Part shown: piece by piece, positions 1 to 64,000 of the stretch
Numbering within the stretch: the first letter of the stretch is position 1
How the letters are laid out: each line of letters starts with the position of its first letter
DNA from: Thioalkalivibrio thiocyanodenitrificans ARhD 1
Lineage (GTDB): Bacteria; Pseudomonadota; Gammaproteobacteria; Ectothiorhodospirales; Ectothiorhodospiraceae
Assembly (NCBI RefSeq): GCF_000378965.1
Contig: NZ_KB900537.1
Coordinates: 1 to 64,000 of the forward strand
Length of the DNA stretch: 64,000 nt
Direction of reading: 5' to 3'
Notes under the pieces: generated by a model
Database searches by the model: none
The model's input: the letters and a program-made list of their open reading frames with translations, nothing else
Told to the model about the DNA's origin: nothing
Translations under genes and position numbers: made by a program

Positions 1-111
1 ACAACCCCCCCCGCCGTTCTCCCCGAAGGGTATTCCCCTCATGCGAAGCCCCCTCACGCCTTCCACCTCCCGGCCCATACCCCACACCCAAGAACGCACC
101 CGATAAAGCCC

Positions 112-202
112 AATACCTCCGCGCAAAGACCCCATACCTCCCACCCCAGCGCCCCGGCCAATACCTCACGCAGCAAACGCCCCGGCTCCACCCAATACCT
201 CC
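112..202. repeat. Cluster of AATACCTC-type words
   Basis: Four copies of [AC]ATACCTC start at 112, 133, 160 and 194. Two further related copies lie at 733 and 767. Spacing is irregular (21, 27, 34), so this is not a clean iteron array. Confidence 0.5.
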
Positions 203-208
203 CCGGCG
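171..208. repeat. ~38 bp direct repeat, copy 1 (copy 2 at 743-781)
   Basis: A block around GCAAACGCCCC and CACCCAATACCTCCC recurs with few changes at 743-781. Each copy precedes one copy of the ~150 bp repeat, so a larger module seems duplicated. Confidence 0.55.
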
Positions 209-260
209 CCACGCAAGGGCAGGTTAGATGCGCGCAAGAAATACCCCAGACGCAGCGAGA

Positions 261-410
261 CCTCGGAAGGCCCCCTCGGGCAATAGCAGCCCGGGAACCC
301 CTCACCTGGCATCGGCTAAAGAGACAGAAAGCAGGCGGGAGCAGCTGGGATTTCGGGACTTTCTTAGCATCCGGCGACAGCCGGACAGGAAACCCTCCGG
401 CCCAATGCCC
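261..410. repeat. ~150 bp imperfect direct repeat, copy A
   Basis: Starts CCTCGGAAGGCCCCCTCGGG and continues with shared blocks TGGCATCGGCTAAAG, CTGGGATTTCGGGACT and CAGCCGG.CAGGAAA. Copy B lies at 900-1050 in the same orientation. Such conserved blocks between diverged sequence suggest selection on DNA or RNA structure. Confidence 0.75.
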
Positions 411-490
411 AGCCCAAAACCACCCCGCCAGGGCAACCCGCCACCCGAACCCGCATGCCCCCCCGGCAAGGCCACGCCCCACCCGAAGAC

Positions 491-604
491 CTCACCCGTA
501 CGCTCCAGCCCCGCCAATACGCCCCGACCTCACCCGTACGCCCCGGCCACACGAGAACGCCCAGGCCTCACCCGTACGCCCCGGCCACAACCACCCTCGA
601 GCAC
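491..604. repeat. 38-bp tandem repeat, three units
   Basis: CTCACCCGTACGC starts at 491, 529 and 567, an exact 38-bp period, with the rest of each unit partly conserved (CCCCGGCCAC in units 2 and 3). The units abut without spacers, so it is not a CRISPR array. Iteron-like. Confidence 0.65.
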
Positions 605-742
605 AGCGCCCCTTCAACCCGCCCGGGTCCCCCCCTTCGACCCACACGGGCGCGGTTTTGGCCCGCAAGGGCCCGCAGAGCCATACCGCCCACACGGGGG
701 AAGCCCATCCCTCCCGCCTACACGCCCCACCCCATACCTCCA

Positions 743-781
743 CGGCAAACGCCCCAGCCCCCACCCAACACCTCCCGGCGC
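743..781. repeat. ~38 bp direct repeat, copy 2
   Basis: Second copy of the block at 171-208. Confidence 0.55.
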
Positions 782-899
782 GCTACCGCAGAAGAGCCGG
801 AGAAAGGCGCGAGAGAGCCCCAGGGCCCATGCCCAGACCGGCACCGATCGCCACACCGAGAATTCGCCACCAAACGCCCAGGGCTCCGGCGCAACGACA

Positions 900-1050
900 C
901 CTCGGAAGGCCCCCTCGGGCAATAGGAGCCGCGGACGAGAAAAACTGGCATCGGCTAAAGGGACCGGCAGCAGGCGGGACTCGCTGGGATTTCGGGACTC
1001 TCTAAAACTACCGGCGCCAGCCGGGCAGGAAACGATCCGGCCAAGTGCCC
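900..1050. repeat. ~150 bp imperfect direct repeat, copy B
   Basis: Second copy of the block at 261-410. The first 27 bases are almost identical, with later identical islands separated by diverged bases. Confidence 0.75.
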
Positions 1051-1075
1051 CACGGTAAACGCCCCGGGATTGTCG

Positions 1076-1081
1076 CTATAC
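1076..1081 (+). promoter_or_regulatory. Sigma-S-like -10 element (TGTCGCTATAC)
   Basis: CTATAC core preceded by TGTCG. It lies about 200 bases upstream of the metallophosphoesterase gene. A weaker relative (GACATACACC then ACAACC) sits at 1247-1260, closer to the start codon. Confidence 0.4.
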
Positions 1082-1278
1082 ACGAGCGAAGAGGGCAGAA
1101 CTAGAGGCAATCAGCATCAGAAATCTGGGAGGTCAGGGGGGCGTGGCTGAGGTCCCTAATAATAATCAGTGGTAATCGAGGAGTAGGGGGGTGATTTCCC
1201 TGGGATTTTAGACACCACATCCTGATGTCTGTTTCTGATGCGTGAGACATACACCACAACCAAGCACTTGGAGAGAAT

Positions 1279-2679
1279 ATGAATCTGATCGACGTGCTGA
1301 CCAAACTCGAGGATTGGATCGAGCTGGCCAATGAGTTCATCGTGAGCGAGGACTCGGATGTTCGTACCTGGGATGATGGCATCCTCGGGGTGATCCGCAC
1401 AGACCCGACCAGTGGGAAGCGCACGCTTCACATCGATCGCGGGATCCTGTCGGAGGTCTTGGGGCCGGAACACGAGGAGGCCCTGATTGCGGCCGGCCTG
1501 GTGCCCCGCAAGACGGACTACCGCACGAAGTTGGGCGGCAAACGCCGACACACCTTCGACGTGTATCTGGACGACCTGATCGAGACCGCCGAGGAGGTGG
1601 TCATCGGTGACAGCAAGGAGCATCACCTGCGTGAGCAGATCAAGGTGCTTCGCAAGGAGATCCAGTTGCTGCGCAGCAGCGCCTCGAACTCCGAGAAGCT
1701 CAAAGAGATGATCATGGACACGCTCCAGCAGGCCAAGGCTCGCCCGAAGGCGCGCCCGCTGAAGGTCGCGAGGAAGCGTGGTCAGAATCTCGCCGGCTGG
1801 GCCACGCTGTTTCTCAGCGACTGGCACTGGGACGAGTTCGTGGATCCGAAGCAGATCGAGGGGATGAACGAGTACGACCACCAGATCGCGGTGGCACGCG
1901 CTCGACGCACCTTCACGACTGCGGCGGATCTGCTGCTCAACCACAGCTCAGGTGCATACCATGAGGGAATCGTGGTGGCGCTCGGCGGGGACATGGTCTC
2001 GGGGATGATTCACGAGGAACTGCGCCGCACCAACGACGCGCCGATCACTGAGACCGTGCTGACCATGTCCGATGAGCTCATCTCGGGCATCAAGATGCTC
2101 GCTCAGGAGTTCCCCGAGGTGTATGTGCCCGCGGTCGTCGGCAATCATGGTCGCCTTGACCGCAAGCCGACCTCCAAGGGGCGCGTGCAGGACAACTTCG
2201 ACTGGCTGGTCTACAACCTGGTCGCCCGCGGCCTGGTTGATGTGCCCAACGTGATCATGGGTATCAGCGACGCCACCGATGTTCAGTTCGACCTGTACGA
2301 CACCACGTTCCGGCTGACGCATGGCGATCAGTTCCGGGGCGGTGGCGGTATCGGTGGCAAGTGGCCGACGCTGATGCGCGGGGATTACCGCAAGCGCAAG
2401 CGCGCCGGCAACGTGGGGGATGCCTATGACTATCTCATCATGGGCCACTGGCACGCATACGGGGCCGTTGATGGCCTGATCGTCAACGGGAGTCTCAAGG
2501 GGTATGACGAGTATGCCTACACGTCAAACTTCGATTACGAGCCTCCGACCCAGGCCATGTGGGTGACACACCCGGAGTACGGGATCGTCTCCCACCTGCC
2601 GATCTACGCAGAGGGCCGTCGCGAAGGCGCTTCGAGCACCTCCATTCGCCTCGGCGACAAGGTCAAGAAAGCCGCGTAG
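1279..2679 (+). CDS. Calcineurin-like metallophosphoesterase
   Basis: A 466-residue protein with the dinuclear-metal phosphoesterase motifs in order: SDWHW near residue 180 (in place of D-x-H), GGDMVSG near 237, GNHGR near 288 and GHWHAYG near 389. The catalytic domain fills residues ~175-450. The N-terminal ~170 residues look helical, with a charged stretch at ~120-170, and I do not recognise them. The family hydrolyses phosphodiesters in nucleic acids, nucleotides or phosphoproteins; the long N-terminus and the replication/repair neighbours suggest a nucleic-acid substrate, but this is inference. The ATG at 1279 follows GGAGAG. A strong terminator follows at 2698, so the gene is probably monocistronic. 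Confidence 0.85.
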   Translation: MNLIDVLTKLEDWIELANEFIVSEDSDVRTWDDGILGVIRTDPTSGKRTLHIDRGILSEVLGPEHEEALIAAGLVPRKTDYRTKLGGKRRHTFDVYLDDLIETAEEVVIGDSKEHHLREQIKVLRKEIQLLRSSASNSEKLKEMIMDTLQQAKARPKARPLKVARKRGQNLAGWATLFLSDWHWDEFVDPKQIEGMNEYDHQIAVARARRTFTTAADLLLNHSSGAYHEGIVVALGGDMVSGMIHEELRRTNDAPITETVLTMSDELISGIKMLAQEFPEVYVPAVVGNHGRLDRKPTSKGRVQDNFDWLVYNLVARGLVDVPNVIMGISDATDVQFDLYDTTFRLTHGDQFRGGGGIGGKWPTLMRGDYRKRKRAGNVGDAYDYLIMGHWHAYGAVDGLIVNGSLKGYDEYAYTSNFDYEPPTQAMWVTHPEYGIVSHLPIYAEGRREGASSTSIRLGDKVKKAA

Positions 2680-2697
2680 CGGTCATGTGTTCTTTCA

Positions 2698-2723
2698 CCC
2701 GGGCCTTGTGCCCGGGTTTTTTT
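2698..2723 (+). terminator. Rho-independent terminator
   Basis: CCCGGGC/GCCCGGG hairpin followed by seven T, just after the metallophosphoesterase stop. Confidence 0.9.
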
Positions 2724-2755
2724 CTCCCCGCATGTCCACACCCTTGATCTATTCG

Positions 2756-2761
2756 CTACAT
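2756..2761 (+). promoter_or_regulatory. Sigma-S-like -10 element (ATTCGCTACAT)
   Basis: Starts the topoisomerase unit, about 35 bases before its ATG. CCTTGAGCGGTC follows, a relative of the CCTCTTGAGGTC word seen at other starts. Confidence 0.6.
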
Positions 2762-2795
2762 CCTTGAGCGGTCCGAGACCTTTAAGGAGATTTGA

Positions 2796-4100
2796 ATGCC
2801 AGCACCTCGAGTGTTCCTCGCAGAGAAGCCCAGCCAGGGTGGGGATATCGCCCGCATTCTGGGCATCGCCAAGCGCCACGAAGGCTACATCGAAACCCGC
2901 TCCGGAGACATCGTGACCTGGGTAATCGGTCACCTCCTCGAGCAGGCCCAGCCAAACGCCTACCGCGAGGAGTGGAGCAAGTGGCGCTGGGAGTTCCTCC
3001 CGATGGTCCCTGATAGCTGGCAACACGAGGTGGTCAAGAGCAAGAGCAAGCAGCTCACTGTCATCAAGAAGGCCTTGAAGTCCGCATCCGAGGTCGTCAT
3101 CGCCACGGACGCCGCACGCGAAGGGGAGTTGATTGCCCGTGAGGTGCTCGAGCATCTCAGGTACAAGGGCAAGACTCGCCGCCTGTGGGCGTCCGCCCTC
3201 ACCGACAAGGCGCTTCGCGATGCGCTCTCCAACCTTCTCCCGGGCTCCGCGAAGGATGCTCTCTATCAGGCCGCGCTCTCGCGCAGTCACGCCGACTGGC
3301 TCTATGGCATGAACCTGTCCCGCGCGGCCACCCTCTCGGTCGGCCACAAGGCCCCTGTCGGGCGCGTACAGACCCCTGTGCTGTCCCTGGTGGTCAAGCG
3401 AGACCTGGAGATCGAGAACTTCGTCTCCAGCGATTACTACGAGCTGGAGGCCGAGGTCGAGACCGCCTCCGGACACCGCCTGAAGCTCATGCACGCGCCC
3501 AGTGGTGAAAATCGCATCACCGACAAGGCCCTCGCCACGAAGCTGAAAAAGCAGGCATCTGGCGCGCAGGGGCCTCTTCGCGTCAAGAAGACAAAAGGGG
3601 CTGATGGCGCGCCTTTGCCCTTCAAGCTCCCGGCGCTCCAGAAGGTCGCTGCCTCCAAGCTCGGCCTGACGGCCCAGCAGACCCTGGACGGCGCCCAGGC
3701 GCTCTACGAGGCGAAGGTGATCACGTACCCGCGCACGGATTGCGCTCACCTGGACCCTTCCCTGAAGGATGAGGTCCCCAGGATCCTGGCCGCACTACAG
3801 AAAATGTTCCCGAAGCAGTGCGCCACGCTCGAATCCAAAGGGGTCACCCTGCGTGACAGCACCTTCGATGCCAGCAAGCTCACGGATCATCACGGGATCA
3901 TCCCCACCGGCGAACAACGCCATCTGACCGGTGCGCAGGCAAAACTCTACGAATTGATCGCTATACGGTTCATGCAAGCAATGGCGCCTGATCGGCGCTA
4001 TAACGCCACGCGCATCGAGATGGATGCCAATGGCGTTCTTTTTCTTGCTACGGGAAAGGAAATCACAGAACCAGGTTGGTCGGCTATCCAAATTCAGTGA
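2796..4100 (+). CDS. topB: Type IA DNA topoisomerase (topo III-like), C-terminally short
   Basis: Type IA topoisomerases cut one strand through a 5'-phosphotyrosine and relax or decatenate DNA. The 434-residue product has the Toprim domain (FLAEKPSQ near 8-15, ATDAAREGELIAREV near 104-118), the SRSHADWLYGMNLSRA region, and the catalytic YPRTD with Tyr311. It stops soon after EPGW at residue ~428, whereas E. coli TopB is ~650 residues. The missing part should hold the rest of domains II/IV (the GIGTPATRA-like segment) and the C-terminal DNA-binding region. No continuation exists in any downstream frame: the TGA overlaps the ribosome-binding site of the next gene (4099-4104). The shortening is therefore real in this sequence. 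AAGGAG precedes the ATG. Confidence 0.85.
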   Translation: MPAPRVFLAEKPSQGGDIARILGIAKRHEGYIETRSGDIVTWVIGHLLEQAQPNAYREEWSKWRWEFLPMVPDSWQHEVVKSKSKQLTVIKKALKSASEVVIATDAAREGELIAREVLEHLRYKGKTRRLWASALTDKALRDALSNLLPGSAKDALYQAALSRSHADWLYGMNLSRAATLSVGHKAPVGRVQTPVLSLVVKRDLEIENFVSSDYYELEAEVETASGHRLKLMHAPSGENRITDKALATKLKKQASGAQGPLRVKKTKGADGAPLPFKLPALQKVAASKLGLTAQQTLDGAQALYEAKVITYPRTDCAHLDPSLKDEVPRILAALQKMFPKQCATLESKGVTLRDSTFDASKLTDHHGIIPTGEQRHLTGAQAKLYELIAIRFMQAMAPDRRYNATRIEMDANGVLFLATGKEITEPGWSAIQIQ

Positions 4101-4110
4101 AGGAGTGATA

Positions 4111-4482
4111 ATGCAAGTTCAGAGCAATGTCATCGAGGAAGGGCGGAGTATCTACCGATCGCTCACCGGCAGGATCGCGGCGCTGGAGAATTCCAACGCG
4201 ATCTCGCTTTCAGATCTGCGCTCCGTTTGCGAGGTACTCGACCTTGAGCCGTGGGCCCAGGAGATCGGCATTCCTTCGGAACAGCTTCGACAGCTCAAGG
4301 GAATCGCCCGGCGCGGCCTGTTCATGGCCCTGCGCCGAGGCGAGGCAGATGACGCCAATGCTCTGGCATCCGGTTGCTGGGGCATTCAGGATCTATTGGC
4401 GGAGGCGTGTCGCCTCCAGGAATCGATCCACGTGATCGACGGGCCAGACGAGCCCTCGGGGGATTCGGCTCGAATCGCCTAG
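4111..4482 (+). CDS. Hypothetical protein, topoisomerase operon
   Basis: A 123-residue acidic, mostly helical protein that I do not recognise. The ATG at 4111 is set by AAGGAG at 4099-4104; an upstream in-frame ATG at 4024 lies inside the topoisomerase gene and is unlikely. The 10-base gap to the truncated topoisomerase implies co-translation, so it might partner or replace the missing topoisomerase C-terminus, but it has no zinc ribbon and no family motif to support that. Confidence 0.7.
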   Translation: MQVQSNVIEEGRSIYRSLTGRIAALENSNAISLSDLRSVCEVLDLEPWAQEIGIPSEQLRQLKGIARRGLFMALRRGEADDANALASGCWGIQDLLAEACRLQESIHVIDGPDEPSGDSARIA

Positions 4483-4490
4483 CATTCCCA

Positions 4491-4519
4491 CCCCGCGCTC
4501 ACTGAGGCGGGGTTTTTTT
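4491..4519 (+). terminator. Rho-independent terminator
   Basis: CCCCGC/GCGGGG hairpin followed by seven T. It overlaps the end of the convergent gene at 4499. Confidence 0.85.
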
Positions 4520-5095
4520 GTCTCCGCTTCCCGCTCGTTGGTAGTAGGCTCTGCTTCTCCAAAGAGAGGCGTGCTCTGGCGAACAGGTCTTCGCATCAAG
4601 GCGCTTGGCGAGAAACAGCTTCTCGCACACCCGGCAACTGCGCAGCTTGTGCGTCTCGCTGTTGTCCCTGAATATCTCGACCAGCAGGTCGCCCACGCTT
4701 TGCGATCCTGCTTGCGGCACCAGCCCGCGGCCGGGCACCCACCGCAACTTGGAGCGGTTCTCTGATACGGGGAAGGTCAGCTGTTCTGCGTTGATGATGC
4801 CGGCCGCCTGGAAGAGCTGCTCGTCCTGCTCTCCTTTATTGTTTCGGCTCAGGATGTAATCGGCCTCCGCAAGGCGAGCAACCGTCTCCAGATGGACGCG
4901 CATCTCCTGAGCAAACTCTTCCGACTGCTCCAGATAGGTTTCAAGAGAGGAAAAATCAAAACCATGCCCGCGTTGCGTCGCAAGGCCCAGCGCCGCACAG
5001 AACAGCTCACGAATAGCCTCCTGGCGCGCCTGAAGCTCCTCCGCGCTGACCAGTTTGACCAGGGCCTGAAAACATAACACCTTGATTTCTTTCAT
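4499..5095 (-). CDS. CGNR-like zinc-finger protein
   Basis: A 198-residue protein. The C-terminal third has CRVCEKLFLAKRLDAKTCSP followed by a basic segment ending RAYYQR, matching the CGNR zinc-finger pattern (C-x2-C...C then an R-rich helix) of putative transcription regulators. The N-terminal two thirds are helical, as in that family's ligand-sensing part. It is convergent with the topoisomerase operon and divergent from the small gene at 5244. A DNA-binding regulator is the best guess; the ligand is unknown. Confidence 0.7.
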   Translation of the reverse strand: MKEIKVLCFQALVKLVSAEELQARQEAIRELFCAALGLATQRGHGFDFSSLETYLEQSEEFAQEMRVHLETVARLAEADYILSRNNKGEQDEQLFQAAGIINAEQLTFPVSENRSKLRWVPGRGLVPQAGSQSVGDLLVEIFRDNSETHKLRSCRVCEKLFLAKRLDAKTCSPEHASLWRSRAYYQRAGSGDKKTPPQ

Positions 5096-5243
5096 CTTTC
5101 AAATAATCTCACGCTTTCCCATGGAAAGCGGCATTGAAGTGTATATCCGGGGTTGTCAGAAAAAGAGGGTGCACCTAGTATCCTTACCGAGCCCGCATTA
5201 CTGTGAAGCGATTCACACTTCCAAACATACCGGAGCATTGATC

Positions 5244-5531
5244 ATGGATTCTGTGAACAAGTCCCTCTTTCTCCTCTCCCGCCAGGACCCTGTAACTGCT
5301 TCTCGCGAGGAATCCTACCTTCTCGCCGGCGCGTATCTCGACGATACACAGTTCACGCGCCGCAACCCCGCAAAGGCTGATGCCATGAGCAATTATCTGC
5401 GCGAACAGATCTTTGCTGATCTGACGAATGGATATTCAGAACAGGTTCACAAGATATGTCAACGGAGCTGGGCGCTGGGCGAGCTGCTCGAAGAAGTCCT
5501 GGTCGCAATGGAGCCGATGTTTGAAGACTAG
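5244..5531 (+). CDS. Small hypothetical protein
   Basis: A 95-residue acidic protein with no recognised domain. The ATG at 5244 has CGGAG ten bases upstream; the longer frame opening at 5082 lacks a site and overlaps the divergent gene. It converges with the XRE regulator at 5570. Confidence 0.6.
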   Translation: MDSVNKSLFLLSRQDPVTASREESYLLAGAYLDDTQFTRRNPAKADAMSNYLREQIFADLTNGYSEQVHKICQRSWALGELLEEVLVAMEPMFED

Positions 5532-5569
5532 AGAGACCCGCCGCGGTGGACGGGTCATGGAAAAGCCAC

Positions 5570-6196
5570 TTACTTGTTTTCCTTTTCCTGCCTCTTGGCC
5601 CTTTCTCGTTCTTCCCTTTCCTGCTTCTTGGCCCACTGGAGCAGGCTCTCCACTTCGACGCGAATGTCGACGAGAGTTCTGCCGGTGGCCTTCTCGAAGG
5701 CGAACACGACGAACTGCTTCATCGCCAGTGATGCCGAGAAGATCTCGGGCGGCAACATCGGGCCCCAGTCCGGGTCGCGCTGAATGAAACGCAACGCATT
5801 CTCCAGGTGGGTCTCGAAGGTCTGCGGGCTTTCCGTGAAATCCGCCGTCGTCACCCGCCCTGCGGCGAGCAGTATGCTGATCCTCGGCATGCCGAGAAAC
5901 GCCGCACAGCTCGTGGCGAATTCATCCGAGATCGCCGTGATCTGGCGAATGCCAGTGCGCAACTGTGACAGGTATCCGTACGTCACGTTGAGCTCGTCGG
6001 CCAGTTCTCGAAGAGAAAGGCCCCGCTCGTTGGCTTTCTGGAAAAGCATCGCCAGAAGGGTGGCACCGGTGCGCTTGATATCGACATCTGACATCGTCGT
6101 CCAGGCGACCCTCTCGAGCTTCTGCCCCTTGGTGGTGGCGACCTTGTCACGCCGGCCGTCCTTTCCGCCTTTGATGATCTCAAGTCTCTTATCCAT
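5570..6196 (-). CDS. XRE-type helix-turn-helix regulator
   Basis: A 208-residue protein with an HTH core at ~50-95 (SLRELADELNVTYGYLSQLR), preceded by a basic N-terminus and followed by a helical region and a very charged KKQEREERERAKRQEKE tail encoded by a near-tandem DNA repeat. It likely binds DNA as a dimer. It is divergent from recJ, and the inverted repeat at 6224-6239 lies between them, so it may control itself and recJ. Confidence 0.75.
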   Translation of the reverse strand: MDKRLEIIKGGKDGRRDKVATTKGQKLERVAWTTMSDVDIKRTGATLLAMLFQKANERGLSLRELADELNVTYGYLSQLRTGIRQITAISDEFATSCAAFLGMPRISILLAAGRVTTADFTESPQTFETHLENALRFIQRDPDWGPMLPPEIFSASLAMKQFVVFAFEKATGRTLVDIRVEVESLLQWAKKQEREERERAKRQEKENK

Positions 6197-6223
6197 AACA
6201 ATACCCTCGTGTACTACTCGGTT

Positions 6224-6239
6224 TAATCCTCGGTGATTA
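6224..6239. promoter_or_regulatory. Candidate operator of the XRE regulator
   Basis: TAATC-CTCGGT-GATTA, an inverted repeat with 5-base arms, preceded by ACTCGGTTTAAT, which repeats the TCGGT core. Position about 28 bases upstream of the regulator start fits autoregulation. Confidence 0.4.
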
Positions 6240-6411
6240 GATATTCTTTTGGGCCATAAAGTTCACAGATATACACTGGCGCTACATCTTTTCATCATAT
6301 TAGAATACGTCTACCTTAGTCAATCTGGGGATTTTCGGACACCGCCACCTCTCTATTATTCTGATTTAACAGGAATTTTCCGGTATTCCTCGCGTACAGC
6401 CCATACATGTG

Positions 6412-6417
6412 CTATAC
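6412..6417 (+). promoter_or_regulatory. Extended -10 promoter of recJ (TGTGCTATACTTTGC)
   Basis: CTATACT with a TG two bases upstream, 27 bases before the RecJ ATG. TGCTATACTTTGC recurs exactly on the minus strand at 10363-10376. Confidence 0.65.
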
Positions 6418-6443
6418 TTTGCAATCCAGAAGAAGAAATACCT

Positions 6444-8273
6444 ATGGCCCTTCAAATTCTCGATCGCAACCCGCCCGGCCACGCTGAGGCTACGACCTCC
6501 CGGGCAGGCGATTTCCACCCCTCAAGCCAGGTGCATGCCCATCCGTTGATGGATCGCCTGCTGAAAAACCGGGGCATCCTGGATGCATCAGAGGCAGATC
6601 TCTCTGCCGCCAGACTGCCCGATCCTTTGCGCATGAAAGGCATGCGCGAAGCGGTTTCGCTGCTCAACGAGATGATCGATCGGGACGGCAACATCCTGGT
6701 GATATCCGACTACGACTGCGACGGCGCCACGGCCTGCGCGATCGCGGTTGAAGGGCTGCGTGAGCTGGGCGCCAAGCATGTCGGCTTTCTGGTTCCAGAC
6801 CGATTCACTTACGGCTACGGGCTATCCGCCGAGATCGTCTCCAAGGCATCAGAGCTTCGCCCTGATCTGATCATCACGGTCGACAACGGAATCGCCAGCC
6901 ACGCCGGCGCCAGCGCCGTACGATCCCTCGATCACCCCACCAAGCTCTTGATCACGGACCACCATCTCGCGCCCGAGTCACTCCCGTGCGCTGATGTGAT
7001 CATCAACCCCAACCAGCCAGGCTGCGAATACCCCTCCAAGGCGATCGCCGGGTGCGGGGTGATATTCATGGCATTATTGGCACTGAAGAATCATCGTATC
7101 GAGCAGGGGTATTACCCTGAGGGCTCGGAGCCCCGCCTGCTGCGCCTGCTGGATCTTCTCGCCCTTGGCACGATCGCAGATGTCGTGCCGCTCGATTACG
7201 TGAATCGCACGCTGGTAAGCCTTGGCCTTGCGATGATCAACAGCGGTCGCGTGCGCCCTGGGATCGGCGCGCTTCTGAAGCTGGCAAAGCGCGCCCCGCC
7301 TCGGATCGTCTCCTCGGACATGGGGTTCGCGGTTGGCCCGCGCCTAAACGCCGCCGGGCGGCTTGATGACATGACCATCGGGGTGCGCTGCCTGCTGTCG
7401 CAGGATCCCGAAGAGGCTGGCGAACTTGCCCGGGAGCTCGACGCCTTCAATAGCGCCCGCAAGGAGATCGAGCAGGACATGAAGACCAGCGCGCTCGAGA
7501 CGCTCCCGGCGATCGAGGATCTCGATGCCTATGGCCTGTGCTTCTTCAATGCCGACTGGCATCAGGGCGTGGTCGGGATAGTCGCCTCACGCCTGAAGGA
7601 GCTCACCCATCGTCCGGTGATCTGTTTTGCGCCTGATGAGGAAGGGGAGGTCATCAAGGGTTCAGCCCGCTCGGTCCCGGGTCTGCACCTGCGCGACGCC
7701 CTGGCTGATATCGATGTCCTCGCCCCGGGTCTGCTGCTTAAGTTCGGCGGGCACGCAATGGCCGCCGGGCTCTCCATCAGAAAATACGACTTTGAGCGCT
7801 TCTCCGAGATGTTCGACGCCCGCGTGCGCGCCTCGCTGAGCGCCGCGGATATAGCAGGGTCCATCGAAACCGATGGCGAGCTTGAGCCTGAGTACTTCAA
7901 CACGGAAACCGCTGAGCTCATCAAGCACGCCAGCCCCTGGGGCCAGGGCTTTCCTGAGCCTGTCTTTCACGGCGAGTTCTTCGTAGTCGGGCAAAAGGTT
8001 GTCGCGGAGCGCCATTTGAAGCTCTTGATCGCCACCCGCTCCGGGGAGGCGCCTGTCGACGGAATCTACTTCCATGCGATCGAGCCGGGTGATCCGGTGG
8101 CGCAATACAAGACGGTCCGCCTGGTCTACCAGCTTGACGTGAACGTGTGGCGTGAAACAAAGAAGCTCCAGCTCATCATTCGCCACCTGGAGGCGCTAAG
8201 CTCTTCAGAGAGCGAGTCCCTTGAGCAGGACCCGCCTCAGAGAGGGGTTTACGCCGAAGAGCTCGTATTCTAG
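6444..8273 (+). CDS. recJ: Single-stranded-DNA exonuclease RecJ
   Basis: RecJ degrades ssDNA 5' to 3' in recombination and mismatch repair. The 609-residue product has DHH motif I (DYDCDG, D89-G94), the TVDNG motif, DHH at 172-174, a GTIADVVPL segment and the DHHA1 motif FGGHAMAAG from residue 434, then an OB-like C-terminus. Length fits E. coli RecJ (577). The ATG at 6444 follows AGAAGAA and the promoter at 6412; an in-frame ATG at 6249 would precede that promoter. RNase H follows after 25 bases, probably in one operon. Confidence 0.93.
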   Translation: MALQILDRNPPGHAEATTSRAGDFHPSSQVHAHPLMDRLLKNRGILDASEADLSAARLPDPLRMKGMREAVSLLNEMIDRDGNILVISDYDCDGATACAIAVEGLRELGAKHVGFLVPDRFTYGYGLSAEIVSKASELRPDLIITVDNGIASHAGASAVRSLDHPTKLLITDHHLAPESLPCADVIINPNQPGCEYPSKAIAGCGVIFMALLALKNHRIEQGYYPEGSEPRLLRLLDLLALGTIADVVPLDYVNRTLVSLGLAMINSGRVRPGIGALLKLAKRAPPRIVSSDMGFAVGPRLNAAGRLDDMTIGVRCLLSQDPEEAGELARELDAFNSARKEIEQDMKTSALETLPAIEDLDAYGLCFFNADWHQGVVGIVASRLKELTHRPVICFAPDEEGEVIKGSARSVPGLHLRDALADIDVLAPGLLLKFGGHAMAAGLSIRKYDFERFSEMFDARVRASLSAADIAGSIETDGELEPEYFNTETAELIKHASPWGQGFPEPVFHGEFFVVGQKVVAERHLKLLIATRSGEAPVDGIYFHAIEPGDPVAQYKTVRLVYQLDVNVWRETKKLQLIIRHLEALSSSESESLEQDPPQRGVYAEELVF

Positions 8274-8298
8274 CCCTCAGAGAGGAAACATCCGCGCA

Positions 8299-8898
8299 AT
8301 GGCGAAAGCAAAACTCTATCTCGCGATCGATGCCGCCGGCAGGGAGCATGTTTTCCATTCGTGGCCGGAGTGCGAAGCCTTTGTGCATGGGCAGCCTTTC
8401 CGTTTCGTAGGGGCGCCTTCACTGGAAGCGGCGCGGGTCCGGCTCTACGATATGGGGCAACCCCCATCAAAGTCCGGCTCAGCCGCAGCACGCGCTATAT
8501 CAACAAGTACCGGCCGTCCCACCCGCGGCATCTGCTGTGATGCCGGCACGCGCGGCAATCCGGGACCCTGTGAATACCAGGTGACAAGCCTTCATGGCGA
8601 GGTCCTGCGTCATCAGGACCTCGGGTTTGGCACCAACAATTTCGCCGAGCTCTCCGGTATCGAGGCAGCCATCCATTTGGCGATCTCCTCCCGGGAAACC
8701 CTCATCTGGACAGATTCGCAGATCGCGCTCGGCTGGATCGCCACGGGCCGGGTGGGGCAGAAGGTGGCCGAGCGCCGGCGCATCTGCGATACGGTCTCAA
8801 AGATCCAGTCGCTGCTCGAGCGGCACCCGCAGATCAAGCTGTCGAAGTGGAATACCCGGCAGTGGGGGGAGATCCCGGCCGATTTCGGAAGAAAGTGA
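8299..8898 (+). CDS. rnhA: Ribonuclease HI with N-terminal hybrid-binding domain
   Basis: Cleaves the RNA strand of RNA-DNA hybrids. The 199-residue protein has an N-terminal domain (~4-47) like the RNase H1 hybrid-binding domain, then the RNase H fold with all four acidic residues: D81 (CCDAGTRGNPG), E117 (NNFAELSGIEAA), D139 (IWTDSQIALGW) and D195 (ADFGRK). AGAGAGGA precedes the ATG. Co-transcribed with recJ, so the pair could process R-loops and replication intermediates of the element. Confidence 0.92.
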   Translation: MAKAKLYLAIDAAGREHVFHSWPECEAFVHGQPFRFVGAPSLEAARVRLYDMGQPPSKSGSAAARAISTSTGRPTRGICCDAGTRGNPGPCEYQVTSLHGEVLRHQDLGFGTNNFAELSGIEAAIHLAISSRETLIWTDSQIALGWIATGRVGQKVAERRRICDTVSKIQSLLERHPQIKLSKWNTRQWGEIPADFGRK

Positions 8899-8924
8899 GC
8901 GCCCAAGGGCCGGCTGGCCTGCGC

Positions 8925-10184
8925 TCAGACTCCCGCCTTGTACGGCTTTCTTGACCCCTCGAGCGCCCTGTCTGCCTTCACGATGGTTGGCGCAATCCAG
9001 ATCAACCTCCTCTGAGTACGCCGCGGCCCGTAGGATTGCTGCCTCAGGTGTCCGCGCCGCCAATGCGTGGCTACGGCCCGCGTACCAGCCTCCGGCCCTT
9101 GCGCCTCGCGAATGCTCACGCCGGGCGTCACCTCGACATAATCATACAGCCGAAGCGCGCGGCGCTTGGCCTTTCTGATCTTCGAGGCGGAGCGAAGCTT
9201 TGAGAGCGCCTGCTCGGCCTCCGATCGATCCCGCCTCAGCGCTTTGCGCACCGAGCTCGAATTCAAGAACAGCAAGGCTTTCGCCACGTGCCCCACGGCC
9301 GCCTGATACTCTGACACGTCCTCCTCGGCCAATCCCCCGAACCACGGGGTGTCGTCATCGTGTGAAATCGCGTAGTGCGCAATGTGGCGCTCGAACATCG
9401 CCCCGACAGTCTCTTCAGGGTCCTGAGCCAGGAGGCTGATATTGAGGGTCGTATCGTCGGAGAAATTGCGCTTCCCTGCGGGGGAGCCGATAAACAGAAG
9501 ATCGATCACGCGATAGGGCTGGGTTACATCGATGCCGAGCCTCTCGGCCTTCTCCAGAGACGCCCCCTCCCGATCGTGCGGGGTCACGCTCACCTCGAAC
9601 ACGTAGGCACCCTCGAGCACGTGGCGACCGGATTGCTGGTTTTGCAGGGCGATGTTGGAGCAGGGTGATTCGCCGAAGCGGATGTAGATGCTCGGATATG
9701 GGGCCTTGAAATAGGCCATTGGCGTATCTTCCGCGATCCCCGTGTTCTCGAGCGCCATATTCAGTTCATCGGTCAGCTGAAACAGGGTCCCGCCCTGAAG
9801 CCGGTAACGAAACGGCATGATAGTGGCATCGAGAACGCCCAGGTTCTTTCCGCTTGCCTGCTGCCCAAGGATCCCGAGGTCGATCATCACCTGGATGACG
9901 TGAGGGTGCGCCAGGGCGAGGCGGTTGTAGCAGCGCTCTATGTCGAGATCAGGGTCAGAGAACAGGGCCAGCATGTCCTTGGCCGCCTGGCCTGGGAACA
10001 TCTCGAGAAACTGGTCCGCGGTCCTTGAGAGCTCTTCGCGCACCGGCGCCGGCAACTGGCCGAGCCTTTGCATGTCATCCGGTGAAAGTCCTGCGAATAC
10101 CGGATCGAGCCCGCTATTGATGCGCCATTGATCCATGGCACGAAACATCCGCGCATCCATCTCGAGGGGATTCTCAGAAAGCAT
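8925..10184 (-). CDS. Possible AcrVA2-family protein
   Basis: A 419-residue protein from the ATG at 10184, chosen because AGGAGG lies ten bases upstream (alternatives: ATG 10232, TTG 10256). The N-terminal half is helical; the middle is mixed alpha/beta. The C-terminus has THWRRGHLRQQSYGP then RLIWIAPTIV. AcrVA2, which inhibits Cas12a, ends with a comparable RRGH..G....RW.P pattern, and many plasmid proteins fall in that family. The assignment rests on memory of that motif and would need a profile search. Anti-CRISPR activity is not shown. Convergent with rnhA. Confidence 0.55.
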   Translation of the reverse strand: MLSENPLEMDARMFRAMDQWRINSGLDPVFAGLSPDDMQRLGQLPAPVREELSRTADQFLEMFPGQAAKDMLALFSDPDLDIERCYNRLALAHPHVIQVMIDLGILGQQASGKNLGVLDATIMPFRYRLQGGTLFQLTDELNMALENTGIAEDTPMAYFKAPYPSIYIRFGESPCSNIALQNQQSGRHVLEGAYVFEVSVTPHDREGASLEKAERLGIDVTQPYRVIDLLFIGSPAGKRNFSDDTTLNISLLAQDPEETVGAMFERHIAHYAISHDDDTPWFGGLAEEDVSEYQAAVGHVAKALLFLNSSSVRKALRRDRSEAEQALSKLRSASKIRKAKRRALRLYDYVEVTPGVSIREAQGPEAGTRAVATHWRRGHLRQQSYGPRRTQRRLIWIAPTIVKADRALEGSRKPYKAGV

Positions 10185-10357
10185 GGGCCTTGCGCCTCCT
10201 ATCCTTTCCTGCCCGGCGGGGATGAGCGGCATATATTCACCGACCACCGGTTTCAAAACACTACCTTGGCTGCCCTATATTCTCAAGGGCGCTCACCTCA
10301 TACACAAGCAATAGTGCCCTTTAGACGGCCCCGGCCCCATATCTAGGTCAAGGTTGC

Positions 10358-10387
10358 TTGACAGGCAAAGTATAGCAGTGCTATTAT
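10358..10387 (+). promoter_or_regulatory. Sigma-70 promoter (TTGACA-18-TATTAT)
   Basis: Consensus -35 TTGACA at 10358, an 18-base spacer and TATTAT at 10382. It serves the small gene at 10488 with a ~95-base leader. It overlaps the minus-strand element at 10370. Confidence 0.75.
10370..10375 (-). promoter_or_regulatory. Extended -10 promoter (minus, CTGCTATACTTTGC)
   Basis: Same TGCTATACTTTGC word as upstream of recJ, embedded in the spacer of the plus-strand sigma-70 promoter. It would drive the AcrVA2-like gene with a ~180-base leader. The two divergent promoters should exclude one another. Confidence 0.55.
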
Positions 10388-10487
10388 GCGAACCATAGAA
10401 GAAACTTTGTCTGTCATCGTCGAGAGCAGGAGGGAGATGTGAGCACAGACAACCGCGCCCCAAAGACAGGCGCATCGGAGATTGAAA

Positions 10488-10697
10488 ATGAGCACGGTAA
10501 TCGATTTCAACAAACACAAGCGCGAGCGCGATCTGAAGATCCGCTGGCGCGCGAAGGCTGAAGGCATGGTGCAGGCCGCCATGGAGCTTCCGCCGCACCA
10601 CTACATGCGCCGCGCGGCACTGGCCGCCGCCGATCGTGATTTTGATCTCGCGGAAGACATCATTCGCCAGGAGCGCGCTCGCCGGTCAGGCAAGTAA
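10488..10697 (+). CDS. Small basic hypothetical protein
   Basis: A 69-residue, Arg/Lys-rich, probably helical protein (FNKHKRERDLKIRWRAKAEG near the start). The ATG at 10488 follows CGGAG. The leader carries AGGAGGGAGATGTGAGC, from which a 39-codon overlapping frame could start at the GTG at 10439, so translation here might be coupled. Function unknown; the charge suggests nucleic-acid binding. Confidence 0.65.
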   Translation: MSTVIDFNKHKRERDLKIRWRAKAEGMVQAAMELPPHHYMRRAALAAADRDFDLAEDIIRQERARRSGK

Positions 10698-10698
10698 A

Positions 10699-10724
10699 AC
10701 GGGCCCAGGGAGGGCCCGTGTTTG
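10699..10724 (+). terminator. Terminator between convergent genes
   Basis: ACGGGCCC/GGGCCCGT hairpin followed by GTTTG. It lies between the 10488 gene and the convergent membrane-protein gene. Confidence 0.6.
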
Positions 10725-10737
10725 AATGATGGGGATT

Positions 10738-11190
10738 TTAGAAGTCCCCGTAAGCATCGCGATCCTGTGATTTTACAAGCCTCCGTGCCTCCTTCTTGAG
10801 CTCTTTCTCGAGCCCCTGGAAGTCGACTTCCTCTTCCTCCTTGAAACGAAGATCGAATACTTCGTTTTCGAACTCATCGATCTCCTCCTTCGAGGATTCC
10901 AGGACGATCTCCTCGGAAATCTCCATCTCCTGAAGATCCACGCCCTCGTCCTCACCGAGGCATGCCTCGGCGTCATCCTTGACCTCATCCCACATTCCTT
11001 TGAGGGATACCCAGCAGCATGCGCCAACGCCCCAGGCGGCAAGCCCGGTGAGCCCGGCTATGGCCGCCTTTGTGGCGCCCGCGGTGGTCAGGCTGATGGC
11101 GCCCGAGGCCCATGCGTGAGCCTCTACGACTGCCGCATAACCAAGCGCGGCGGTTACAGCGAACAGTACCAGATATGCGAATGCCCTCAT
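10738..11190 (-). CDS. Membrane protein with acidic coiled tail
   Basis: A 150-residue protein with two hydrophobic segments (~4-22 and ~40-65) and a long Glu-rich, probably coiled cytoplasmic tail (~70-150). The ATG at 11190 follows GGAGAG and sits behind the promoter at 11224. No family recognised. Confidence 0.7.
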   Translation of the reverse strand: MRAFAYLVLFAVTAALGYAAVVEAHAWASGAISLTTAGATKAAIAGLTGLAAWGVGACCWVSLKGMWDEVKDDAEACLGEDEGVDLQEMEISEEIVLESSKEEIDEFENEVFDLRFKEEEEVDFQGLEKELKKEARRLVKSQDRDAYGDF

Positions 11191-11223
11191 CGTCACTCTC
11201 CTCGTTATTTGCGGATCTGCAAC

Positions 11224-11229
11224 GTATAG
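11224..11229 (-). promoter_or_regulatory. Sigma-S-like -10 element (minus, GTCGCTATACG)
   Basis: Serves the membrane-protein gene ending at 10738, with the start codon ~34 bases downstream. Confidence 0.6.
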
Positions 11230-11285
11230 CGACCGCCACAATCCTTTCTGATCAGGCCCTTGGGCGAGCGAATTGGTCTTTTTCC

Positions 11286-11291
11286 CTACAT
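11286..11291 (+). promoter_or_regulatory. Sigma-S-like -10 element (TTCCCTACAT)
   Basis: Starts the gene at 11324, 32 bases before its GTG. Confidence 0.6.
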
Positions 11292-11323
11292 TTAAGAGGC
11301 CCGTCATCAAATGGAGGGTTTTT

Positions 11324-11683
11324 GTGAGAAGAAAAGCACTGCCGAAACTCCTGGGTGGGCAATCCACGCAGGGGACATACAAGGTCAAGGTTCAAGGGGT
11401 TTGCTCTCCGAAGGACCTCGAAATCGCGCGCACCAGACTCGGGGCCGTCCTCAATGGAGCGGTCAGCGTCGAAGGACATCGCCTGGTCGTGGACTTCGAA
11501 GGCTCGCTTCCTTATGAAGCCGTTTCCGACCTGGACTCTGTCCTTGACAGCCTGGGCGAGAACGCCAGCTCCCCGGGCCTCCTGTTTGAGGAGGCCGGTG
11601 ATCGGCGCAGGTTCCTGGTGATCCGTGTCGGGGTCATCGATGCGCAACCCATCGACCACAAGGATCTCAACGAGATCGTGTAA
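11324..11683 (+). CDS. Hypothetical protein
   Basis: A 119-residue protein starting at a GTG preceded by GGAGGG at 11312-11317. Alternating hydrophobic strands suggest a small alpha/beta fold. No recognised family. It has its own promoter (11286) and terminator (11692). Confidence 0.65.
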   Translation: MRRKALPKLLGGQSTQGTYKVKVQGVCSPKDLEIARTRLGAVLNGAVSVEGHRLVVDFEGSLPYEAVSDLDSVLDSLGENASSPGLLFEEAGDRRRFLVIRVGVIDAQPIDHKDLNEIV

Positions 11684-11691
11684 TTCCTTAA

Positions 11692-11717
11692 GCCGCCCCA
11701 TTGAGGGCGGCTTCTTT
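11692..11717 (+). terminator. Rho-independent terminator
   Basis: GCCGCCC/GGGCGGC hairpin followed by TTCTTT. Confidence 0.8.
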
Positions 11718-11767
11718 GCGTGCGTGTGCCTGCCGAGCGCTCCTTTGCTCAACGCACGAAAGATTCG

Positions 11768-11773
11768 CTACAC
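11768..11773 (+). promoter_or_regulatory. Sigma-S-like -10 element (ATTCGCTACAC)
   Basis: 39 bases before the ATG of the gene at 11812. AGGACAAC follows the core. Confidence 0.65.
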
Positions 11774-11811
11774 AGGACAACGGCGTTTCGCCCCGCACTG
11801 AGAGGTGTACG

Positions 11812-12969
11812 ATGTATCACGATGACCACTTCGACGCAGAGCACGAGCAGATCCCTGCGCTCACACAAGCCCTTATCGAGGTCTCCGAAGCTGCCGCCTG
11901 CGCCAAGACCCATCCCCAGGACATCGGTCCTGATACTCGGCTCGACGAGCTTGTACTCAACACCCTCAATCAGGGCTTTGATGGGGCGCTCAGCGAGGCG
12001 ATGACTTCGAGCACGAATATCGACGCCGTGGAGCTCATTCTCGAGAGCCTCAACTACTGGATCGGCAACCGGGTGCTCGATGAGCGCTTCTCCGCCCGCC
12101 TGATCAGTCTCCCGGCGATCGTTGAGCCCGGCAGCCAGGCATACGCCTACAGCGTCGCCCCTTATCAGATCTCCACGCCCGAGGGCCTCATGAAGGGCCT
12201 GCGGGCTTGTGGCGCCCTCGGCGCCGGCCACCGTCTGATGATGCTCAATCACCTCGTGACGCAAGAAGCCCTGGATCAGATGCTCCCCTCCGATCAGTTC
12301 CAGATCGTCTCGCAGATCGTGAACACGGCGTCGAACTCCCCCTGCGAACTCCCCGATCTGTTCATCCCCATGTCGTGCCCGGACGAGGGTGAACGCCCGC
12401 CTCTCGCCGAGTTCTGTCACTGGATCGGAGTGATCCTGATTGACCGGGAGGCCTCCGAGTTCGAACCCTTCACCAACCTCACCCTGGCGCGCGAGAGACC
12501 AGACCTTGAGAGGTGGCTCACGTCTGTTGCTAGTGAGTTCGAAGGCCAGCTCGGCAAGATAATCACCTTCCTTCCTCCGGCGCCCTTTGTCGAGGCGCAG
12601 CGAAACCTCCACGTGGCTGGCTCGCTCGAGGTTCTGGGGAGCGTGATCGACTCTCTCGAGGAGTATCTCTATGCGCCGCCCGCGGACCTCAAGTGCCTGC
12701 TCACGCTTCACGATGGGGGCGAGCATTCCGATATGCTCGTGCTCCACATATACGATGAAGACCTCTCCAGGATGATGGAATTTCAGTGGATCCTGCGAGA
12801 TGAGTCCGCCGAAGACGCTGAGGCCTTTATTCGGGCGGCCTTGCGCGCCCGCGGCATCGAGAACATCACCTTCCTCGACCGATATCTGGGGCTCACTGAG
12901 CGTATCCCGCTCGAGACCGTCATCGCCGCCCGAAACGACGATAGCTGCCCGGCGCCGAAAATCCACTAG
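11812..12969 (+). CDS. Hypothetical protein
   Basis: A 385-residue acidic protein, largely alpha-helical, with no motif I recognise and no signal peptide. The ATG at 11812 has GAGAGGTG upstream. Own promoter at 11768; no terminator before the next promoter at 13007. Confidence 0.7.
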   Translation: MYHDDHFDAEHEQIPALTQALIEVSEAAACAKTHPQDIGPDTRLDELVLNTLNQGFDGALSEAMTSSTNIDAVELILESLNYWIGNRVLDERFSARLISLPAIVEPGSQAYAYSVAPYQISTPEGLMKGLRACGALGAGHRLMMLNHLVTQEALDQMLPSDQFQIVSQIVNTASNSPCELPDLFIPMSCPDEGERPPLAEFCHWIGVILIDREASEFEPFTNLTLARERPDLERWLTSVASEFEGQLGKIITFLPPAPFVEAQRNLHVAGSLEVLGSVIDSLEEYLYAPPADLKCLLTLHDGGEHSDMLVLHIYDEDLSRMMEFQWILRDESAEDAEAFIRAALRARGIENITFLDRYLGLTERIPLETVIAARNDDSCPAPKIH

Positions 12970-13006
12970 AAATCAGCGCGTATGCGTGATTTCCGTCCCA
13001 TGGTGA

Positions 13007-13012
13007 CTATAC
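13007..13012 (+). promoter_or_regulatory. Sigma-S-like -10 element (GTGACTATACC)
   Basis: 31 bases before the Toprim gene. CTATACCTCTGTAGGC resembles the CCTCTTGAGG class. Confidence 0.6.
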
Positions 13013-13042
13013 CTCTGTAGGCATGAAATCAGAGGGAACATC

Positions 13043-14170
13043 ATGGGAAGAATGACCAAAGAGGAAAGACTGGAGCGCCTCAAGGCATTTTCTGAGACGC
13101 TCAACGAGAATGACTTTGCTCAGTATCTCGACGAGGTCGCCTCAGGGGTCGGAATCCAGGAGGGCGAGGGCTATCTCCTTGACCAATCCTGGCACAAGGC
13201 CACCGCCGTCGAGCGATCTGACAAGGGAAAGGTCTCCTATAAGGGCGAGTGGCGCTACACCCCGACCGGGATACGATACCCGACGGCGACGTTGCGCAAC
13301 TACCGCGGCGGTGAGCAGTCCGTCTACTTCGATGGCTACAAACCGCTGATCGAGCTGTTCAACCAACACCTCCAGGGTGTTGAGCCTGAACCGAGAAAGC
13401 CCAGGAGGCGACGCCCCGCCAAGAAGCAGCGCGAGAATCGCTCGATGCAGAAACTGCTCGAGCGTGAGCAGCGCGAGGCGCGGGAGATTGTCTCCGGGGA
13501 CCCTGTCGATCTGTACTTGCGCGCTCGAGGCCTTGGACTTTCGTCCTGGCCTTCCGAGATCCGATACCTGCCTGGTGCGCCTTACTATTACAGGCTGGAG
13601 AACGGCCGCCGCGTGGTGCTCGGAGAGTACCCGACCATGGTAGCCTTTATCCGCAACGTGGATGGTGAAGTCGTAGGACGCCACGCGACCTATCTGGATC
13701 CCGAGAAACCCGGGAAGGCCACCATCGTCGACCCCGAGACCGGAGAGATCCTGACCTCGCGAAAGATGGTGACGGCGAAAGAGGGCGCAGCCGCGACTGC
13801 CGCGATCCATCTGTTCGAGCCCGGCAATGTGCTGGCGCTGAGCGAAGGCATCGAATCGGCACTGGCTGTCCACCAGGTCACCGGCCTGCCTGTCTGGCCC
13901 TGCCTTTCAGCAGGCGGCATGCGAAGGGTCGAGCTGCCCATGGCGGTCAACAAGGTGCTGATCTGCGGAGAGCACGATCGATTCAACCGCACCACGCGCC
14001 GCAGAGCGAGCGAGCATAACTGCCGCCTGCTCTGGGAGCGGATGCAGACAGAATGGCGCGACTCGCTCATCGTCTGCCCGCTGACAGAGGGCAAAGACTG
14101 GTTGGACGCCCTTGGCACGCCCGAGCAAAGACTGCTCAGCTACGCCACGAAGGTCCTGCTTAACCGATAA
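13043..14170 (+). CDS. Toprim-domain protein (plasmid/phage primase-like)
   Basis: A 375-residue protein. Residues ~255-370 form a Toprim-like domain: LALSEGIESALAV (Glu268), then KVLICGEHDRFN, where most relatives have a D-x-D. The centre (~165-250) is the beta-rich region usual before the Toprim in virulence-associated/TraC-type primases (DUF7146-like). A basic linker (RKPRRRRPAKKQR, ~114-126) may bind DNA. No N-terminal zinc ribbon is visible, so primer synthesis is uncertain. AGAGGGA precedes the ATG, and it has its own promoter and terminator. Confidence 0.75.
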   Translation: MGRMTKEERLERLKAFSETLNENDFAQYLDEVASGVGIQEGEGYLLDQSWHKATAVERSDKGKVSYKGEWRYTPTGIRYPTATLRNYRGGEQSVYFDGYKPLIELFNQHLQGVEPEPRKPRRRRPAKKQRENRSMQKLLEREQREAREIVSGDPVDLYLRARGLGLSSWPSEIRYLPGAPYYYRLENGRRVVLGEYPTMVAFIRNVDGEVVGRHATYLDPEKPGKATIVDPETGEILTSRKMVTAKEGAAATAAIHLFEPGNVLALSEGIESALAVHQVTGLPVWPCLSAGGMRRVELPMAVNKVLICGEHDRFNRTTRRRASEHNCRLLWERMQTEWRDSLIVCPLTEGKDWLDALGTPEQRLLSYATKVLLNR

Positions 14171-14183
14171 CGCTTCTCACTCA

Positions 14184-14208
14184 CCGCCCACCCCGTGGGC
14201 GGTTTTTT
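14184..14208 (+). terminator. Rho-independent terminator
   Basis: CCGCCCA/TGGGCGG hairpin followed by six T. Confidence 0.9.
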
Positions 14209-14232
14209 CGTGCGGATCTCTCTGCTTTTTCT

Positions 14233-14238
14233 CTACAC
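14233..14238 (+). promoter_or_regulatory. Sigma-S-like -10 element (TTCTCTACAC)
   Basis: Serves the gene at 14266. CCTTCGTAAGGTCAACA follows, a variant of the palindromic CCTCTTGAGGTCAACA word. Confidence 0.65.
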
Positions 14239-14265
14239 CTTCGTAAGGTCAACAAAGAGGAGTAG

Positions 14266-15864
14266 ATGATGAATCACGGCAGAGTCAAGGTTCCACACGA
14301 ATTCTTCGCCAAAGCCAAGCTCGAGTACCAGAACTGGACTTTCGCTTTCTTTCGCGAAGCCGTTCAAAACAGCTACGATGCCGGCGCAAGCGAGATCCAC
14401 ATCACGGCCGACAGCGTCGATGGTGGGATCGAAGTCGCCGTGCGTGACAACGGCAAGGGTATGGATCGCCGCCGCCTGCTCAATGTCCTGCTTTGCCTGG
14501 GGGCCAGTGAGAAGGATGATCCCGATTCGGTTGGTGGCTTCGGGTATGCGAAGACGCTTCTGTTCTTTGCGCACACTCGTTATGAGATCCACACCCGAGA
14601 GCATCTCGTAAGGGGCGCCGGCGGAGAGTATCAGTACGAGCTCGCCGAGTTCCCATACAGCGGCACCAAGGCGGTTGTGCTGATGAGCGGGGTCGATCTC
14701 TACGACATCTCGCGTGCTCTGCGCACGTTCGTGTCTCATTTTCACCCCCGTCGCAAGTGCCAGATTTTCTACAATGGCGAGCTGTGCGAACCGTCGACCG
14801 AGCGCTACCCGATGACGGTCAATACCGATCTCGGGCGCATTCGGTTCAAGGAAAACGGCGGCTCTCATACGATCCTCTGGGTTCGCTCGCGAGGCCTGCC
14901 GATGTTCGAGCACGTGGTCTGGAGCTCAAGTTCCACCGCGTTTGTCGGAGTCCTGGATCTTGGCAGGCCCTCCACGGAGGTTCTGACTGCCAACCGGGAC
15001 GGGCTCAAGAGCAGCATCCAGCGCCGCCTGGCGGAGATGGTTGGGGATCTTGAGAAGGCCAGCTTGTCTGCTAAGTTTGAAGACCCGCTGGATCTCGTGC
15101 TCAACCCCTCGAACCTCTCCGAGCCTTTCTCGGCCTTTGAGGGGCCGGCAGGAAGCCGCTCGGGAGTGGATGCTTCGGTCGTCGCCGCGCTGGCTACAGC
15201 ACCGAACACGGAGCCCTCGCCGCCTCTCGCCGAGACGCCGTCTACTGGCATGCCGGCCACTTCCCCGTTCGCGACGCTTGAGCGAAAGAATCGCACGCGA
15301 CTGGAGAAGGTCCTGGATCGATTTCGCCGTCTGGATACCAGCAGGTATCCGAAAAACTTCTGCATTACGACGGCGCAGCTCGATCTCAGCGAGCACCGAA
15401 CGGTCTTTTCAGGCATCCGCAAGGATCTCGCCAAGTCAAAGACCGCGAAGCTGGCGCATTACTGGGACGTGGCTGTACGCGAAGTCATCCGCGGGCTCTC
15501 CAAGGTCGACGAGCGTTACAGCTTCAGGAAGACCGTAGATGGCCCGGAGCCTTTCTTCGGCGAGGCTCACATCAAGAGCGGGTACGTTTACAGCCCGCAT
15601 AACAGCGTCGAGGCGTTGCTTCGCAAGAGGGCAGATCTGATTCAGGTTCTTCTGAACCCGAACACCCTGCCAAAGAGGTGGCTGATAGGGGATCTTGTCG
15701 ATCTCGCTATCCACGAGCTGGCACACATGAACGTCAGCGGCCACGGCGATCGATTTGTCGACGAAGATATGCGTTTGACCAGGATCTTTCGCAGAACCTC
15801 AGGAGAGAAGCGCATCGAAACGCTGGTGCGCGATCGCATCAGGACCTTTGTCCTGAATCGGTAA
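14266..15864 (+). CDS. GHKL ATPase fused to an HExxH metallopeptidase-like domain
   Basis: A 532-residue two-domain protein. Residues ~5-200 carry the Bergerat ATP-binding fold of Hsp90/MutL/histidine kinases: EAVQNSYDAGA (E31, N35), DNGKGM (61-66) and GGFGYAK (90-96). After a Pro/Ser-rich linker (~285-325), the C-terminus has AIHELAHMNVSGHGDRF (H483, E484, H487, H493), the HExxH...HG..F pattern of SprT/WLM/YgjP-type zinc peptidases. GAGGAG precedes ATGATG. I know no characterised protein of this architecture; ATP-driven conformational control of a protease is a plausible inference. Confidence 0.8.
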   Translation: MMNHGRVKVPHEFFAKAKLEYQNWTFAFFREAVQNSYDAGASEIHITADSVDGGIEVAVRDNGKGMDRRRLLNVLLCLGASEKDDPDSVGGFGYAKTLLFFAHTRYEIHTREHLVRGAGGEYQYELAEFPYSGTKAVVLMSGVDLYDISRALRTFVSHFHPRRKCQIFYNGELCEPSTERYPMTVNTDLGRIRFKENGGSHTILWVRSRGLPMFEHVVWSSSSTAFVGVLDLGRPSTEVLTANRDGLKSSIQRRLAEMVGDLEKASLSAKFEDPLDLVLNPSNLSEPFSAFEGPAGSRSGVDASVVAALATAPNTEPSPPLAETPSTGMPATSPFATLERKNRTRLEKVLDRFRRLDTSRYPKNFCITTAQLDLSEHRTVFSGIRKDLAKSKTAKLAHYWDVAVREVIRGLSKVDERYSFRKTVDGPEPFFGEAHIKSGYVYSPHNSVEALLRKRADLIQVLLNPNTLPKRWLIGDLVDLAIHELAHMNVSGHGDRFVDEDMRLTRIFRRTSGEKRIETLVRDRIRTFVLNR

Positions 15865-15874
15865 TTTCCACTCA

Positions 15875-15907
15875 CCCCGTCAGCCGATACTCGGCCGGCG
15901 GGGTTTT
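15875..15907 (+). terminator. Rho-independent terminator
   Basis: CCCCG...CGGGG hairpin containing an inner GCCGA/TCGGC pair, followed by TTTT. Confidence 0.8.
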
Positions 15908-15978
15908 CTCTTCTATCTCGCCTGCCTTCTCCTGTATCGCGCCTTGCCAGGCGCTGCACGTTTTGACTTGTTTTTTCC

Positions 15979-15984
15979 CTACAC
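15979..15984 (+). promoter_or_regulatory. Sigma-S-like -10 element (TTCCCTACAC)
   Basis: 28 bases before the rpfF-like ATG. AGGGCTCCAACA follows. Confidence 0.6.
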
Positions 15985-16011
15985 AGGGCTCCAACAAAAC
16001 CCTGTGACACG

Positions 16012-16842
16012 ATGAGCACAACCAACAACAAGAACACCTTCAAGCACCTCACGCTGAGCTACGACGACAAGCGCCGCACCTACTGGTGCCGCCTGCACCC
16101 GCACCCACGCCCCTGCTTCTCAAGCGAACTTCTGGGCGAGCTCAGCCAGGTCAGCACGAGGATCCCCAAGGAGGTGACTACCCTCCAGTCTGAGCCGCAT
16201 TACTTCGTTCTTTGCTCGGATATCCCGGGAGTGTTCAATCTCGGCGGCGACCTGGATCTCTTCGCTCAATTGGTTCGCGAGCGAAACTACCGCGGTCTGG
16301 TGGAGTACGGGCAGAAGTGTCTGCGCATGGTCACGGCGAACTCCAGCGGCTTGCAGGGCCATGCCACGACCATCGCGCTCGTCCAGGGCGACGCGCTTGG
16401 CGGAGGATTCGAGGCCGCGCTTGCAGCGCACGTCCTGATCGCCGAAGAAGGCACCAAGCTCGGATTCCCGGAGGTCCTGTTCAATCTCTTCCCGGGCATG
16501 GGCGCATACCACATGCTCAGCCGCCGGCTGCCGGTCAAACGGGCCGAGCAGCTGATGCTCAGCGGAGAGCTCTACAGCGCGGAAGACCTGCACGCTCGCG
16601 GGGTGGTGGATGTGCTGGCGCCTCGAGGGCAGGGCAGCGAAGCGGTCGAGGAATACATCCGCTCAGAGCGCGCCTACGCCCGCGGGGCTGCCGCGATTCG
16701 CCGCATAGGCGGGCACCTGGACCAGGTCCCCGCCTCCTCCCTGTCCGATGTGGTCACATTGTGGGTGGATTCCGCCATGCGCCTCACTGAGCGCGACCTC
16801 AAGCTGATGGGTAGGATTGTTTCTCGCCAGAATCATCTCTGA
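16012..16842 (+). CDS. rpfF: Crotonase-family DSF signal synthase (RpfF-like)
   Basis: RpfF proteins make cis-2-unsaturated fatty-acid signals (DSF family) from acyl-ACP. The 276-residue product has GGDLDLF, then QGDALGGGFEAALAAHVLIAEEG-type sequence and GFPEVLFNLFPGMGAYHMLSRR. The two catalytic glutamates, E134 (GGGFE) and E154 (FPE), are 20 residues apart, as E141/E161 in Xanthomonas RpfF. Length fits (289). These features separate it from ordinary enoyl-CoA hydratases. No clear Shine-Dalgarno precedes the ATG. No rpfC/rpfG-type sensor is visible in the window. Confidence 0.82.
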   Translation: MSTTNNKNTFKHLTLSYDDKRRTYWCRLHPHPRPCFSSELLGELSQVSTRIPKEVTTLQSEPHYFVLCSDIPGVFNLGGDLDLFAQLVRERNYRGLVEYGQKCLRMVTANSSGLQGHATTIALVQGDALGGGFEAALAAHVLIAEEGTKLGFPEVLFNLFPGMGAYHMLSRRLPVKRAEQLMLSGELYSAEDLHARGVVDVLAPRGQGSEAVEEYIRSERAYARGAAAIRRIGGHLDQVPASSLSDVVTLWVDSAMRLTERDLKLMGRIVSRQNHL

Positions 16843-16868
16843 TCGGCCCTCATTTCCAGCGGGATTCT

Positions 16869-16874
16869 CTACAT
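16869..16874 (+). promoter_or_regulatory. Sigma-S-like -10 element (ATTCTCTACAT)
   Basis: CTACATCTCTTGAGACC, a close relative of the CCTCTTGAGG class, 31 bases before the small gene at 16905. Confidence 0.65.
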
Positions 16875-16904
16875 CTCTTGAGACCTGAAGAGAGGAGAGT
16901 GTCA

Positions 16905-17078
16905 ATGGGAGTGAAGATTCAATGGCCGGAGCTGACGTTCCCGCCCATCAACCTCTGGAATGCTCCGCGAGTACGCCGGCCGCGGCCAAGCGCCGTATCG
17001 ACAGTCAGGGCCCGGCGTGCCCACCATCGCGGGCGTTCGCCGGCGATGGTCATCGAGGCCCTTACGCATTTACGCTAG
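16905..17078 (+). CDS. Small basic protein
   Basis: A 57-residue protein, hydrophobic at the start (MGVKIQWPELTFPPINLW) and Arg-rich afterwards. Supported by AGAGGAG upstream of the ATG and a promoter at 16869. It is followed by the gene at 17087 after 8 bases. Function unknown. Confidence 0.55.
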   Translation: MGVKIQWPELTFPPINLWNAPRVRRPRPSAVSTVRARRAHHRGRSPAMVIEALTHLR

Positions 17079-17086
17079 GAGGATGC

Positions 17087-17401
17087 ATGAAGTATCTTGA
17101 GATCATCGGTATTTCCGAGGATGACGAGGTGTTCTCGTTCGAGGTTCATGAGAACCTGACCAGCACCGCGACACGCCATGTGACTGGTCACGAGCCGTAT
17201 CGCGAGACTCGCACCGTGTTCTTCATCACGCGCGAGGAGGGTTACAAGCAGGCGCTCAATCGCGTCAAGATCCACGGGGATCTTTGGCGTGACTTCGACG
17301 ACCTGACTGGCGAAGCGAGGGCTTGCGTCTACAAGAAAGGAGTCGCCGGCACGCTTACGCACCAGGACATCCTGAACGCCGTGGCCGAACTCGCAGCATG
17401 A
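17087..17401 (+). CDS. Small acidic hypothetical protein
   Basis: A 104-residue protein (MKYLEIIGISEDDEVFSFEV...) with a strand-rich N-terminus and helical C-terminus. GGAGGATGC precedes the ATG. In an operon with the 57-residue gene. No family recognised. Confidence 0.65.
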   Translation: MKYLEIIGISEDDEVFSFEVHENLTSTATRHVTGHEPYRETRTVFFITREEGYKQALNRVKIHGDLWRDFDDLTGEARACVYKKGVAGTLTHQDILNAVAELAA

Positions 17402-17407
17402 TTGAAC

Positions 17408-17441
17408 AAGCCCTCCCTGGTTTCCCGGGGAGGGCTTTGAT
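17408..17441. terminator. Bidirectional terminator
   Basis: AAGCCCTCCC...GGGGAGGGCTT hairpin with T-rich flanks on both strands, between convergent genes ending at 17401 and 17442. Confidence 0.85.
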
Positions 17442-18641
17442 TTAACAAGGCTCTGCCTTACATCTGGTAAGCACAGTCTGTTTGACGCCTCTGTATTCGT
17501 CGTGCTCCTTGATCTTGCCGCTGATCCGGTAGGATTGATCGCCCTCCAGGTACTTGGAAGTACCCCAGACGAAGCAGTTTCCTGACTCGTCCGAGAAGAC
17601 GTAGAGCCGCTTCGGGCCGAAGGCGGTCTCCCAACAGGATGTGCGCTCGAGCTTGAGCTCCCCGGAGAACTTATCGCCGACCTTTCCCTGCCATTGGGAC
17701 TGGTTGACGTGCTCCTGGCTCTGAGCCCTGATGTAGCCCTGCACCGCCCCGCACAAGACACCCAGGCCGTGCTCCTGCCCCACCTCCTCGAATCCGACAT
17801 GGTAGGCGGCCCGTTGCGCGAACTCGCTGGCGTTCTGCGCCTCTCCTGCGGCCTTGATCTCCTCGATGATCTTGTCGGCGATCTCGAGCAGTGCATCGTT
17901 GAGCACCGTCCCGGCGCTCGGCATTATCTGCACCACTCGCTGCGCCGTGCTCATTGAGCGCTCTTCTTCCGCACGCGCCTTGGATACGTATCCGTGATTG
18001 GTGATGCTCAGCCAGGCCAACGCGATCGTATCACGCACCGAAAAGCAGTGCTCGTACTGAGGCCCACTTCCCTCGGGGATCTCCTCGAGCGTCTCAAGAC
18101 AGGAGTAGAGATACTCGAGAAAGCCGGTGCGTCTCAGCAGGGTCTCCGCGGAGCCATGGCCGATGAAGTCCTTGACGCAACCCTTGCCCACCTGCATGAC
18201 CTTACCTTCCCTGTGGAGCAGGTACAGGTGCCTTCGGGCACGCTTGGTGTGACAGTGCTCGCAGTACCCCTCAGGCAAGGGGCCTGTCGTCTTGTATGCC
18301 GGCGGGATCAGATTAAACGACCCAGGCGTGACCTTGAGCCTCGAAGAGAGGATCGGCTCACCGTGATCGATCTTGGCGAGCAATTGCCAACCATAGATGC
18401 ACGGCGGCTCTCCTGTCACCTCCACCAGGCACCCCATGGTCTTGACCCTTGTAGAGCGAAGCTCCTGTCCGTGAGCCGTCTCCACGTAGGTGAGCATCCT
18501 GAAGGTGCTCGGCTGGGGTGGTCCGATCTTGAAACTCAGCGCCTCCATGCCAAGCTTCTTGGCCCGCAACTGCCAGGATTTGAGTTTTTTGGTGACCTCT
18601 CCGATACGAGAGGCCGGGATCATCTTGCTAATCAACTCCAT
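17442..18641 (-). CDS. Conserved phage/plasmid-type protein with zinc-binding CxxC
   Basis: A 399-residue protein. At ~125-155 it has YCEHCHTKRARRHLYLL followed by GKGCVKDF, which with the CEHC pair could form a zinc site. The C-terminal ~90 residues (KFSGEL...GTSKYL...YRISGKIKEHDEY) resemble an OB-like beta barrel. The middle is helical. Similar proteins occur in phages and conjugative elements without known function, to my recollection. Nucleic-acid binding is likely from the architecture. The ATG at 18641 sits behind the promoter at 18668. Confidence 0.7.
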   Translation of the reverse strand: MELISKMIPASRIGEVTKKLKSWQLRAKKLGMEALSFKIGPPQPSTFRMLTYVETAHGQELRSTRVKTMGCLVEVTGEPPCIYGWQLLAKIDHGEPILSSRLKVTPGSFNLIPPAYKTTGPLPEGYCEHCHTKRARRHLYLLHREGKVMQVGKGCVKDFIGHGSAETLLRRTGFLEYLYSCLETLEEIPEGSGPQYEHCFSVRDTIALAWLSITNHGYVSKARAEEERSMSTAQRVVQIMPSAGTVLNDALLEIADKIIEEIKAAGEAQNASEFAQRAAYHVGFEEVGQEHGLGVLCGAVQGYIRAQSQEHVNQSQWQGKVGDKFSGELKLERTSCWETAFGPKRLYVFSDESGNCFVWGTSKYLEGDQSYRISGKIKEHDEYRGVKQTVLTRCKAEPC

Positions 18642-18667
18642 CTCTTTTCTCCGTTCTGGCCTGCATC

Positions 18668-18673
18668 GTATAG
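18668..18673 (-). promoter_or_regulatory. Sigma-S-like -10 element (minus, ATTCGCTATACG)
   Basis: 27 bases before the start of the gene at 17442-18641. Confidence 0.65.
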
Positions 18674-18837
18674 CGAATTCACCGCCCGCAGCGCCGGCAA
18701 GCCCGATCGGAGTCTGTGAGGGGCCTCCCGGGGTTTTGTCCTCGCCGAGTCGAGGCGAGAGCGCGCATCAACCCTATGAGATGCCGGGGCTTTCACCTGC
18801 CCAGCCAGGCCGCCACGGCGATACGCAAGGAAGCTCC

Positions 18838-18843
18838 CTATAC
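18838..18843 (+). promoter_or_regulatory. Orphan sigma-S-like -10 element (CTCCCTATACAG)
   Basis: No gene starts within 150 bases downstream. It may drive a short RNA or give nrdJ a second, longer leader. Confidence 0.4.
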
Positions 18844-18962
18844 AGCAGACCACCCCTGATACGACCCGGGCGCTTGGCGCAAGGGGCTCTTGCACGCCAA
18901 CAGCCATCACCCGGGGCCGCGGGCCCGGCACAAGCAAACGCCAGACCTCGCCTCGTTTCTCC

Positions 18963-18968
18963 CTATAC
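18963..18968 (+). promoter_or_regulatory. Sigma-S-like -10, CCTCTTGAGG class (nrdJ)
   Basis: CTATACCTCTTGAGGTCAAC, 31 bases before the nrdJ ATG. Near-identical words lie at 26699, 31426, 40033 and 50253. Confidence 0.75.
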
Positions 18969-18998
18969 CTCTTGAGGTCAACACCCAAGGAGAATTGA

Positions 18999-21155
18999 AT
19001 GAATGCCGTAATCGAAGAAGAAAAGAGCGCAGTGGAGTCGGAGGTTCCCCTTCAGGAGGCCTCTGCCGACACGTGGCGCCGCAAGTATCGCCTCACGGAT
19101 CGGGCCAACAACCCCGTCGATGAGTGCGTGCAAGACACCTTCAAGCGTGTCGCGCGTGTACTCGCTGACGTGGAAGCCCCTGAGGTCCGTGAGCACTGGT
19201 ACGAGCGGTTTGTCTATGCCATGAAAAAAGGGGCTTTCCCGGCCGGCCGTGTTCTGGCCAATGCCGGCGCCCAGGCGTATAAGCCCGCGACCAGCACCAT
19301 CAACTGCACGGTGTCCGGCACGGTGTTCGACTCGATGTCGAGCATTCTGGACCGGGTCCACGAGGCAGGGATGACGCTCAAGGCCGGTTGTGGCATCGGC
19401 TATGAGTTCTCGACGCTTCGCCCCAAGGGCGCCTTCGTCGGGGGCGCAGGTGCCACCACATCGGGTCCGATGTCCTTCATGGATATTTACGACTCCATGT
19501 GTAAGACCGTGAGCAGCGCCGGAGGCCGTCGGGGTGCCCAGATGGGTACGTTCGACGTTCAGCACCCGGATGTGCTGGATTTCATCCGGGCCAAGCGGGA
19601 GAACGGTCGGCTGCGCCAGTTCAATCTGTCGCTGCTGATCAACGACGCCTTCGTTGAGGCGGTCAAGAGTGACTCGGACTGGCCCCTGGTCTTTCCGCTC
19701 ACCCAGGCCGAGATCGACCATGAAGGTATCGATCTCAACGACGAGAGTCGGGTGTTGTGGCGTGACTGGACCGTCACTGACGGGTATGTCGTGCACGATG
19801 AGACCGGTTTTGTTGCCTGTCGCATCTACCGCACGATCAAGGCGCGCCATCTGTGGGACATGGTCATGAACTCGACATACGACTACGCAGACCCCGGCTT
19901 TATCCTGGTCGACAGGGTAAACGAGCAGAACAACAACTGGTTCTGTGAGGATATTCGGGCCACCAACCCCTGTGGTGAGCAGCCGCTGCCGCCGTATGGC
20001 GCGTGCTTGCTCGGATCCATCAATCTGGTGAAGTTCGTGAAGAATCCTTTCACGGGCAATGCGTTTTTCGATTTCACCGAGTTTCGTGAAGTCGTGCGCA
20101 TCTTCACCCGGATGCTGGACAACGTGGTCGAGATCAACGGACTGCCGCTTGAAAAGCAGCGGGCCGAGATCATGAGAAAGCGCCGCCACGGGATGGGCTT
20201 CCTGGGCCTCGGCTCTGCGATGGCCATGCTGGGCATCAAGTACGGGTCCGATGATTCCGTCATCCTGACGGATGAGGTCTCCAAGACGATGGCCCTCGAG
20301 GGCTATCGGGCAGGCCTTGAGCTTGCAAAGGAGAAGGGCCCGGCGCCGATCATGGAAGAGGAGTTCGAGATCACGCCGAAGATGATGCGTCAGCGCCCGG
20401 AACTGGCAAAAGCCGGCTTCGAGGTCGGCGATATGGTCAAGGGTAAGGTGCTGTGGGCCCGGTTCTCTCGGTACATGCAGAAGCTCACCACGCAGGACCA
20501 GCAGCTGATTCGGGATCTCTCGGAGTGCGGATGCCGCTTTACCCATCACACTTCGATCGCTCCGACCGGCACCATGGCCCTGTCTGTGGGCAACAATGTC
20601 AGCAATGGCATTGAGCCGAGCTTCGCTCACAGCTACTGGCGCAACATCATCCGTCCTGGCAAAAAGTCCAAGGAGAACGTGCCTGTCTTCTCGTATGAGC
20701 TGCTGGCATATCGCCACATGGTCAATCCCGAGGCGGATGTGAGCCCGGATGCTGAAAGCGGCAACGTGCTGCCGGAGTCGTTCGTTACCGCGGACTCTAT
20801 TGCCCCGCTGGATCACGTCAAGGTTCAGGCCGCAGCACAGAAATGGGTGGATTCTTCGATTTCGAAGACCGCGAACGTCCCCACGGATTTCCCGTACGAG
20901 GACTTCAAGGACATCTACCTGTTTGCCTATGAGCAGGGGCTCAAGGGTTGCACCACGTTCAGGTTCAATCCGGAAGCTCACCAGGGCGTACTCGTTCGTG
21001 AAGATGACCTGGCCAACACGACCTATGTGTTCAAGCTCGCCAACGGCGAGATGGTCGAGGCCAAGGGGAACGAGATGATCGAGTACGACGGAGAAACCCA
21101 CACGGCCGCCAATCTCTACGATGCCCTGAAGGAAGGGTATTACGGCCGCCACTAA
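18999..21155 (+). CDS. nrdJ: Adenosylcobalamin-dependent ribonucleotide reductase, catalytic part
   Basis: Class II reductase reducing ribonucleotides to deoxyribonucleotides with a B12-generated thiyl radical, oxygen-independently. The 718-residue chain has NPCGEQPLPPYGACLLGS around residues 328-345 (the N-x-C-x-E catalytic triad), INCTVSG near 108 and the finger-loop region HHTSIAPTGTMAL. It ends without the zinc-ribbon tail, which is supplied by the gene 11 bases downstream, as in the split NrdJa/NrdJb of pseudomonads. AAGGAG precedes the ATG. It would supply dNTPs for replication or transfer of the element independent of host NrdAB. Confidence 0.92.
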   Translation: MNAVIEEEKSAVESEVPLQEASADTWRRKYRLTDRANNPVDECVQDTFKRVARVLADVEAPEVREHWYERFVYAMKKGAFPAGRVLANAGAQAYKPATSTINCTVSGTVFDSMSSILDRVHEAGMTLKAGCGIGYEFSTLRPKGAFVGGAGATTSGPMSFMDIYDSMCKTVSSAGGRRGAQMGTFDVQHPDVLDFIRAKRENGRLRQFNLSLLINDAFVEAVKSDSDWPLVFPLTQAEIDHEGIDLNDESRVLWRDWTVTDGYVVHDETGFVACRIYRTIKARHLWDMVMNSTYDYADPGFILVDRVNEQNNNWFCEDIRATNPCGEQPLPPYGACLLGSINLVKFVKNPFTGNAFFDFTEFREVVRIFTRMLDNVVEINGLPLEKQRAEIMRKRRHGMGFLGLGSAMAMLGIKYGSDDSVILTDEVSKTMALEGYRAGLELAKEKGPAPIMEEEFEITPKMMRQRPELAKAGFEVGDMVKGKVLWARFSRYMQKLTTQDQQLIRDLSECGCRFTHHTSIAPTGTMALSVGNNVSNGIEPSFAHSYWRNIIRPGKKSKENVPVFSYELLAYRHMVNPEADVSPDAESGNVLPESFVTADSIAPLDHVKVQAAAQKWVDSSISKTANVPTDFPYEDFKDIYLFAYEQGLKGCTTFRFNPEAHQGVLVREDDLANTTYVFKLANGEMVEAKGNEMIEYDGETHTAANLYDALKEGYYGRH

Positions 21156-21166
21156 CGGAGATCAAC

Positions 21167-21832
21167 ATGCGAGAGATTGCTGAGAAGATCGTGGGTTTCG
21201 AAGTCAAGAAGCCCGAAGAGCCCAAGCCCGAAGCCAAGGAGGAGATGAACGAGCGCCTGGCGCGCCCGGAGTGCCTGAAAGGCGCCACGTACAAGGTCAA
21301 GACGCCGCTCACCGAGCACGCGTTGTATGTGACCATCAACGACGTGGTCCTCAATGAAGGCACGGACCACGAGGAGCGCTACCCCTTCGAGATCTTCGTG
21401 AACTCGAAGAACATGGAGCACTTCCAGTGGATCGTCGCGCTGACAAGGATCGCTTCGGCGGTCTTTCGAAAGGGCGGGGATTGCACCTTCCTGGTCGAGG
21501 AGCTCAAGGCGGTGTTCGACCCCAAGGGCGGGTACTTCCAGAAAGGCGGGCGTTACATGCCGTCACTTGTGGCCGAACTGGGCCACATCCTGGAGACGCA
21601 CTTGCAGTCGATCGGCTTGCTGGAAGCGCAAGGGCTCGATGAGCATCAGAAGAAGTTCATCGAATCCAAGCTTGCTGCCGCCGGCAAGTCCGCAGAGCCC
21701 GTGAAAGGCGAGGGTGAGTCTGATCCAGCGTTGAAGAACGCCAGGCTCTGCCCGAAGTGCAACACCAAGGCTGTCATCCGCATGGATGGGTGCGATACCT
21801 GCACCGCGTGCGGCGACTCAAAGTGTGGCTAA
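21167..21832 (+). CDS. nrdJ2: NrdJb-type C-terminal subunit (TSCPD plus zinc ribbon)
   Basis: A 221-residue partner of the split class II reductase. The centre matches the TSCPD domain (LVEELKAVFDPKGGYFQ, YMPSLVAELGHIL). The C-terminus is a zinc ribbon with CPKCNTKAVIRMDGCDTCTACG. In class II enzymes this end shuttles reducing equivalents to the active site. CGGAG precedes the ATG. Co-transcribed with nrdJ. Confidence 0.88.
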   Translation: MREIAEKIVGFEVKKPEEPKPEAKEEMNERLARPECLKGATYKVKTPLTEHALYVTINDVVLNEGTDHEERYPFEIFVNSKNMEHFQWIVALTRIASAVFRKGGDCTFLVEELKAVFDPKGGYFQKGGRYMPSLVAELGHILETHLQSIGLLEAQGLDEHQKKFIESKLAAAGKSAEPVKGEGESDPALKNARLCPKCNTKAVIRMDGCDTCTACGDSKCG

Positions 21833-21849
21833 GAACTAGCACTTTTCAA

Positions 21850-21877
21850 CCCCTCCACCTTGTGTGGAGGGGTTTTT
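21850..21877 (+). terminator. Rho-independent terminator of the nrdJ operon
   Basis: CCCCTCCAC/GTGGAGGGG hairpin followed by five T. Confidence 0.9.
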
Positions 21878-21890
21878 CGTCTCTGATCCC

Positions 21891-21896
21891 CTATAC
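21891..21896 (+). promoter_or_regulatory. Sigma-S-like -10 element (TCCCCTATACC)
   Basis: 47 bases before the ATG at 21943. Confidence 0.55.
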
Positions 21897-21942
21897 CAAT
21901 AGAGCAAGGCGGTTAAACTTTCATCAAACGGAGGGTAATGCT

Positions 21943-22140
21943 ATGGAGGTTTTGGATCGCGACACGTTTCACGATTATGTCGTCGCGCACGGGTTCGGTG
22001 CGCCAAGCGAGGAAGGCTATGATCTCGGGAAGCGTCTCTGCGCCCAGGGTGATGATTACGCTACCTCGGCTGCGGAGGTGGTTTTTCGAGGCCTGACCGT
22101 CTCAGGTGATCAGGAGGATCTCTGCGGGGTCAACCAGTAG
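21943..22140 (+). CDS. Small acidic hypothetical protein
   Basis: A 65-residue protein (MEVLDRDTFHDYVVAHGFG...). GGAGGG lies 7 bases before the ATG. First of a run of small unknown genes between nrdJ and the tRNA array. No family recognised. Confidence 0.6.
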   Translation: MEVLDRDTFHDYVVAHGFGAPSEEGYDLGKRLCAQGDDYATSAAEVVFRGLTVSGDQEDLCGVNQ

Positions 22141-22215
22141 CACTTTCGCGCGCTGAGCCCCGGCAAGAGCAGTGGTGTTTTACTGCAAGGTTTCAATTGA
22201 ATTGGAGGTTTCTGT

Positions 22216-22620
22216 ATGAGTTGGGAAGGAAAAGCCCGAAGCAACTATGTGCGGATTCGAGATATGGACGGACTCAATGCCTATCTCGGTAACTTCTGCG
22301 ATTTCGACATCCACAGCGACGGCAAGGGGCGTCATTGCCTTGTCCCGCTGACCGAACAAGGGGACTGGCCTGTCGGGATGTGTTTCGATAACGAGGGGGT
22401 CGAGGAGGATTTCGCCTTCGAACGGATCGTCGAGTTCCTGGATCCTGATCAGATCTTTATCATCATGGAGGCTGGTCATGACAAGGCCCGGATCATCACG
22501 GGTTTTGCGAAAGCGATGCACACCACGAGCAAGGACTCCGTGCAGGTCTCTCTGAGCGACATCTACGATCTCGCGTCAGAGCACTTCAAGGCCAAGGACA
22601 TTTCCCCCGCCGAGTATTGA
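22216..22620 (+). CDS. Acidic hypothetical protein
   Basis: A 134-residue acidic protein (pI clearly low), alpha/beta by pattern, no recognised motif. TTGGAGG sits 7 bases before the ATG. Probably transcribed with the gene at 21943; the terminator is at 22672. Confidence 0.65.
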   Translation: MSWEGKARSNYVRIRDMDGLNAYLGNFCDFDIHSDGKGRHCLVPLTEQGDWPVGMCFDNEGVEEDFAFERIVEFLDPDQIFIIMEAGHDKARIITGFAKAMHTTSKDSVQVSLSDIYDLASEHFKAKDISPAEY

Positions 22621-22671
22621 CGGAGACTGGTGGAGATCACCAGAAAGACACCTCTCTATCTCATTTTACTG

Positions 22672-22702
22672 GCCCGCAAGTCTTTCTGATTGCGGGCTTT
22701 TC
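22672..22702 (+). terminator. Rho-independent terminator
   Basis: GCCCGCAA/TTGCGGGC hairpin followed by TTTTC. Confidence 0.85.
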
Positions 22703-22810
22703 TCTGCCTGGGCCTGCGATCCGGCGCATAGAATTTCCCATTTCGCCCGCACCAACCCAAGGCGCTCCGCATTGCGCGCACCGCCTTTGCCTCAGTCTGC
22801 GCGGCACTCC

Positions 22811-22816
22811 CTATAC
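22811..22816 (+). promoter_or_regulatory. Sigma-S-like -10 element (ACTCCCTATACAT)
   Basis: Upstream of the gene at 22975, with a long leader. AGACAAGGCC follows. Confidence 0.55.
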
Positions 22817-22974
22817 ATAGACAAGGCCGTTCGACAGCCTGTCGTGCTCACCGCGGATGCGGATGGTGAATGTCGAAACCCAGAGAGGATACCGACCTTT
22901 TTCCCTGGTCGCCCTACTGGATAACGAGCACATTCCTTGAGATGCGGGTGACCGCCAGGAAGAAGGAGAGTGAG

Positions 22975-23820
22975 ATGAATATTGATTCAAAGAGCATGAA
23001 GAAAGCCGCCAAGAAGCTTCGTGAGGCGCTTCCGCAAGCCGGCTTGCGACATCAGCAAACCCTGGACCTGCTCTCGCGGTGTTTCGGACTCCCCAACTGG
23101 GATACGGCCTGCAAGGTGCTGGATCGGGACGCTGCCCCTGAAGGAGATCGGAAGGCCTGTTCTGATGACCCAGGGCCTGTCCTGGTCCGTCAGCCGGACG
23201 GTGATTATCGGCTCGAGGCGCGCCCCAGCGAAAGCGTCTGGATTACCGTGCCCTCTGGTCGCAAGGATGGCGCCGGCGGCCTGTCGATCTACGTTAACCT
23301 GGACGAAGAGCAGATCGACATCGACGTCTATGCGGAACACTGCGAGATGGCAGACTCCATAGGACGGGAGCGCGTTTTCTTCGAGGATGCGCTCGCGACG
23401 CAGCAAAGGGAAGGCGTCTTGCCCGACCTGCCAGATTCGCCCGGCACCCTCTGGATGCTGCGCCTGGTTGATGATCCTGATGGGGGCGGTTTGTTCTGGA
23501 ACAACGAGAAGGGCTGGGGCTCGCCTGGCGATGCTACAGTCTTTACCTCAGAGGAGAGGCAGACTTTCTCATTGCCGCCCTCCACGCCTCAGAGGACCCT
23601 TGAGGATTCGAAGTGGGAAAGGGTGGCTGAGCATAGCCAATGGGTGATTGTCTCGAGATGTCTTCTTGAAGACGATGGCGACGGTTACTGGAGCAACGAA
23701 AATGGCTGGGGATGCCGTGGCGATGCGACAGTGTTCTCGCTCGAGGAGAAGCTGGCATTTTCCCTGCCTAACTCGACCCCTCGAATCATCTGCGAAGATG
23801 CCGCATGGGAGAAGGCATGA
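22975..23820 (+). CDS. Hypothetical protein with internal duplication
   Basis: A 281-residue protein. The start at 22975 has AAGGAGAGTGAG directly upstream, better than the ATG at 22870. Residues 1-45 (SKSMKKAAKKLREALPQ then LSRCFGLPNWDTACKVL) match an N-terminal helical segment common in plasmid-encoded glyoxalase-related proteins. The C-terminal third is a tandem repeat of ~55 residues: FWNNEKGWGSPGDATVF...ERQTFSLP.STP is echoed by YWSNENGWGCRGDATVF...EKLAFSLPNSTP. Function unknown. Confidence 0.65.
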   Translation: MNIDSKSMKKAAKKLREALPQAGLRHQQTLDLLSRCFGLPNWDTACKVLDRDAAPEGDRKACSDDPGPVLVRQPDGDYRLEARPSESVWITVPSGRKDGAGGLSIYVNLDEEQIDIDVYAEHCEMADSIGRERVFFEDALATQQREGVLPDLPDSPGTLWMLRLVDDPDGGGLFWNNEKGWGSPGDATVFTSEERQTFSLPPSTPQRTLEDSKWERVAEHSQWVIVSRCLLEDDGDGYWSNENGWGCRGDATVFSLEEKLAFSLPNSTPRIICEDAAWEKA

Positions 23821-23837
23821 CATGAGTGATTGATTTC

Positions 23838-23865
23838 AAAGCCCCTCTTAAAGAGGGGCTTTTTT
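23838..23865 (+). terminator. Rho-independent terminator
   Basis: AAAGCCCCTCTT/AAGAGGGGCTT hairpin followed by six T. Confidence 0.9.
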
Positions 23866-23903
23866 GCTGCGCGCGGACTCCAAGAGGAGATCAGCCCGGC
23901 GCT

Positions 23904-24287
23904 CTATCCTTCGACCTCCGCGGTGCAGGAGCAATCCTCGGGCCTCTCTTCCCCGGCCGCCAGCTCGTAGCTCTTGACCCCCTCGAACAGCTCCGAATTC
24001 CCCGCCTTCCACGCTTCATAGACGCCGTATACGGCGTCCGTGTCCCAAGGGGTCCCGGCGTCGGGGCTCTTCTTGAGCAACGCGGCCTGGCGCGCCTCCC
24101 ATGCGAGCAGCAGGGTTCGTATGATGGCCGCATCGTAGATCTTGTATTGCTCTGTTACAGCGTTCCAGAGCCGCACCGTGGTGCGCTCCAAGCCGCCTTG
24201 CGCGAAAGGATCGAAGATGATCGGCACCCCCAGGTTCTTGTGAAAGAAAACAGGGTTGGGGTCTTCCAGATTGCAGGTGAGAATCAT
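23904..24287 (-). CDS. Hypothetical protein
   Basis: A 127-residue acidic protein (MILTCNLEDPNPVFFHKNL...), ending in a Cys pair (CSC). The ribosome site is poor, so the start is uncertain. The strand was chosen because the opposite frame reads as low-complexity. It is flanked by plus-strand genes. Confidence 0.45.
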   Translation of the reverse strand: MILTCNLEDPNPVFFHKNLGVPIIFDPFAQGGLERTTVRLWNAVTEQYKIYDAAIIRTLLLAWEARQAALLKKSPDAGTPWDTDAVYGVYEAWKAGNSELFEGVKSYELAAGEERPEDCSCTAEVEG

Positions 24288-24357
24288 TATCAGGCACCAG
24301 TCGATTGAATTGTGCCGATATCTAGCGAAAAACCACCAGGCTTTTGCCGGCGATTCC

Positions 24358-24363
24358 CTACAT
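24358..24363 (+). promoter_or_regulatory. Sigma-S-like -10 element (ATTCCCTACAT)
   Basis: 34 bases before the ATG at 24397. Confidence 0.65.
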
Positions 24364-24396
24364 CAAGGGTGAAGGGCAAAAAACTGGAGGTAAATC

Positions 24397-24858
24397 ATGT
24401 CGAAATCCGTCTATGTCGGGAGTATTTCGGAAGGTACGCTGCTCCCGTCTGACCTCATCGAAGTGTTCAGCGATGAGCTCAGGCGCCTCGATGAGCAGCG
24501 CTTGAACGAAGTCCTGGAGGAGTTCTCTCTCACCGAGACCGAGCAGGCCTCGATCCTGGACCCCGACCAGCAGTCGGAGATCCTGTCGAAAATCGAGGAT
24601 GCGCTCCAGGAGCAGTGCCCGGAGTTCATCCGCTTCGGCGCCCACGCCGATGACGGGGCCTGTTTCGGGTTCTGGCCTGATATCGAAGGGCTCATGGAGG
24701 AGGTTCAGACCGGAGGGATGCCTTCCGTGGGAGATCCCTCCGAGCTCGAGGCGCTCCCCATGGAGAGCACGTCCGCCGTGTTCGTCAATGATCACGGCAA
24801 CGTCAGTTTCTACACCAAGCAAGGCCAGGACTGGGATCTGACCTGGGACTGCGTGTAA
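24397..24858 (+). CDS. Acidic hypothetical protein
   Basis: A 153-residue, strongly acidic protein. TGGAGG sits 7 bases before the ATG. The N-terminal half is helical; the C-terminal part has strand-like segments (SAVFVNDHGNVSFYT). No recognised domain. Its high negative charge would suit a DNA-mimic or host-binding role, but that is only suggestion. Own promoter and terminator. Confidence 0.65.
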   Translation: MSKSVYVGSISEGTLLPSDLIEVFSDELRRLDEQRLNEVLEEFSLTETEQASILDPDQQSEILSKIEDALQEQCPEFIRFGAHADDGACFGFWPDIEGLMEEVQTGGMPSVGDPSELEALPMESTSAVFVNDHGNVSFYTKQGQDWDLTWDCV

Positions 24859-24874
24859 CCCAGCCTTCCAACCA

Positions 24875-24907
24875 CACCTCACAGGCATTCCTGTGAGGTG
24901 TTCTTGT
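24875..24907 (+). terminator. Terminator-like hairpin
   Basis: CACCTCACAG/CTGTGAGGTG hairpin followed by TTCTTG; the GAGGTGTTCTTG end is repeated directly after it. Confidence 0.65.
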
Positions 24908-24975
24908 AGAGGTGTTCTTGTATGCGCCAGCCCTCTCATCGACACCGCCTCCCCGCCCAGGCGAGGCCGGGGCGC

Positions 24976-25012
24976 ACGAAAAACCCCTGCCAACCGGTCG
25001 GTTAGCAGGGGT
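24976..25012 (-). terminator. Rho-independent terminator (minus)
   Basis: ACCCCTGC...GCAGGGGT with an inner AACCG/CGGTT pair; a run of five T follows on the minus strand. It ends the gene at 25045. Confidence 0.85.
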
Positions 25013-25044
25013 CGCTTGAAGTGACCCGCCCAGGCGCCGCGGCC

Positions 25045-25512
25045 TTATCCGCAGGACTCCTGCCGGGGGTCAGGTTCGTCCGGGCACGGGAATCGTGTCC
25101 CTTTGATATTGTACTTCTGCCATTTCCCGGATGGGTCTCGGGCGGAATACCAGGCGTACCAGACATCCTCCCGGGAAGCGATTCGGGGAATTGCCTCGAT
25201 GAACTTGGCGAGATCGTGAATCGGCCGGAGCATGTGGCGAGTACCGTTCGCCTCCTTGACCGGCTCGATAAAACCTACGCTGTAGAGCCCGGTTGCCTGA
25301 TTGATGGTCGTCAGCGGGGTGGCTGGATATCGATGCGACATCCGGTACGTCCCGCAAAGATGACAGCGCTCGATCCGAGCCTTGCCTCGTTGCACCCACA
25401 CCATCTTCTCGTTACCGCACTCCTCGCAGACCTTGTCGCCGCCGTCCCAGGTCGATTTGTCCGAGCGCTGGCTCTCCGCCTCGACCAGGCGTTCGATTTC
25501 ACGTGCGCTCAC
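25045..25512 (-). CDS. Zinc-ribbon hypothetical protein
   Basis: A 155-residue protein starting at the GTG at 25512, set by AAAGGAGAAGGCA. It has CEECGNEKMVWV then RCHLCG (two CxxC pairs) at ~30-55, a treble-clef or zinc-ribbon fold, with an aromatic-rich C-terminus. Probably nucleic-acid or protein binding. Divergent from the gene at 25596, with back-to-back promoters. Confidence 0.65.
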   Translation of the reverse strand: MSAREIERLVEAESQRSDKSTWDGGDKVCEECGNEKMVWVQRGKARIERCHLCGTYRMSHRYPATPLTTINQATGLYSVGFIEPVKEANGTRHMLRPIHDLAKFIEAIPRIASREDVWYAWYSARDPSGKWQKYNIKGTRFPCPDEPDPRQESCG

Positions 25513-25542
25513 TGCCTTCTCCTTTCTGATTGTGCCTGCCAG

Positions 25543-25548
25543 ATGTAG
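25543..25548 (-). promoter_or_regulatory. Sigma-S-like -10 element (minus, ATTCGCTACAT)
   Basis: Serves the gene starting at 25512. It lies only 8 bases from the divergent plus-strand element at 25557; the two share GCGAATTC. Confidence 0.65.
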
Positions 25549-25556
25549 CGAATTCC

Positions 25557-25562
25557 CTATAC
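25557..25562 (+). promoter_or_regulatory. Sigma-S-like -10 element (ATTCCCTATACAC)
   Basis: 34 bases before the ATG at 25596. Divergent partner at 25543. Confidence 0.65.
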
Positions 25563-25595
25563 ACATCTACAGAGGCACAACAAAGGAGCAAAAAG

Positions 25596-25781
25596 ATGAC
25601 TGATTCTCAGAAACCTCGGCCAACCCAGACGGTCGAGGCCGCGCTCGCCGGGGCGCTTGAGCAGGCGCTCGAGCAGATCGAACAGATGCGTGGCATGTTT
25701 GATGACGGCGACGGCCAGATCGAGGAAGCGCTCCATGAAGGGCGCAAGGCCCTCGACCTTTACGCCGCCCGCAACCCCTGA
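25596..25781 (+). CDS. Small acidic helical protein
   Basis: A 61-residue protein, Ala/Glu-rich with heptad-like pattern (AALAGALEQALEQIEQMRG), likely one long helix or coiled coil. AAAGGAG precedes the ATG. Operon with 25793. Confidence 0.6.
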   Translation: MTDSQKPRPTQTVEAALAGALEQALEQIEQMRGMFDDGDGQIEEALHEGRKALDLYAARNP

Positions 25782-25792
25782 AGGAGAAGGAT

Positions 25793-26260
25793 ATGCCCTA
25801 CTACAGGACAACCATCACCCGTGACCTGAGCGAAAGCGCCCAGGTCTACGTGGAAGCACCATCGGCGGACAAGGCCGCGGAGATCGCCATCTCTCGCGAC
25901 ATGGAATGCCGCATGACCGACCTCAACCGCTTCTCGCTCGACGAGAACGGCAACGTCGGCGAGACCTATCTCCCGGATCCAGATGACATCGAAAAGGTCT
26001 CCGAGGAGGAGTATCGCAAGAACGCCGAAGCCTTCGGAGAGTGGGATTTCATCGTGATCGGGCGTATCCCGTTCGATGACGAGGATACCTGCCACATCAT
26101 CCGCTGCAACAACGACGATGACGCGGTCAAGGAATTCGTGAGACGGATCTACGAAGAGCGCAAGATGAAGGAGCCGGAAGATGATTCCGATCGGGCCTTT
26201 GTCAATCACATTCTCAGGGCCCCGCCGAACAGCGCCAAGCTTCTCTACGAAGTCGCGTAG
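25793..26260 (+). CDS. Acidic hypothetical protein
   Basis: A 155-residue acidic protein. The first ~40 residues (YYRTTITRDLSESAQVYVEA then SADKAAEIAI) resemble a small strand-helix fold seen in plasmid proteins that modify or bind host factors, but I cannot name a family. AAGGAG precedes the ATG. Operon with 25596 and 26306. Confidence 0.65.
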   Translation: MPYYRTTITRDLSESAQVYVEAPSADKAAEIAISRDMECRMTDLNRFSLDENGNVGETYLPDPDDIEKVSEEEYRKNAEAFGEWDFIVIGRIPFDDEDTCHIIRCNNDDDAVKEFVRRIYEERKMKEPEDDSDRAFVNHILRAPPNSAKLLYEVA

Positions 26261-26305
26261 CCTGAGGCCAAGGGCAAGCGCAACCTCATGGGAAAGGAGG
26301 TGTAA

Positions 26306-26554
26306 ATGAATTTCACCAGAACACCGCGCATGACGGAGATCGAAGAGCGGATGGCGCCGCTTGAGGATGAGCTGGATGACTTGAGAGTCAGGCGCCCGAC
26401 ATGCCCTGGGCCGGAACGCGAGGCGTTCACCAGCGAAATTCGCAGGTTGCGCTCCGCTCTTGGGAAGCTCGGTAAGGAGTATTGGGATATCAGCATGAAG
26501 GTCAACCAGGAGTGGCACACTCAGAAGCCCCTCTGGCAAAAGAAGTTTCAATAA
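26306..26554 (+). CDS. Small coiled-coil protein
   Basis: An 82-residue, highly charged, predicted all-helical protein (EIEERMAPLEDELDDLRVRR). AAAGGAGGTG precedes the ATG. Last gene of the 25596 operon. Confidence 0.6.
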   Translation: MNFTRTPRMTEIEERMAPLEDELDDLRVRRPTCPGPEREAFTSEIRRLRSALGKLGKEYWDISMKVNQEWHTQKPLWQKKFQ

Positions 26555-26603
26555 ACAAGTGACGCTCAAAGCAGGCCATAACTGACTATCATCCGACATT
26601 CAA

Positions 26604-26633
26604 CCCCGATGCCATACCGGTTTCGGGGTTTTC
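26604..26633 (+). terminator. Rho-independent terminator
   Basis: CCCCGA/TCGGGG hairpin followed by TTTTCTTG. Confidence 0.8.
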
Positions 26634-26698
26634 TTGTTCGCCCCGCCCCAGCGAGAACCCCTCGGGCTTTGCCGCGGCCAGGATATCAGCGCCTCTCG

Positions 26699-26704
26699 CT
26701 ATAC
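26699..26704 (+). promoter_or_regulatory. Sigma-S-like -10, CCTCTTGAGG class
   Basis: CTATACCTCTTGAGGTCAAC, identical over 20 bases to the nrdJ promoter word at 18963. 30 bases before the ATG at 26734. Confidence 0.75.
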
Positions 26705-26733
26705 CTCTTGAGGTCAACAATCAGGAGATCGAA

Positions 26734-27183
26734 ATGAGCGTTACTTTCTTCTCACCACAAGCCCCGAAAGTGCTCCAGGATGAGTTCGAATGCTTCAGAT
26801 CCGTCAACGGATCCTGCGAGTCGAGCTGTCCGCATTGCCGGGGTGAAGGCAAGGTTCGCTTCTACGGGCACGAGGGGGAGTTCAACCTCTCCAACGCAAA
26901 CGCGCGCGCCGTGCTTGCCGCGATCCACGAGGACCCTGAGGAGTTGGTGGGCGGCTGGGTTCCTGAGCAGCTCAGCGACGTCAGGGGGCGTATCTTGCGT
27001 ATGCTCAACAGCGAGCGCAAACGCAATGCGCATACGCGAGCGCCTGTCGTGCTCGAAGCGCCCGGCAAGCCCAGGATGTACGGCGCCGGGCTCAACGAGG
27101 GCATGCTGAAGTGCCGCCTCGAGGCGCTCCTGAGCCTGATCTGCAAGGCCCAGGAGAACAGAGGGGAGGTCGTTTGGTCCTAA
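26734..27183 (+). CDS. Hypothetical protein with CxxxC and CPHC
   Basis: A 149-residue protein with CESSCPHCRGEGKVRFYG at ~28-45, a DnaJ-type CxxCxGxG-like zinc-binding turn present only once. The rest is helical. AGGAG precedes the ATG. Own promoter and terminator. Confidence 0.65.
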   Translation: MSVTFFSPQAPKVLQDEFECFRSVNGSCESSCPHCRGEGKVRFYGHEGEFNLSNANARAVLAAIHEDPEELVGGWVPEQLSDVRGRILRMLNSERKRNAHTRAPVVLEAPGKPRMYGAGLNEGMLKCRLEALLSLICKAQENRGEVVWS

Positions 27184-27193
27184 CCCATTCCCA

Positions 27194-27222
27194 CCCCGCA
27201 GTCTTTTTGCGGGGTGTTTTTC
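27194..27222 (+). terminator. Rho-independent terminator
   Basis: CCCCGCA/TGCGGGG hairpin followed by GTTTTT. Confidence 0.85.
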
Positions 27223-27243
27223 AGCCTGCGATCCGCGCCCAAA

Positions 27244-27271
27244 AGAAAAACCCCGACCGTGATGGTCGGGG
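27244..27271 (-). terminator. Rho-independent terminator (minus)
   Basis: CCCCGACC/GGTCGGGG hairpin followed by five T on the minus strand. It ends the gene at 27289. Confidence 0.85.
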
Positions 27272-27288
27272 TCAAGAATCACATCAGC

Positions 27289-28104
27289 TCAAGGATCCTG
27301 CCCTGGCTTGATTCCAAGCACCTCAGCAAACCCCAAACAAGCTTCAGAGAATGCCTTTGAGTGCTCTCGCTCCTGCCTGCTCAGCTGCTCCTGAAGCGCA
27401 TCGATCTTTCGAGCCATGGTCGCCCATTTTCGTCCGGTGAGGGTTTCCTGCACCCTGGCGCCGATCGGGTCCGTGTACTCCTCGTAGTACCCCGTACCCT
27501 CGACAAACCACTCGGCGATCATCTCCTCGAAATCCTCGAACTTGTCCTGCGGCACCCAGTCGGGCACCAGATCGTCCGGGGAATCCCATCGGGCGAGAAA
27601 ATCAACAGACACCTTGCGCCTGGAGATTATCACGTCACCGTAGAGGATCTCCTTGCGAGGTGCTGTTCGAATACGCACCGCTGGGCCCTCTCCGGAGAAC
27701 GCCTTATCCATTCGCCCCCAGACGCCGGGCGCATAGCTCTCCCAGTCACCAGGCAGTGACAGCCAAAGCCCCCATTTGAGATCGACATTGATATCCTCGA
27801 TCTCTCCCGGGTTATCCGGGGCGACGGCGAATACACGAAGCACTGGATTTCGCTCACGCGATCCGCAGACCGACACTCGAAACCCTTTCTTCCTGGTAAT
27901 GCGCGTGGCTCTCGCCAGCGCCTCGCTCAACGACAGATCCTTTCCGAAATAGCGCTTTACCTCGCCTTCAGCTTCAAAAGTCTCGGCGTCCTTGTGTCCG
28001 TAGATCTCGGCCAGGACATCGCGATTACCGCGCTGATAAACCAATTCAAACCCGAAGATACTCTCTTCGAGCCTCACAACCAGTGCCGGTTCTTTTCGTT
28101 TCAT
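27289..28104 (-). CDS. Hypothetical protein
   Basis: A 271-residue protein; the ATG at 28104 has GAGGAG nine bases upstream. Mixed alpha/beta, with a charged helical C-terminus (KIDALQEQLSRQEREHSK). No known family. A 17-codon frame starting at 28157 ends in TGATG across its start, and a leader peptide plus hairpin lie further upstream, so expression may be controlled by leader translation. Confidence 0.65.
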   Translation of the reverse strand: MKRKEPALVVRLEESIFGFELVYQRGNRDVLAEIYGHKDAETFEAEGEVKRYFGKDLSLSEALARATRITRKKGFRVSVCGSRERNPVLRVFAVAPDNPGEIEDINVDLKWGLWLSLPGDWESYAPGVWGRMDKAFSGEGPAVRIRTAPRKEILYGDVIISRRKVSVDFLARWDSPDDLVPDWVPQDKFEDFEEMIAEWFVEGTGYYEEYTDPIGARVQETLTGRKWATMARKIDALQEQLSRQEREHSKAFSEACLGFAEVLGIKPGQDP

Positions 28105-28227
28105 CACTTTGATCTCCTCATGGTCGGAAAAGTCCAACCCTTGCCGGAGATCCACATCCGGGGTGCCCTTAATCTCGACAGCCTCGCTGTTTCGATGATT
28201 CCCGTCGGCCCGTGCAGTCGCATGTGC

Positions 28228-28267
28228 CTGTCTGAGTACCCGACGGATCCGACCAAAGGTCGGACAG
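28228..28267 (-). promoter_or_regulatory. Leader hairpin upstream of the 28104 gene
   Basis: CCGACC-AAA-GGTCGG (28249-28263) nested in CTGTC...GACAG, between a leader peptide and the gene. No T-run follows, so it is an RNA-structure candidate rather than a terminator. Confidence 0.4.
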
Positions 28268-28273
28268 GGAAAG

Positions 28274-28300
28274 TTAACGAATGATCGTATCTCTGCTCAT
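28274..28300 (-). CDS. Candidate leader peptide MSRDTIIR
   Basis: An eight-codon frame with TGGAGGTGAG directly before its ATG and a promoter element 34 bases upstream. A strong ribosome site on so short a frame is typical of regulatory leader peptides. Confidence 0.4.
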   Translation of the reverse strand: MSRDTIIR

Positions 28301-28333
28301 CTCACCTCCATCAACAATCAGTTTGCCTTGGTA

Positions 28334-28339
28334 GTATAG
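28334..28339 (-). promoter_or_regulatory. Sigma-S-like -10 element (minus, TACCTATACTAC)
   Basis: Upstream of the leader peptide at 28300 and the gene at 28104. Confidence 0.5.
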
Positions 28340-28417
28340 GTAGCATCCGCCTCCCTGGCGACATATCGGCAAGCGGGATTTCCTCACGGACCGCCCAAAC
28401 AAAAAATCACGACGGAC

Positions 28418-28447
28418 TTGAAAATCGGTCAGTTCTTGCGCTATACT
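28418..28447 (+). promoter_or_regulatory. tRNA-operon promoter (TTGAAA-18-TATACT)
   Basis: -35 TTGAAA at 28418, 18-base spacer, -10 TATACT at 28442. The same boxes, spacing and CGC before the -10 recur at 32879-32908 in front of the second tRNA group. Confidence 0.8.
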
Positions 28448-28482
28448 CTGTAGCACCAAGCAAACACTTGAGCCCTTGAACA

Positions 28483-28608
28483 ATGACACAGACGAACCCA
28501 CAGCCTCAGCTGCTCGCCCTCGCACCCGGGAACTCCCCGGCGGCGGCTTTTGCTGTGTCTTTCTCTGTGACCGCCATTATTGCTGGCGGGTGGCTTATCG
28601 CCACCTAA
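28483..28608 (+). CDS. 41-residue single-span membrane protein (leader ORF)
   Basis: ATG to TAA, 42 codons. The second half (FAVSFSVTAIIAGGWLIA) is a clear membrane span. It lies ~35 bases after the tRNA-operon promoter. No strong ribosome site, so translation is unproven. A 42-codon frame of equal length sits in the same place in the second tRNA leader. Confidence 0.4.
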   Translation: MTQTNPQPQLLALAPGNSPAAAFAVSFSVTAIIAGGWLIAT

Positions 28609-28667
28609 GGGCCTCCCTACAGGGGCCCACTCACCGGGCTCCGCGAAACTTCCGCTTCCACGATTCA

Positions 28668-28710
28668 AAGAGCCCGCCCCGAGAGCTTTGTTCTCTCGGA
28701 CGCTCTTTTT
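28668..28710 (+). terminator. Hairpin with T-run before the first tRNA
   Basis: AAGAGC...CCGAGAG-ctttgtt-CTCTCGG...GCTCTTTTT. It would end the leader unless antitermination acts; the T-run overlaps a boxA-like word. Confidence 0.55.
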
Positions 28711-28715
28711 CAATG
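28702..28715 (+). promoter_or_regulatory. boxA-like antitermination word
   Basis: GCTCTTTTTCAATG, 13 bases before tRNA-Gly. Compare TGCTCTTTAACAAT at 33159 and in E. coli rRNA leaders. It differs at two positions from that boxA. Confidence 0.4.
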
Positions 28716-28727
28716 TGCACGCATGAC

Positions 28728-28803
28728 GCGGGTGTAGCTCAGTTGGTAGAGCTTCTGCCTTCCAAGCAGACTGTCGCGAGTTCGAATCTCGTCGCCCGCT
28801 CCA
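28728..28803 (+). tRNA. tRNA-Gly (TCC)
   Basis: GCGGGTG/CGCCCGC acceptor, loop CTTCCAA with anticodon TCC, TTCGAAT T-loop, encoded CCA at 28801. Canonical. First tRNA of the array. Confidence 0.95.
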
Positions 28804-28864
28804 ATTCGTTATGCGCCAGAGAGCACCCCCATGAGATGGGGTGGTCTTTGGTGTGAATGTATCC

Positions 28865-28951
28865 GCGCAGGTGGTGGAATCGGTAGACACGCCAGCTTGA
28901 GGGGTTGGTGGCCCAAGGGTCATGAGGGTTCAAGTCCCTCCCTGCGCACCA
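28865..28951 (+). tRNA. tRNA-Leu (GAG)
   Basis: GCGCAGG/CCTGCGC acceptor, loop TTGAGGG with anticodon GAG, long variable arm, encoded CCA. 87 bases. Confidence 0.95.
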
Positions 28952-28958
28952 GAAACTT

Positions 28959-29032
28959 GTGTCGGTGGTGTAACGGTAGCATGGCGGTCTCCAAAACCGC
29001 TGATGGGGGTTCGAATCCCTCCCGGCGCGCCA
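28959..29032 (+). tRNA. tRNA-Trp (CCA)
   Basis: GTGTCGG/CCGGCGC acceptor with two G-U pairs, loop CTCCAAA with anticodon CCA, TTCGAAT T-loop, encoded CCA. The D-arm (GTGT...AGCAT) is weakly paired and like that of the Met tRNA at 42181. Confidence 0.9.
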
Positions 29033-29043
29033 ATTTGAAGTAT

Positions 29044-29119
29044 GGACTGGTAGCTCAGTTGGTAGAGCGATCGACCGATAATCGATAGGTCGCAGGTTCG
29101 AGCCCTGCTCAGTCCACCA
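29044..29119 (+). tRNA. tRNA-Ile (GAT), C at position 33
   Basis: GGACTGG/TCAGTCC acceptor, perfect ATCGA/TCGAT anticodon stem, loop CCGATAA, GCAGG/CCTGC T-stem, encoded CCA. Position 33 before the anticodon is C instead of the near-universal U. Confidence 0.88.
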
Positions 29120-29127
29120 TTTTTTCG

Positions 29128-29133
29128 CTACAC
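29128..29133 (+). promoter_or_regulatory. Sigma-S-like -10 element (TTTCGCTACAC)
   Basis: Between tRNA-Ile and tRNA-Ala(TGC), 33 bases before the latter. It would allow separate expression of tRNA-Ala and the NTase gene. Confidence 0.5.
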
Positions 29134-29166
29134 ACGTCCGCGGCCCAGGCCGTGGCAAGTATCAAA

Positions 29167-29242
29167 GGGGCCGTAGCTCAACTGGGAGAGCGCCTGCTTT
29201 GCAAGCAGGAGGTCGTCGGTTCGATCCCGACCGGCTCCACCA
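29167..29242 (+). tRNA. tRNA-Ala (TGC)
   Basis: GGGGCCG/CGGCTCC acceptor, CCTGC/GCAGG stem, loop TTTGCAA, TTCGATC T-loop, encoded CCA. Confidence 0.95.
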
Positions 29243-29301
29243 ACTCACCGGGTCAAGGCGATATCTCCTTGACCCGACCAGCGCATCGGGGAATAAATCA
29301 G

Positions 29302-30345
29302 ATGGGTGGAAATGCGATCTCAGAGAGTCGGCGCCTTTGCGCCGGGGATTATCGAAAGCTTCGCCGCGAGGTACTGGGCGAGCTGTTCAATGTCTTGCCT
29401 GGGGTTCGTGTCGAGGCTGTTCCGGCATATCGATTGAAGATGGATTTTGGAGATCTCGATCTGCTGGTGGAGTCTGATCACCTGCCGACGGGGTGGCAGG
29501 AGAGGGTTGCACGGGCGCTCGATTCAAAGGAGGTGGTTGCCAATGAGCCCCGCCGGCGCTCAAAGTACGAGCCGACCTACTCATTTGAGCACAGAGGGTT
29601 TCAGGTCGACCTGATCCTCAGCCAGGCCCGGTACTTCGATTTCGCCATGGGGTATCTCTCCTGGAATGACCTGGGGAATCTTCTCGGCAACATCGTCAGG
29701 CCTCACGGCCTGAAGCTCGGGCAACGCGGCCTTCTTTATCCTCTGCTCTCCGGGAGCCGCCTGATCGCTGAGCTTGAGGTGACGCGCGATTTCCATACCG
29801 CCCTGGAGCTGCTGGATCTGGATCCGGCGCGCTGGGACGACGGGTTTCGTACGCTTCCGGATATCTTTTCCTTTGTCGCGGGTTCCGCGTTCTTTGATCC
29901 CGCGGCATTCGCCCTGGCGAATCGCAACCACGAAGGCCGAAAACGCGACTGCCTGCGCCCGACCTACAGGGGCTTTCTGGGGTGGATCGGCGAGCGCGAG
30001 GCGCGCAAGGGAGCAAAGGCTAACGTGAGCCTTGTAGAGACCGCGAAGGCGCACATCCCGGGGTTTGCGCTCAACATCGAGAAAACGCTCGCTGCCGACG
30101 CCAAGGCCACAAGGCTGAAGCAGCGATTCAATGGACACCTCGTCTCGGAGTGGACCGGCCTGGAAGGCCGGGAACTCGGCAAGTTCATGCGAGACTTCAA
30201 GGATCTGTGCCTGAAGACAGGCAGCGACCCTGCTCGCATGGCTGACCGCCTTTCGCAAGAGGAGTTCAAAGGCGCAGTGCTCTTGTTTATGAAAGCGAGG
30301 GCGCATATCGCCGCCCAAGCTAACCCGGTGGAAGCGCCTGCGTGA
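29302..30345 (+). CDS. Nucleotidyltransferase-like protein in the tRNA array
   Basis: A 347-residue protein of the DNA-polymerase-beta NTase superfamily. GDLDLLVE at ~48-55 gives the first two catalytic Asp of the D-x-D, and FQVDLILS near 98 gives the third. The C-terminal half is helical, with FNGHLVSEWTGLEGRELGKFM, a pattern like the tail of CCA-adding and poly(A) polymerases. The ATG at 29302 follows GGGGAA. The last 36 bases lie inside tRNA-Phe. Its place among tRNAs suggests tRNA 3'-end addition or repair; antitoxin-like NTases are an alternative. Confidence 0.72.
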   Translation: MGGNAISESRRLCAGDYRKLRREVLGELFNVLPGVRVEAVPAYRLKMDFGDLDLLVESDHLPTGWQERVARALDSKEVVANEPRRRSKYEPTYSFEHRGFQVDLILSQARYFDFAMGYLSWNDLGNLLGNIVRPHGLKLGQRGLLYPLLSGSRLIAELEVTRDFHTALELLDLDPARWDDGFRTLPDIFSFVAGSAFFDPAAFALANRNHEGRKRDCLRPTYRGFLGWIGEREARKGAKANVSLVETAKAHIPGFALNIEKTLAADAKATRLKQRFNGHLVSEWTGLEGRELGKFMRDFKDLCLKTGSDPARMADRLSQEEFKGAVLLFMKARAHIAAQANPVEAPA

Positions 30346-30385
30346 AAAGCAGGAGGGTCTGGTTCAACACCAGAGGGCGGCACCA
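30310..30385 (+). tRNA. tRNA-Phe (GAA), overlapping the NTase gene
   Basis: GCCGCCC/GGGCGGC acceptor, CCTGC/GCAGG stem, loop GTGAAAA with anticodon GAA, TCTGG/CCAGA T-stem, encoded CCA. The first 36 bases overlap the 3' end of the NTase CDS. A8 replaces U8, and one D-stem pair is A-A. Confidence 0.85.
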
Positions 30386-30431
30386 TTTAGCCGATCTCCG
30401 ATGCATGCAGGAATATCTGCCGCTGCATTGA

Positions 30432-30437
30432 CTATAC
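30432..30437 (+). promoter_or_regulatory. Sigma-S-like -10 element (TTGACTATACAG)
   Basis: 20 bases before tRNA-Ala(GGC). Confidence 0.55.
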
Positions 30438-30456
30438 AGGAGGTTGGTACGCTTCA

Positions 30457-30532
<76 letters not shown>

Positions 30533-30657
30533 TTTTTTCGATCATCGGGCTCGCGCACCAAGTGCGGGTTTTCGCGGGGATGGGCGGCAAAGTCGTCGAT
30601 ACTGCCCGGCTTGTCCGCGGCTCCTGGAAGATCTGGCCCGAGAGCAATTCGAGTTCA

Positions 30658-30750
30658 GGAGAGGTGCCCGAGAGGCCTAAGGGCGCCGGTTGGAAACCGG
30701 ATGGTCGTCTTAAAGGCGGCACAAGGGTTCGAATCCCTTCCTCTCCGCCA
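30658..30750 (+). tRNA. tRNA-Ser (GGA)
   Basis: GGAGAGG/CCTCTCC acceptor, loop TTGGAAA with anticodon GGA, long variable arm, TTCGAAT T-loop, encoded CCA. 93 bases. Confidence 0.95.
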
Positions 30751-30829
30751 CATTGCATCAGGGCTCAGGCCATCGGGGGCTCCCAGATCATGCTGCGCGC
30801 GGATAGGCAGAAGACCGTGCCTGGGGCGC

Positions 30830-31093
30830 TCAACCCAGTACCCGCCGCCGGCTGAATACACCCCAATCCCTGATCTGATAGCGTCCGGCCGTTGGGCTGG
30901 ATGATTCTCGGGACCACTCGATGCGCACCCAGTAGTCATCATGCATGGCATTGAACGTGCGTCTCAGCGTTGCCCTGCTCACGCCCAACTGCCCGGCCAG
31001 CGCCTCAGCGGATGCCCAGGGATCTGCATGGATCAGGCGCAGCGTCGCCAGGACAAGCGACCCCGTCGTACCCTTGGTTCTGTAGGCGCGCAC
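30830..31093 (-). CDS. Small winged-helix-like regulator
   Basis: An 87-residue protein from the GTG at 31093, with GGAGGG six bases upstream. Residues ~8-50 (LVLATLRLIHADPWASAEAL then LAGQLGVSRATLRRTFNAM) form a convincing helix-turn-helix. It lies on the opposite strand at the end of the first tRNA group, so it might repress tRNA or neighbouring units. Its target is unknown. Confidence 0.6.
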   Translation of the reverse strand: MRAYRTKGTTGSLVLATLRLIHADPWASAEALAGQLGVSRATLRRTFNAMHDDYWVRIEWSRESSSPTAGRYQIRDWGVFSRRRVLG

Positions 31094-31259
31094 CACACCC
31101 CCTCCAATCGGTTGCGCCCAAGGATAGCGCAGAGGGCGGCTCAACACATGAGCCAGTCACGAAGATGGGGCTGAAAAGGCGGCTCGATGAGTACGCCCAT
31201 GCGCTCATCTTCGGGTCAGCAGCAAGGATTAGCGCGTCGGCCACCCGGCTCGCACATTC

Positions 31260-31283
31260 AGGGCCCACTCTGTGGGCCCTTTT
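31260..31283 (+). terminator. Rho-independent terminator
   Basis: GGGCCCAC/GTGGGCCC hairpin followed by TTTTC. No plus-strand gene ends here, so it may end read-through from the tRNA array or an unrecognised RNA. Confidence 0.75.
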
Positions 31284-31425
31284 CTATGCACATCCTCAAG
31301 ATCGTGCTCGAGACGCCGGCGCCTCCTCATTCCCCGGGCAGCCGATCAGGAGCACCCCTCGCGGGCACGAAGCCCCCTCAGGTGCTATTCTGCCCTCAGG
31401 GGTGGAGCCGCCCGCCGCTCGGTCC

Positions 31426-31431
31426 CTATAC
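31426..31431 (+). promoter_or_regulatory. Sigma-S-like -10, CCTCTTGAGG class
   Basis: CTATACCTCTTGAGGGCAAC, 35 bases before the ATG at 31466. Confidence 0.75.
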
Positions 31432-31465
31432 CTCTTGAGGGCAACACATAATGCGGGAGGAATAG

Positions 31466-32272
31466 ATGCCTGATTACACGATCCTGATGAAGCGCGAGCC
31501 TGCCGTTGAGGGTGGGAGTGAGTGCGCGAATTTCTACTGGGAAGCGCCAAACGGCCGCATCTTCCGGGTGCGTGAGTTTGAGGACAGCGCTCAAGCGTAC
31601 TTCCTTGAGGAGATGTGCCCATCAGGGCGTCGCTTCTCGACTGACGCGTCGGGAAATCACTATGATTTTCGAGACGACCCTGTGATCGAGCGCCTGCTGG
31701 GCGATCCGAATTCGTTCAGGGCCCGGCTGAATGCGGCTGGCATCTCGGAGGATGAGGTGATCTACGTCGGCGCCGGCCTGGGAATGGGCACCATCTACTA
31801 CGCCACGCTCGATGCCTGCAAGGCTGCTATCGAGGCCGCCCTGGAGAGTAATACGTGGTATAGCGGGTACTCGAAAGAACTGGCAGAACAGCAATCCGCA
31901 GAGTACCAGCGAAGCGGCCGTGCCGCCGCCGAGCGCCAGGCCTGGGAGGATAGCAAGAGAGCGCTGCGCGAGCAGGCCATGCAGGAGCCCGGGTTTTTCA
32001 AGGGCTGCCACAACATGTTCGGGCCATTGAGCAAGGAGATCAAAGCCGAGATCCTGTCGTACATCAATGAGCCGAGCTGCGAGCAATGGAACCGGATCTA
32101 CAGCCTCATGGTCAGCTCGACCACGACACTTTGGCAGGCGTGGGTCAAGTTCGACCCGAGCGCGCCGACCTCGCTTCCTGCGGGGACTGACGGAGAGCAC
32201 AGGTGGCCCCGGATACCGGAGCCTGAAACCCTGATCGAGGCCATCAAAAAAGCTGCAAGCCAGACTGATTGA
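31466..32272 (+). CDS. Hypothetical protein
   Basis: A 268-residue soluble protein (MPDYTILMKREPAVEGGSEC...). A helical, Arg/Glu-rich central part (~130-175) separates two mixed alpha/beta parts. No recognised motif. GGGAGGAATAG precedes the ATG. Own promoter and terminator. Confidence 0.65.
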   Translation: MPDYTILMKREPAVEGGSECANFYWEAPNGRIFRVREFEDSAQAYFLEEMCPSGRRFSTDASGNHYDFRDDPVIERLLGDPNSFRARLNAAGISEDEVIYVGAGLGMGTIYYATLDACKAAIEAALESNTWYSGYSKELAEQQSAEYQRSGRAAAERQAWEDSKRALREQAMQEPGFFKGCHNMFGPLSKEIKAEILSYINEPSCEQWNRIYSLMVSSTTTLWQAWVKFDPSAPTSLPAGTDGEHRWPRIPEPETLIEAIKKAASQTD

Positions 32273-32279
32273 ATACAAA

Positions 32280-32312
32280 CACCCCTTGGACATGCGCCAA
32301 GGGGTGTTCATT
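32280..32312. terminator. Bidirectional terminator
   Basis: CACCCCTTGG/CCAAGGGGTG hairpin between convergent genes, with TTCATTTT on the plus side. Confidence 0.8.
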
Positions 32313-32331
32313 TTGAAGTGCGGGATATCGC

Positions 32332-32520
32332 CTAGCGCTTCTCCGATGCCCTGCCGGCCTTGACAGGTCTCGGTCTCTGAAGCTTCAGGTAATCTTCGAT
32401 GGCTGCCTGCTCGGTAGGAAACCAGTGCCAACCTCCGTCCAGCTTGAACAGCTGCTGCCCAGTTCCCTCGCCGTGCTTGGTGCGCATCTTTGTGCCTTCC
32501 GGCACCTTAATGTCTGTCAT
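32332..32520 (-). CDS. Small basic hypothetical protein
   Basis: A 62-residue protein (KVPEGTKMRTKHGEGTGQQL then FKLDGGWHWFP) with strand-rich N-terminus. GGAGTAGGATGCG precedes the ATG, and the promoter element is at 32561. No family recognised. Confidence 0.6.
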   Translation of the reverse strand: MTDIKVPEGTKMRTKHGEGTGQQLFKLDGGWHWFPTEQAAIEDYLKLQRPRPVKAGRASEKR

Positions 32521-32560
32521 CGCATCCTACTCCTGGTCAATTGTATTGCCGCTACCCTCT

Positions 32561-32566
32561 GTGTAG
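32561..32566 (-). promoter_or_regulatory. Sigma-S-like -10 element (minus, ATTCCCTACAC)
   Basis: 40 bases before the ATG of the 62-residue gene. AGAGGGTAGC follows. Confidence 0.6.
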
Positions 32567-32620
32567 GGAATCTGCGCAGGCGACCAGGCGCAACCCCGGG
32601 TGAGGGGAAGGTCAAACATC

Positions 32621-32815
32621 TCAGAAGTCCGGGTGGTTTCTACTGCCAAGCCGCAGAGATGGAGTGACTCTGCGCACGCCCCCGGCATCTGAGCTGGAGC
32701 GCTCGCCCTTATCGGGCCCGCTCAGGCGGGGCCTTTTCCGACCCAGAACCAGCCTCCGGGAGGCTTTCTCGTCGTCCAGGATTCTTCGCAGGTCCTTGCT
32801 GATCTGTGCGCGCAC
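32621..32815 (-). CDS. Possible small basic protein
   Basis: A ~64-residue frame (GTG at 32815, GAGGAGG six bases upstream; ATG at 32821 also possible). The start (RAQISKDLRRILDDEKASRR) looks like a real helix, but the second half is low complexity and the frame lies over two plus-strand terminator-like hairpins. Uncertain. Confidence 0.3.
   Translation of the reverse strand: MRAQISKDLRRILDDEKASRRLVLGRKRPRLSGPDKGERSSSDAGGVRRVTPSLRLGSRNHPDF
32707..32780 (+). terminator. Two terminator-like hairpins in tandem
   Basis: GGCCCGCTCAGGCGGGGCC followed by TTTTCC, then AGCCTCCGGGAGGCT followed by TTCTCG. No plus-strand gene ends just upstream. They may insulate the second tRNA operon or end a short RNA from ~32600. 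Confidence 0.45.
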
Positions 32816-32878
32816 CGCCATCCTCCTCGCAAAGCGCCAATGGGTGGTACTGTATAGGCATCTCGCGCATCAGCGCCG

Positions 32879-32908
32879 TTGAAAACCCGCATCAACATGC
32901 GCTATACT
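32879..32908 (+). promoter_or_regulatory. tRNA-operon promoter (TTGAAA-18-TATACT)
   Basis: -35 TTGAAA at 32879, 18-base spacer, -10 TATACT at 32903. Same architecture as 28418-28447. Confidence 0.8.
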
Positions 32909-32934
32909 ATGAAATTCTGACGTTTACCAAGAAC

Positions 32935-33060
32935 ATGACCATGCCCTTTTCTCTTGCGACAACCGGAACACTCTTAGCCTGCGCTCACGCCGGCCGCGCC
33001 CGGTTGCGCGCCTCCTTTGCCGGCACCTGTTGCCGCGCTGACTCTCCCCGAGCCCTTTAA
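32935..33060 (+). CDS. 41-residue leader ORF of the second tRNA operon
   Basis: ATG to TAA, 42 codons (MTMPFSLATTGTLLACAHAG...), ~27 bases after the tRNA promoter. It has no clear ribosome site. The frame has the same length as that at 28483 but little sequence similarity. Could be chance. Confidence 0.25.
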   Translation: MTMPFSLATTGTLLACAHAGRARLRASFAGTCCRADSPRAL

Positions 33061-33158
33061 GCGCTCCCCGCGCAGGGCTCGAAGGCCCTGCGACTCCTAC
33101 CGATGCTCCTCATCCAAAAGTCACGCAGGGCGGCTCAAGGCCCTTTGTCGCCTGAGCC

Positions 33159-33172
33159 TGCTCTTTAACAAT
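33159..33172 (+). promoter_or_regulatory. boxA antitermination site
   Basis: TGCTCTTTAACAAT, identical to the boxA-containing stretch of E. coli rRNA leaders, 10 bases before tRNA-Arg. It implies NusB/NusE-dependent antitermination of this tRNA operon. Confidence 0.7.
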
Positions 33173-33182
33173 CAGGATACCC

Positions 33183-33259
33183 GCCCCTGTAGCTCAGCGG
33201 ATCAGAGCGCCCGGCTACGAACCGGGAGGCCGGAGGTTCGAGTCCTTCCAGGGGCGCCA
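33183..33259 (+). tRNA. tRNA-Arg (ACG)
   Basis: GCCCCTG/CAGGGGC acceptor, CCCGG/CCGGG stem, loop CTACGAA, encoded CCA. Confidence 0.95.
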
Positions 33260-33264
33260 ATTTC

Positions 33265-33349
33265 GCTCCGGTGGCGAAGCTGGTAGACGCAGGGCACTTA
33301 AAATGCCCCGCCGGCAGGCATGCGGGTTCGACTCCCGCCCGGAGCACCA
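33265..33349 (+). tRNA. tRNA-Leu (TAA)
   Basis: GCTCCGG/CCGGAGC acceptor, GGGCA/TGCCC stem, loop CTTAAAA, long variable arm, encoded CCA. Confidence 0.95.
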
Positions 33350-33354
33350 ATTCA

Positions 33355-33429
33355 GAGCCGTACGCCAAATGGTTTGGCGCAGGTCTGCAAAACCTGTCCC
33401 AGCGGGTTCGATTCCCGCACGGCTCTCCA
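33355..33429 (+). tRNA. tRNA-Cys (GCA)
   Basis: GAGCCGT/ACGGCTC acceptor, CAGGT/ACCTG stem, loop CTGCAAA, GCGGG/CCCGC T-stem, encoded CCA. Position 8 appears to be A. Confidence 0.88.
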
Positions 33430-33443
33430 TTTCCAGCGGGCAT

Positions 33444-33475
33444 AGAAAAGCAGGAGAGGAAAGTCCCTCTCCTGC
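33444..33475 (-). terminator. Terminator (minus)
   Basis: GCAGGAGAGG/CCTCTCCTGC hairpin; CTTTTCT follows on the minus strand. It ends the gene at 33492 and may also stop the plus-strand tRNA transcript. Confidence 0.75.
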
Positions 33476-33491
33476 GTTGAAAGGTCGGCGC

Positions 33492-34352
33492 TCAGACGCA
33501 CCGCTCGATCACTTGCTTGAGCGATTCGATTCGCTCCTGGCAAAGCCTCACATGCTCGTCCAGATCGCGCCCGAAAGGCGGCTTACGCCTGCCTTCCAGG
33601 ACATCCTCGGCTTCCTTCTCAAGGCGCACTATGATGTCGGCATCGCGCTCCTCGCGATCACCAAACAGCAAGCTTCGGAAGTAATCCTCCTCCTCCAGCA
33701 AACTTGCGGAGTATGCCTCGATCTTCTCGCCCATCAGATGGCGCAACACCGCCTGGACTGCCTGCGCTTCATGACCTTCGGCCGGGAAGCAGTTGATCTC
33801 GTAGGGCTCGTCGCTCGGTGGCTCTCCGGAGCCATCCGGGTAACGATAAACCCCGGGGTTGTGCAGGCTTCCCGTGAAGACCCAGGCTGGCAAATCCACC
33901 GCCCGGTTTTCGCCCTCGGGTCCGACCCTCACGGTGAGAGGGAGGGGCCCGAGCTCCAGGTAATAGCCGGATCCGAGATCTATCCCGCCGTACTCCCCGA
34001 ACTCCATGTCATCCGAGGAGACCGCTCGGGCCTCATCGAGGCCGAACTGACGAAGCATCGGATTCAGGTAATCAAGCATCAGAGACAGTCGCCGCGCCCG
34101 AGCCTCCTCGTCTAGCGCAGGAAGCTCACAGTTCGGATAGCGCTGCCCGAAGTATCTCCACAGCCTTGCGCATCCGATTGTCACCATGTGCGCCGGTGCC
34201 AGGCTTTGCTCAACCTTCCCTCGGCGCTCCTTGCGGTAGAAGACCTTCACGTCACCGCCGGCCGGGTTATCAGGATCAAGCTCAATTGCAGTGATGCTGC
34301 AATTGCCTCGCTCCGGGTTTCCGAGACGGTCCACAAACTCGTTCATATTCAT
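33492..34352 (-). CDS. Hypothetical protein
   Basis: A 286-residue acidic protein (MNMNEFVDRLGNPERGNCSI...). The C-terminal ~80 residues are charged and helical. No motif recognised. GAGGA precedes the ATG. It lies between two tRNA-Arg genes on the opposite strand; its promoter is the minus element at 34388. Confidence 0.65.
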   Translation of the reverse strand: MNMNEFVDRLGNPERGNCSITAIELDPDNPAGGDVKVFYRKERRGKVEQSLAPAHMVTIGCARLWRYFGQRYPNCELPALDEEARARRLSLMLDYLNPMLRQFGLDEARAVSSDDMEFGEYGGIDLGSGYYLELGPLPLTVRVGPEGENRAVDLPAWVFTGSLHNPGVYRYPDGSGEPPSDEPYEINCFPAEGHEAQAVQAVLRHLMGEKIEAYSASLLEEEDYFRSLLFGDREERDADIIVRLEKEAEDVLEGRRKPPFGRDLDEHVRLCQERIESLKQVIERCV

Positions 34353-34387
34353 TTCATCCTCGCATCAAGAGTCTACGGTCTCCCCTG

Positions 34388-34393
34388 GTATAG
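34388..34393 (-). promoter_or_regulatory. Sigma-S-like -10 element (minus, ACTCGCTATACC)
   Basis: 36 bases before the start at 34352, and just upstream of plus-strand tRNA-Arg(CCG). Confidence 0.65.
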
Positions 34394-34406
34394 CGAGTCG
34401 CGTTTC

Positions 34407-34483
34407 GCCCCTGTAGCTCAGCGGATCAGAGCGCCCGGCTCCGGACCGGGAGGTCGGAGGTTCAAGTCCTCCCAGGGGCGCCA
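34407..34483 (+). tRNA. tRNA-Arg (CCG)
   Basis: GCCCCTG/CAGGGGC acceptor, CCCGG/CCGGG stem, loop CTCCGGA, encoded CCA. Most of the body is identical to the tRNA-Arg(ACG) at 33183, suggesting duplication followed by anticodon change. Confidence 0.95.
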
Positions 34484-34501
34484 TTGGTTGGCGCCAGATT
34501 G

Positions 34502-34507
34502 CTATAC
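34502..34507 (+). promoter_or_regulatory. Sigma-S-like -10 element (GATTGCTATACAC)
   Basis: Only five bases separate CTATAC from the ATG at 34513, so the mRNA should be leaderless. Confidence 0.65.
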
Positions 34508-34512
34508 ACCTC

Positions 34513-35295
34513 ATGGCAAGCAACCCGATTCTCCGTCTTGAGCGCAACCCATCCGGCCGCGATTTCGTGGTCGGCGATATCCACGGGCAGTTCCACCTGC
34601 TCGACAAGCTCATGAGCATCGCAAGGTTCGACCCCTCGAGGGATCGCATCCTGTGCGTTGGCGATCTGGTGGATCGAGGGCGCGACAGTGAGCGGTGCCT
34701 CGAGTTTCTGCGCGAGCCCTGGTTTTTCAGTGTACGTGGAAATCACGAGCAGGCAATCATCACCGCCTGGGAGAGCATGGATGATTTGCAGTGCCTCTTG
34801 TGGGTTTCGCGCATGGGTGGCGCATGGTGGACAACCATGGGCCGTGCGCGCCAGTGCGAGTTCGCAGACGCTTTCTCGTGCCTTCCGATCATCATCGAAG
34901 TCCCCTTCGATCAAGGAACGGCGGGCATCGTGCACGCAGAGCCTGTCTGTGGGCAGGACTGGGCGCATTCCAGGGCAATGGCCCACGAACTGGCGCGCGG
35001 GGCGACGCACTGGCACTGCCCTCTCTTGTGGGGCCGCTCGCGGATCCAGAGCCACCGTGCCCTGCCGGTTGAGGGGGTCACCCTCGTATATACGGGGCAT
35101 ACGATCTGCGATGCGCCTCGGCGCAGCGCCAATGTCGTACACCTGGACACCGGCGCCTTTCTTGAGGGGCAGCGCCGCGCGAACCGCAATTACAGGCTCA
35201 CCATGGCCGAGCTCGGCGTGGGCATGCCCGGGGTGACTCACGGCTTTATCAAGGATGAGGGCGTTGAGTTGCTCATCAGAAGATTGCCGGGCTGA
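34513..35295 (+). CDS. PPP-family Ser/Thr protein phosphatase
   Basis: A 260-residue metallophosphatase of the lambda/PrpA type: GDIHGQ (22-27), GDLVDRG (50-56), RGNHE (74-78) and GHT near 196, which bind two metals and the phosphate. Such enzymes remove phosphate from Ser/Thr (sometimes His/Tyr) of proteins. No ribosome site precedes the ATG, and the promoter core ends five bases before it, so translation is probably leaderless. No protein kinase is visible in the window. Confidence 0.85.
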   Translation: MASNPILRLERNPSGRDFVVGDIHGQFHLLDKLMSIARFDPSRDRILCVGDLVDRGRDSERCLEFLREPWFFSVRGNHEQAIITAWESMDDLQCLLWVSRMGGAWWTTMGRARQCEFADAFSCLPIIIEVPFDQGTAGIVHAEPVCGQDWAHSRAMAHELARGATHWHCPLLWGRSRIQSHRALPVEGVTLVYTGHTICDAPRRSANVVHLDTGAFLEGQRRANRNYRLTMAELGVGMPGVTHGFIKDEGVELLIRRLPG

Positions 35296-35328
35296 CTCCA
35301 GGCGCTCGCAAATCCTCTGGATTATTAG

Positions 35329-35334
35329 CTATAT
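35329..35334 (+). promoter_or_regulatory. Sigma-S-like -10 variant (TTAGCTATATG)
   Basis: 12 bases before the ATG at 35347; a very short leader. Confidence 0.4.
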
Positions 35335-35346
35335 GGCATCACGCCC

Positions 35347-35478
35347 ATGGAACCGATGGAAAAACAATCTCGACCGCTTCACCAGAAAATCCTTCTGGTG
35401 GTCTACATCATTATCGCGGGGGAACTCCTGGCCACGCTGCTGGGGTTGCTTGTTCTAAGGAAAATGGGGTTCTTGTAG
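35347..35478 (+). CDS. 43-residue single-span membrane protein
   Basis: ATG to TAG, 44 codons. A charged N-terminus (MEPMEKQSRPLHQK) precedes a strong span (ILLVVYIIIAGELLATLLGL) and a basic end. The final G of the stop codon is the first base of tRNA-Thr. No ribosome site is evident. Function unknown. Confidence 0.5.
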   Translation: MEPMEKQSRPLHQKILLVVYIIIAGELLATLLGLLVLRKMGFL

Positions 35479-35552
35479 CCGCCGTAGTTCAGTGGCAGAA
35501 CACTCCCTTGGTAAGGGAGAGGTCGTGAGTTCAAACCTCACCGGCGGCACCA
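35478..35552 (+). tRNA. tRNA-Thr (GGT)
   Basis: GCCGCCG/CGGCGGC acceptor, CTCCC/GGGAG stem, loop TTGGTAA, TTCAAAC T-loop, encoded CCA. It starts on the last base of the upstream small gene. Confidence 0.95.
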
Positions 35553-35587
35553 TACGCTCGACAGATAACAGGAAATCAAGGATCAGC

Positions 35588-36133
35588 ATGCTGGAAGCAC
35601 TCCACGCCATGACGACACCGGCGCTGCTGGCTGGTTTGCTGGCCGCCACGCTTCAAATCGTGGCGTTCTCGCAACGCAGCCGAGCTGCCATCCTGTTCAT
35701 CTACGGACTGGCGATATTCGCCTGGGCCGCGCATTTCTTCCTCCTCGGCGCCATCGCCTCCTCGGTGATCGTTGCCCTCTCGGCCCTTCGCACCTGGCTG
35801 TTTATCCGCTACCCGTCAACCATGCTGGCCATGGCCTTTATCGTGGGGACGGTGCTTGTGTTCCTGATCTCGCCGTCGCTACTGACCGCGCTGGCGGGCG
35901 CCGGCACGGTACTGATCATTCTCTCGAATCTTGCCGGATCGACCGAAAGGCTGCGGCTGTACCTGTTCGGCGGGATATTCCTGATCCTGACGCACGATCT
36001 TCTGGCGGGCTCGCCTGTGGCGGCTGCGGCCGATCTGCTGTCTTTGCTGTCTATCGCCTACGGCGCCTGGAGGTCGAGAGCGTCCGCAAAAACGACCGCC
36101 CTCGGCCCCCGTTGCCCGAAAGCCGCGCGCTAA
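35588..36133 (+). CDS. YgjV-like inner-membrane protein
   Basis: A 181-residue, five- to six-span membrane protein. LAATLQIVAFSQRSRAAILF and the following FIYGLAIFAWAAHFFLLGA pattern, then ALSALRTWLF, fit the bacterial YgjV family (uncharacterised inner-membrane proteins). AAGGA lies near the ATG at 35588. The last four bases overlap the convergent gene at 36130. Confidence 0.65.
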   Translation: MLEALHAMTTPALLAGLLAATLQIVAFSQRSRAAILFIYGLAIFAWAAHFFLLGAIASSVIVALSALRTWLFIRYPSTMLAMAFIVGTVLVFLISPSLLTALAGAGTVLIILSNLAGSTERLRLYLFGGIFLILTHDLLAGSPVAAAADLLSLLSIAYGAWRSRASAKTTALGPRCPKAAR

Positions 36134-36570
36134 GCCGCTTTCTTGACGCGGCGCCGGCGCTTGGGCTTGGCGCGCCGATTGGCCGCGGCTTCGATCCGCT
36201 TCAGGTCCTTTTCGGCAACGCCCTCCAGCTTGGCGACAGCGGTCATGACCTGCTTCTCGACCCTCTGCACCTGCTTGAGTGCTCGCACTGCGCTGTCGAG
36301 ATCGATCTTCGCCCGCACCCGCGCCACGCGCGCCACGCTCACCCTTTCTCGAGCCTTATCTTTTTGTGCGCCACTGCGCGCGGCCTTCTGGCGCTCCATT
36401 GCCTTTGCAACGCGCTCCTTTGCAGTTTCGAGCATCGCCTGCTTGCGTTCAACGGCGGCCTCGGCCTTCAAACGCTGCTTGGCGTGCTTCTCGATCGCCT
36501 TGTTCATCGTCTCGCCAGGTGTCATTGGCTTGCTGACCCTGCGCCTTGCTTTTCTCTTCTTTGTGGCCAT
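36130..36570 (-). CDS. Lys/Arg/Ala-rich nucleoid-like protein
   Basis: A 146-residue, very basic protein: MATKKRKARRRVSKPM at the start and RRAKPKRRRRVKKAA at the end flank a long Ala/Lys/Glu-rich helix with coiled-coil pattern. Composition resembles histone-H1-like or KfrA-type DNA-binding proteins. GGGAGACGCGCA precedes the ATG at 36570. It could compact or partition the element's DNA; this is inference from composition. Confidence 0.65.
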   Translation of the reverse strand: MATKKRKARRRVSKPMTPGETMNKAIEKHAKQRLKAEAAVERKQAMLETAKERVAKAMERQKAARSGAQKDKARERVSVARVARVRAKIDLDSAVRALKQVQRVEKQVMTAVAKLEGVAEKDLKRIEAAANRRAKPKRRRRVKKAA

Positions 36571-36682
36571 TGCGCGTCTCCCTTTCGTTGATGATCCCGG
36601 CAATTCTAGCCCCCGGGGTACACCAACTCAAACACAAACAGCACCTTCGCCGAATCCCCTATCCGACGCACAGCCGGATTCC

Positions 36683-36688
36683 CTATAC
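36683..36688 (+). promoter_or_regulatory. Sigma-S-like -10 element (ATTCCCTATACG)
   Basis: 33 bases before the transglycosylase ATG. CACCAGGCCACAAC follows. Confidence 0.65.
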
Positions 36689-36720
36689 GAAGCACCAGGC
36701 CACAACCCAGAAGGTGCATC

Positions 36721-37296
36721 ATGAAAGGTATCTATTTCTGTTTTCTGGTGAGCTGCACGGTGGCTCTTCTTGCCGTGACCTCGCCAAGCCAATCCACGGA
36801 AGATCTGCGCGTCAACCTCGACCTGCCTGAGCCCCAGGAATCCGTTCCGCACAGCAGGGGGTACGCACCGAGCGCCGGCGAATTGGCGCAGAGCATCGCG
36901 CAGGCGTACCCAAGTATTCGAGGTCGTGAGCTCGAAGCTGCCGGCTGGATTCTGCGTGCCTCAGCGAGAACCAACGTCCCGTGGGAGATTCTCTCGGCTC
37001 TGATCGCCACGGAGTCCTCGTATCGGCTCAATGTGCGATCAGCCACCGGTGCGGTGGGCCCTGCGCAGGTACAGCCCTTGTGGTGGGACTCGCTTGGGTA
37101 TGACTTGAAAGATCCTGCCCAGAACATCCTCGCCGCGGCGGTCATCCTTCAGGAATACAGGAAGGCGTGCGGTGACTGGGACTGCGCTCTCAGGGCCTAC
37201 AACGTAGGTCTTACCGCGCACCTCGCAGGTCAGCAGAGAAAGGCGGAGGAGAGATACATCCGCAAAATCGATCTCGCCATGGCGAAGTTCGATTAG
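36721..37296 (+). CDS. Lytic transglycosylase (SLT type)
   Basis: Cleaves peptidoglycan glycan strands, locally opening the wall for conjugation or pilus machinery (VirB1/PilT-like role). The 191-residue protein has a signal sequence (hydrophobic 4-20, cut near 25), then the SLT domain at ~70-185 with catalytic Glu98 in IATESSYRLNV, followed by SATGAVGPAQVQP and AYNVG. AGAAGGTG precedes the ATG. Own promoter and terminator. Confidence 0.88.
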   Translation: MKGIYFCFLVSCTVALLAVTSPSQSTEDLRVNLDLPEPQESVPHSRGYAPSAGELAQSIAQAYPSIRGRELEAAGWILRASARTNVPWEILSALIATESSYRLNVRSATGAVGPAQVQPLWWDSLGYDLKDPAQNILAAAVILQEYRKACGDWDCALRAYNVGLTAHLAGQQRKAEERYIRKIDLAMAKFD

Positions 37297-37305
37297 CTTG
37301 ATTTC

Positions 37306-37337
37306 AGCAGCCCCGTGTCCTTGCGGGGCTGCTTTCT
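37306..37337 (+). terminator. Rho-independent terminator
   Basis: AGCAGCCCCG/CGGGGCTGCT hairpin followed by TTCTT. Confidence 0.85.
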
Positions 37338-37354
37338 TGAAAGAGGAGGGGGAA

Positions 37355-37942
37355 GTGAACACCGTAGAACCGGTTGGCCAGCGCGCCACACCATCGATTC
37401 TGGCACTTGACGTCGCCGGGCGGCCTGTTGAATGGCTGCACTGGCGCTACGCTGTGCGCGCCTATGCCTCAGAGAAGGTGGCCTGGACGTACGGCGATAT
37501 CATCTACACGGCAACCGGGGGCACCAGCGCTCGTACCGGGCTGGTTTCAACCATGGATCTGGCCGCGGTGGTGGCGCTCAAGGGCCTTACCGCCAAGAAT
37601 CTCTGGGATATCACGCCTCACCTGAGCAACAGGGCTCTCTTTCAAAGAGACAACTACACCTGCATGTATTGCGGCGTGAAGTACCCGGGCAAGGTACTCA
37701 CACGCGATCACGTGATCCCGCGCGGGCAAGGTGGCGAGGATGTCTGGGGCAATGTCCTATGCGCTTGTAGATCATGCAACCTGGCCAAGGGGTGCAAAAC
37801 TCCCGAGCAGGCCGGTATGCCGCCCCTGGCGGTCCCGTATACCCCGAACCACGCCGAGGCCCTGATCCTTTGCAATCGTCATATCGTGGCCGATCAGATG
37901 GAGCTTCTGAATCAACACGTGCCGCCCGCGCGCCGGCGCTAG
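37355..37942 (+). CDS. HNH endonuclease
   Basis: A 195-residue protein starting at the GTG at 37355 behind GAGGAGGGGGA. The C-terminal half is an HNH domain: CMYCG (C103, C106), TRDHVIPRGQGG (D118, H119), WGNVLCACRSCNLAKG (N133, C138, C141), then the usual KTPEQAGMP-type tail. The N-terminal half (~1-90) matches the region often found in front of such HNH domains. Substrate unknown: defence, homing or repair nuclease. Confidence 0.85.
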   Translation: MNTVEPVGQRATPSILALDVAGRPVEWLHWRYAVRAYASEKVAWTYGDIIYTATGGTSARTGLVSTMDLAAVVALKGLTAKNLWDITPHLSNRALFQRDNYTCMYCGVKYPGKVLTRDHVIPRGQGGEDVWGNVLCACRSCNLAKGCKTPEQAGMPPLAVPYTPNHAEALILCNRHIVADQMELLNQHVPPARRR

Positions 37943-37986
37943 GGCGCCTTGTGCACATGGAAGTGCAAATCCACCTGCCGCACTCG

Positions 37987-37992
37987 CTATAC
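37987..37992 (+). promoter_or_regulatory. Sigma-S-like -10 element (ACTCGCTATACA)
   Basis: 57 bases before the ATG at 38049. Confidence 0.55.
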
Positions 37993-38048
37993 AAGGCCGG
38001 CCGGCCTTTCGCCGGCCTCGGAACAGCCAACCACGGCCGAGCGAGAAT

Positions 38049-38792
38049 ATGCACACAGAGAGACAGTCGTTCAAAGAGCAATCACGCCCGTTGCCCTCAA
38101 CGCCCGCATTGAGCGCACGCCCCGCCATCCGCCTGCTTGCGGAAGCATCGGCCCCGTACGCCAGAAGCGTGTTCTGGCTTGAGGGGATCGCCAATGGACG
38201 CCCTGGGCTGTGTATCGGTCCGCTCTACGTTCACCAGGCGCTCGATCTCGGCGATCAGGTGGAGGCGGCGCTCAGCTCGGACCTTCCCGTACGCCTTCCA
38301 CACATCCGCCCCGAAGCCACATTACCTGCCTCCTGGCAGCCGAGCGTGCTGCTCGCGCTGGGGCCGCTTCGAATTGCCTCAGGCCACGGCGGGCCCTTGA
38401 GTGTAAACGGAGAGCTTCGCGCCGTGCGCCAGTTCGCCGTCAAGACATTCATTCGCGGCTCGGAGGCCGAGCTCTCGCCAATCGAGGAGAACAAGAAGTT
38501 CGCGCTGATGGCGCTGTGCGTGGCCGCCGGGGAATGTGACCTCTCCTGGGTTTGCGATCTGCTGGAGAGAAACCCGGGCCTTTGTGCTGCCCTGGATTAT
38601 TTCTGCGAACACGACCCCGTCGAAGCGGTGGTGCGCTCGATCACTCACGGGAAGGCCAGGGAAACCGCGGCGCGCCCTGTTCTCAAGCGCCTGAGCCGAT
38701 CCGGGTTCTCCGCCGACGCGAGAGATCAGGCGCTGCGGGCGCGGGTTCTGCGGCTCATCAACAACGATCGTCCGCATCTTCACATGTGCTAG
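38049..38792 (+). CDS. Hypothetical protein
   Basis: A 247-residue soluble protein with no recognised domain. The C-terminal third is Arg-rich and helical. The ATG at 38049 has a weak site (GAGAAT); the start may lie further in. It is followed after 12 bases by the pilin-like gene at 38805. Confidence 0.55.
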   Translation: MHTERQSFKEQSRPLPSTPALSARPAIRLLAEASAPYARSVFWLEGIANGRPGLCIGPLYVHQALDLGDQVEAALSSDLPVRLPHIRPEATLPASWQPSVLLALGPLRIASGHGGPLSVNGELRAVRQFAVKTFIRGSEAELSPIEENKKFALMALCVAAGECDLSWVCDLLERNPGLCAALDYFCEHDPVEAVVRSITHGKARETAARPVLKRLSRSGFSADARDQALRARVLRLINNDRPHLHMC

Positions 38793-38804
38793 GGCCCTTC
38801 GCGC

Positions 38805-39368
38805 ATGCCTTTCCTGATCTACGCAACCATTCTGGCCTCGCTGGTGGCCTACACCATCAACGCCAATTTTCTCTCCGCGATGCGCTCGACATCGGAGGAC
38901 GTCGCGGAGGTGACTTTTGCGCAGACCGAATCAGCCAGCTTCAGGCTGGCGGCCGGGGTGCGAGCCTACTTCTCTGAGCACGAGGCCCTCCCTCTCTCGC
39001 TCGCGTCGCTCCAGTCGAGCCACGCATTTCACCCTCCCGCCATGAAAGGGGTTCAGTGGTCGGTGGGGCAGGGCGTCTACGAGGATGAGCGCGTCGGCGT
39101 GTGGGCGTGCCTACAGGGGGATCTAAGCCTTGAGCAATCTCGCGGCTTGAACAAGGCAGTCTCGCGGTTTGCACAGGACATCACCGGCGTTGGCTCTCAG
39201 TGTGGCCTGGCGCCTGTCTCGCAGCCGAGAGTCCTGGCCGGCAACCACGCCATCACCATTTGGCTTGCGCTTGAGCCCGAGCCCCTGGAGGAGCCTCCGG
39301 GGGAGGGTGAGGATCCGCCAGTGGAGCCGCCGGAGCCGCCCCAGGTTGAGATGCTGCTTCACCGGTAG
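38805..39368 (+). CDS. Pilin-like membrane-anchored protein, paralogue 1
   Basis: A 187-residue protein with a single N-terminal span (FLIYATILASLVAYTINANF) and a periplasmic domain with one Cys pair (WACLQG and SQCGLAP), ending in a Pro/Glu-rich tail. It shares GVWACLQGDLS, SQCGLAP and ITIWLALE positions with the next gene (GTWLCLTGSLS, SCGLAP, ITIWLML), so the two are paralogues. N-terminal span plus C-terminal disulfide loop suggests a minor pilin or pseudopilin, without a classical prepilin cleavage site. Confidence 0.55.
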   Translation: MPFLIYATILASLVAYTINANFLSAMRSTSEDVAEVTFAQTESASFRLAAGVRAYFSEHEALPLSLASLQSSHAFHPPAMKGVQWSVGQGVYEDERVGVWACLQGDLSLEQSRGLNKAVSRFAQDITGVGSQCGLAPVSQPRVLAGNHAITIWLALEPEPLEEPPGEGEDPPVEPPEPPQVEMLLHR

Positions 39369-39436
39369 GGTGGCGCCGCTGATCACGCTCACGCACACCA
39401 TTCCTGCCTTCGCGCACCACCTGCTCCTTTGATTCG

Positions 39437-39442
39437 CTATAC
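39437..39442 (+). promoter_or_regulatory. Sigma-S-like -10 element (ATTCGCTATACG)
   Basis: 43 bases before the ATG at 39485. CACAACAGG follows. Confidence 0.65.
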
Positions 39443-39484
39443 GCACAACAGGAAGACGCAAGACATAGCCAACGAGATACTCTC

Positions 39485-39967
39485 ATGCCTCACTTACTGA
39501 TCACCATCGTCGCGATTATCATGATGTCTATCATGACGTTAGCGACGATCAACTACCTTCCTGCCGATCGCCCGGTTGTCGAACTGACTCGAGACCTTGT
39601 CCTGGAGGCGGAAAGGTCTACGCGCCGGGCCACCGAGCGATACGGCCTCGACCATGGCACGCTTCCGTCAAACAAGGCCTCTCTGGTCCCTGATTACCTG
39701 TTCGAGCCAGCCCGCCCCCACGGGCTTGAGTGGTTTATTGGACGCAACTCCTACGACGGCCTCAATTCCGGCACATGGCTGTGTCTGACCGGTTCCTTGA
39801 GCGCCGCCCAGGCCAAGGGCGCCTCTCTCGCGATCCTGCGCCTCTCGCCTGATGTGGTTGCCCAGGGGGCGAGCTGCGGCCTGGCGCCCGATCAAAGCAC
39901 CACTATTGAGCAGACCTCCGCCGCGATCACCATCTGGCTGATGCTTGACTCGCATCTCGAGCAATAG
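39485..39967 (+). CDS. Pilin-like membrane-anchored protein, paralogue 2
   Basis: A 160-residue protein with an N-terminal span (LLITIVAIIMMSIMTLATI) and a periplasmic domain with Cys in GTWLCLTG and SCGLAP. It is a paralogue of the gene at 38805 but has its own promoter. Likely an envelope or pilus component. Confidence 0.55.
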   Translation: MPHLLITIVAIIMMSIMTLATINYLPADRPVVELTRDLVLEAERSTRRATERYGLDHGTLPSNKASLVPDYLFEPARPHGLEWFIGRNSYDGLNSGTWLCLTGSLSAAQAKGASLAILRLSPDVVAQGASCGLAPDQSTTIEQTSAAITIWLMLDSHLEQ

Positions 39968-40032
39968 CCCGCATAGCCTCCCCACGTCGGCCCCGGCACC
40001 GGCCTTTCTTTCCCTGCCTCGCGCTTTGTTCC

Positions 40033-40038
40033 CTATAC
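40033..40038 (+). promoter_or_regulatory. Sigma-S-like -10, CCTCTTGAGG class
   Basis: TTCCCTATACCTCTTGAGTC, 30 bases before the ATG at 40069. Confidence 0.75.
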
Positions 40039-40068
40039 CTCTTGAGTCCAGTAAAAGAGAGATAGGAT

Positions 40069-41187
40069 ATGAACCTGATAGCGCATCTGAGTCATACGGA
40101 TCTGGACGGCTATGCCGCCCAGTACATCACCCGAAAGGTGTCCGAGCTCTGCGGCATTCCCGCGCTGTTCGAGAACACCAACTATGGGGACGAGATCCTC
40201 ACCCAGTTTGACAGCCTCGTTGGTCGGGTCATCGACTCGGCGCCACAGGGCCCCGTGATGTTCCTGGTCACAGACGTCAATCTGACCGTCGAGCAGTGCG
40301 AGTACTTCGATCGCCAGGCACGGTATCTTTCCGACGCCGTGGGCCATGAAGTGCGGCTCATGCTCCTGGATCATCACATCACTGGCGAGGAAGCCGCCGC
40401 GCGCTTTACGTGGTACCGCCTGGATGTCGATGCCTGCGCCACGCTGCTCACGTATCGAAGCTGGGAGCCCGCGATCGAGGACAACACGGCCGCGTGCCAG
40501 TATCTTGGCTATGTGGCTGACGTGGTCAACGCCGTGGATCTTTGGCGTGAGGACGATGAGCTCTTCGAGGCCGGCAATCTGCTCTCCGAGCTGTTCTCCG
40601 GTATCGATGGCTACGTTCCCGAGGTGATGAGTGAGCTTCGCCGAGATTATCGTCATTTCTTGATCGGTGAGGTCACTCAGCTGCTGTTCAGCGGCGCGTC
40701 TCTTGACGACGTGGAGGATATGCTGCCCGTGATCCGCCGCCAGTTCATCAAGCAGTACCCCGGGCTGAACGAGGAGTCTCGCGAGATCATGGAAAGCCCT
40801 GACATGACCACCAGCAAGAAGTACTACTGGCTGGTTTACCAGAACCTGGCGGCCGACCTTGAAAAGGGGAGGTATCAGGTCGTCGAGGTTGACGGGCTCA
40901 AGGGCCTGGTGCTCCATCAGCTCCCGTACGGGGCATTTCAGTGCGCCTCGCACTGGCTGTTGAGAAACGACCATGGCCTTGATTTCGTGCTGCAAAGCAC
41001 GGTGCGCGGCAATCTTTCGTTGCGCTCGATTGGCGACACGGATGTCTCCGCCTTGTCGAAGAGATACTTCAACGGAGGAGGGCACAAGAATGCCGCCGGC
41101 GGGCGCTTGCCTACCCGTGAGCAGATCAGGAACCCCGAGCATGCCCACCGCCTTGTACTGAAGGCATTGGGCCTGAAAGCGGCTTAA
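40069..41187 (+). CDS. DHH-family phosphoesterase (NrnB-like)
   Basis: A 372-residue enzyme with motif HTDLDGYAA (H9, D11, D13), VTDVN near 68, LLDHH (D101-H103) and DHHA1-type NGGGHKNAAGG near 340. Members of the DHH/NrnB class hydrolyse short RNA, pGpG, pAp or cyclic dinucleotides. With the diguanylate cyclase at 43078, pGpG breakdown is an attractive role, but substrate cannot be read from sequence. AGAGAGATAGGAT precedes the ATG; own promoter and terminator. Confidence 0.82.
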   Translation: MNLIAHLSHTDLDGYAAQYITRKVSELCGIPALFENTNYGDEILTQFDSLVGRVIDSAPQGPVMFLVTDVNLTVEQCEYFDRQARYLSDAVGHEVRLMLLDHHITGEEAAARFTWYRLDVDACATLLTYRSWEPAIEDNTAACQYLGYVADVVNAVDLWREDDELFEAGNLLSELFSGIDGYVPEVMSELRRDYRHFLIGEVTQLLFSGASLDDVEDMLPVIRRQFIKQYPGLNEESREIMESPDMTTSKKYYWLVYQNLAADLEKGRYQVVEVDGLKGLVLHQLPYGAFQCASHWLLRNDHGLDFVLQSTVRGNLSLRSIGDTDVSALSKRYFNGGGHKNAAGGRLPTREQIRNPEHAHRLVLKALGLKAA

Positions 41188-41205
41188 CTGTTCAAGCTGA
41201 ATTCA

Positions 41206-41237
41206 CCCCGCAGCAGCAATGCTTGCGGGGTTTTTTG
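41206..41237 (+). terminator. Rho-independent terminator
   Basis: CCCCGCA/TGCGGGG hairpin followed by six T. Confidence 0.9.
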
Positions 41238-41245
41238 TTTCTGCC

Positions 41246-41290
41246 AGTAAAAATGACCCCCGCAACCCCGTATGGGATGCGAAGGTCATT
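41246..41290 (-). terminator. Terminator (minus)
   Basis: AATGACC/GGTCATT hairpin with an inner GCATCCC...GGGGTTGC part; a T-run follows on the minus strand. Confidence 0.7.
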
Positions 41291-41312
41291 GAAGAACGAT
41301 CCATTCAGCCGA

Positions 41313-41690
41313 TCAGGGCAGCGCGGGCATCGAGATGAACACATCCTCGCGCAAGCTCAGAGAGCGAAGGATCTCATCGAACATGGCGTCCGAGACAGCC
41401 TCGAATCCCAGCGTCTCGCAAAGCAAGGTGCTTTCGCTGTCTATGATACTCCTGACCCTCATCCCCTCACCGACGACGATATTCGCAGCAACAGGCACCA
41501 CGAACGAGTCGCCCTGGTACTCTGCGCTGCGCTCTCGATCAATCGCCCACGAGGCAAAGTAGTTGCCTCGCTCGGAGACCTCGACAGCCACGGCCCTCAA
41601 CGCAAGATCGCTGACCACCTCGACACTGAATTGCTCGGCAATCCAGGCAGGCATCACCACGGCGGTTTTCAGCTTATGGGTAAGACGCAT
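41313..41690 (-). CDS. Hypothetical protein
   Basis: A 125-residue protein with strand-rich centre (FVVPVAANIVVGEGMRVRSI). AGGAGGATGT precedes the ATG at 41690. Operon with the gene at 41719 on the same strand. No family recognised. Confidence 0.65.
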   Translation of the reverse strand: MRLTHKLKTAVVMPAWIAEQFSVEVVSDLALRAVAVEVSERGNYFASWAIDRERSAEYQGDSFVVPVAANIVVGEGMRVRSIIDSESTLLCETLGFEAVSDAMFDEILRSLSLREDVFISMPALP

Positions 41691-41718
41691 ACATCCTCCT
41701 GGGTAGATTCACCGGCCT

Positions 41719-42039
41719 TCACTGAGCGATGGCCATACAAGGCGACACCCCGGCACCGCACGACGCATTTTCCGTCGCGCAGCTCCGGCCGAGCACTACG
41801 CTCTGACCTGAGGTCGATATCGAGAAATGCTGCCCCTTCAGAGCCCTGATGCTTTCCACATCCGCATCGATTCTGCTCTTGAGCTCCCGAGGGCACGGCC
41901 CGCGATAGGTGAGCTCCAGGGTGGCGAACTCGAGAAACGCCAAGCGCTTGTAGTCGCCATCTTCATCCACCGTGCGATCGGCATACACAATGCCGGTCGG
42001 GTAGACCCCTGCAAAAAGCCTGTCCTCTGATTTGTTCAC
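41719..42039 (-). CDS. Conserved plasmid-type hypothetical protein
   Basis: A 106-residue protein. The GTG at 42039 is set by AAAAGGAG seven bases upstream; an ATG at 42057 is also in frame. The core GVYPTGIVYADRTVDEDGDY then KRLAFLEFATLEL is a pattern I have seen repeatedly in plasmid and phage hypothetical proteins. The C-terminal 20 residues are Cys/Ser-rich and may be element-specific. Function unknown. Confidence 0.65.
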   Translation of the reverse strand: MNKSEDRLFAGVYPTGIVYADRTVDEDGDYKRLAFLEFATLELTYRGPCPRELKSRIDADVESIRALKGQHFSISTSGQSVVLGRSCATENASCGAGVSPCMAIAQ

Positions 42040-42070
42040 TCGCTTACTCCTTTTCATGTGGCCTCGAGGG

Positions 42071-42076
42071 GTATAG
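42071..42076 (-). promoter_or_regulatory. Sigma-S-like -10 element (minus, GATCGCTATACC)
   Basis: 31 bases before the GTG at 42039. CCCTCGAGGCCAC follows, again palindrome-like. Confidence 0.65.
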
Positions 42077-42134
42077 CGATCCTACGCCCCGGCATGTCGA
42101 TTCGCCGCGGCGCGAAAATCCGCCGCGGTTTTCG

Positions 42135-42140
42135 CTATAT
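42135..42140 (+). promoter_or_regulatory. Sigma-S-like -10 variant (TTTCGCTATAT)
   Basis: 41 bases before the tRNA-Met gene. Confidence 0.5.
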
Positions 42141-42180
42141 CTCTGGCCTGGGGAGAAGTATCCCGGGCTCACACGACAGG

Positions 42181-42255
42181 TGCGGGGTGGTGTAAAGGCA
42201 GCATCCGAGGTTCATGATCTCGAGGATTCCGGTTCGATTCCGGTCCCCGCTACCA
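42181..42255 (+). tRNA. tRNA with anticodon CAT (Met or Ile2), U1-U72 mismatch
   Basis: GCGGGG/CCCCGC acceptor pairs from position 2, CGAGG/TCTCG anticodon stem, loop TTCATGA, TTCGATT T-loop, encoded CCA. Positions 1 and 72 are both T. A 1-72 mismatch marks bacterial initiator tRNA, but the anticodon stem lacks the initiator's three G-C pairs. Confidence 0.85.
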
Positions 42256-42274
42256 CTTTTCAGACACAGCAGTT

Positions 42275-42976
42275 ATGGCCGACGATCTGGATTTCAGCAA
42301 CGTCACAGCAGACGCTTTCGGAATCAACGTATCCTCCCAGAGGATCGATGACCTCGATCGTCTTTGCCTCGATCATCTGCGCACCATAAAGGCCGCGGGG
42401 CGTATCCCGCGCGCGCTCGATCTCGCCTGCGGTGACGCGGCCATGGCTGCCCACATGCACCAGGCCGGAGCGCATGTGATTGCTGTCGATCGGGCGCTCC
42501 CTGGCGCGGATCAGCGCGTAGCGGGGATCACCTATGCAGAGGGCGATATGCGCACGCCGGCGCAGATTCCGGGCCCACCTCAGTTCGACACGATCCTGTG
42601 CCAGCGCGCCATCCATTATCTTCGCTATTTCGACGCGCTCTACCTTCTCAAGCACCTGCGCCAGCGCCTGACGGCCAATGGCGCGCTGTATCTCTCCGCT
42701 TCAGGGGTGAATTCAGAGCTGGGCACCGACTACCCGTCGGACACCGTGGTGGCCTCTCGCATGTCGCCGCTTTGTCATGAGATGGCGAAAAAGCACGGCA
42801 TCCATCACCCCGTGTGTCTCTACCGCCCTGATGAGCTTGCAGGCCTCGCCCGCGCCGCGGGCTTCTCGGTCGCCTTTCTTTGGGAGAGCGAGTTCGGCAA
42901 CGTGAAAGCCGTTCTCGTGCCGGACACGCAGACCGAATCCACGCCGCTTCGTCCAGAACCCGGTATTCGGCGGTAA
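42275..42976 (+). CDS. SAM-dependent methyltransferase
   Basis: A 233-residue class I methyltransferase. Motif I is ALDLACGDAAMA (~48-59), the acidic end of beta-2 is VIAVDRALP, followed by EGDMRTP, FDTILCQRAIHYL and LYLSASG. It starts 20 bases after the tRNA gene without a clear ribosome site, so it is probably co-transcribed with it. A tRNA or small-molecule substrate is possible; sequence does not decide. Confidence 0.75.
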   Translation: MADDLDFSNVTADAFGINVSSQRIDDLDRLCLDHLRTIKAAGRIPRALDLACGDAAMAAHMHQAGAHVIAVDRALPGADQRVAGITYAEGDMRTPAQIPGPPQFDTILCQRAIHYLRYFDALYLLKHLRQRLTANGALYLSASGVNSELGTDYPSDTVVASRMSPLCHEMAKKHGIHHPVCLYRPDELAGLARAAGFSVAFLWESEFGNVKAVLVPDTQTESTPLRPEPGIRR

Positions 42977-42994
42977 CTGTCGCTCACGCGGTTG

Positions 42995-43000
42995 CTATAC
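42995..43000 (+). promoter_or_regulatory. Sigma-S-like -10 element (GGTTGCTATACC)
   Basis: 77 bases before the PfkB-GGDEF ATG. Confidence 0.55.
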
Positions 43001-43077
43001 CTGCCCATGCAACGACCCGCCGCCCCGATCCGCCTCGCTTCGCCCCCTCGGCGGCCTCTGCCAGGGGGCGCGTCACG

Positions 43078-44574
43078 ATGAAAGTACTCGTCGCTGGCGG
43101 CGCCCACCTGGATATCCTGTCTTCGGTAAGAGACCCGGATGACCACCTCTTGCGCGGCGTGATCGACAAGCCGGGCTCTATCTCCATCAGCTGGGGCGGT
43201 ACGGCGTTCAACATCATGTCGCACCTGTGCGAGCGCGGCGCCCAGGTGAATTTCCTCTCGATCCTCAGAGAATCCTCATTGTCACGGCTGATCCAGCACG
43301 CAATCGAGAACTTCGGGGTGCGGCCCTACATCGATTATCGGGATGACATACCAGAGGCAGGGTTCTCCGGGCATCTTGTGAACGGAGAGCTCTACGATGC
43401 GGTCGCTTCATGCCCGGTGGACGTCGCCGCGCTCAAAGAGGATCGGATCCGCGAGGCGCTGGTCGGATGCGTCGCGATCATTGCGGATTGCAACCTGTCG
43501 ACTGAATCGCTCACTCGCCTGGGAGCGGCAGCCCGCGAGCGCGATATCCCGCTCTATGTCGCCGGCGTATCAGAGGCCAAGTGCCTGAAGCTTGCCCATC
43601 TGGCCGGCCACCCGAGGATGATTGCGTTCATGAATCGCAGGGAGGCCGCGGCGCTGGCAGGGTATATGGAATTTACCGCTCCCCCGGATTCGTCGATCCT
43701 CACGGCCTCGAAACTCGCGCGAAATCTCGAATGCCCGGTGGTCGTGACGATGGACAAGAACGGCGCCATCCTGTGCACCGCGGATCAACAGATCTCTCGC
43801 CACAAGAGCCGAACCCGCCTCGATCCGGAGAAAAATCACTGCCTCTCCGGCGCCGGCGATCTGCTCCTTGCGGAGACCGTCTGGCTTCACCGCAGCCAAG
43901 GAACCCCACTTGGCGATGCTGTCGAGCTCGCCCAGAAAGTCATCCCTGAAGCGCTTGAACGCCAAGAGGGCTGCTCGGTGAGGGCCAATGTGCTCGATGA
44001 GGCGTTCTCGTTTATCACCCGCATGGCCGACCAGGACCCCCTGACGAAACTGCTCAATCGCCGCGCCGGGATGGTTCGAATGGAGCACCAGGCCCAGCTC
44101 ATGGATCGATTCAGCAAGTCCATGAGCGTGATGTTTATCGATATCGACCGATTCAAGACCATCAATGACCGCTTCGGTCACGCCGTGGGTGACAAGGTGA
44201 TCCAGGCGACCGCCCGTCTGCTGGGCCAGCTGTTTCGCCGCTCTTCCGACCTGATCATCCGATGGGGCGGGGAGGAGTTCGTGGTCGTGACCTGTGACAT
44301 TCCCATGCCCGATGTGTGCGCTCTGGCGGAACAGCTGCGCGCGCAAGCAGAGCAATGCGAGCTCGAGGCCGTAGGGCGGTCGATCACCCTCTCCATAGGG
44401 GTCGCAGATCGCGCCCTTGGGGAAAGCCTCGACAGCCTGATCGAGCGCGCCGATGAGGCGCTCTACGCCGCCAAGGAAGGGGGCAGGAACAGGGTCCTGT
44501 GCGCACCCCACAAATCCCCGCCCTCGCGCGCAAACCTCAGCCTCGATTCGCTATACGAACACGCCCCGGGATGA
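43078..44574 (+). CDS. PfkB-type kinase fused to a GGDEF diguanylate cyclase
   Basis: A 498-residue fusion. Residues 1-~300 are a PfkB/ribokinase-like domain: WGGTAFNIMSHL near 41 (the N-terminal GG region), VVVTMDKNGAI, and SGAGDLLLAE with the catalytic-type Asp261. Residues ~325-490 are GGDEF: DPLTKLLNRR, FIDIDRFKTINDRFGHAVGD and GGEEF at 397-401. RSSD (388-391) five residues before GGEEF is the RxxD inhibitory c-di-GMP site. Both catalytic signatures look intact. AGGGGG precedes the ATG. Coupling nucleoside or sugar phosphorylation to c-di-GMP synthesis is an inference. Confidence 0.85.
   Translation: MKVLVAGGAHLDILSSVRDPDDHLLRGVIDKPGSISISWGGTAFNIMSHLCERGAQVNFLSILRESSLSRLIQHAIENFGVRPYIDYRDDIPEAGFSGHLVNGELYDAVASCPVDVAALKEDRIREALVGCVAIIADCNLSTESLTRLGAAARERDIPLYVAGVSEAKCLKLAHLAGHPRMIAFMNRREAAALAGYMEFTAPPDSSILTASKLARNLECPVVVTMDKNGAILCTADQQISRHKSRTRLDPEKNHCLSGAGDLLLAETVWLHRSQGTPLGDAVELAQKVIPEALERQEGCSVRANVLDEAFSFITRMADQDPLTKLLNRRAGMVRMEHQAQLMDRFSKSMSVMFIDIDRFKTINDRFGHAVGDKVIQATARLLGQLFRRSSDLIIRWGGEEFVVVTCDIPMPDVCALAEQLRAQAEQCELEAVGRSITLSIGVADRALGESLDSLIERADEALYAAKEGGRNRVLCAPHKSPPSRANLSLDSLYEHAPG
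44551..44556 (+). promoter_or_regulatory. Sigma-S-like -10 element (ATTCGCTATACG)
   Basis: Lies inside the 3' end of the PfkB-GGDEF gene, 54 bases before the dsbC-like ATG. Confidence 0.65.
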
Positions 44575-44610
44575 CCGGGATGAAACCCACAAACTTCACA
44601 AGGTATTGAC

Positions 44611-45450
44611 ATGAGAAATCCGAGCTCCCTTAAGCCCGCCCTGGGCGCCGCAGTCGCCCTGGCCCTCTGGCTCCCCGCCGCCTCCTTTGCCGCTCCCCCA
44701 GCGCCGGCCGTGGCTGAACTCCCGCCCGTACTGAGTGAGCAGGCCGCGCGCGGTGTGACCGTGCACTCGAGCTTCGAGACCGGCACCGTACTGACCGGCT
44801 ACACCGTGGAGCTTCAGAATGAACAGCACATCGTGTACGTCACCCCGGATGGCAATCACATGGTGCTCGGCGTGATGCTCGACAGCCAGGGCCGAAACGT
44901 CACGGAGCAGCACCGCGAAACCCACCTCTCGGGCGAGGATTTCGAGGAGTCCTTCGCGAAACTGGAGTCCAGTGCCTGGGTGTCCGAGGGTAGCGGCGAA
45001 GCCGGCCGGGAGGGCGTCTATGTGTTCATGGAGCCCAACTGCGGCTTCTGTCACCTGTTCTGGCGTGCTGCGAAGCACTACATCGCCGAGGGCGCCCAGA
45101 TGCGCCACGTGCCCGTGGCGTTCCTGCGCGAGGACAGTCTCGGGAAGTCCGCCGCGATTCTCGAGGCCGAGGATCCCGAGTCCGTGACGATCGCCCACCA
45201 GCGCGCCTTCTCCAAGGGCGGCATCGCGCCCGCCGACACCCCGAAGGTCAGCTCGATCCAGGCGATCAACGAGAACAACAACCTCATGCGCGAGTTCGGC
45301 TCCACCGGGACGCCGACCATCGTATTCCGGGATGCCAGCGGCGCCATCCAGGTCATCAAGGGCATGCCCAGCCTGGATCAGGTCGCGATGATCTTCGACA
45401 TGGACAAGATCGAGATCAACGACCCGGATCTGACGCGTTTCGATCGCTGA
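44611..45450 (+). CDS. DsbC/DsbG-like thiol-disulfide isomerase
   Basis: A 279-residue periplasmic protein: signal sequence (hydrophobic 10-27, cut near ASFA), an N-terminal dimerisation-like domain (~40-115) and a thioredoxin fold with CGFC at 144-147 (EPNCGFCHLF) and a cis-Pro in STGTPTIVF. Such plasmid-borne isomerases fold cysteine-rich transfer proteins; TraU and the two Cys-rich TraN-like proteins in this window are obvious clients. AAGG precedes the ATG. Confidence 0.87.
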   Translation: MRNPSSLKPALGAAVALALWLPAASFAAPPAPAVAELPPVLSEQAARGVTVHSSFETGTVLTGYTVELQNEQHIVYVTPDGNHMVLGVMLDSQGRNVTEQHRETHLSGEDFEESFAKLESSAWVSEGSGEAGREGVYVFMEPNCGFCHLFWRAAKHYIAEGAQMRHVPVAFLREDSLGKSAAILEAEDPESVTIAHQRAFSKGGIAPADTPKVSSIQAINENNNLMREFGSTGTPTIVFRDASGAIQVIKGMPSLDQVAMIFDMDKIEINDPDLTRFDR

Positions 45451-45462
45451 TCCTCTCACACT

Positions 45463-45500
45463 CCTCCGGGCAGGGCGCTAGACCTTGCCCGGGGGTGTTC
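45463..45500 (+). terminator. Terminator-like hairpin
   Basis: CCTCCGGGCA...TGCCCGGGGG hairpin followed by TGTTCTCT. Confidence 0.65.
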
Positions 45501-45582
45501 TCTCGCCCGAACCCTCCCCGCCAAGCCAGGCATCTCCCGGCGATTTTAACCATCCCCGCCCGCAAGCTGCTCCCTGTTTTGC

Positions 45583-45588
45583 CTATAC
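45583..45588 (+). promoter_or_regulatory. Sigma-S-like -10 element (TTTGCCTATACC)
   Basis: 31 bases before the GTG of the SSB gene. GTAGAGGACCACAG follows. Confidence 0.6.
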
Positions 45589-45619
45589 CGTAGAGGACCA
45601 CAGTTCAACAGGAGGGCAT

Positions 45620-46297
45620 GTGACAGTCGAGCTCGTCATCCTGCAAGGGCATGTCGGTACCAACAAGGGACTCCAATCAAACGGATCCCGTGAGTACTGC
45701 CAGCTCTCATTGGCGACAGAGTACCTCGGAGAGAAGCGTTGGCATGAACTGGTGGCATTTGGCGCCCTCGCAAAGGTGGCCGCCAATTACGCCGAGAAAG
45801 GCCGCGAGATCGCCGTAGTAGGGCGCACTGCAAAAGTCGGCAGTTCCTCAAGACCAAGGACTCAGATCGTCATCGACGAGATCCACCTCGATACGATGGC
45901 GCTGACGATCATCCGCGGTAGAGTCGGCTACAACGAAGGCCTGATCAACCCCGGGCCAAAGCAGCTCTGCAAGATATCCGTTGCCGTCAACAAGCACAGC
46001 GGAGAAGGTCCTGAGTGGTACCGTGTTGCCTTATTCGGCAAGACCGCCGAGATTGCAGCCAGATACGCCGAGAAAGGGCGTACGGTCACGGTGATCGGCA
46101 AGATGAACACCAGGACATACACCAGGCATGGAGAGAAGCACTACTCCACCGAGCTGGTCGCCAAGAATCTCATGCTTGGCAGAAAACCAAGAGGGTCAGC
46201 CCATCCCCCTCAGGTAAAGAAGGCCGCTTCCGATGATATCTTCGGACTCAACGAATCACCGGCCAAACGACCTGTTGCTGACGTTTTTGTTTTCTAA
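45620..46297 (+). CDS. ssb: Single-stranded-DNA-binding protein with two OB folds
   Basis: A 225-residue protein with a tandem duplication of the SSB/OB domain: residues ~1-85 (QGHVGTNKGL...WHELVAFGALAKVAANYAEKG) and ~92-190 (RGRVGYNEGLI...WYRVALFGKTAEIAARYAEKG). Bacterial SSBs normally have one OB and form tetramers; a double OB would act as a dimer, as in Deinococcus. The C-terminal tip (DDIFGLNESP...VADVFVF) is only partly like the acidic DDDIPF tail. The GTG at 45620 follows AGGAGG. Own promoter and terminator. Confidence 0.85.
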   Translation: MTVELVILQGHVGTNKGLQSNGSREYCQLSLATEYLGEKRWHELVAFGALAKVAANYAEKGREIAVVGRTAKVGSSSRPRTQIVIDEIHLDTMALTIIRGRVGYNEGLINPGPKQLCKISVAVNKHSGEGPEWYRVALFGKTAEIAARYAEKGRTVTVIGKMNTRTYTRHGEKHYSTELVAKNLMLGRKPRGSAHPPQVKKAASDDIFGLNESPAKRPVADVFVF

Positions 46298-46304
46298 TCA
46301 CTTC

Positions 46305-46331
46305 AACCCCGCCGCAACTGGCGGGGTTTTC
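46305..46331 (+). terminator. Rho-independent terminator
   Basis: AACCCCGCC/GGCGGGGTT hairpin followed by TTCT. Confidence 0.85.
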
Positions 46332-46360
46332 TATGCCCACCCCGGGTATACGCCGGGAAA

Positions 46361-46389
46361 GAAAAAGCCCCGCCAGGATGACGGGGCTT
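46361..46389 (-). terminator. Rho-independent terminator (minus)
   Basis: AAGCCCCG/CGGGGCTT hairpin followed by TTTTTC on the minus strand. Confidence 0.85.
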
Positions 46390-46404
46390 GAAAGTGGTGT
46401 GGAA

Positions 46405-47727
46405 TTAACGGTTGAGTCCGTAGGTCCTCACGAACTGCTCGGCGTCGGCCGCGCGCATGTTGCCGATACCGACCACATGCGCCTTTCTCCCCTGGTCCTG
46501 TAGCGATCCAGGGTTGGCCAGGATCACCACATTGGCCTCAGAGGTGATGACCGCGTAGACGTCGTTCTCGGCGTCCTTGCTCACATCGGACGTATTGTCA
46601 CCTACCAGCGCGCGCAAGGTATTGAGCCCGGCGCCCATCAGGGTAAACACGGGTGTACTGTTCGCCCAGTAGTTATCCCTGCGCACCTCGAAGAGATCCC
46701 AGGTCAGCCCGCCAAAGCCAGAGGTCGGCTTTTGCTTGCCAATCAGGGGCTCCGAAGGGCTCCCGAACATCGCGACCCGCTCACTGACCAGCATGGCCAT
46801 GGCGATGTTCATGTTGCTCGCGGTGCCGAGATTGCCGAGTCCGAACCCATAGTTGGAGCGGTTCGGGCGATCGGACGTGGCCTCTGCATCGAATACCCGT
46901 AGACGGTAATTGCGAAAATCCACCGTCATGTGCGAGAACTCAAGCCATCCCCAGAGCATCAGTCCGGTGCGGGCTGAGTGACTCAGAGGCGCCTCGTTGA
47001 CGAACACCGCATCCGCGCTCGGGAACCAGTGCTGCTCACGGGTGTCCATGCGCACGTTCTGCATGTACTGCGTACGCCCGTTCGCATAGTCCCTGATCAC
47101 CTCCAGCACGACGCTGGGATCGTCCCACTCGGTCGGCCTCAGGCTGTACCACCCGCCATCCGGCGCCGGCGCAGCCACTCGAACCCCGCGAGGCCCCGAC
47201 ACGGCCCTGCCCTCGGGCGAGTAGCCCGTGTAGTCGTAGAGCCACATCCCGAAGGGATTGGCGCCCTCGCTGCGCTTGGCGGCGAAGATTCCATTGTGGC
47301 CGACCACGACATCGGCGGGATCCTGCACGACACCGTAGGTGCGCGTGATCGCCCCGCTCGGGCTCACCTGGTAGTAGACCAGGAAACGCCCCCGCAAGGG
47401 GCTGGTGTGATCCACGGTGTCCTGGTAGACAGCAACCAGGTAGCCCTGCTCATTGGGGAGGAATCCACCGACATCGGCGTAACCTCCGCTTGCCGTGAAT
47501 CGCACCCCGTCGATGTAGAGCGCGTTGTCACCGCCCTGGCGATACCGGGCAGGCACCCACACGGTGGTCGGATCCTGGAGTCCCGCGGCAGCCGCGCTGA
47601 CCTCGATGCCCGTCTTGTCCGCCAGTGCCTCGGTGTTGTTGTTGCCCTTCACAGGCATGGTCACGCCGCAACCCGCAAGGGTGATGGCCGCGAACAGCCC
47701 GACGATTGTCTTGCATATCATTCTCAT
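46405..47727 (-). CDS. Lipoprotein of unknown function
   Basis: A 440-residue protein with a type II signal peptide: MRMICKTIVGLFAAITLAGC, lipobox LAGC with Cys20. The mature part is beta-rich (repeating aromatic/Gly strands) and may form a propeller or barrel-like domain; no enzymatic motif is seen. AAGGAGATCGAA precedes the ATG at 47727. It is probably anchored in the outer membrane and may belong to the envelope side of the transfer system. Confidence 0.72.
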   Translation of the reverse strand: MRMICKTIVGLFAAITLAGCGVTMPVKGNNNTEALADKTGIEVSAAAAGLQDPTTVWVPARYRQGGDNALYIDGVRFTASGGYADVGGFLPNEQGYLVAVYQDTVDHTSPLRGRFLVYYQVSPSGAITRTYGVVQDPADVVVGHNGIFAAKRSEGANPFGMWLYDYTGYSPEGRAVSGPRGVRVAAPAPDGGWYSLRPTEWDDPSVVLEVIRDYANGRTQYMQNVRMDTREQHWFPSADAVFVNEAPLSHSARTGLMLWGWLEFSHMTVDFRNYRLRVFDAEATSDRPNRSNYGFGLGNLGTASNMNIAMAMLVSERVAMFGSPSEPLIGKQKPTSGFGGLTWDLFEVRRDNYWANSTPVFTLMGAGLNTLRALVGDNTSDVSKDAENDVYAVITSEANVVILANPGSLQDQGRKAHVVGIGNMRAADAEQFVRTYGLNR

Positions 47728-47770
47728 TTCGATCTCCTTGTGATTTCTGCTAAAAAGCAATGTCCTTACG

Positions 47771-47776
47771 GTATAG
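47771..47776 (-). promoter_or_regulatory. Sigma-S-like -10 element (minus, TTCCCTATACC)
   Basis: 43 bases before the lipoprotein ATG. Divergent from the element at 47808. Confidence 0.65.
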
Positions 47777-47807
47777 GGAACTTTGGCACGAACCGGTCTT
47801 TTGTTCG

Positions 47808-47813
47808 CTACAC
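47808..47813 (+). promoter_or_regulatory. Sigma-S-like -10 element (GTTCGCTACAC)
   Basis: 29 bases before the ATG at 47843. AAGGGAACCCACAACATC follows. Confidence 0.65.
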
Positions 47814-47842
47814 AAGGGAACCCACAACATCAAGGTTTCCTT

Positions 47843-48361
47843 ATGAGCTACATCAAGAAAGAGCTTCTGCCTGACGAGCAACTCATCCGTTTCTCGCACG
47901 CCCACCCGATCATCTTCTTCTGGCCCATACTGGTGCTGTTTTTGTCGCTTGCCCTGTGGGCCGGCGCGCTCGGCTACCACGATGAGGCCTCGGCTTTCTC
48001 GGGGATCACCTCATCGGTCTCCAACGCCTCGCCTTACCTGTTCGCAGCCGCCCTGGTGCACCTCGCCTACGCCTATCTGCTCTACCGGTTCGAGGAGTTT
48101 GCCGTCACCAATCGCCGGGTCATGCTGAAAAACGGGGTGATTCACCGCAAAACGCTCGAGCTGATGATCGATCGCGTGGAGACCATATCGGTCGATCAGC
48201 ACCTGATCGCCATGATCCTGCGCTTTGGCACTCTGCACATCACAGGCACGGGATCCCAACGGGGAAGCTTCAAGCACATCCCGGATCCCAATGGCTTTCG
48301 CCGTGACGTGATCGAGAACGCTGATCGCGCCCGGCGCCAGATGAAGCAGGACGGTGATTGA
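47843..48361 (+). CDS. PH-domain (YdbS/YdbT-type) membrane protein
   Basis: A 172-residue protein: a short N-terminal region (LLPDEQLIRFSHAHPI), two membrane spans (~24-45 and ~65-85), then a bacterial PH-like domain (EFAVTNRRVMLKNGVIHRKT...LMIDRVETISVDQ...ILRFGTLHITGTG), typical of the bPH_2 family. Role unknown, perhaps membrane stress. The downstream gene starts before its stop, so the two are translationally coupled. Confidence 0.82.
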   Translation: MSYIKKELLPDEQLIRFSHAHPIIFFWPILVLFLSLALWAGALGYHDEASAFSGITSSVSNASPYLFAAALVHLAYAYLLYRFEEFAVTNRRVMLKNGVIHRKTLELMIDRVETISVDQHLIAMILRFGTLHITGTGSQRGSFKHIPDPNGFRRDVIENADRARRQMKQDGD

Positions 48362-49187
48362 GCCCTACAAGCTCACCACGCCCCGCTCCATGAGCAACGC
48401 ACAGACATCTCGCCTGCGCCTGAGGCTTCTCTCCGATATCCATCAAGAGATCCACGGCCGATTTGAGGTCGTACCTCATGAAGAGGATGCCGAGAGCGTG
48501 CTGGTGCTCCCCGGCGACCTGCACAACCCCCACGATCTCATTGGCTGGCTGATAGGGCTCAGCTATCGATTCAGGGCGCTGGTCGTCGTTCCGGGAAATC
48601 ATGACTACTACGACGTCGTCATGGGCGAGATCGAGCAGCGCTGGGTCGAGGCGCTCGCAAAGGCAGGGATCTCGAACGTGCACCTTCTCTGCCCAGGCGC
48701 CGCGACCATCGATCACGTGCGCTTCATCGGCGCCACCCTCTGGACGGACCTGAGAAACGCCGATCCACTTCTCTGCCTGGATGTGCAAAAGATACTGGAT
48801 TTCAGGCGGATTCTCGTGCAAACCCCACGCGGTCGCCGGCCTCTGACGGTTGACCACTGGCTGAGCACCCATGCGGCGCACGCCGAGTACCTTGAGGCAG
48901 AGCTGAGAAAGCCGCATCCCGGCCCTACGGTTGTCGTCTCACACCACCTTCCCTGCGAGCAAGTCAGTGAGGAGCACCGGAGAGCTCAGCGCCTGCAAGG
49001 CGCCTGGGCCTGCTCTCGCCTCGAGCCGTTGATCCACGAGCACCGCCCAGCGCTCTGGTGCTTCGGCCATACCCATAATCCGGTCAACATGCAGATCGAG
49101 GGGACGCGCATGCTCGCAAACCCCCTCGGGTACGTGCGCATCGGTGAAGGCCTGCGTTTCGACGATGACCTGGCAATCCATCTCTGA
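48354..49187 (+). CDS. Metallophosphoesterase
   Basis: A 277-residue calcineurin-like enzyme: SDIHQE near 27-32, PGDLHN near 53, GNHDYYD near 82, VSHHLP near 198 and GHTHNP near 238. All metal-binding motifs are present. The GTG at 48354 overlaps the previous gene by 8 bases; an ATG at 48390 is the alternative. Substrate unknown (nucleotide or phosphoprotein). Confidence 0.82.
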   Translation: MIEPYKLTTPRSMSNAQTSRLRLRLLSDIHQEIHGRFEVVPHEEDAESVLVLPGDLHNPHDLIGWLIGLSYRFRALVVVPGNHDYYDVVMGEIEQRWVEALAKAGISNVHLLCPGAATIDHVRFIGATLWTDLRNADPLLCLDVQKILDFRRILVQTPRGRRPLTVDHWLSTHAAHAEYLEAELRKPHPGPTVVVSHHLPCEQVSEEHRRAQRLQGAWACSRLEPLIHEHRPALWCFGHTHNPVNMQIEGTRMLANPLGYVRIGEGLRFDDDLAIHL

Positions 49188-49261
49188 GCCCCTCGCGCGC
49201 CACCCCTGGAGCGCCGCCTTGCCGGCGCGTTGCCTTAATGAAAGACCGCCTCGCGCATTCG

Positions 49262-49267
49262 CTATAC
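49262..49267 (+). promoter_or_regulatory. Sigma-S-like -10 element (ATTCGCTATACC)
   Basis: 32 bases before the ATG at 49300. GCAGGACCCTGAAC follows. Confidence 0.65.
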
Positions 49268-49299
49268 CGCAGGACCCTGAACAAGCGGAGCGAGCGCGT

Positions 49300-49884
49300 A
49301 TGTCACAAACTGGACCAGGATGCCCGGTCAAGGACCTTGTGTATCTGAACCCTTCGGAGTCAGAGATCGGACGCGCGATAGCGCTCAGGTGCCGGCGTGA
49401 CCAGCTCTACGGAAATCGGTTCCAGGAGCGCAAAGGCGACATGCGCCATCTCGGAGAACTGGCGGAGATCTGTCTGGTCCGCCATATCGAGAGCCTTGGG
49501 CTCGAGGTTGAACACCTCGACGAGGATACGGCCGCCGGCAAGCCCGATCTGCTGATCGAGGGGTATCCCGTCGGCGTCAAGGCGGTCAAGCGCAAAGGCC
49601 CGATCCTGTCGCATTACTCCATGCAGATCACCAAGGCCCATGCGCACGAGCCGGTTGATTCCTTCTTCTTCTGCTCCTACGAGTACCCCCTCAACCGCCT
49701 CTGGCTGGTTGGCGGGATCTCGCGGCTTCGCTTCATGCGGGAAGCGGTGTTCGTGGGGGAGGGGGAGGCGGTGCATTCCGCCTACCGAATCCGCCCCGGG
49801 CACAGCATCTACAACATCAACGTGATGCAGCTGATCCCTCCGCGGGCCTTTCTTTGCGGTTTCGGTCGAGCCCGATGCGCCTGA
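49300..49884 (+). CDS. Hypothetical protein, PD-(D/E)xK nuclease-like
   Basis: A 194-residue protein. HLGELAEICLVRHIESLGLE followed by AGKPDLLIEGYPVGVKAVKRKG (~85-107) resembles the PD...(D/E)xK core of restriction-like nucleases, with Asp87-type PD and a Lys in VGVK; the second acidic residue is replaced by Val, so activity is uncertain. The ATG at 49300 follows GCGGAG. It overlaps the next gene by 10 bases. Confidence 0.6.
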   Translation: MSQTGPGCPVKDLVYLNPSESEIGRAIALRCRRDQLYGNRFQERKGDMRHLGELAEICLVRHIESLGLEVEHLDEDTAAGKPDLLIEGYPVGVKAVKRKGPILSHYSMQITKAHAHEPVDSFFFCSYEYPLNRLWLVGGISRLRFMREAVFVGEGEAVHSAYRIRPGHSIYNINVMQLIPPRAFLCGFGRARCA

Positions 49885-50246
49885 GCGAGTTCGAGAAGAT
49901 CAAGATCATCGAGACGCTGCTGCTCGTGATCCTTGGTTTCCTGGTGGCAAGCGTGGTGCCGAGCGGGTATCTGACGCTGCTGGTGCAGCTCTACGCCGGC
50001 GTCACCGCTCTTGCGCTCCCGCTGGAGGCCCTGTGGCAATTCAAGGCCAGGCGCGACAACCGGCTCAGACACCGCCTGAGAGCGCGCCTGAGCCACGCAT
50101 CCGCCTTATCTCTCGTGGCCATGCTCACCTGGGCGATCGCCTCGCTCGAGGGGGCGCAGACAGCCTCTCTGGCCGGTGCCACCCTGACTTCCCTATCCTT
50201 GATCCTGCTTGCCAACCTTGCGCACCACGCGGCTGCGTGGCGGTGA
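49875..50246 (+). CDS. Small multi-span membrane protein
   Basis: A 123-residue protein with about four hydrophobic segments separated by a basic loop (QFKARRDNRLRHRLRARL). It starts inside the end of the previous gene (ATGCGCCTGA), indicating coupling. No family recognised. Confidence 0.65.
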   Translation: MRLSEFEKIKIIETLLLVILGFLVASVVPSGYLTLLVQLYAGVTALALPLEALWQFKARRDNRLRHRLRARLSHASALSLVAMLTWAIASLEGAQTASLAGATLTSLSLILLANLAHHAAAWR

Positions 50247-50252
50247 TTGTAC

Positions 50253-50258
50253 CTATAC
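50253..50258 (+). promoter_or_regulatory. Sigma-S-like -10, CCTCTTGAGG class
   Basis: CTATACCTCTTGAGGACAAC, 40 bases before the ATG at 50298. Confidence 0.75.
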
Positions 50259-50297
50259 CTCTTGAGGACAACACACGCCAGAAGAAGGAGGCAATCA

Positions 50298-50615
50298 ATG
50301 GCTTGTTTCTCATGCAACAAGGCCCGTAAAGCCTACAGAAATGGGCATATCGCCTGTGAGTTCTGGAGTAACTTCCGGGATGGCGAGGCGCTGCCGGAGA
50401 ATGGCCCGTTCACCGGGGACTTCGAGAAGGATCTCGAGATGTACGGTCCGCTGGAGTACGCCATCGGATGGGGTGCGCTCAACATCACGCCCGAGGGTCG
50501 AAAGGGTGAAGGGGTCATGCGCCAGGACCTCGTCCTGGTGCCGGAACACGAGGAGTGCTGCGAGCTCGCAGAGATCCGTGCCCAGATCCCCGCCCAGATT
50601 CTTATCGCCGTGTAG
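50298..50615 (+). CDS. Small Cys-containing hypothetical protein
   Basis: A 105-residue protein starting MACFSCNKARKAYRNG; the CFSC pair plus C-terminal ECCEL may bind zinc. AGGAGGC precedes the ATG. Own promoter and terminator. Confidence 0.6.
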   Translation: MACFSCNKARKAYRNGHIACEFWSNFRDGEALPENGPFTGDFEKDLEMYGPLEYAIGWGALNITPEGRKGEGVMRQDLVLVPEHEECCELAEIRAQIPAQILIAV

Positions 50616-50623
50616 TTTCAAAA

Positions 50624-50649
50624 AACCCTCCGTCTCCCGGAGGGTTTTT
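50624..50649 (+). terminator. Rho-independent terminator
   Basis: AACCCTCCG/CGGAGGGTT hairpin followed by TTTTC. Confidence 0.85.
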
Positions 50650-50689
50650 CTGTGCCCGCAAACCGCCGCGAAGGAGAAGAGGGCGCGCC

Positions 50690-51535
50690 TTAGCGATCAG
50701 CCCCCGGCAGAGGGATCTCGTCCCATTCCCCCTCGAAGTCTCGCTGGAGCATGCCAGACCAGAATCCCTGGGATGTCAGGGCCTGGTAGCGCGCCTGGGC
50801 GCCCCGCACTCCGGCCTCAAGGAAGCGTTCCAGCGCGTAGTGGATGGTGACATTGCCGGAGAGCTTGTAGAATGCCCCGTCCTCTGGCCCGGCCTGGTAG
50901 CAACGATTCCACGCCATCTCCTGGCCCTCAACCTTTTCCACCGACTGGACCGGATCGGAGCAGATCTCGAATTCATCGACCTCGCTGTACACGAGGGTCG
51001 GCACCGCGGTGACGTGAAAGACATCGAAGAGCCTCGGATCGATCTGGATCGTGGCCGTGCCGCCTTTCTCGTTGACAAACTCGTTGAGGTATCCGGTCAG
51101 GAATCCCGCCAGATCCTGATCCTCCGGGATTCCCCGAAACACCAGCACGGCCCCCGACCAGATCGCCTCCAGGGAGTAGGCCTGAATCAGTTCACGCGGC
51201 ATGGAGCTTGAGACAAAGACATACAGCCGGCCCTGCTCATCATCGACGCCGAGCGCGCCGAGGGCGTTGTCTCGCGCCTGCTGCATGGCGTCATCGGCGA
51301 TACCAAGGCTTCTGCGGGTAATCTCGCGCAGCGCCTCTTTGTCGACGTTCTGCCCGGCGCCGCCGCTCAGAATCTCATGCGCGGCACTGTAGGCGTCGCG
51401 CTCCACATCGGTCCAGTTATCCCCGAACAGGCGCGTATGCTCTTCGCTCAGCACGGAGGAGGGCGGCTGCGCCAGCGCGGGCGCGAAAAGGCCCGCAAGG
51501 GCGAGCATCGTAGCGGCTAACAGGAACTGTCTCAT
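50690..51535 (-). CDS. trbC: F-type conjugation protein TrbC
   Basis: A 281-residue periplasmic protein of the F-type type IV secretion system, needed for pilus assembly. It has a signal peptide (hydrophobic 6-21, AQPP after it), then a thioredoxin-like TrbC domain: RLYVFVSSSMPRELIQAY near 105-122, AVLVFRGIPED, and VTAVPTLVYSE with the cis-Pro. The ATG at 51535 overlaps the end of traW (ATGA) and follows GGAGGAG. TrbC and TraW work together, as the overlap suggests. Confidence 0.87.
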   Translation of the reverse strand: MRQFLLAATMLALAGLFAPALAQPPSSVLSEEHTRLFGDNWTDVERDAYSAAHEILSGGAGQNVDKEALREITRRSLGIADDAMQQARDNALGALGVDDEQGRLYVFVSSSMPRELIQAYSLEAIWSGAVLVFRGIPEDQDLAGFLTGYLNEFVNEKGGTATIQIDPRLFDVFHVTAVPTLVYSEVDEFEICSDPVQSVEKVEGQEMAWNRCYQAGPEDGAFYKLSGNVTIHYALERFLEAGVRGAQARYQALTSQGFWSGMLQRDFEGEWDEIPLPGADR

Positions 51536-52254
51536 GGCTCCTCCGCGATGCCGTTCCATGCGCTGAGCACAAACGCCACCGTCATGTCTGATTCGGAAAA
51601 CTCGGTGATTGCCAGGTACCGGCTGCGCGAACCTTCCCCCACCCCGATCATCGAAGGGGTGGCCCGGATGTCAAAGCGCTCGATAAACGCGCTGTCCGCG
51701 TAGAAGATCGGCTCGCCGGCCACTTCGCTGACTTTCCCTGGGTTGCCGGCCGTGAGCACGACCTTGACCCGGTCCGTGGCCTGTAGCGTATCCAGTGCCA
51801 GTCGCAGCTGCTGCTCGCTGCGCCCGTCAACGAGCAGCATATTGGTGGCGGGGCGCACATAGTCGAGCGGGTTGTGGCGCGTGCCCGCGCGAACCAGCAC
51901 CCCCCACTCGTATGAGCCATCGCTCTGATGAATCGGGCCCTCGATATCCTCCTTGGCGATCACAGAGGGGTCCTGCCACCGGGTCCGGGTGCGCTGGGCT
52001 ACGCCCAGGCGCGCGGGCTCGAGTTGGTTGAGGTAGGAGTCTGCACTTTGCGCCAGCGCCGCAGCGGGGTTCGGGGCTTCGAGCAGCTCACGCGCGATCC
52101 GCCGGCGCAGATCCTCCTCTTTAATATCGAACAGGCGTGCATGCTGGCCGAGATCCACCGCCTGCGCGAAGCCCGCGCCAGGGGCGCTCAGCAGCAGGGC
52201 CATGACCATGACCGCCGCCAGGCGCAGCCCTGCCTGAAAGTTATTCGAAATCAT
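51532..52254 (-). CDS. traW: F-type conjugation protein TraW
   Basis: A 240-residue periplasmic pilus-assembly protein. The signal sequence (~8-30) is followed by the family hallmark VDLGQHARLFDIKEEDL, then a thioredoxin-like C-terminal domain (VLTAGNPGKVSEVAGEPIFY...FDIRATPSMIGV). The start at 52254 gives MISNNFQAGLRLAAVMVMAL. It is followed by trbC with a 4-base overlap and preceded by the TraN-like gene at 52259 after 4 bases. Confidence 0.87.
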   Translation of the reverse strand: MISNNFQAGLRLAAVMVMALLLSAPGAGFAQAVDLGQHARLFDIKEEDLRRRIARELLEAPNPAAALAQSADSYLNQLEPARLGVAQRTRTRWQDPSVIAKEDIEGPIHQSDGSYEWGVLVRAGTRHNPLDYVRPATNMLLVDGRSEQQLRLALDTLQATDRVKVVLTAGNPGKVSEVAGEPIFYADSAFIERFDIRATPSMIGVGEGSRSRYLAITEFSESDMTVAFVLSAWNGIAEEP

Positions 52255-52258
52255 CACC

Positions 52259-54310
52259 TCAGCCTTCCTCGAACGGGTCATCAAGCCACTCGCCGGGGTC
52301 AAGTCCATCAAGCATCTGACAGTTGTTCTCCCAGCGATCCTCGAAGATGTACTCCTTGATCGGCTCGAACTTGGTCAGGCGCCCGCCGCCGCCGGAGTGG
52401 CGCACGTACAGATTGCCTTCTGTGTCCATGACAACGCCGGATATCCACGAGACCGAGAGGCCGTTGATGGTGTCCGGGACCGGCGTCCACTGGTACACGA
52501 TCGCGGCATTGGACTTGCGCCTTTGCTCGAGCGTCGACTGGTTGTTGGCGTAATTGAATCGGTAGTAGAACTCCCCGATGGGCGGATAGAAGTACCCCGC
52601 ACCCGGGTGCGCGCTGCTGAACTCGGCCTCATTGGAGTCGCCCTGGGCGATCAGGGACCCGAAGTCCACGTTGATCTTGTGGTGCTTGTATTCGCGCACA
52701 TGCCCAGAGCCACCCCCGCCGTTCTCGCCCTCACCTTCACCCTCACCCTCGCCGTCGCCTTCGCCACCCCCCGTGCCCGGGGTCTCGATATAGGAGTAGA
52801 TGTCGATGATTCGGTGGTTGGTGGGATCCTGCACCACGCGCACGCCGAAAGAGCGATCCTCGAGCGAGCCTTGCGTGGATACCTGGATCGTGCGATTGGA
52901 CATCAAGCCGCCGGTGGAGGTGTAGTGCACCGTGAAGTAGATTCCGGTCTCCTGCGCGTCGTGGCGCACCGACAGCACTCCGACGTAGCTTCCACTCAGG
53001 CCGCCGAATGTCGCGTGCACGGTCCGGTTGACGCCCAGGTAGGTCTGCCAGCTCAGCCCGCCCGAGGCGGTGATCTGCTGGAGATAGCTTCCCGCGCCGG
53101 TATGGATGTTGCTGCTGACCTCGTAATTGGTGTAGCGCGAGTGAACGAAGTTCGTGTCGGTCTCAAGCGCGACATCTCCGGCAAGCGACTGGGAGTAAGA
53201 GCCGAGATTGCGCACCGTTCTGATGATGGTGCCCGTCTCCTGATCCATCTCCACGATCCTGTTGATGCCCCCAGGGGTGGTGTTGTAGGCGAGCAGGTTG
53301 CCGGCGCCGGTCAACCCGACCGGGTGATAGGCGTCGCTCGGGGTGCTGTTTCTCTGCCACGCCACATCGAAGCCAGGAAGGATGTTGATCGTCGTGTCAA
53401 TCTCAAGCCAGTACTCACAGCCCGCATCGACCACAGGGCGCTCGAACTCGCACTCCTGCTCCTCCTGCTCGCAGACATAGGTCTCCACCGGGAAGGCCTG
53501 GTTGCAGGCCTCAAGCGTACGCACGGTCGTGCACATGCCATCGACCTGGTTCGGGTCGTAGATCCAGATTCGGCGCGGATCGTTCGGGTCGCACGCGAGA
53601 GGAATCTCCCCCGTCTCGGACAGGATCTCCAGGCGATCCACATTACAATCCGCGGCATTGCGCGCCTCAAGTCGACTCAACGCGTACGCCGCGCTCTCGC
53701 GCGAATCCTTGATATCATCGACCAGGCTCCCTCTCGAGAGGAACTGCTCGGCCTGCGCGTCCAGGCCGCCCCCGCTGAAGGTGCGCTCCCATTCCGAGCG
53801 GATCTCGAATTCACAGAACCCGTCCTCGCACTCGCTCAAGCTGATCTGGTGGCGCCCCTCCAGGGGATCACCCTCAAAAGCCGTCCCACCGGCATGTACC
53901 GCCCGCCCGGGGGAGAAGTCCTCCTCCTGACAGATCGTGCCCCGGATCATCGGCACATCACAGGCAGAGATCACGGCCTCGGTCTCGGAGCAGGCCTGGA
54001 CCTGAAAGACCACCCCGCCGATGGCGGATCGGGCCCCGACCTCGCATTTGAGCGTGCCGCGCACGGTCCTGTGGACCTCGTGACGGGTATCCTGATCGTA
54101 GCCCCCGAGGGTCTTTGTTTGCCCGAGCCCCGTGGCATCCTCGACACCCTGGCGCGCGCCCTGCGGATCGAAGCCGCGTCCAAGGCCTGTGCCGAGCATC
54201 CTGCCCTGGTTGCGGCCGGCCTCGGCCTCAGCAGGCGTCATCGACGCCGCCGGCGCGCTGAACGCGAGCAGGGCTCCGATGACGATGGCTGTGCACACGA
54301 GTCTGAACAT
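52259..54310 (-). CDS. TraN-like cysteine-rich protein with beta-propeller-like C-terminus
   Basis: A 683-residue exported protein: signal peptide (~1-22), a Cys-rich N-terminal region (~80-320: QACSETEAVISACDVPMIRG, CQEEDF, CEDGFCEFEIRSEWERTFSG) like TraN-family mating-pair stabilisation proteins, then a ~330-residue region with repeated strand motifs (GNLLAYNTT, GSYVGVLSV, GGLSWQTYLG) that may fold as a propeller. A Gly/Glu linker (GEGDGEGEGEGEGEN) near 540 precedes the end. It likely contacts the recipient surface. Own promoter at 54342. Confidence 0.72.
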   Translation of the reverse strand: MFRLVCTAIVIGALLAFSAPAASMTPAEAEAGRNQGRMLGTGLGRGFDPQGARQGVEDATGLGQTKTLGGYDQDTRHEVHRTVRGTLKCEVGARSAIGGVVFQVQACSETEAVISACDVPMIRGTICQEEDFSPGRAVHAGGTAFEGDPLEGRHQISLSECEDGFCEFEIRSEWERTFSGGGLDAQAEQFLSRGSLVDDIKDSRESAAYALSRLEARNAADCNVDRLEILSETGEIPLACDPNDPRRIWIYDPNQVDGMCTTVRTLEACNQAFPVETYVCEQEEQECEFERPVVDAGCEYWLEIDTTINILPGFDVAWQRNSTPSDAYHPVGLTGAGNLLAYNTTPGGINRIVEMDQETGTIIRTVRNLGSYSQSLAGDVALETDTNFVHSRYTNYEVSSNIHTGAGSYLQQITASGGLSWQTYLGVNRTVHATFGGLSGSYVGVLSVRHDAQETGIYFTVHYTSTGGLMSNRTIQVSTQGSLEDRSFGVRVVQDPTNHRIIDIYSYIETPGTGGGEGDGEGEGEGEGENGGGGSGHVREYKHHKINVDFGSLIAQGDSNEAEFSSAHPGAGYFYPPIGEFYYRFNYANNQSTLEQRRKSNAAIVYQWTPVPDTINGLSVSWISGVVMDTEGNLYVRHSGGGGRLTKFEPIKEYIFEDRWENNCQMLDGLDPGEWLDDPFEEG

Positions 54311-54341
54311 GAAGGCAAATCCGGTTAGAGGTTCGTTTCTG

Positions 54342-54347
54342 GTATAG
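54342..54347 (-). promoter_or_regulatory. Sigma-S-like -10 element (minus, TTCCCTATACC)
   Basis: 31 bases before the TraN-like ATG at 54310. Confidence 0.65.
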
Positions 54348-54398
54348 GGAAGGCGCGCCACCCTCTTGCGAGGCCGAGCCGCTGGCCAGGGCGCCCGT

Positions 54399-56660
54399 TC
54401 ACGGCGCCTCAAAATCGAGCATCAGGTCAAACAGGAGATCCTCGGCCGCCCTTCTGGCATCTTCCCGGGTAGCGGTCAGCAGCGACTCCACGTACTCGCT
54501 CAGGTCGATCTTGTCCATATCCAGCGCCATGAACTCATCCAGAGTGAACCCCTCGCAAAGCGGCTGGTAGCGCCGGTCATGGATCGTGCTGGCACGAGAG
54601 AGACACCGGCCAAAGACGCGCAGCATGCAGGGGCGGTACTGCTTCTCCGAGTAATCGAACCAGGGCTTTGCATTGATATCGAGCGTAAACATGGCTCGAT
54701 AGTGGCAATCGTTGCCGGAGCACTCTCCCGTCAGCGTGGTATGCGGGTTGAACAGGATCGTGTGCTGGGCGCTGCTGATCGGGTTGGGCACGTTGAGCTC
54801 CGTCCACGCCCCATGGTTCGCGGTTCTGCAATGCTCCGTGCTGCCTCGGCAGTAGCGCAGCCTCGGGTAGGGGTTCTGCGGATCATCGAGCGAGTTCCAG
54901 GTGAAGGCCTCGATGTGGACATCCCCGTAGGCCCAGCGGTAGTCGCCCCAGGCGGTGCGGTTGAACACCATGGGCCAGGTCATATCGATAGGCGCCCGCA
55001 ACTGCCCGCTGCGCCCGGCAGGCCAGGCGTGGATCGTGTACTGACACGCGCTGTTGTCAAAGCATCCGCCCTCGGGGATCACGTAGCGATTGACGGGCTT
55101 GACCGCGTGATCCTCAGCCGGGAGGAAATAGATATCCCACCCGGAGGATCTGTCGAACGGATCGACGGGCATGGCGCCGCAACCCGTCTCCGGCTTGGAG
55201 CACACCGCCAGCGGCACATCCGGGAACACCGGGCACGTGATCGACCCCATCATCTCCAGGCCACCGCCTTCCTCGGTCTGACAGCGCTGATCCCACTGCC
55301 AGGCGGCGACGCGGTTCTGGTTGACGAAGTATTGATTCGTCCACCGCCCGGTGGGAGCCCAGAACGAGAAGTTCATCTGGATACTCTGGGCATTGCCGGC
55401 GCCCATGGCCGCCATCTCGTTGATCTGCTCACGGCCCTGCTCATGGATGATGCGCGCAAGCATGGAGTCGAACTCGCACCACGCCTGATAGCGGTCCACC
55501 TGGATCTTCTGGTTCAGGTAGGACCAGGGCCGCGTCCAGTGCGAAGTGATCTGCCGGCAGGTGTTGATGTCACCGGCGGCCGGCGCATTCGGGGGTCCAA
55601 ACGGCCCCAGAATGGTCAGGCAGTTATCCGTGGGCACCCAGGCCGGCCACACCTGATAGGCCCGCTTGCCGAGGCGCGCAGCCGCAAGGCTCACATCATC
55701 CTGATCGCAGTACTCGATCAAGGGGTTGAGCTTCACGTTCTCCGGGTTGTCCTGGCAGCACTTGAGATCATTGGCCATCTGAGCAACCGAGCCCCCGGCC
55801 GCGGCGGTCAGCAGCGCCGACCACCAGGGCCCAAAGTAGGCGCTGATCCCTGTGAGGATGGCGGCTTGCGTCTCGATATAGCGGATGAACGAGTTGGTCA
55901 GTGAGTTGCAGATCCGAGGCTGGCCGCTGAAAAGGCGGAGCTGGCCGTCAATCATGCTCCCTTCTTCCTGGATCAGGTCAAAGAGCGCGGAGACCGCCAG
56001 CGCCTTCTCAAAGCCCTCGCCATCCTCGCCGAGCAGCTCATTGATATCGTCACTGCTGTTGCACATCTCCCGCACGCAGCTGTACTCCTGCGTCACCGCA
56101 AGACACAGACCCTCTTCCTCCTCGATGCACTCGTATTCGAGCAGCAGGCAGTCGTCGTCATTGATGCAGCGCGGCATCGGGCCTGTGTGGCAAAGGTATT
56201 CGGTGCGGGTTTCGGTCTCCTCGATGAGAACGCACCCGTAGACATCATTGAGCTCGCAGTTGTCGACGCTCGTCTCCCAGACCTCGACCCATGAGGTAGG
56301 CAGCTTGGTCCATTCCCCGTTGTCGAGCAGGGTGTACTCCTCGCTGTGGATCTCGGTTCTGCTCCAGCCATCCTGCTCGAGCTCCTCGATATTGCACGAG
56401 GAGCTCTCTTCTGCGAAACAGGTGTAGTCTCGCTGGTATTCCCAGCACTCGCGCACGACCAGCTGGCCTTCGATGATGCGAGGCTCCGTGTCGACACACT
56501 CCTCGCCGATGAAGTAACACGCCGTGTAGGTGTTCACGTTGGCGGAAACCCCATGAGAGAACGCCGAGAGCGCCAACAGGCACAAGGCGGCCACGCACAG
56601 CCACAATGCGCGCCAGCGCGAGACGGTAAGTGGGAGTTGATCGGCCAATACATGTGTCAT
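54399..56660 (-). CDS. traN: Mating-pair stabilisation protein TraN
   Basis: A 753-residue outer-membrane protein. The signal sequence is at ~15-38. The family pattern follows: CYFIGEECVDTEPRIIEGQL, VRECWEYQRDYTCF and CNIEEL, with dozens of Cys in the rest (CCQDN, CSKPETGCG, CQYTIHAW). F TraN is ~600 residues and binds recipient outer-membrane proteins. The start at 56660 fits a promoter-like word at 56675; a TTG at 56732 is the alternative. Disulfides probably depend on the DsbC-like protein at 44611. Confidence 0.85.
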   Translation of the reverse strand: MTHVLADQLPLTVSRWRALWLCVAALCLLALSAFSHGVSANVNTYTACYFIGEECVDTEPRIIEGQLVVRECWEYQRDYTCFAEESSSCNIEELEQDGWSRTEIHSEEYTLLDNGEWTKLPTSWVEVWETSVDNCELNDVYGCVLIEETETRTEYLCHTGPMPRCINDDDCLLLEYECIEEEEGLCLAVTQEYSCVREMCNSSDDINELLGEDGEGFEKALAVSALFDLIQEEGSMIDGQLRLFSGQPRICNSLTNSFIRYIETQAAILTGISAYFGPWWSALLTAAAGGSVAQMANDLKCCQDNPENVKLNPLIEYCDQDDVSLAAARLGKRAYQVWPAWVPTDNCLTILGPFGPPNAPAAGDINTCRQITSHWTRPWSYLNQKIQVDRYQAWCEFDSMLARIIHEQGREQINEMAAMGAGNAQSIQMNFSFWAPTGRWTNQYFVNQNRVAAWQWDQRCQTEEGGGLEMMGSITCPVFPDVPLAVCSKPETGCGAMPVDPFDRSSGWDIYFLPAEDHAVKPVNRYVIPEGGCFDNSACQYTIHAWPAGRSGQLRAPIDMTWPMVFNRTAWGDYRWAYGDVHIEAFTWNSLDDPQNPYPRLRYCRGSTEHCRTANHGAWTELNVPNPISSAQHTILFNPHTTLTGECSGNDCHYRAMFTLDINAKPWFDYSEKQYRPCMLRVFGRCLSRASTIHDRRYQPLCEGFTLDEFMALDMDKIDLSEYVESLLTATREDARRAAEDLLFDLMLDFEAP

Positions 56661-56674
56661 GAGCGAGGTACCGG

Positions 56675-56680
56675 AGATAG
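56675..56680 (-). promoter_or_regulatory. Sigma-S-like -10 variant (minus, GTTCGCTATCT)
   Basis: 14 bases before the traN ATG. A second element lies at 56795. Confidence 0.45.
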
Positions 56681-56794
56681 CGAACGGCGATCGGGCTCCT
56701 GTTCTCTCGGAGCAGCCCGAGGCTTGCGCCAAAGCGCCGCCGCGGCCTTAGATCTCCTTCACAGGCAGGCGCGGCATCTGTCGCCGCTGCGGGT

Positions 56795-56800
56795 GTATAG
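56795..56800 (-). promoter_or_regulatory. Sigma-S-like -10 element (minus, ATTCGCTATACAC)
   Basis: Upstream of traN. A nine-codon frame (MPRLPVKEI) starts ~20 bases downstream, and GAAGGAGATC lies at its end. Confidence 0.6.
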
Positions 56801-56883
56801 CGAATATTTCCGGCCCCTCGCGCCAGAGCAGGGGCGGTGTAGGTATTGGCTCGAAATACAGTGCCTTGCGCGCAGAACAGGAC

Positions 56884-57939
56884 TTAGAAGAACTGGAGGC
56901 AGCACTGGCGTCCCACCCAGACGAGATAGGCCGAATCGGTCCGTACGGCATTGTTTGCCGGCGGCGCGAGCCCCCAGCGAAACTCGGACATCCCGAACAC
57001 CACCGTGCGGTTCAACGGGTTGGGGGCAATGGGGTCGAGCCGGTACTGGCTCTTGAGCCAGAAGGGCGAGTACAGGGAATTGCATCGTGCCCCGGGGCCG
57101 ATAGTGACCAGCAGGCCGGCCATACGGTGTTTCTTCGCCACGTACTTCGCCAGGATGTGCATGTTCCCGCCCTGGGGGCTGGTGTAGGACTGGGAGTTGC
57201 CTGTCAACGGGTAGACCATCCCCTGGGAGCCCGAGCACCAGAACAGGTTGTCCATGGGCTTGCCGAAGCTCGATGCGACCGCATCCGGCACGCAGGAGAG
57301 CGTGCCCATGACATTGGCGAACATGATCCCCTCGGGGTTATAGACCGCGCCCCAGGCATCATCCTGCCATGTGGGATCGATGGGGGTGAGATCCGCCAGG
57401 TTGAAGCCCGAGGTCGCCGCGCAGGTCAGCGTGCTCATCATGTTCAGGACCGCGAAGACGGGGTAGATGTACCAATGCACCTGCATCCGGGTGACTTCAT
57501 CGCCGGCCTGCGCTTCCGTGCCGTCGCGCTGCTCCGAGGCCATGCGCCGAAAGCTCGAGGGCAGGGCACGCACACCTCCGAGCGTCGACAGGCAGCCCGG
57601 CTCGCGGGCCACCTCGGCAACGTAGGTGGGCTCCCAGTACGTGACTCCCAGCCCCGGGGTCGGAATACCGAAACTGCCGGGGCATGTACACACCGCGGGC
57701 ATGTGCATGATCGATGGGTTGCTGTTGCTGCCTGATGAGATCGTCATCCCGGCGATCGTTACCGGGAACATGTTGTTCCAGTTGACATCGCTGATCGGAT
57801 TGAACAGCCGCCCCTGGCACTCCGGACTCGCCTGGGCCAGCAGCGGATTCATCGCCGCCAGGAAAAGAAAGATCGACAGGACGAGCGTCAGGCGCCTGCG
57901 ATAAAAGGTGGTGCTTCGAGATGTGGCGGTCTTGTTCAT
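56884..57939 (-). CDS. traU: F-type conjugation protein TraU
   Basis: A 351-residue exported protein of the F-type system, required for DNA transfer. Signal sequence at ~14-36 (LVLSIFLFLAAMNPLLAQA), then the family hallmark CQGRLFNPISDVNWNNMFPV, WYIYPVFAVLNM, and many paired Cys including the C-terminal VGRQCC. Start at 57939 (MNKTATSRS). Promoter at 57968. Confidence 0.9.
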   Translation of the reverse strand: MNKTATSRSTTFYRRRLTLVLSIFLFLAAMNPLLAQASPECQGRLFNPISDVNWNNMFPVTIAGMTISSGSNSNPSIMHMPAVCTCPGSFGIPTPGLGVTYWEPTYVAEVAREPGCLSTLGGVRALPSSFRRMASEQRDGTEAQAGDEVTRMQVHWYIYPVFAVLNMMSTLTCAATSGFNLADLTPIDPTWQDDAWGAVYNPEGIMFANVMGTLSCVPDAVASSFGKPMDNLFWCSGSQGMVYPLTGNSQSYTSPQGGNMHILAKYVAKKHRMAGLLVTIGPGARCNSLYSPFWLKSQYRLDPIAPNPLNRTVVFGMSEFRWGLAPPANNAVRTDSAYLVWVGRQCCLQFF

Positions 57940-57967
57940 GGGTAAGCCATTGATCGGGGTATGGTGT

Positions 57968-57973
57968 GTATAG
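57968..57973 (-). promoter_or_regulatory. Sigma-S-like -10 element (minus, GATCGCTATACAC)
   Basis: 28 bases before the traU ATG. Confidence 0.65.
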
Positions 57974-58010
57974 CGATCGAACACGGGAGCCGGGCAGGGC
58001 GCTTGCAGCA

Positions 58011-58763
58011 TCAGCCTTTGGCGCTGGCGCCAAGCCCCAGTTTTCTGAACGCAGCGGCATGCGCGAGATCCTGATCCGCCACGCCGCTGACCTGGAGATG
58101 CGCCACGATGCACAGATCCACGTAATCCGGGTGAGTCCGTCCGGATTCGTACTGAGGATTGCGATGCTGCGCGACGGCTTCCAGCACATGCTCAGGGAAT
58201 CCCCACTGACTGAGAACAAACTCCCCGACATCGCTTGAGTGCTCCTCGAGCAGACCTGAGATATCCTCAATCTCTTCGCCGGCCGCGATCTCTCGCTCCA
58301 GGCCTATCAGGACAGGCCAGCTGCCTACATCCGCCACCAGCCCGCTCAGGTAGGCCACCTCCGGCCTGAGATGCGCGGCGTAGGCCTCGCTGAGCACCCG
58401 GGCCGCGCGCGCCCGCCACACGGAGGTTCTCCAGCGCTGCGCGAGGGTGCGGTTGATGCAGGGGTCGGCTGCGTTGTGCAGCCGGCCCAGGACCAGCCCG
58501 ATCACCATGTGCGGGAGTAGCTTGAGCCCGATACGCGCCACCGCGCCCTCCAGATCCTCGATTACGGCCGGTGCGCTCTCAGGCGCCGGATTGGCCACCT
58601 GGACGATACGCTCGGCCACCGCCGGATCTGCCTCGAGTGTTTCGAGAAAATGGGCGCGCGTGGCTCGCGGGTCCTGGGCCAGCTCGAGCGTCTGCCTGGC
58701 CACCTCCGGAAGCTCAGGCAGTTGCAGATTCCCTTCTTTAAGCTTTTGGGTGAACACACTCAC
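58011..58763 (-). CDS. HDOD-domain protein
   Basis: A 250-residue protein with an HDOD domain (LQLPELPEVARQTLELAQDP, VAERIVQVAN, AVARIGLKLLPHMVIGLVLG...YLSGLVADVGSWPVL), the HD-GYP-related non-catalytic module found in signalling proteins controlling motility and pili. It lacks the HD metal site. The GTG at 58763 is the probable start. It follows pilR on the same strand, supporting a regulatory role for the pilus. Confidence 0.8.
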   Translation of the reverse strand: MSVFTQKLKEGNLQLPELPEVARQTLELAQDPRATRAHFLETLEADPAVAERIVQVANPAPESAPAVIEDLEGAVARIGLKLLPHMVIGLVLGRLHNAADPCINRTLAQRWRTSVWRARAARVLSEAYAAHLRPEVAYLSGLVADVGSWPVLIGLEREIAAGEEIEDISGLLEEHSSDVGEFVLSQWGFPEHVLEAVAQHRNPQYESGRTHPDYVDLCIVAHLQVSGVADQDLAHAAAFRKLGLGASAKG

Positions 58764-58835
58764 TTCTTGCAGACTCCAGAGAAATCGTTGTGGATTGCCA
58801 CGAGGCCGGATTCGACCTTCGATACCAAAACAGCC

Positions 58836-60008
58836 CTAGAACGCCCCTTCTGTCGCCTGGAGCATCGGAAGGATGGTCATGCCGAACAGAAGTCCGCCGG
58901 CGATCGACAAAAACAGCGCGGCCAGCAACTGCATGATGGGCACAAAGGTCTCGAGACGCTGACCGTAGATCTCGCGGTACTGGGTGGCGAGCACGTTGAG
59001 CGCCGCGGCGATCTGCTCACGGTCCTGAGAGGCCGCCAGCGCCGCTTTATCGGTCGGGTGAAGCGTACCCATCGCGGTGGGCCATGGCTTGCCGACACGA
59101 ACCGCCTCGAGCGCCTTGCCGAGATCCTCCTTGAGCGCGCCACGCGGCGCGGTGCTGTGGGACATGCTCAAGGCATCTTCCATGCGTACCCCGGATCCGA
59201 TCAGGATCGATAGGCCATAGAGCACGATGTAGTTGTTTCGCGAGAGCACGAGATCCTTGTAATACGGGATCTTCATGATGAGCTTGTCCGCCAGATTGGG
59301 CATCCACTGGCGCCCGAGCGTGCCGAGCAGCACCAGAAACGCCAGCCCGGCGAGCATCGTGCCCATGATCCAGGTGACGATATCGCCAACCACGAACAGC
59401 CAGCCGATGTTGATCGAGTCTGACATCGCCTGCATCATTGGGCTGCTCATGACTTCCGGGCCGATGTAGGCCGTGGAAATCACGGTGATGATTGCTGCAA
59501 GCACGAAGCCGCCGATTCCGGACCAAAGCCCCTTTCCGGAGGATTTCTTGATGTGGTGCATCTCGAGCTCGAATCGCGCCGCATCCTGAAGCGACTTCCA
59601 GGTGTCGCCCGCGCGCGAGCCCGCCTTGATCAGCGCGACCGTGGTGATCGGGAAATCCTGAGGACTGAACGCCTCGAGCGCCTCAGGGATGTCTTCTCCG
59701 GCCTCCACCCGCCTCAGCAGGTTGTTCGAGACGGTGCGGATTCTGCCGGAGAACGTGTCTCTGAGCAGCGTGAGCGCCTCGCCCGCGCCAACGCGCGAGC
59801 CGAGCATGGAAGCCAGGCGCTGCAAGAAGGTCTGGCGCTCTGCCGGCGTCAGGCCGCGCGTCGGGAAGAACGTGGCGCGCTTTTTCACCGAAAGGGGCCG
59901 GCCCTGGCGCTTGGCGATGCGCTTGGCATCCTCCACCTTGTTGGCTTCGACCTCGATGGTTCGCACACCACCTTTCTTCGCCTGAATCCTGATTTGATAG
60001 ATCGCCAT
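58836..60008 (-). CDS. pilR: Type IV pil(us) inner-membrane platform protein PilR/PilC
   Basis: A 390-residue T2SF-family protein: an N-terminal cytoplasmic region (~1-60), then two F domains (LTPAERQTFLQRLASMLGSR; LSRNNYIVLYGLSILIGSG) each followed by spans, with three hydrophobic segments in total. It anchors the assembly ATPase under the growing pilus. AGGAGGGCGC precedes the ATG at 60008; 8 bases separate it from pilQ. Confidence 0.88.
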   Translation of the reverse strand: MAIYQIRIQAKKGGVRTIEVEANKVEDAKRIAKRQGRPLSVKKRATFFPTRGLTPAERQTFLQRLASMLGSRVGAGEALTLLRDTFSGRIRTVSNNLLRRVEAGEDIPEALEAFSPQDFPITTVALIKAGSRAGDTWKSLQDAARFELEMHHIKKSSGKGLWSGIGGFVLAAIITVISTAYIGPEVMSSPMMQAMSDSINIGWLFVVGDIVTWIMGTMLAGLAFLVLLGTLGRQWMPNLADKLIMKIPYYKDLVLSRNNYIVLYGLSILIGSGVRMEDALSMSHSTAPRGALKEDLGKALEAVRVGKPWPTAMGTLHPTDKAALAASQDREQIAAALNVLATQYREIYGQRLETFVPIMQLLAALFLSIAGGLLFGMTILPMLQATEGAF

Positions 60009-60016
60009 GCGCCCTC

Positions 60017-61516
60017 CTAGAGCCCGTGCTGCTTGAGATAGGGCTCGGCCTCTGCGCCGAACACGCGCAGGATCTCGCGCCGGTCTGTGATGCCATCGGC
60101 GCATTTGAGCACCGCATCCTCGATCATCTCCGGCCAGGAGCGCTCGCCGGCGATCAGCGCGTCAACCTCGTTCACGCTCTGGAAGTACTGAGCTTCCGAC
60201 ACCACGCAGCGCCCGGAGTAGCCGACCCCGTTGCATTCGGGGCATCCCTCGCCATTGCAGGATTTACAGATCACGCGCACCAGGCGCTGCACCAACACGC
60301 CGCGCAAGAGATACCTGAGCTCGTGCGACTCGATTCCGATATCGCGCACACGATCCACTGCGCCACGGATGGATCCGGTGTGAAGGGTTGCGAGCACAAG
60401 GTGTCCGGTTTCCGCGGCCTTGATGGCGTTTCTCGCGGTTTCGGTATCACGCATCTCGCCAAGACAGATCACGTCCGGGTCGGCGCGCATGAACGCACGC
60501 ACGCTACGCGAGAAGTCGAGCCCCACCGCCGTGTTGATGTTGATCTGCCCCGTGAACGGCATCCTGTATTCCACAGGATCCTCGGCCGTGTAGATCGCGC
60601 GCCCGAAGCGGTCCATCTCCCGGATGGTCGCGTTCAGGGTGGTGGTTTTGCCGGAGCCGGTGGGCCCGCAGATCAGGCACAGCCCGTCTGCCCGGGATAC
60701 CGCGCTTCGCCAATGATCGACGCGCGTGATGCCCAGCCCATCGAGAGACGGCTGGACGCTGTCAGGATCAAGCAGACGGATGACCACGATCTCGCCGTCA
60801 GGGCTCGGTAACGTGGCCACGCGCATGTCGACCATCTTTCCGTTCTGCTCGACCTGAAATCCGCCATCCTGCGGGACACGGCGTTCCGCCAGATCCATGC
60901 GCGCCCTATCCTTGATGCGCGCAACCAGCGTGTTGTACTCCTCCAGAGAGCCCTCGTGCGCGATGTGGCGCACGCCGAGATAGCGGAACAGGACGGTATA
61001 GGAGGCAAACCTGGGGATGATGTGCACGTCTGAGATGTTCTCGGTCAGGGCTCGGCGAAGCATCACGTCGACCACCGCGCCCTCATCGTCGATATCGGAC
61101 TGAAGCCGCTCCAGGTACTCGTCGAGCCGCTCGGGGGTTACCGCGACAAAGAGAATCTCGAGACCCGGGAAGTAAGGGGCGAGCTCGGAGCGCACCTCCT
61201 GCTCCGGGGAGAGGGTTGCGACGATGAGCTTGTCATCGGTTTCTGCTATGAGCATCGCGCGCAGTCGCACCAGCAACTCCGCCGGCACCTGGGTGGTGAA
61301 TACCTGCTCACCGATGATGCGCTCGGGCGCGACCTCGAGGATGGTCTTGATCAGATCCCGGTGGCGGATAAATCCATTTCTCACCAAGATCAATCCGAGC
61401 GGCTCACCGGAGACTTTCTGCTCGAGCAACGCCGCCTCGATCGCCTCTGGACGTGCGAGTTTGCGCTCGATCAGGTGCTCGCCGAGGCGCTTTCGCGGTT
61501 CTTGTGGCTGACTCAT
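60017..61516 (-). CDS. pilQ: Type IV pilus assembly ATPase PilQ/PilB with MshEN-like N-terminus
   Basis: A 499-residue GspE-family ATPase that powers pilus extension. Walker A GPTGSGKT (284-291), Asp box TAEDPVEY, Walker B DVICLGEMRD (348-357), His box GHLVLATLHTGS, and the zinc tetracysteine CKSCNGEGCPEC (417-428). Residues ~9-62 hold two helical repeats beginning RLGEHL and PLGLIL, the pattern of the MshEN domain that binds c-di-GMP in related ATPases. ATG at 61516 (GTG at 61525 possible). Confidence 0.9.
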   Translation of the reverse strand: MSQPQEPRKRLGEHLIERKLARPEAIEAALLEQKVSGEPLGLILVRNGFIRHRDLIKTILEVAPERIIGEQVFTTQVPAELLVRLRAMLIAETDDKLIVATLSPEQEVRSELAPYFPGLEILFVAVTPERLDEYLERLQSDIDDEGAVVDVMLRRALTENISDVHIIPRFASYTVLFRYLGVRHIAHEGSLEEYNTLVARIKDRARMDLAERRVPQDGGFQVEQNGKMVDMRVATLPSPDGEIVVIRLLDPDSVQPSLDGLGITRVDHWRSAVSRADGLCLICGPTGSGKTTTLNATIREMDRFGRAIYTAEDPVEYRMPFTGQININTAVGLDFSRSVRAFMRADPDVICLGEMRDTETARNAIKAAETGHLVLATLHTGSIRGAVDRVRDIGIESHELRYLLRGVLVQRLVRVICKSCNGEGCPECNGVGYSGRCVVSEAQYFQSVNEVDALIAGERSWPEMIEDAVLKCADGITDRREILRVFGAEAEPYLKQHGL

Positions 61517-61531
61517 CGTCTGCACGGCCGG

Positions 61532-61768
61532 TTACGCCGATCTGCGGGTGCCGACCAGGCGCGAGCGGATCCACCCTGCGATGCGCGGAGCCGGGCGATA
61601 CCAGGCAAAAAACAATCCGATGCTGCCGCCGACAACCCAGAGCGACCCATCGAGACTCACCCCCTTGGTGAGCAGCAGGAACGCTCCGAACGCCAGACAG
61701 CCGAGTGCGATGATCCAGTCGGCGCTTTTCATGAAGCGCGAGTTGAGGGCTTTTTCCGCTTTTGACAT
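61532..61768 (-). CDS. Small two-span membrane protein of the pilus operon
   Basis: A 78-residue protein with two spans (~20-36 and ~42-60) and a basic C-terminus (RIAGWIRSRLVGTRRSA). ATG at 61768. It lies between pilS and pilQ. No family recognised. Confidence 0.6.
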   Translation of the reverse strand: MSKAEKALNSRFMKSADWIIALGCLAFGAFLLLTKGVSLDGSLWVVGGSIGLFFAWYRPAPRIAGWIRSRLVGTRRSA

Positions 61769-61833
61769 CTTCTCTACCTTTTTTGAGGCTACGCTGCCGG
61801 ATTGCAGCTCAAAGGCGCCATCGGCGCCCCCGT

Positions 61834-61839
61834 GTATAG
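61834..61839 (-). promoter_or_regulatory. Sigma-S-like -10 element (minus, TTACCTATACAC)
   Basis: 65 bases before the 61768 gene; it would start the pilQ-pilR-HDOD unit separately from the pilin. Confidence 0.55.
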
Positions 61840-61864
61840 GTAAAACCCGGCGGCCTTTGCACAA

Positions 61865-61892
61865 AGAAAACCCCCGCACTAGGCGGGGGTTC
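61865..61892 (-). terminator. Rho-independent terminator (minus), after the pilin gene
   Basis: AACCCCCGC/GCGGGGGTT hairpin followed by TTCTTT on the minus strand. It allows excess pilin mRNA relative to downstream genes. Confidence 0.85.
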
Positions 61893-61921
61893 CCGTACTG
61901 GCTTTGAAAGCCACGAACGTC

Positions 61922-62383
61922 TTACTTGAAGTGGAAGACCAGCTCTTCGGCGTCGGTGTCTTCGGCGCAGCCGTACTGGCCCGTGATCACGCTGGACACG
62001 GGATCCTGGCTACCGTCGAAGGTCGGACGGGTGCTCACACCCATGTTGTCGTTGACGGCGTCACAGACTTCACCGGCGCTCACGACAGCAGTGGCGGAGG
62101 TACCGGCGGTGGTCCAGCCGGAGGCCAGCACGTTCGGCAGGGAGGGCTCGGAGGCGAGGTAGTTCTCGCTCACCAGCGTGGCCACGTCGGAGGCGTAGGT
62201 GCCACCGTTGTCAGCGGCGTGGATGGTCTGGGCAGCAGAGATCTGCATGGCCTGGTTGACGATGGCGGACGCATTGGCCTTCGCGCCACCCTGCGTAAAG
62301 GCCGTGCCGCCATAGTAAATGGATGCCAGGGCCAGAGCCGCGATCAGGGCGATCGAGATGATGGTGATGATCAGAGAAAACAT
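61922..62383 (-). CDS. pilS: Probable major pilin (PilS position)
   Basis: A 153-residue protein with an N-terminal hydrophobic helix (MFSLIITIISIALIAALALA), a globular domain rich in Ala/Thr/Ser and a C-terminal Cys pair (GEVCDAVND...QYGCAED) typical of the pilin disulfide loop. Its place among pilQ/pilR and a private promoter and terminator fit the major pilin. There is no classical G|F....E cleavage motif. GTGGAGG lies nine bases before the ATG. Confidence 0.72.
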   Translation of the reverse strand: MFSLIITIISIALIAALALASIYYGGTAFTQGGAKANASAIVNQAMQISAAQTIHAADNGGTYASDVATLVSENYLASEPSLPNVLASGWTTAGTSATAVVSAGEVCDAVNDNMGVSTRPTFDGSQDPVSSVITGQYGCAEDTDAEELVFHFK

Positions 62384-62456
62384 GTAGGGTAATCCTCCAC
62401 GGATTGTTCTGGTTGATTGCGTCCTGCGAGCGTATTCCCGCAGGACTTGCATGAAT

Positions 62457-62462
62457 GTATAG
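62457..62462 (-). promoter_or_regulatory. Sigma-S-like -10 element (minus, GTGACTATACAT)
   Basis: Pilin promoter. The ~70-base leader contains a CCTGCG/CGCAGG hairpin (62422-62444). Confidence 0.65.
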
Positions 62463-62515
62463 TCACCGAGTGTGCAAATTTGCACATCGAGTGAAAAAAA
62501 TTTCGCGCCACAAGC

Positions 62516-62540
62516 AAAACGCCCGCGACGAGGCGGGCGT
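62516..62540 (-). terminator. Rho-independent terminator (minus)
   Basis: ACGCCCGC/GCGGGCGT hairpin followed by TTTGC on the minus strand. It ends the pilO-pilP-62545 unit. Confidence 0.85.
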
Positions 62541-62544
62541 TTGT

Positions 62545-62898
62545 TCAGATGGAAGCGGGAGGCGGCCTCTTCTCCGCCCTGTCTTGCGGATCACCTAAGT
62601 CCCCGGGCGCGCTCTCCCGGCCGGCCGCCTCTTGCAACATCGCCATGCTCTTCAAATGAAAGGCGATCGCGCTTTCAAAACCGCCAGAGATCGCTTCGTT
62701 GTAATGATTGAGCAGTGATTTTCGAAACCCCTCGAGCTCGGGCGCCTGGAAGGCGGGCTCATTGAGAATCTCGGAGGCGGTGCGCGTGATGACCGTTCGC
62801 ACATCGCTAAGCGTGCCTCCGAGCGCTTTGAACTCTGCCGCGATTTTCATCACATTGCGGCGAAACACGGGCGTATCGGTCTCCGGACACTGAAGCAT
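62545..62898 (-). CDS. Hypothetical protein of the pilus operon
   Basis: A 117-residue soluble, mostly helical protein (MLQCPETDTPVFRRNVMK...). It starts 12 bases after the stop of the pilP-like gene. No family recognised. Confidence 0.6.
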   Translation of the reverse strand: MLQCPETDTPVFRRNVMKIAAEFKALGGTLSDVRTVITRTASEILNEPAFQAPELEGFRKSLLNHYNEAISGGFESAIAFHLKSMAMLQEAAGRESAPGDLGDPQDRAEKRPPPASI

Positions 62899-62909
62899 CA
62901 CCAGCGCCC

Positions 62910-63290
62910 TTATTCGATCGCCATAATCATAACGAGGCCCATGCCCGGGCAGGCGGAGCCGAAGCAAAAGCTCTTGATCCGGTAGCCGTGACAGGCGTGA
63001 AGGGCCAGCGAGGCTCTGGTCAGCGTCTCTTTCGGGGAGTCGACGCCACGCTCTCTCAGGACAAACTCCTTGGGGGTGTTGATCGATCCCCCGGATGCCG
63101 AGAACGGGATCTTCAGCTGATTCAGGGAAGCCTCGCAGCGATTGCTCATCTGCATCTTGACAAGATCAGGATCCGCCGCGGGCTCGGGGTAGTCGAACAG
63201 CTGGTAGGCGCCAAAGCCGAGCATTACGAGCCCAAGCAGCATCAGAGCCACTCCAACGAGCTTGTTGGTGACTTCCACATCGCGATTCAT
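62910..63290 (-). CDS. pilP: PilP-like inner-membrane protein
   Basis: A 126-residue protein with one N-terminal span (LVGVALMLLGLVMLGFGAYQ) and a periplasmic domain with three Cys. Position directly after the PilO-like gene (TGATG overlap) and before pilS/pilQ matches R64-type pilP. The sequence itself is not diagnostic, so the name rests on synteny. Confidence 0.55.
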   Translation of the reverse strand: MNRDVEVTNKLVGVALMLLGLVMLGFGAYQLFDYPEPAADPDLVKMQMSNRCEASLNQLKIPFSASGGSINTPKEFVLRERGVDSPKETLTRASLALHACHGYRIKSFCFGSACPGMGLVMIMAIE

Positions 63291-64000
63291 CAATTTCGCC
63301 TCCGCGCAGCAGACGGCCTCGGAGGCAGTCTGGAGAGATCATTTGCCCCGGGGTCGTCAGAGTCCACGGCCTCCAGATCCACCTGCCATTGCTTGGTCTG
63401 GGAGTTGTAGCGAAGCGCGGTCACGTAGGAGCGCTCGGCTTCATTAGCCGCCTGCTCGCGTAGAATGCGGTCCCACTGCGCGATGGGCAGGTCCTCGGCA
63501 GGCGTCGAGGTGGCAAAGGCCGGCGCCGTGGCGCGGGGGTAGAGGATCTGGAGATACTCCACGATATCGGTCTGAAGGTGCATCCCCAGGCTGTAATCCT
63601 GGGCAAGGGTCGTGACCCGATTGATCAGGCTGCCACTGATGGCAACGATCAGCCCGAGCGTGACCAGCACGCCGCCAGAGATCACCCACCCCTTGGCATC
63701 GCCCTTGGCGGGCTTGAGCTTCGGTCCGCCCTTGATGCCCGGGGTCTCCTCCTCGACTGAGGATTCCGGCAGCAGCAGGCACTGAAAGCCTCGCTCCGTG
63801 AAGCCGAGCCTGACCTGACGGGTGGAGGTCGGGATGATCACGGCATCCTCGGTCTGAAGTTTCTTCAGGATCGAGGGCAGCAGCGCGCGCCCCTTGCCGC
63901 CCTCCTGAATCTCGTAGAGGATGCCATCCTCGTACTTCTGGACCCAGTACCCGGTCGCATCGATAGCGTCGATGTTGCGCTCGATGTAAGCATGGACAAA
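63290..64000 (-). CDS. pilO: PilO-like type IVb pilus protein (partial, 5' end outside window)
   Basis: Open from the window edge: at least 236 residues. The cytoplasmic part (YWVQKYEDGILYEIQEGGKG, VIIPTSTRQVRLGFTERGFQ, LLLPES) is followed by one span (WVISGGVLVTLGLIVAISGS) and a periplasmic helical region. This layout fits PilO of R64-type thin pili, which bridges platform and periplasm. The in-frame GTG at 63841 is internal, since the frame continues upstream with protein-like sequence. Confidence 0.68.
   Translation of the reverse strand, partial: FVHAYIERNIDAIDATGYWVQKYEDGILYEIQEGGKGRALLPSILKKLQTEDAVIIPTSTRQVRLGFTERGFQCLLLPESSVEEETPGIKGGPKLKPAKGDAKGWVISGGVLVTLGLIVAISGSLINRVTTLAQDYSLGMHLQTDIVEYLQILYPRATAPAFATSTPAEDLPIAQWDRILREQAANEAERSYVTALRYNSQTKQWQVDLEAVDSDDPGANDLSRLPPRPSAARRRN

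Follow-up and report, generated by a model that had tools for sequence, protein, structure and literature searches.

Diguanylate cyclases synthesise c-di-GMP as dimers, an RxxD inhibitory (I) site five residues ahead of GGDEF marks a product-inhibited subset, and for most of these enzymes we know of no established input. In the described cyclases with N-terminal sensors, such as PleD, DgcB and SiaD, the sensor is a REC, PAS or GAF domain, a coiled coil or the like. Cyclases are also carried by mobile elements, DgcK and DgcL by SXT/R391 ICEs and Dgc137 by a Vibrio island, and such published enzymes can change host biofilm or motility (PMC10672970). Pseudouridine kinase (PsuK/YeiC; PDB 7vkp, 7vsk and 7vva from E. 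coli, 2nwh from A. tumefaciens) is an enzyme of PfkB fold; in E. coli, it is a homodimer in which the loop bearing Ser30 is supplied by the neighbouring protomer (PMC9247573).

The window analysed here, a 64,000-nucleotide stretch of the genome of Thioalkalivibrio thiocyanodenitrificans ARhD 1, encodes a protein in which a PfkB domain and a GGDEF domain stand in one chain, an architecture of which we are practically certain. Like PleD, DgcB and SiaD, the protein has a complete GGDEF domain with A-site, I-site, DxLT turn and helical linker; unlike them, it has a sensor of PfkB kinase fold. Like DgcK, DgcL and Dgc137, its gene is mobile-element cargo; unlike theirs, it encodes a different sensor domain, is paired with a methyltransferase gene and resides on a different element. 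Unlike PsuK, with which it has the PfkB fold in common, the protein is fused to GGDEF, is encoded in a genome with no PsuG, and has a methyltransferase as neighbour instead of PsuG. The output, c-di-GMP synthesis, is known; the sensor domain and the methyltransferase partner are new. Among the open-licence papers searched, none was found that describes a PfkB-GGDEF protein, in agreement with the remark in the preliminary description that such a cyclase had not been seen described. The methyltransferase partner, the derivation from PsuK in a genome lacking PsuG, the changes at the N1 contact and the K+/ATP site, and the conjugative setting go beyond that description. We put forward, as a tentative reading somewhat short of probable, that the protein is a soluble diguanylate cyclase under the control of a PsuK-derived PfkB domain, which acts mainly as a nucleoside receptor.

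The fusion gene and its homologue

The fusion gene (43078..44574, + strand) is an uninterrupted frame of 498 aa from ATG to TGA; an upstream TTG start gives a longer frame of 564 aa. Pfam finds both halves in the protein, PfkB with E=5e-8 and GGDEF with E=5e-40 at aa 317-472, and an AlphaFold2 model made from a 25-row alignment (pLDDT 83.9, pTM 0.67) has two domains joined via a helix at aa 305-318. The helical linker ahead of the GGDEF domain, assigned by DSSP on the model (aa 303-318; 43984..44031, + strand), is followed by a DPLT turn motif. The open frame, the Pfam matches and the model bear out the preliminary description of a PfkB-family kinase fused, in a 498-residue chain, to a GGDEF cyclase with an I-site.

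The GGDEF domain (aa 317-472; 44026..44493, + strand) matches the full Pfam PF00990 profile (1-161) with 137 bits, against a cut-off of 23.8, and TIGR00254 with 149 bits, against a cut-off of 37.4. The active-site loop reads GGEEF (aa 397-401; 44266..44280, + strand), and the I-site, RSSD (aa 388-391; 44239..44250, + strand), lies five residues ahead of it; at the equivalent places a homologous fusion, L027, has GGDEF and RGGD. Both fusions have an intact A-site, I-site, FIDIDRFKTINDRFGH stretch and DxLT turn. The kinase motif SGAGD, with the catalytic-base Asp261 (aa 257-261; 43846..43860, + strand; alignments and PMC9247573), is present alongside RSSD and GGEEF, so that all the motifs first reported as intact are so. 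We conclude that the GGDEF half is an intact-looking, predicted c-di-GMP-making enzyme.

The existence of a homologous PfkB-GGDEF fusion in another genome is hardly open to doubt. A single-sequence scan of genome contigs gave no match; a two-sequence profile, made from the window's PfkB part and its best relative in the class, was needed to find L027 and returned 49 loci in 84,980 species genomes. L027, on scaffold 22 of Trinickia mobilis, encodes a 456-aa fusion with Pfam matches to PfkB (78 bits) and GGDEF (120 bits). The two fusions align end to end (BLASTP E=2e-60, 32% identity, 493 columns), with 32% identity in the PfkB part (z=19 over shuffles) and 43% identity in the GGDEF part. Because each half has its homologue in an independent genome, the fusion is real, and neither a chance join nor an assembly join; L027 has both the same architecture and the same methyltransferase partner, which excludes such an error. 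Occurrence in a homologue had been set beforehand as the test of the fusion, and the fusion passed it. A third locus, from a gammaproteobacterial MAG (L053 5201-7020 / L010 1294-3044), has the methyltransferase and a related PfkB protein in which a hydrophobic (membrane) helix takes the place of GGDEF at the C-terminus; the membrane-helix form is possibly an alternative output of the methyltransferase-PfkB pair.

In total, two fusions and one related methyltransferase-PfkB pair were found. No other copy of the fusion was present in the genus, family and order (47 genomes), no second fusion in the plasmid collection, and only standalone kinases in wider genome samples. As the distribution scans worked with short patterns or on samples of genomes, further fusions may have escaped them. 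A phage origin was considered and rejected, with no matches in viral contigs, phage records or PHROGs; a defence system was likewise rejected, PADLOC giving merely generic methyltransferase-domain and GGDEF/Cas10-palm matches.

Ancestry and ligand pocket of the PfkB domain

The PfkB part (aa 1-300; 43078..43977, + strand), a putative nucleoside sensor, scores 33.0 bits with Pfam PfkB (cut-off 25.8), the weakest of the three proteins (L027, 78 bits; L053, 65 bits). By sequence, the solved structures nearest to it are 2nwh and E. coli pseudouridine kinase 7vkp, and its best fold match by VIA-align is chain 7vva_B of E. coli PsuK (Z 31.8, rmsd 2.3, 279 residues); ribokinases (Z about 31) tie with it and adenosine kinases come near, the two families lying at Z 28-31. 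Near-equal fold scores of ribokinases and adenosine kinases are expected within one superfamily. The NCBIfam equivalog for PsuK, NF007355, gives 26.6 bits, against a cut-off of 540 bits. In a maximum-likelihood tree, the PfkB domains of the window protein, L027 and L053 form one group (support 91/81), which adjoins alphaproteobacterial PsuK-like kinases; because the branches are long, the grouping is likely but not firm. We conclude that the window's PfkB domain is very probably of PsuK-type ancestry. The earlier impression of a nucleoside-kinase-like domain holds, in that the nearest kin are pseudouridine kinases and most nucleoside contacts are kept.

In a genome scan by motif search, with no profile, a PsuG-like motif lay about 400 bp downstream of the kinase in all 47 of 47 standalone relatives; the closer standalone kinases in the class and family samples have a PsuG-like motif beside them too, and a complete PsuG frame is seen at L079 and L080. 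None of the three genomes that carry the methyltransferase pair (the window's own genome, the Trinickia genome and G262) has a PF04227 (PsuG) match, E. coli serving as positive control. PsuG-mediated degradation is therefore not the role, and ordinary pseudouridine catabolism is excluded.

The published E. coli PsuK contacts (PMC9247573) served as the reference for the pocket. In alignments, the ribose contacts D12, G41 and N45, the base contacts N139, S165 and K168, the Mg ligands N186 and E189, and the catalytic D261 are kept in the window protein, L027 and L053, and the three base contacts are kept in nearly all PsuK-type kinases too. The window residues D12, N45, N139, S165, K168, N186, E189 and D261 correspond to D16, N45, N143, S167, K170, N187, E190 and D256 of E. 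coli PsuK, and the window protein has the PfkB motifs GGxxxN (G40-G41..N45), NxxE (N186..E189) and GxGD (G258AGD261).

Other positions set the window protein apart from PsuK. The N1-sensing Ser30 is Asp in all three proteins, within a D-[KR]-x-G loop, and is Ser in 55 of 57 standalone relatives, a call that rests on the motif-anchored alignment A6; in a second alignment, the loops of L027 and L053 are displaced by one residue. The window's N1-sensing loop hence carries neither the Ser nor the Thr of PsuK (Ser30' / Thr26'). Tyr97 is Phe (F96) in all three proteins, and Met114 is Cys or Thr in the methyltransferase-linked proteins (Cys in the window). An Asp or Asn and a Thr ahead of GAGD form the monovalent-cation/ATP site, which is typical, not universal, in PfkB proteins. 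Asp or Asn occupies position 255 in 55 of 57 standalone relatives and is lost in all three proteins; the K+-site neighbours are C255 and S257 in the window and T and L in L027. Two further substitutions in the window are G226 to D and A262 to L, and L027 has GLGD. The changes of Ser30 and Tyr97 and the loss of Asp/Asn before GAGD, in all three proteins, speak for a changed ligand and for a weaker ATP/K+ site.

Judged from these alignments, the nucleoside side is better kept than the ATP/K+ side, which favours a receptor over a housekeeping kinase, without excluding activity. Since the catalytic Asp and the Mg ligands are still in place, the domain could have retained phosphorylating activity; with its N1 contact and K+/ATP site altered, it may bind without phosphorylating. 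The model has low confidence at about aa 21-30 and 190-260, so pocket geometry is not established from it.

The same residues bear on three other readings. The protein could be bifunctional, with a PfkB domain that still works as a nucleoside kinase, though with changed specificity, c-di-GMP synthesis being coupled to turnover or merely co-localised and the methyltransferase acting before or after the kinase in one modification pathway. Retention of Asp261, the NxxE Mg ligands, GGxxxN and GxGD in all three proteins, the strong Pfam scores of L027 and L053, and the absence of GGDEF from L053, whose PfkB domain may thus have its own job, are consistent with a kinase. We nevertheless regard it as rather doubtful, given that no Asp or Asn stands three residues before GAGD in any of the three, that the window protein is changed at 226 and 262 and L027 has GLGD, and that there is no PsuG to use the product. 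The domain could, alternatively, be a degenerated kinase that serves as a constitutive dimeriser, with GGDEF always on, the I-site as sole restraint and regulation through expression from the mobile element. The dimerisation of PsuK (PMC9247573), the weakness of the window's PfkB score and the loss of ATP-site residues all fit such a scaffold, but a mere scaffold would not need the nucleoside contacts, which are conserved between fusions only 32% identical in PfkB, and we consider it unlikely. That the domain senses a sugar, a ribose-type compound or a purine, and not a modified pyrimidine nucleoside, is very unlikely: the substitutions at Ser30, Tyr97 and Met114 change the base pocket, and ribokinases and adenosine kinases match the fold too, but the base-recognising N139, S165 and K168 are kept and the closest sequence kin is PsuK.

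The methyltransferase partner and proposed nucleoside control of the cyclase

Directly upstream of the PfkB gene at all three loci (3/3: the window, L027 and L010/L053) is a gene for a class I SAM-dependent methyltransferase, in the window a protein of 233 aa (42275..42976, + strand; Pfam Methyltransf_23/25/11). At L027, the two genes overlap at an ATGA (methyltransferase end 5189, PfkB ATG 5186); at L010, on the minus strand, they do so too (methyltransferase end 2322, PfkB ATG 2325). In the window, a gap of 101 bp, with no overlap, separates methyltransferase and fusion, which counts against control of the cyclase by a nucleoside. Methyltransferase homologues are rare; they occur in 3 further genomes of the class sample (369 genomes) and in one genome besides that of Trinickia in its order (200 genomes), and there are none in the phylum sample (398 genomes) beyond the window's own genome. 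Orphan homologues without PfkB are present at L021 and L022, and at L096 (1384-3006) the protein encoded directly after a homologue looks, from its sequence, like a ROK-family sugar kinase, a fold unrelated to PfkB in the same position after the methyltransferase. The orphans and the ROK-like neighbour indicate that the methyltransferase-PfkB pairing is not obligate.

If the PfkB domain is a nucleoside receptor, a (modified) nucleoside would bind the PfkB dimer and the clasp would close; the helical linker would re-orient upon closure; the two GGDEF halves would meet and condense two GTP to c-di-GMP; and the RSSD I-site would provide product feedback on the cyclase. The methyltransferase would belong to the same pathway and, most simply, would make or remove the ligand. 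Because each protomer of E. coli PsuK receives its Ser30 loop from the other, ligand binding is coupled to the geometry of the dimer, and we infer a nucleoside-driven change of the clasp dimer as the simplest coupling of the PfkB and GGDEF halves. We also infer the ligand class, a receptor and not an enzyme, activation by dimerisation, the role of the methyltransferase and the downstream target. A GGDEF domain can also be active without ligand, which counts against nucleoside control.

Recurrence of the fusion and its methyltransferase partner in an unrelated bacterium suggests a nucleoside-sensing switch. Such a switch would tie c-di-GMP to nucleoside (RNA-turnover) status and would be an instance of a kinase turned into a signalling receptor; it would also add a signalling pair that is linked to a methyltransferase and travels on conjugative elements. 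Since both the structure and the ligand are known for the enzyme from which the input domain descends, the range of candidate ligands is narrow, and purified protein can be used to test them.

Replicon and mobile setting

The ends of the contig that carries the fusion (G000:C2, 301,689 bp) repeat 4442 bp at 99.96% identity (window 1-4442 versus the end of L092), which makes it a circular replicon of about 297 kb. The replicon has the F-type conjugation genes traN and traU, and the L027 fusion is flanked by an ArdC/Toprim protein on one side and by traG/virD4 plus virB1 on the other. By this gene content, the methyltransferase-PfkB pair rides on conjugative-type elements.

The plasmid also has tRNA arrays, with 14 tRNAs at window positions 28728-42255 and 23 tRNAs plus a tmRNA gene (tag ANDDSFDRALAA) at plasmid positions 112992-123464 (L093, L094), so that the stretches scanned contain at least 37 tRNA genes besides the tmRNA gene. 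With most amino acids covered, the tRNA set of this conjugative-type replicon is nearly complete. An association of the fusion with tRNA arrays as a general rule is unsupported, as L027 and L053 have no nearby tRNA genes.

A PilB/T2SSE-type ATPase with a match to the MshEN domain, a c-di-GMP-binding family (60017-61525, - strand), lies beside a T2SSF inner-membrane protein (58836-60104, - strand); the plasmid pilus may respond to c-di-GMP, with the PilB-like MshEN ATPase as a conceivable target. In a broader and improbable version of nucleoside control, methyltransferase and PsuK-derived receptor would be a two-gene mobile module whose lineage-specific output, GGDEF-made c-di-GMP or the membrane-anchored form, is switched by a modified nucleoside freed from RNA (e.g. 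pseudouridine or its N1-methyl form); on this plasmid with its tRNA and tmRNA genes, the module could signal that RNA or tRNA is being broken down and adjust the state of pilus or biofilm for plasmid transfer.

An HDOD-domain protein (58011-58763, - strand) adjoins TraU and the pilus genes, and an SSB-family protein (45629-46297, + strand) has two matched stretches, possibly a tandem-OB SSB. The plasmid further encodes a ribonucleotide reductase large subunit (window 18999-21155, + strand), a RecJ-like exonuclease (6249-8273, + strand) and a DNA topoisomerase (2796-4100, + strand).
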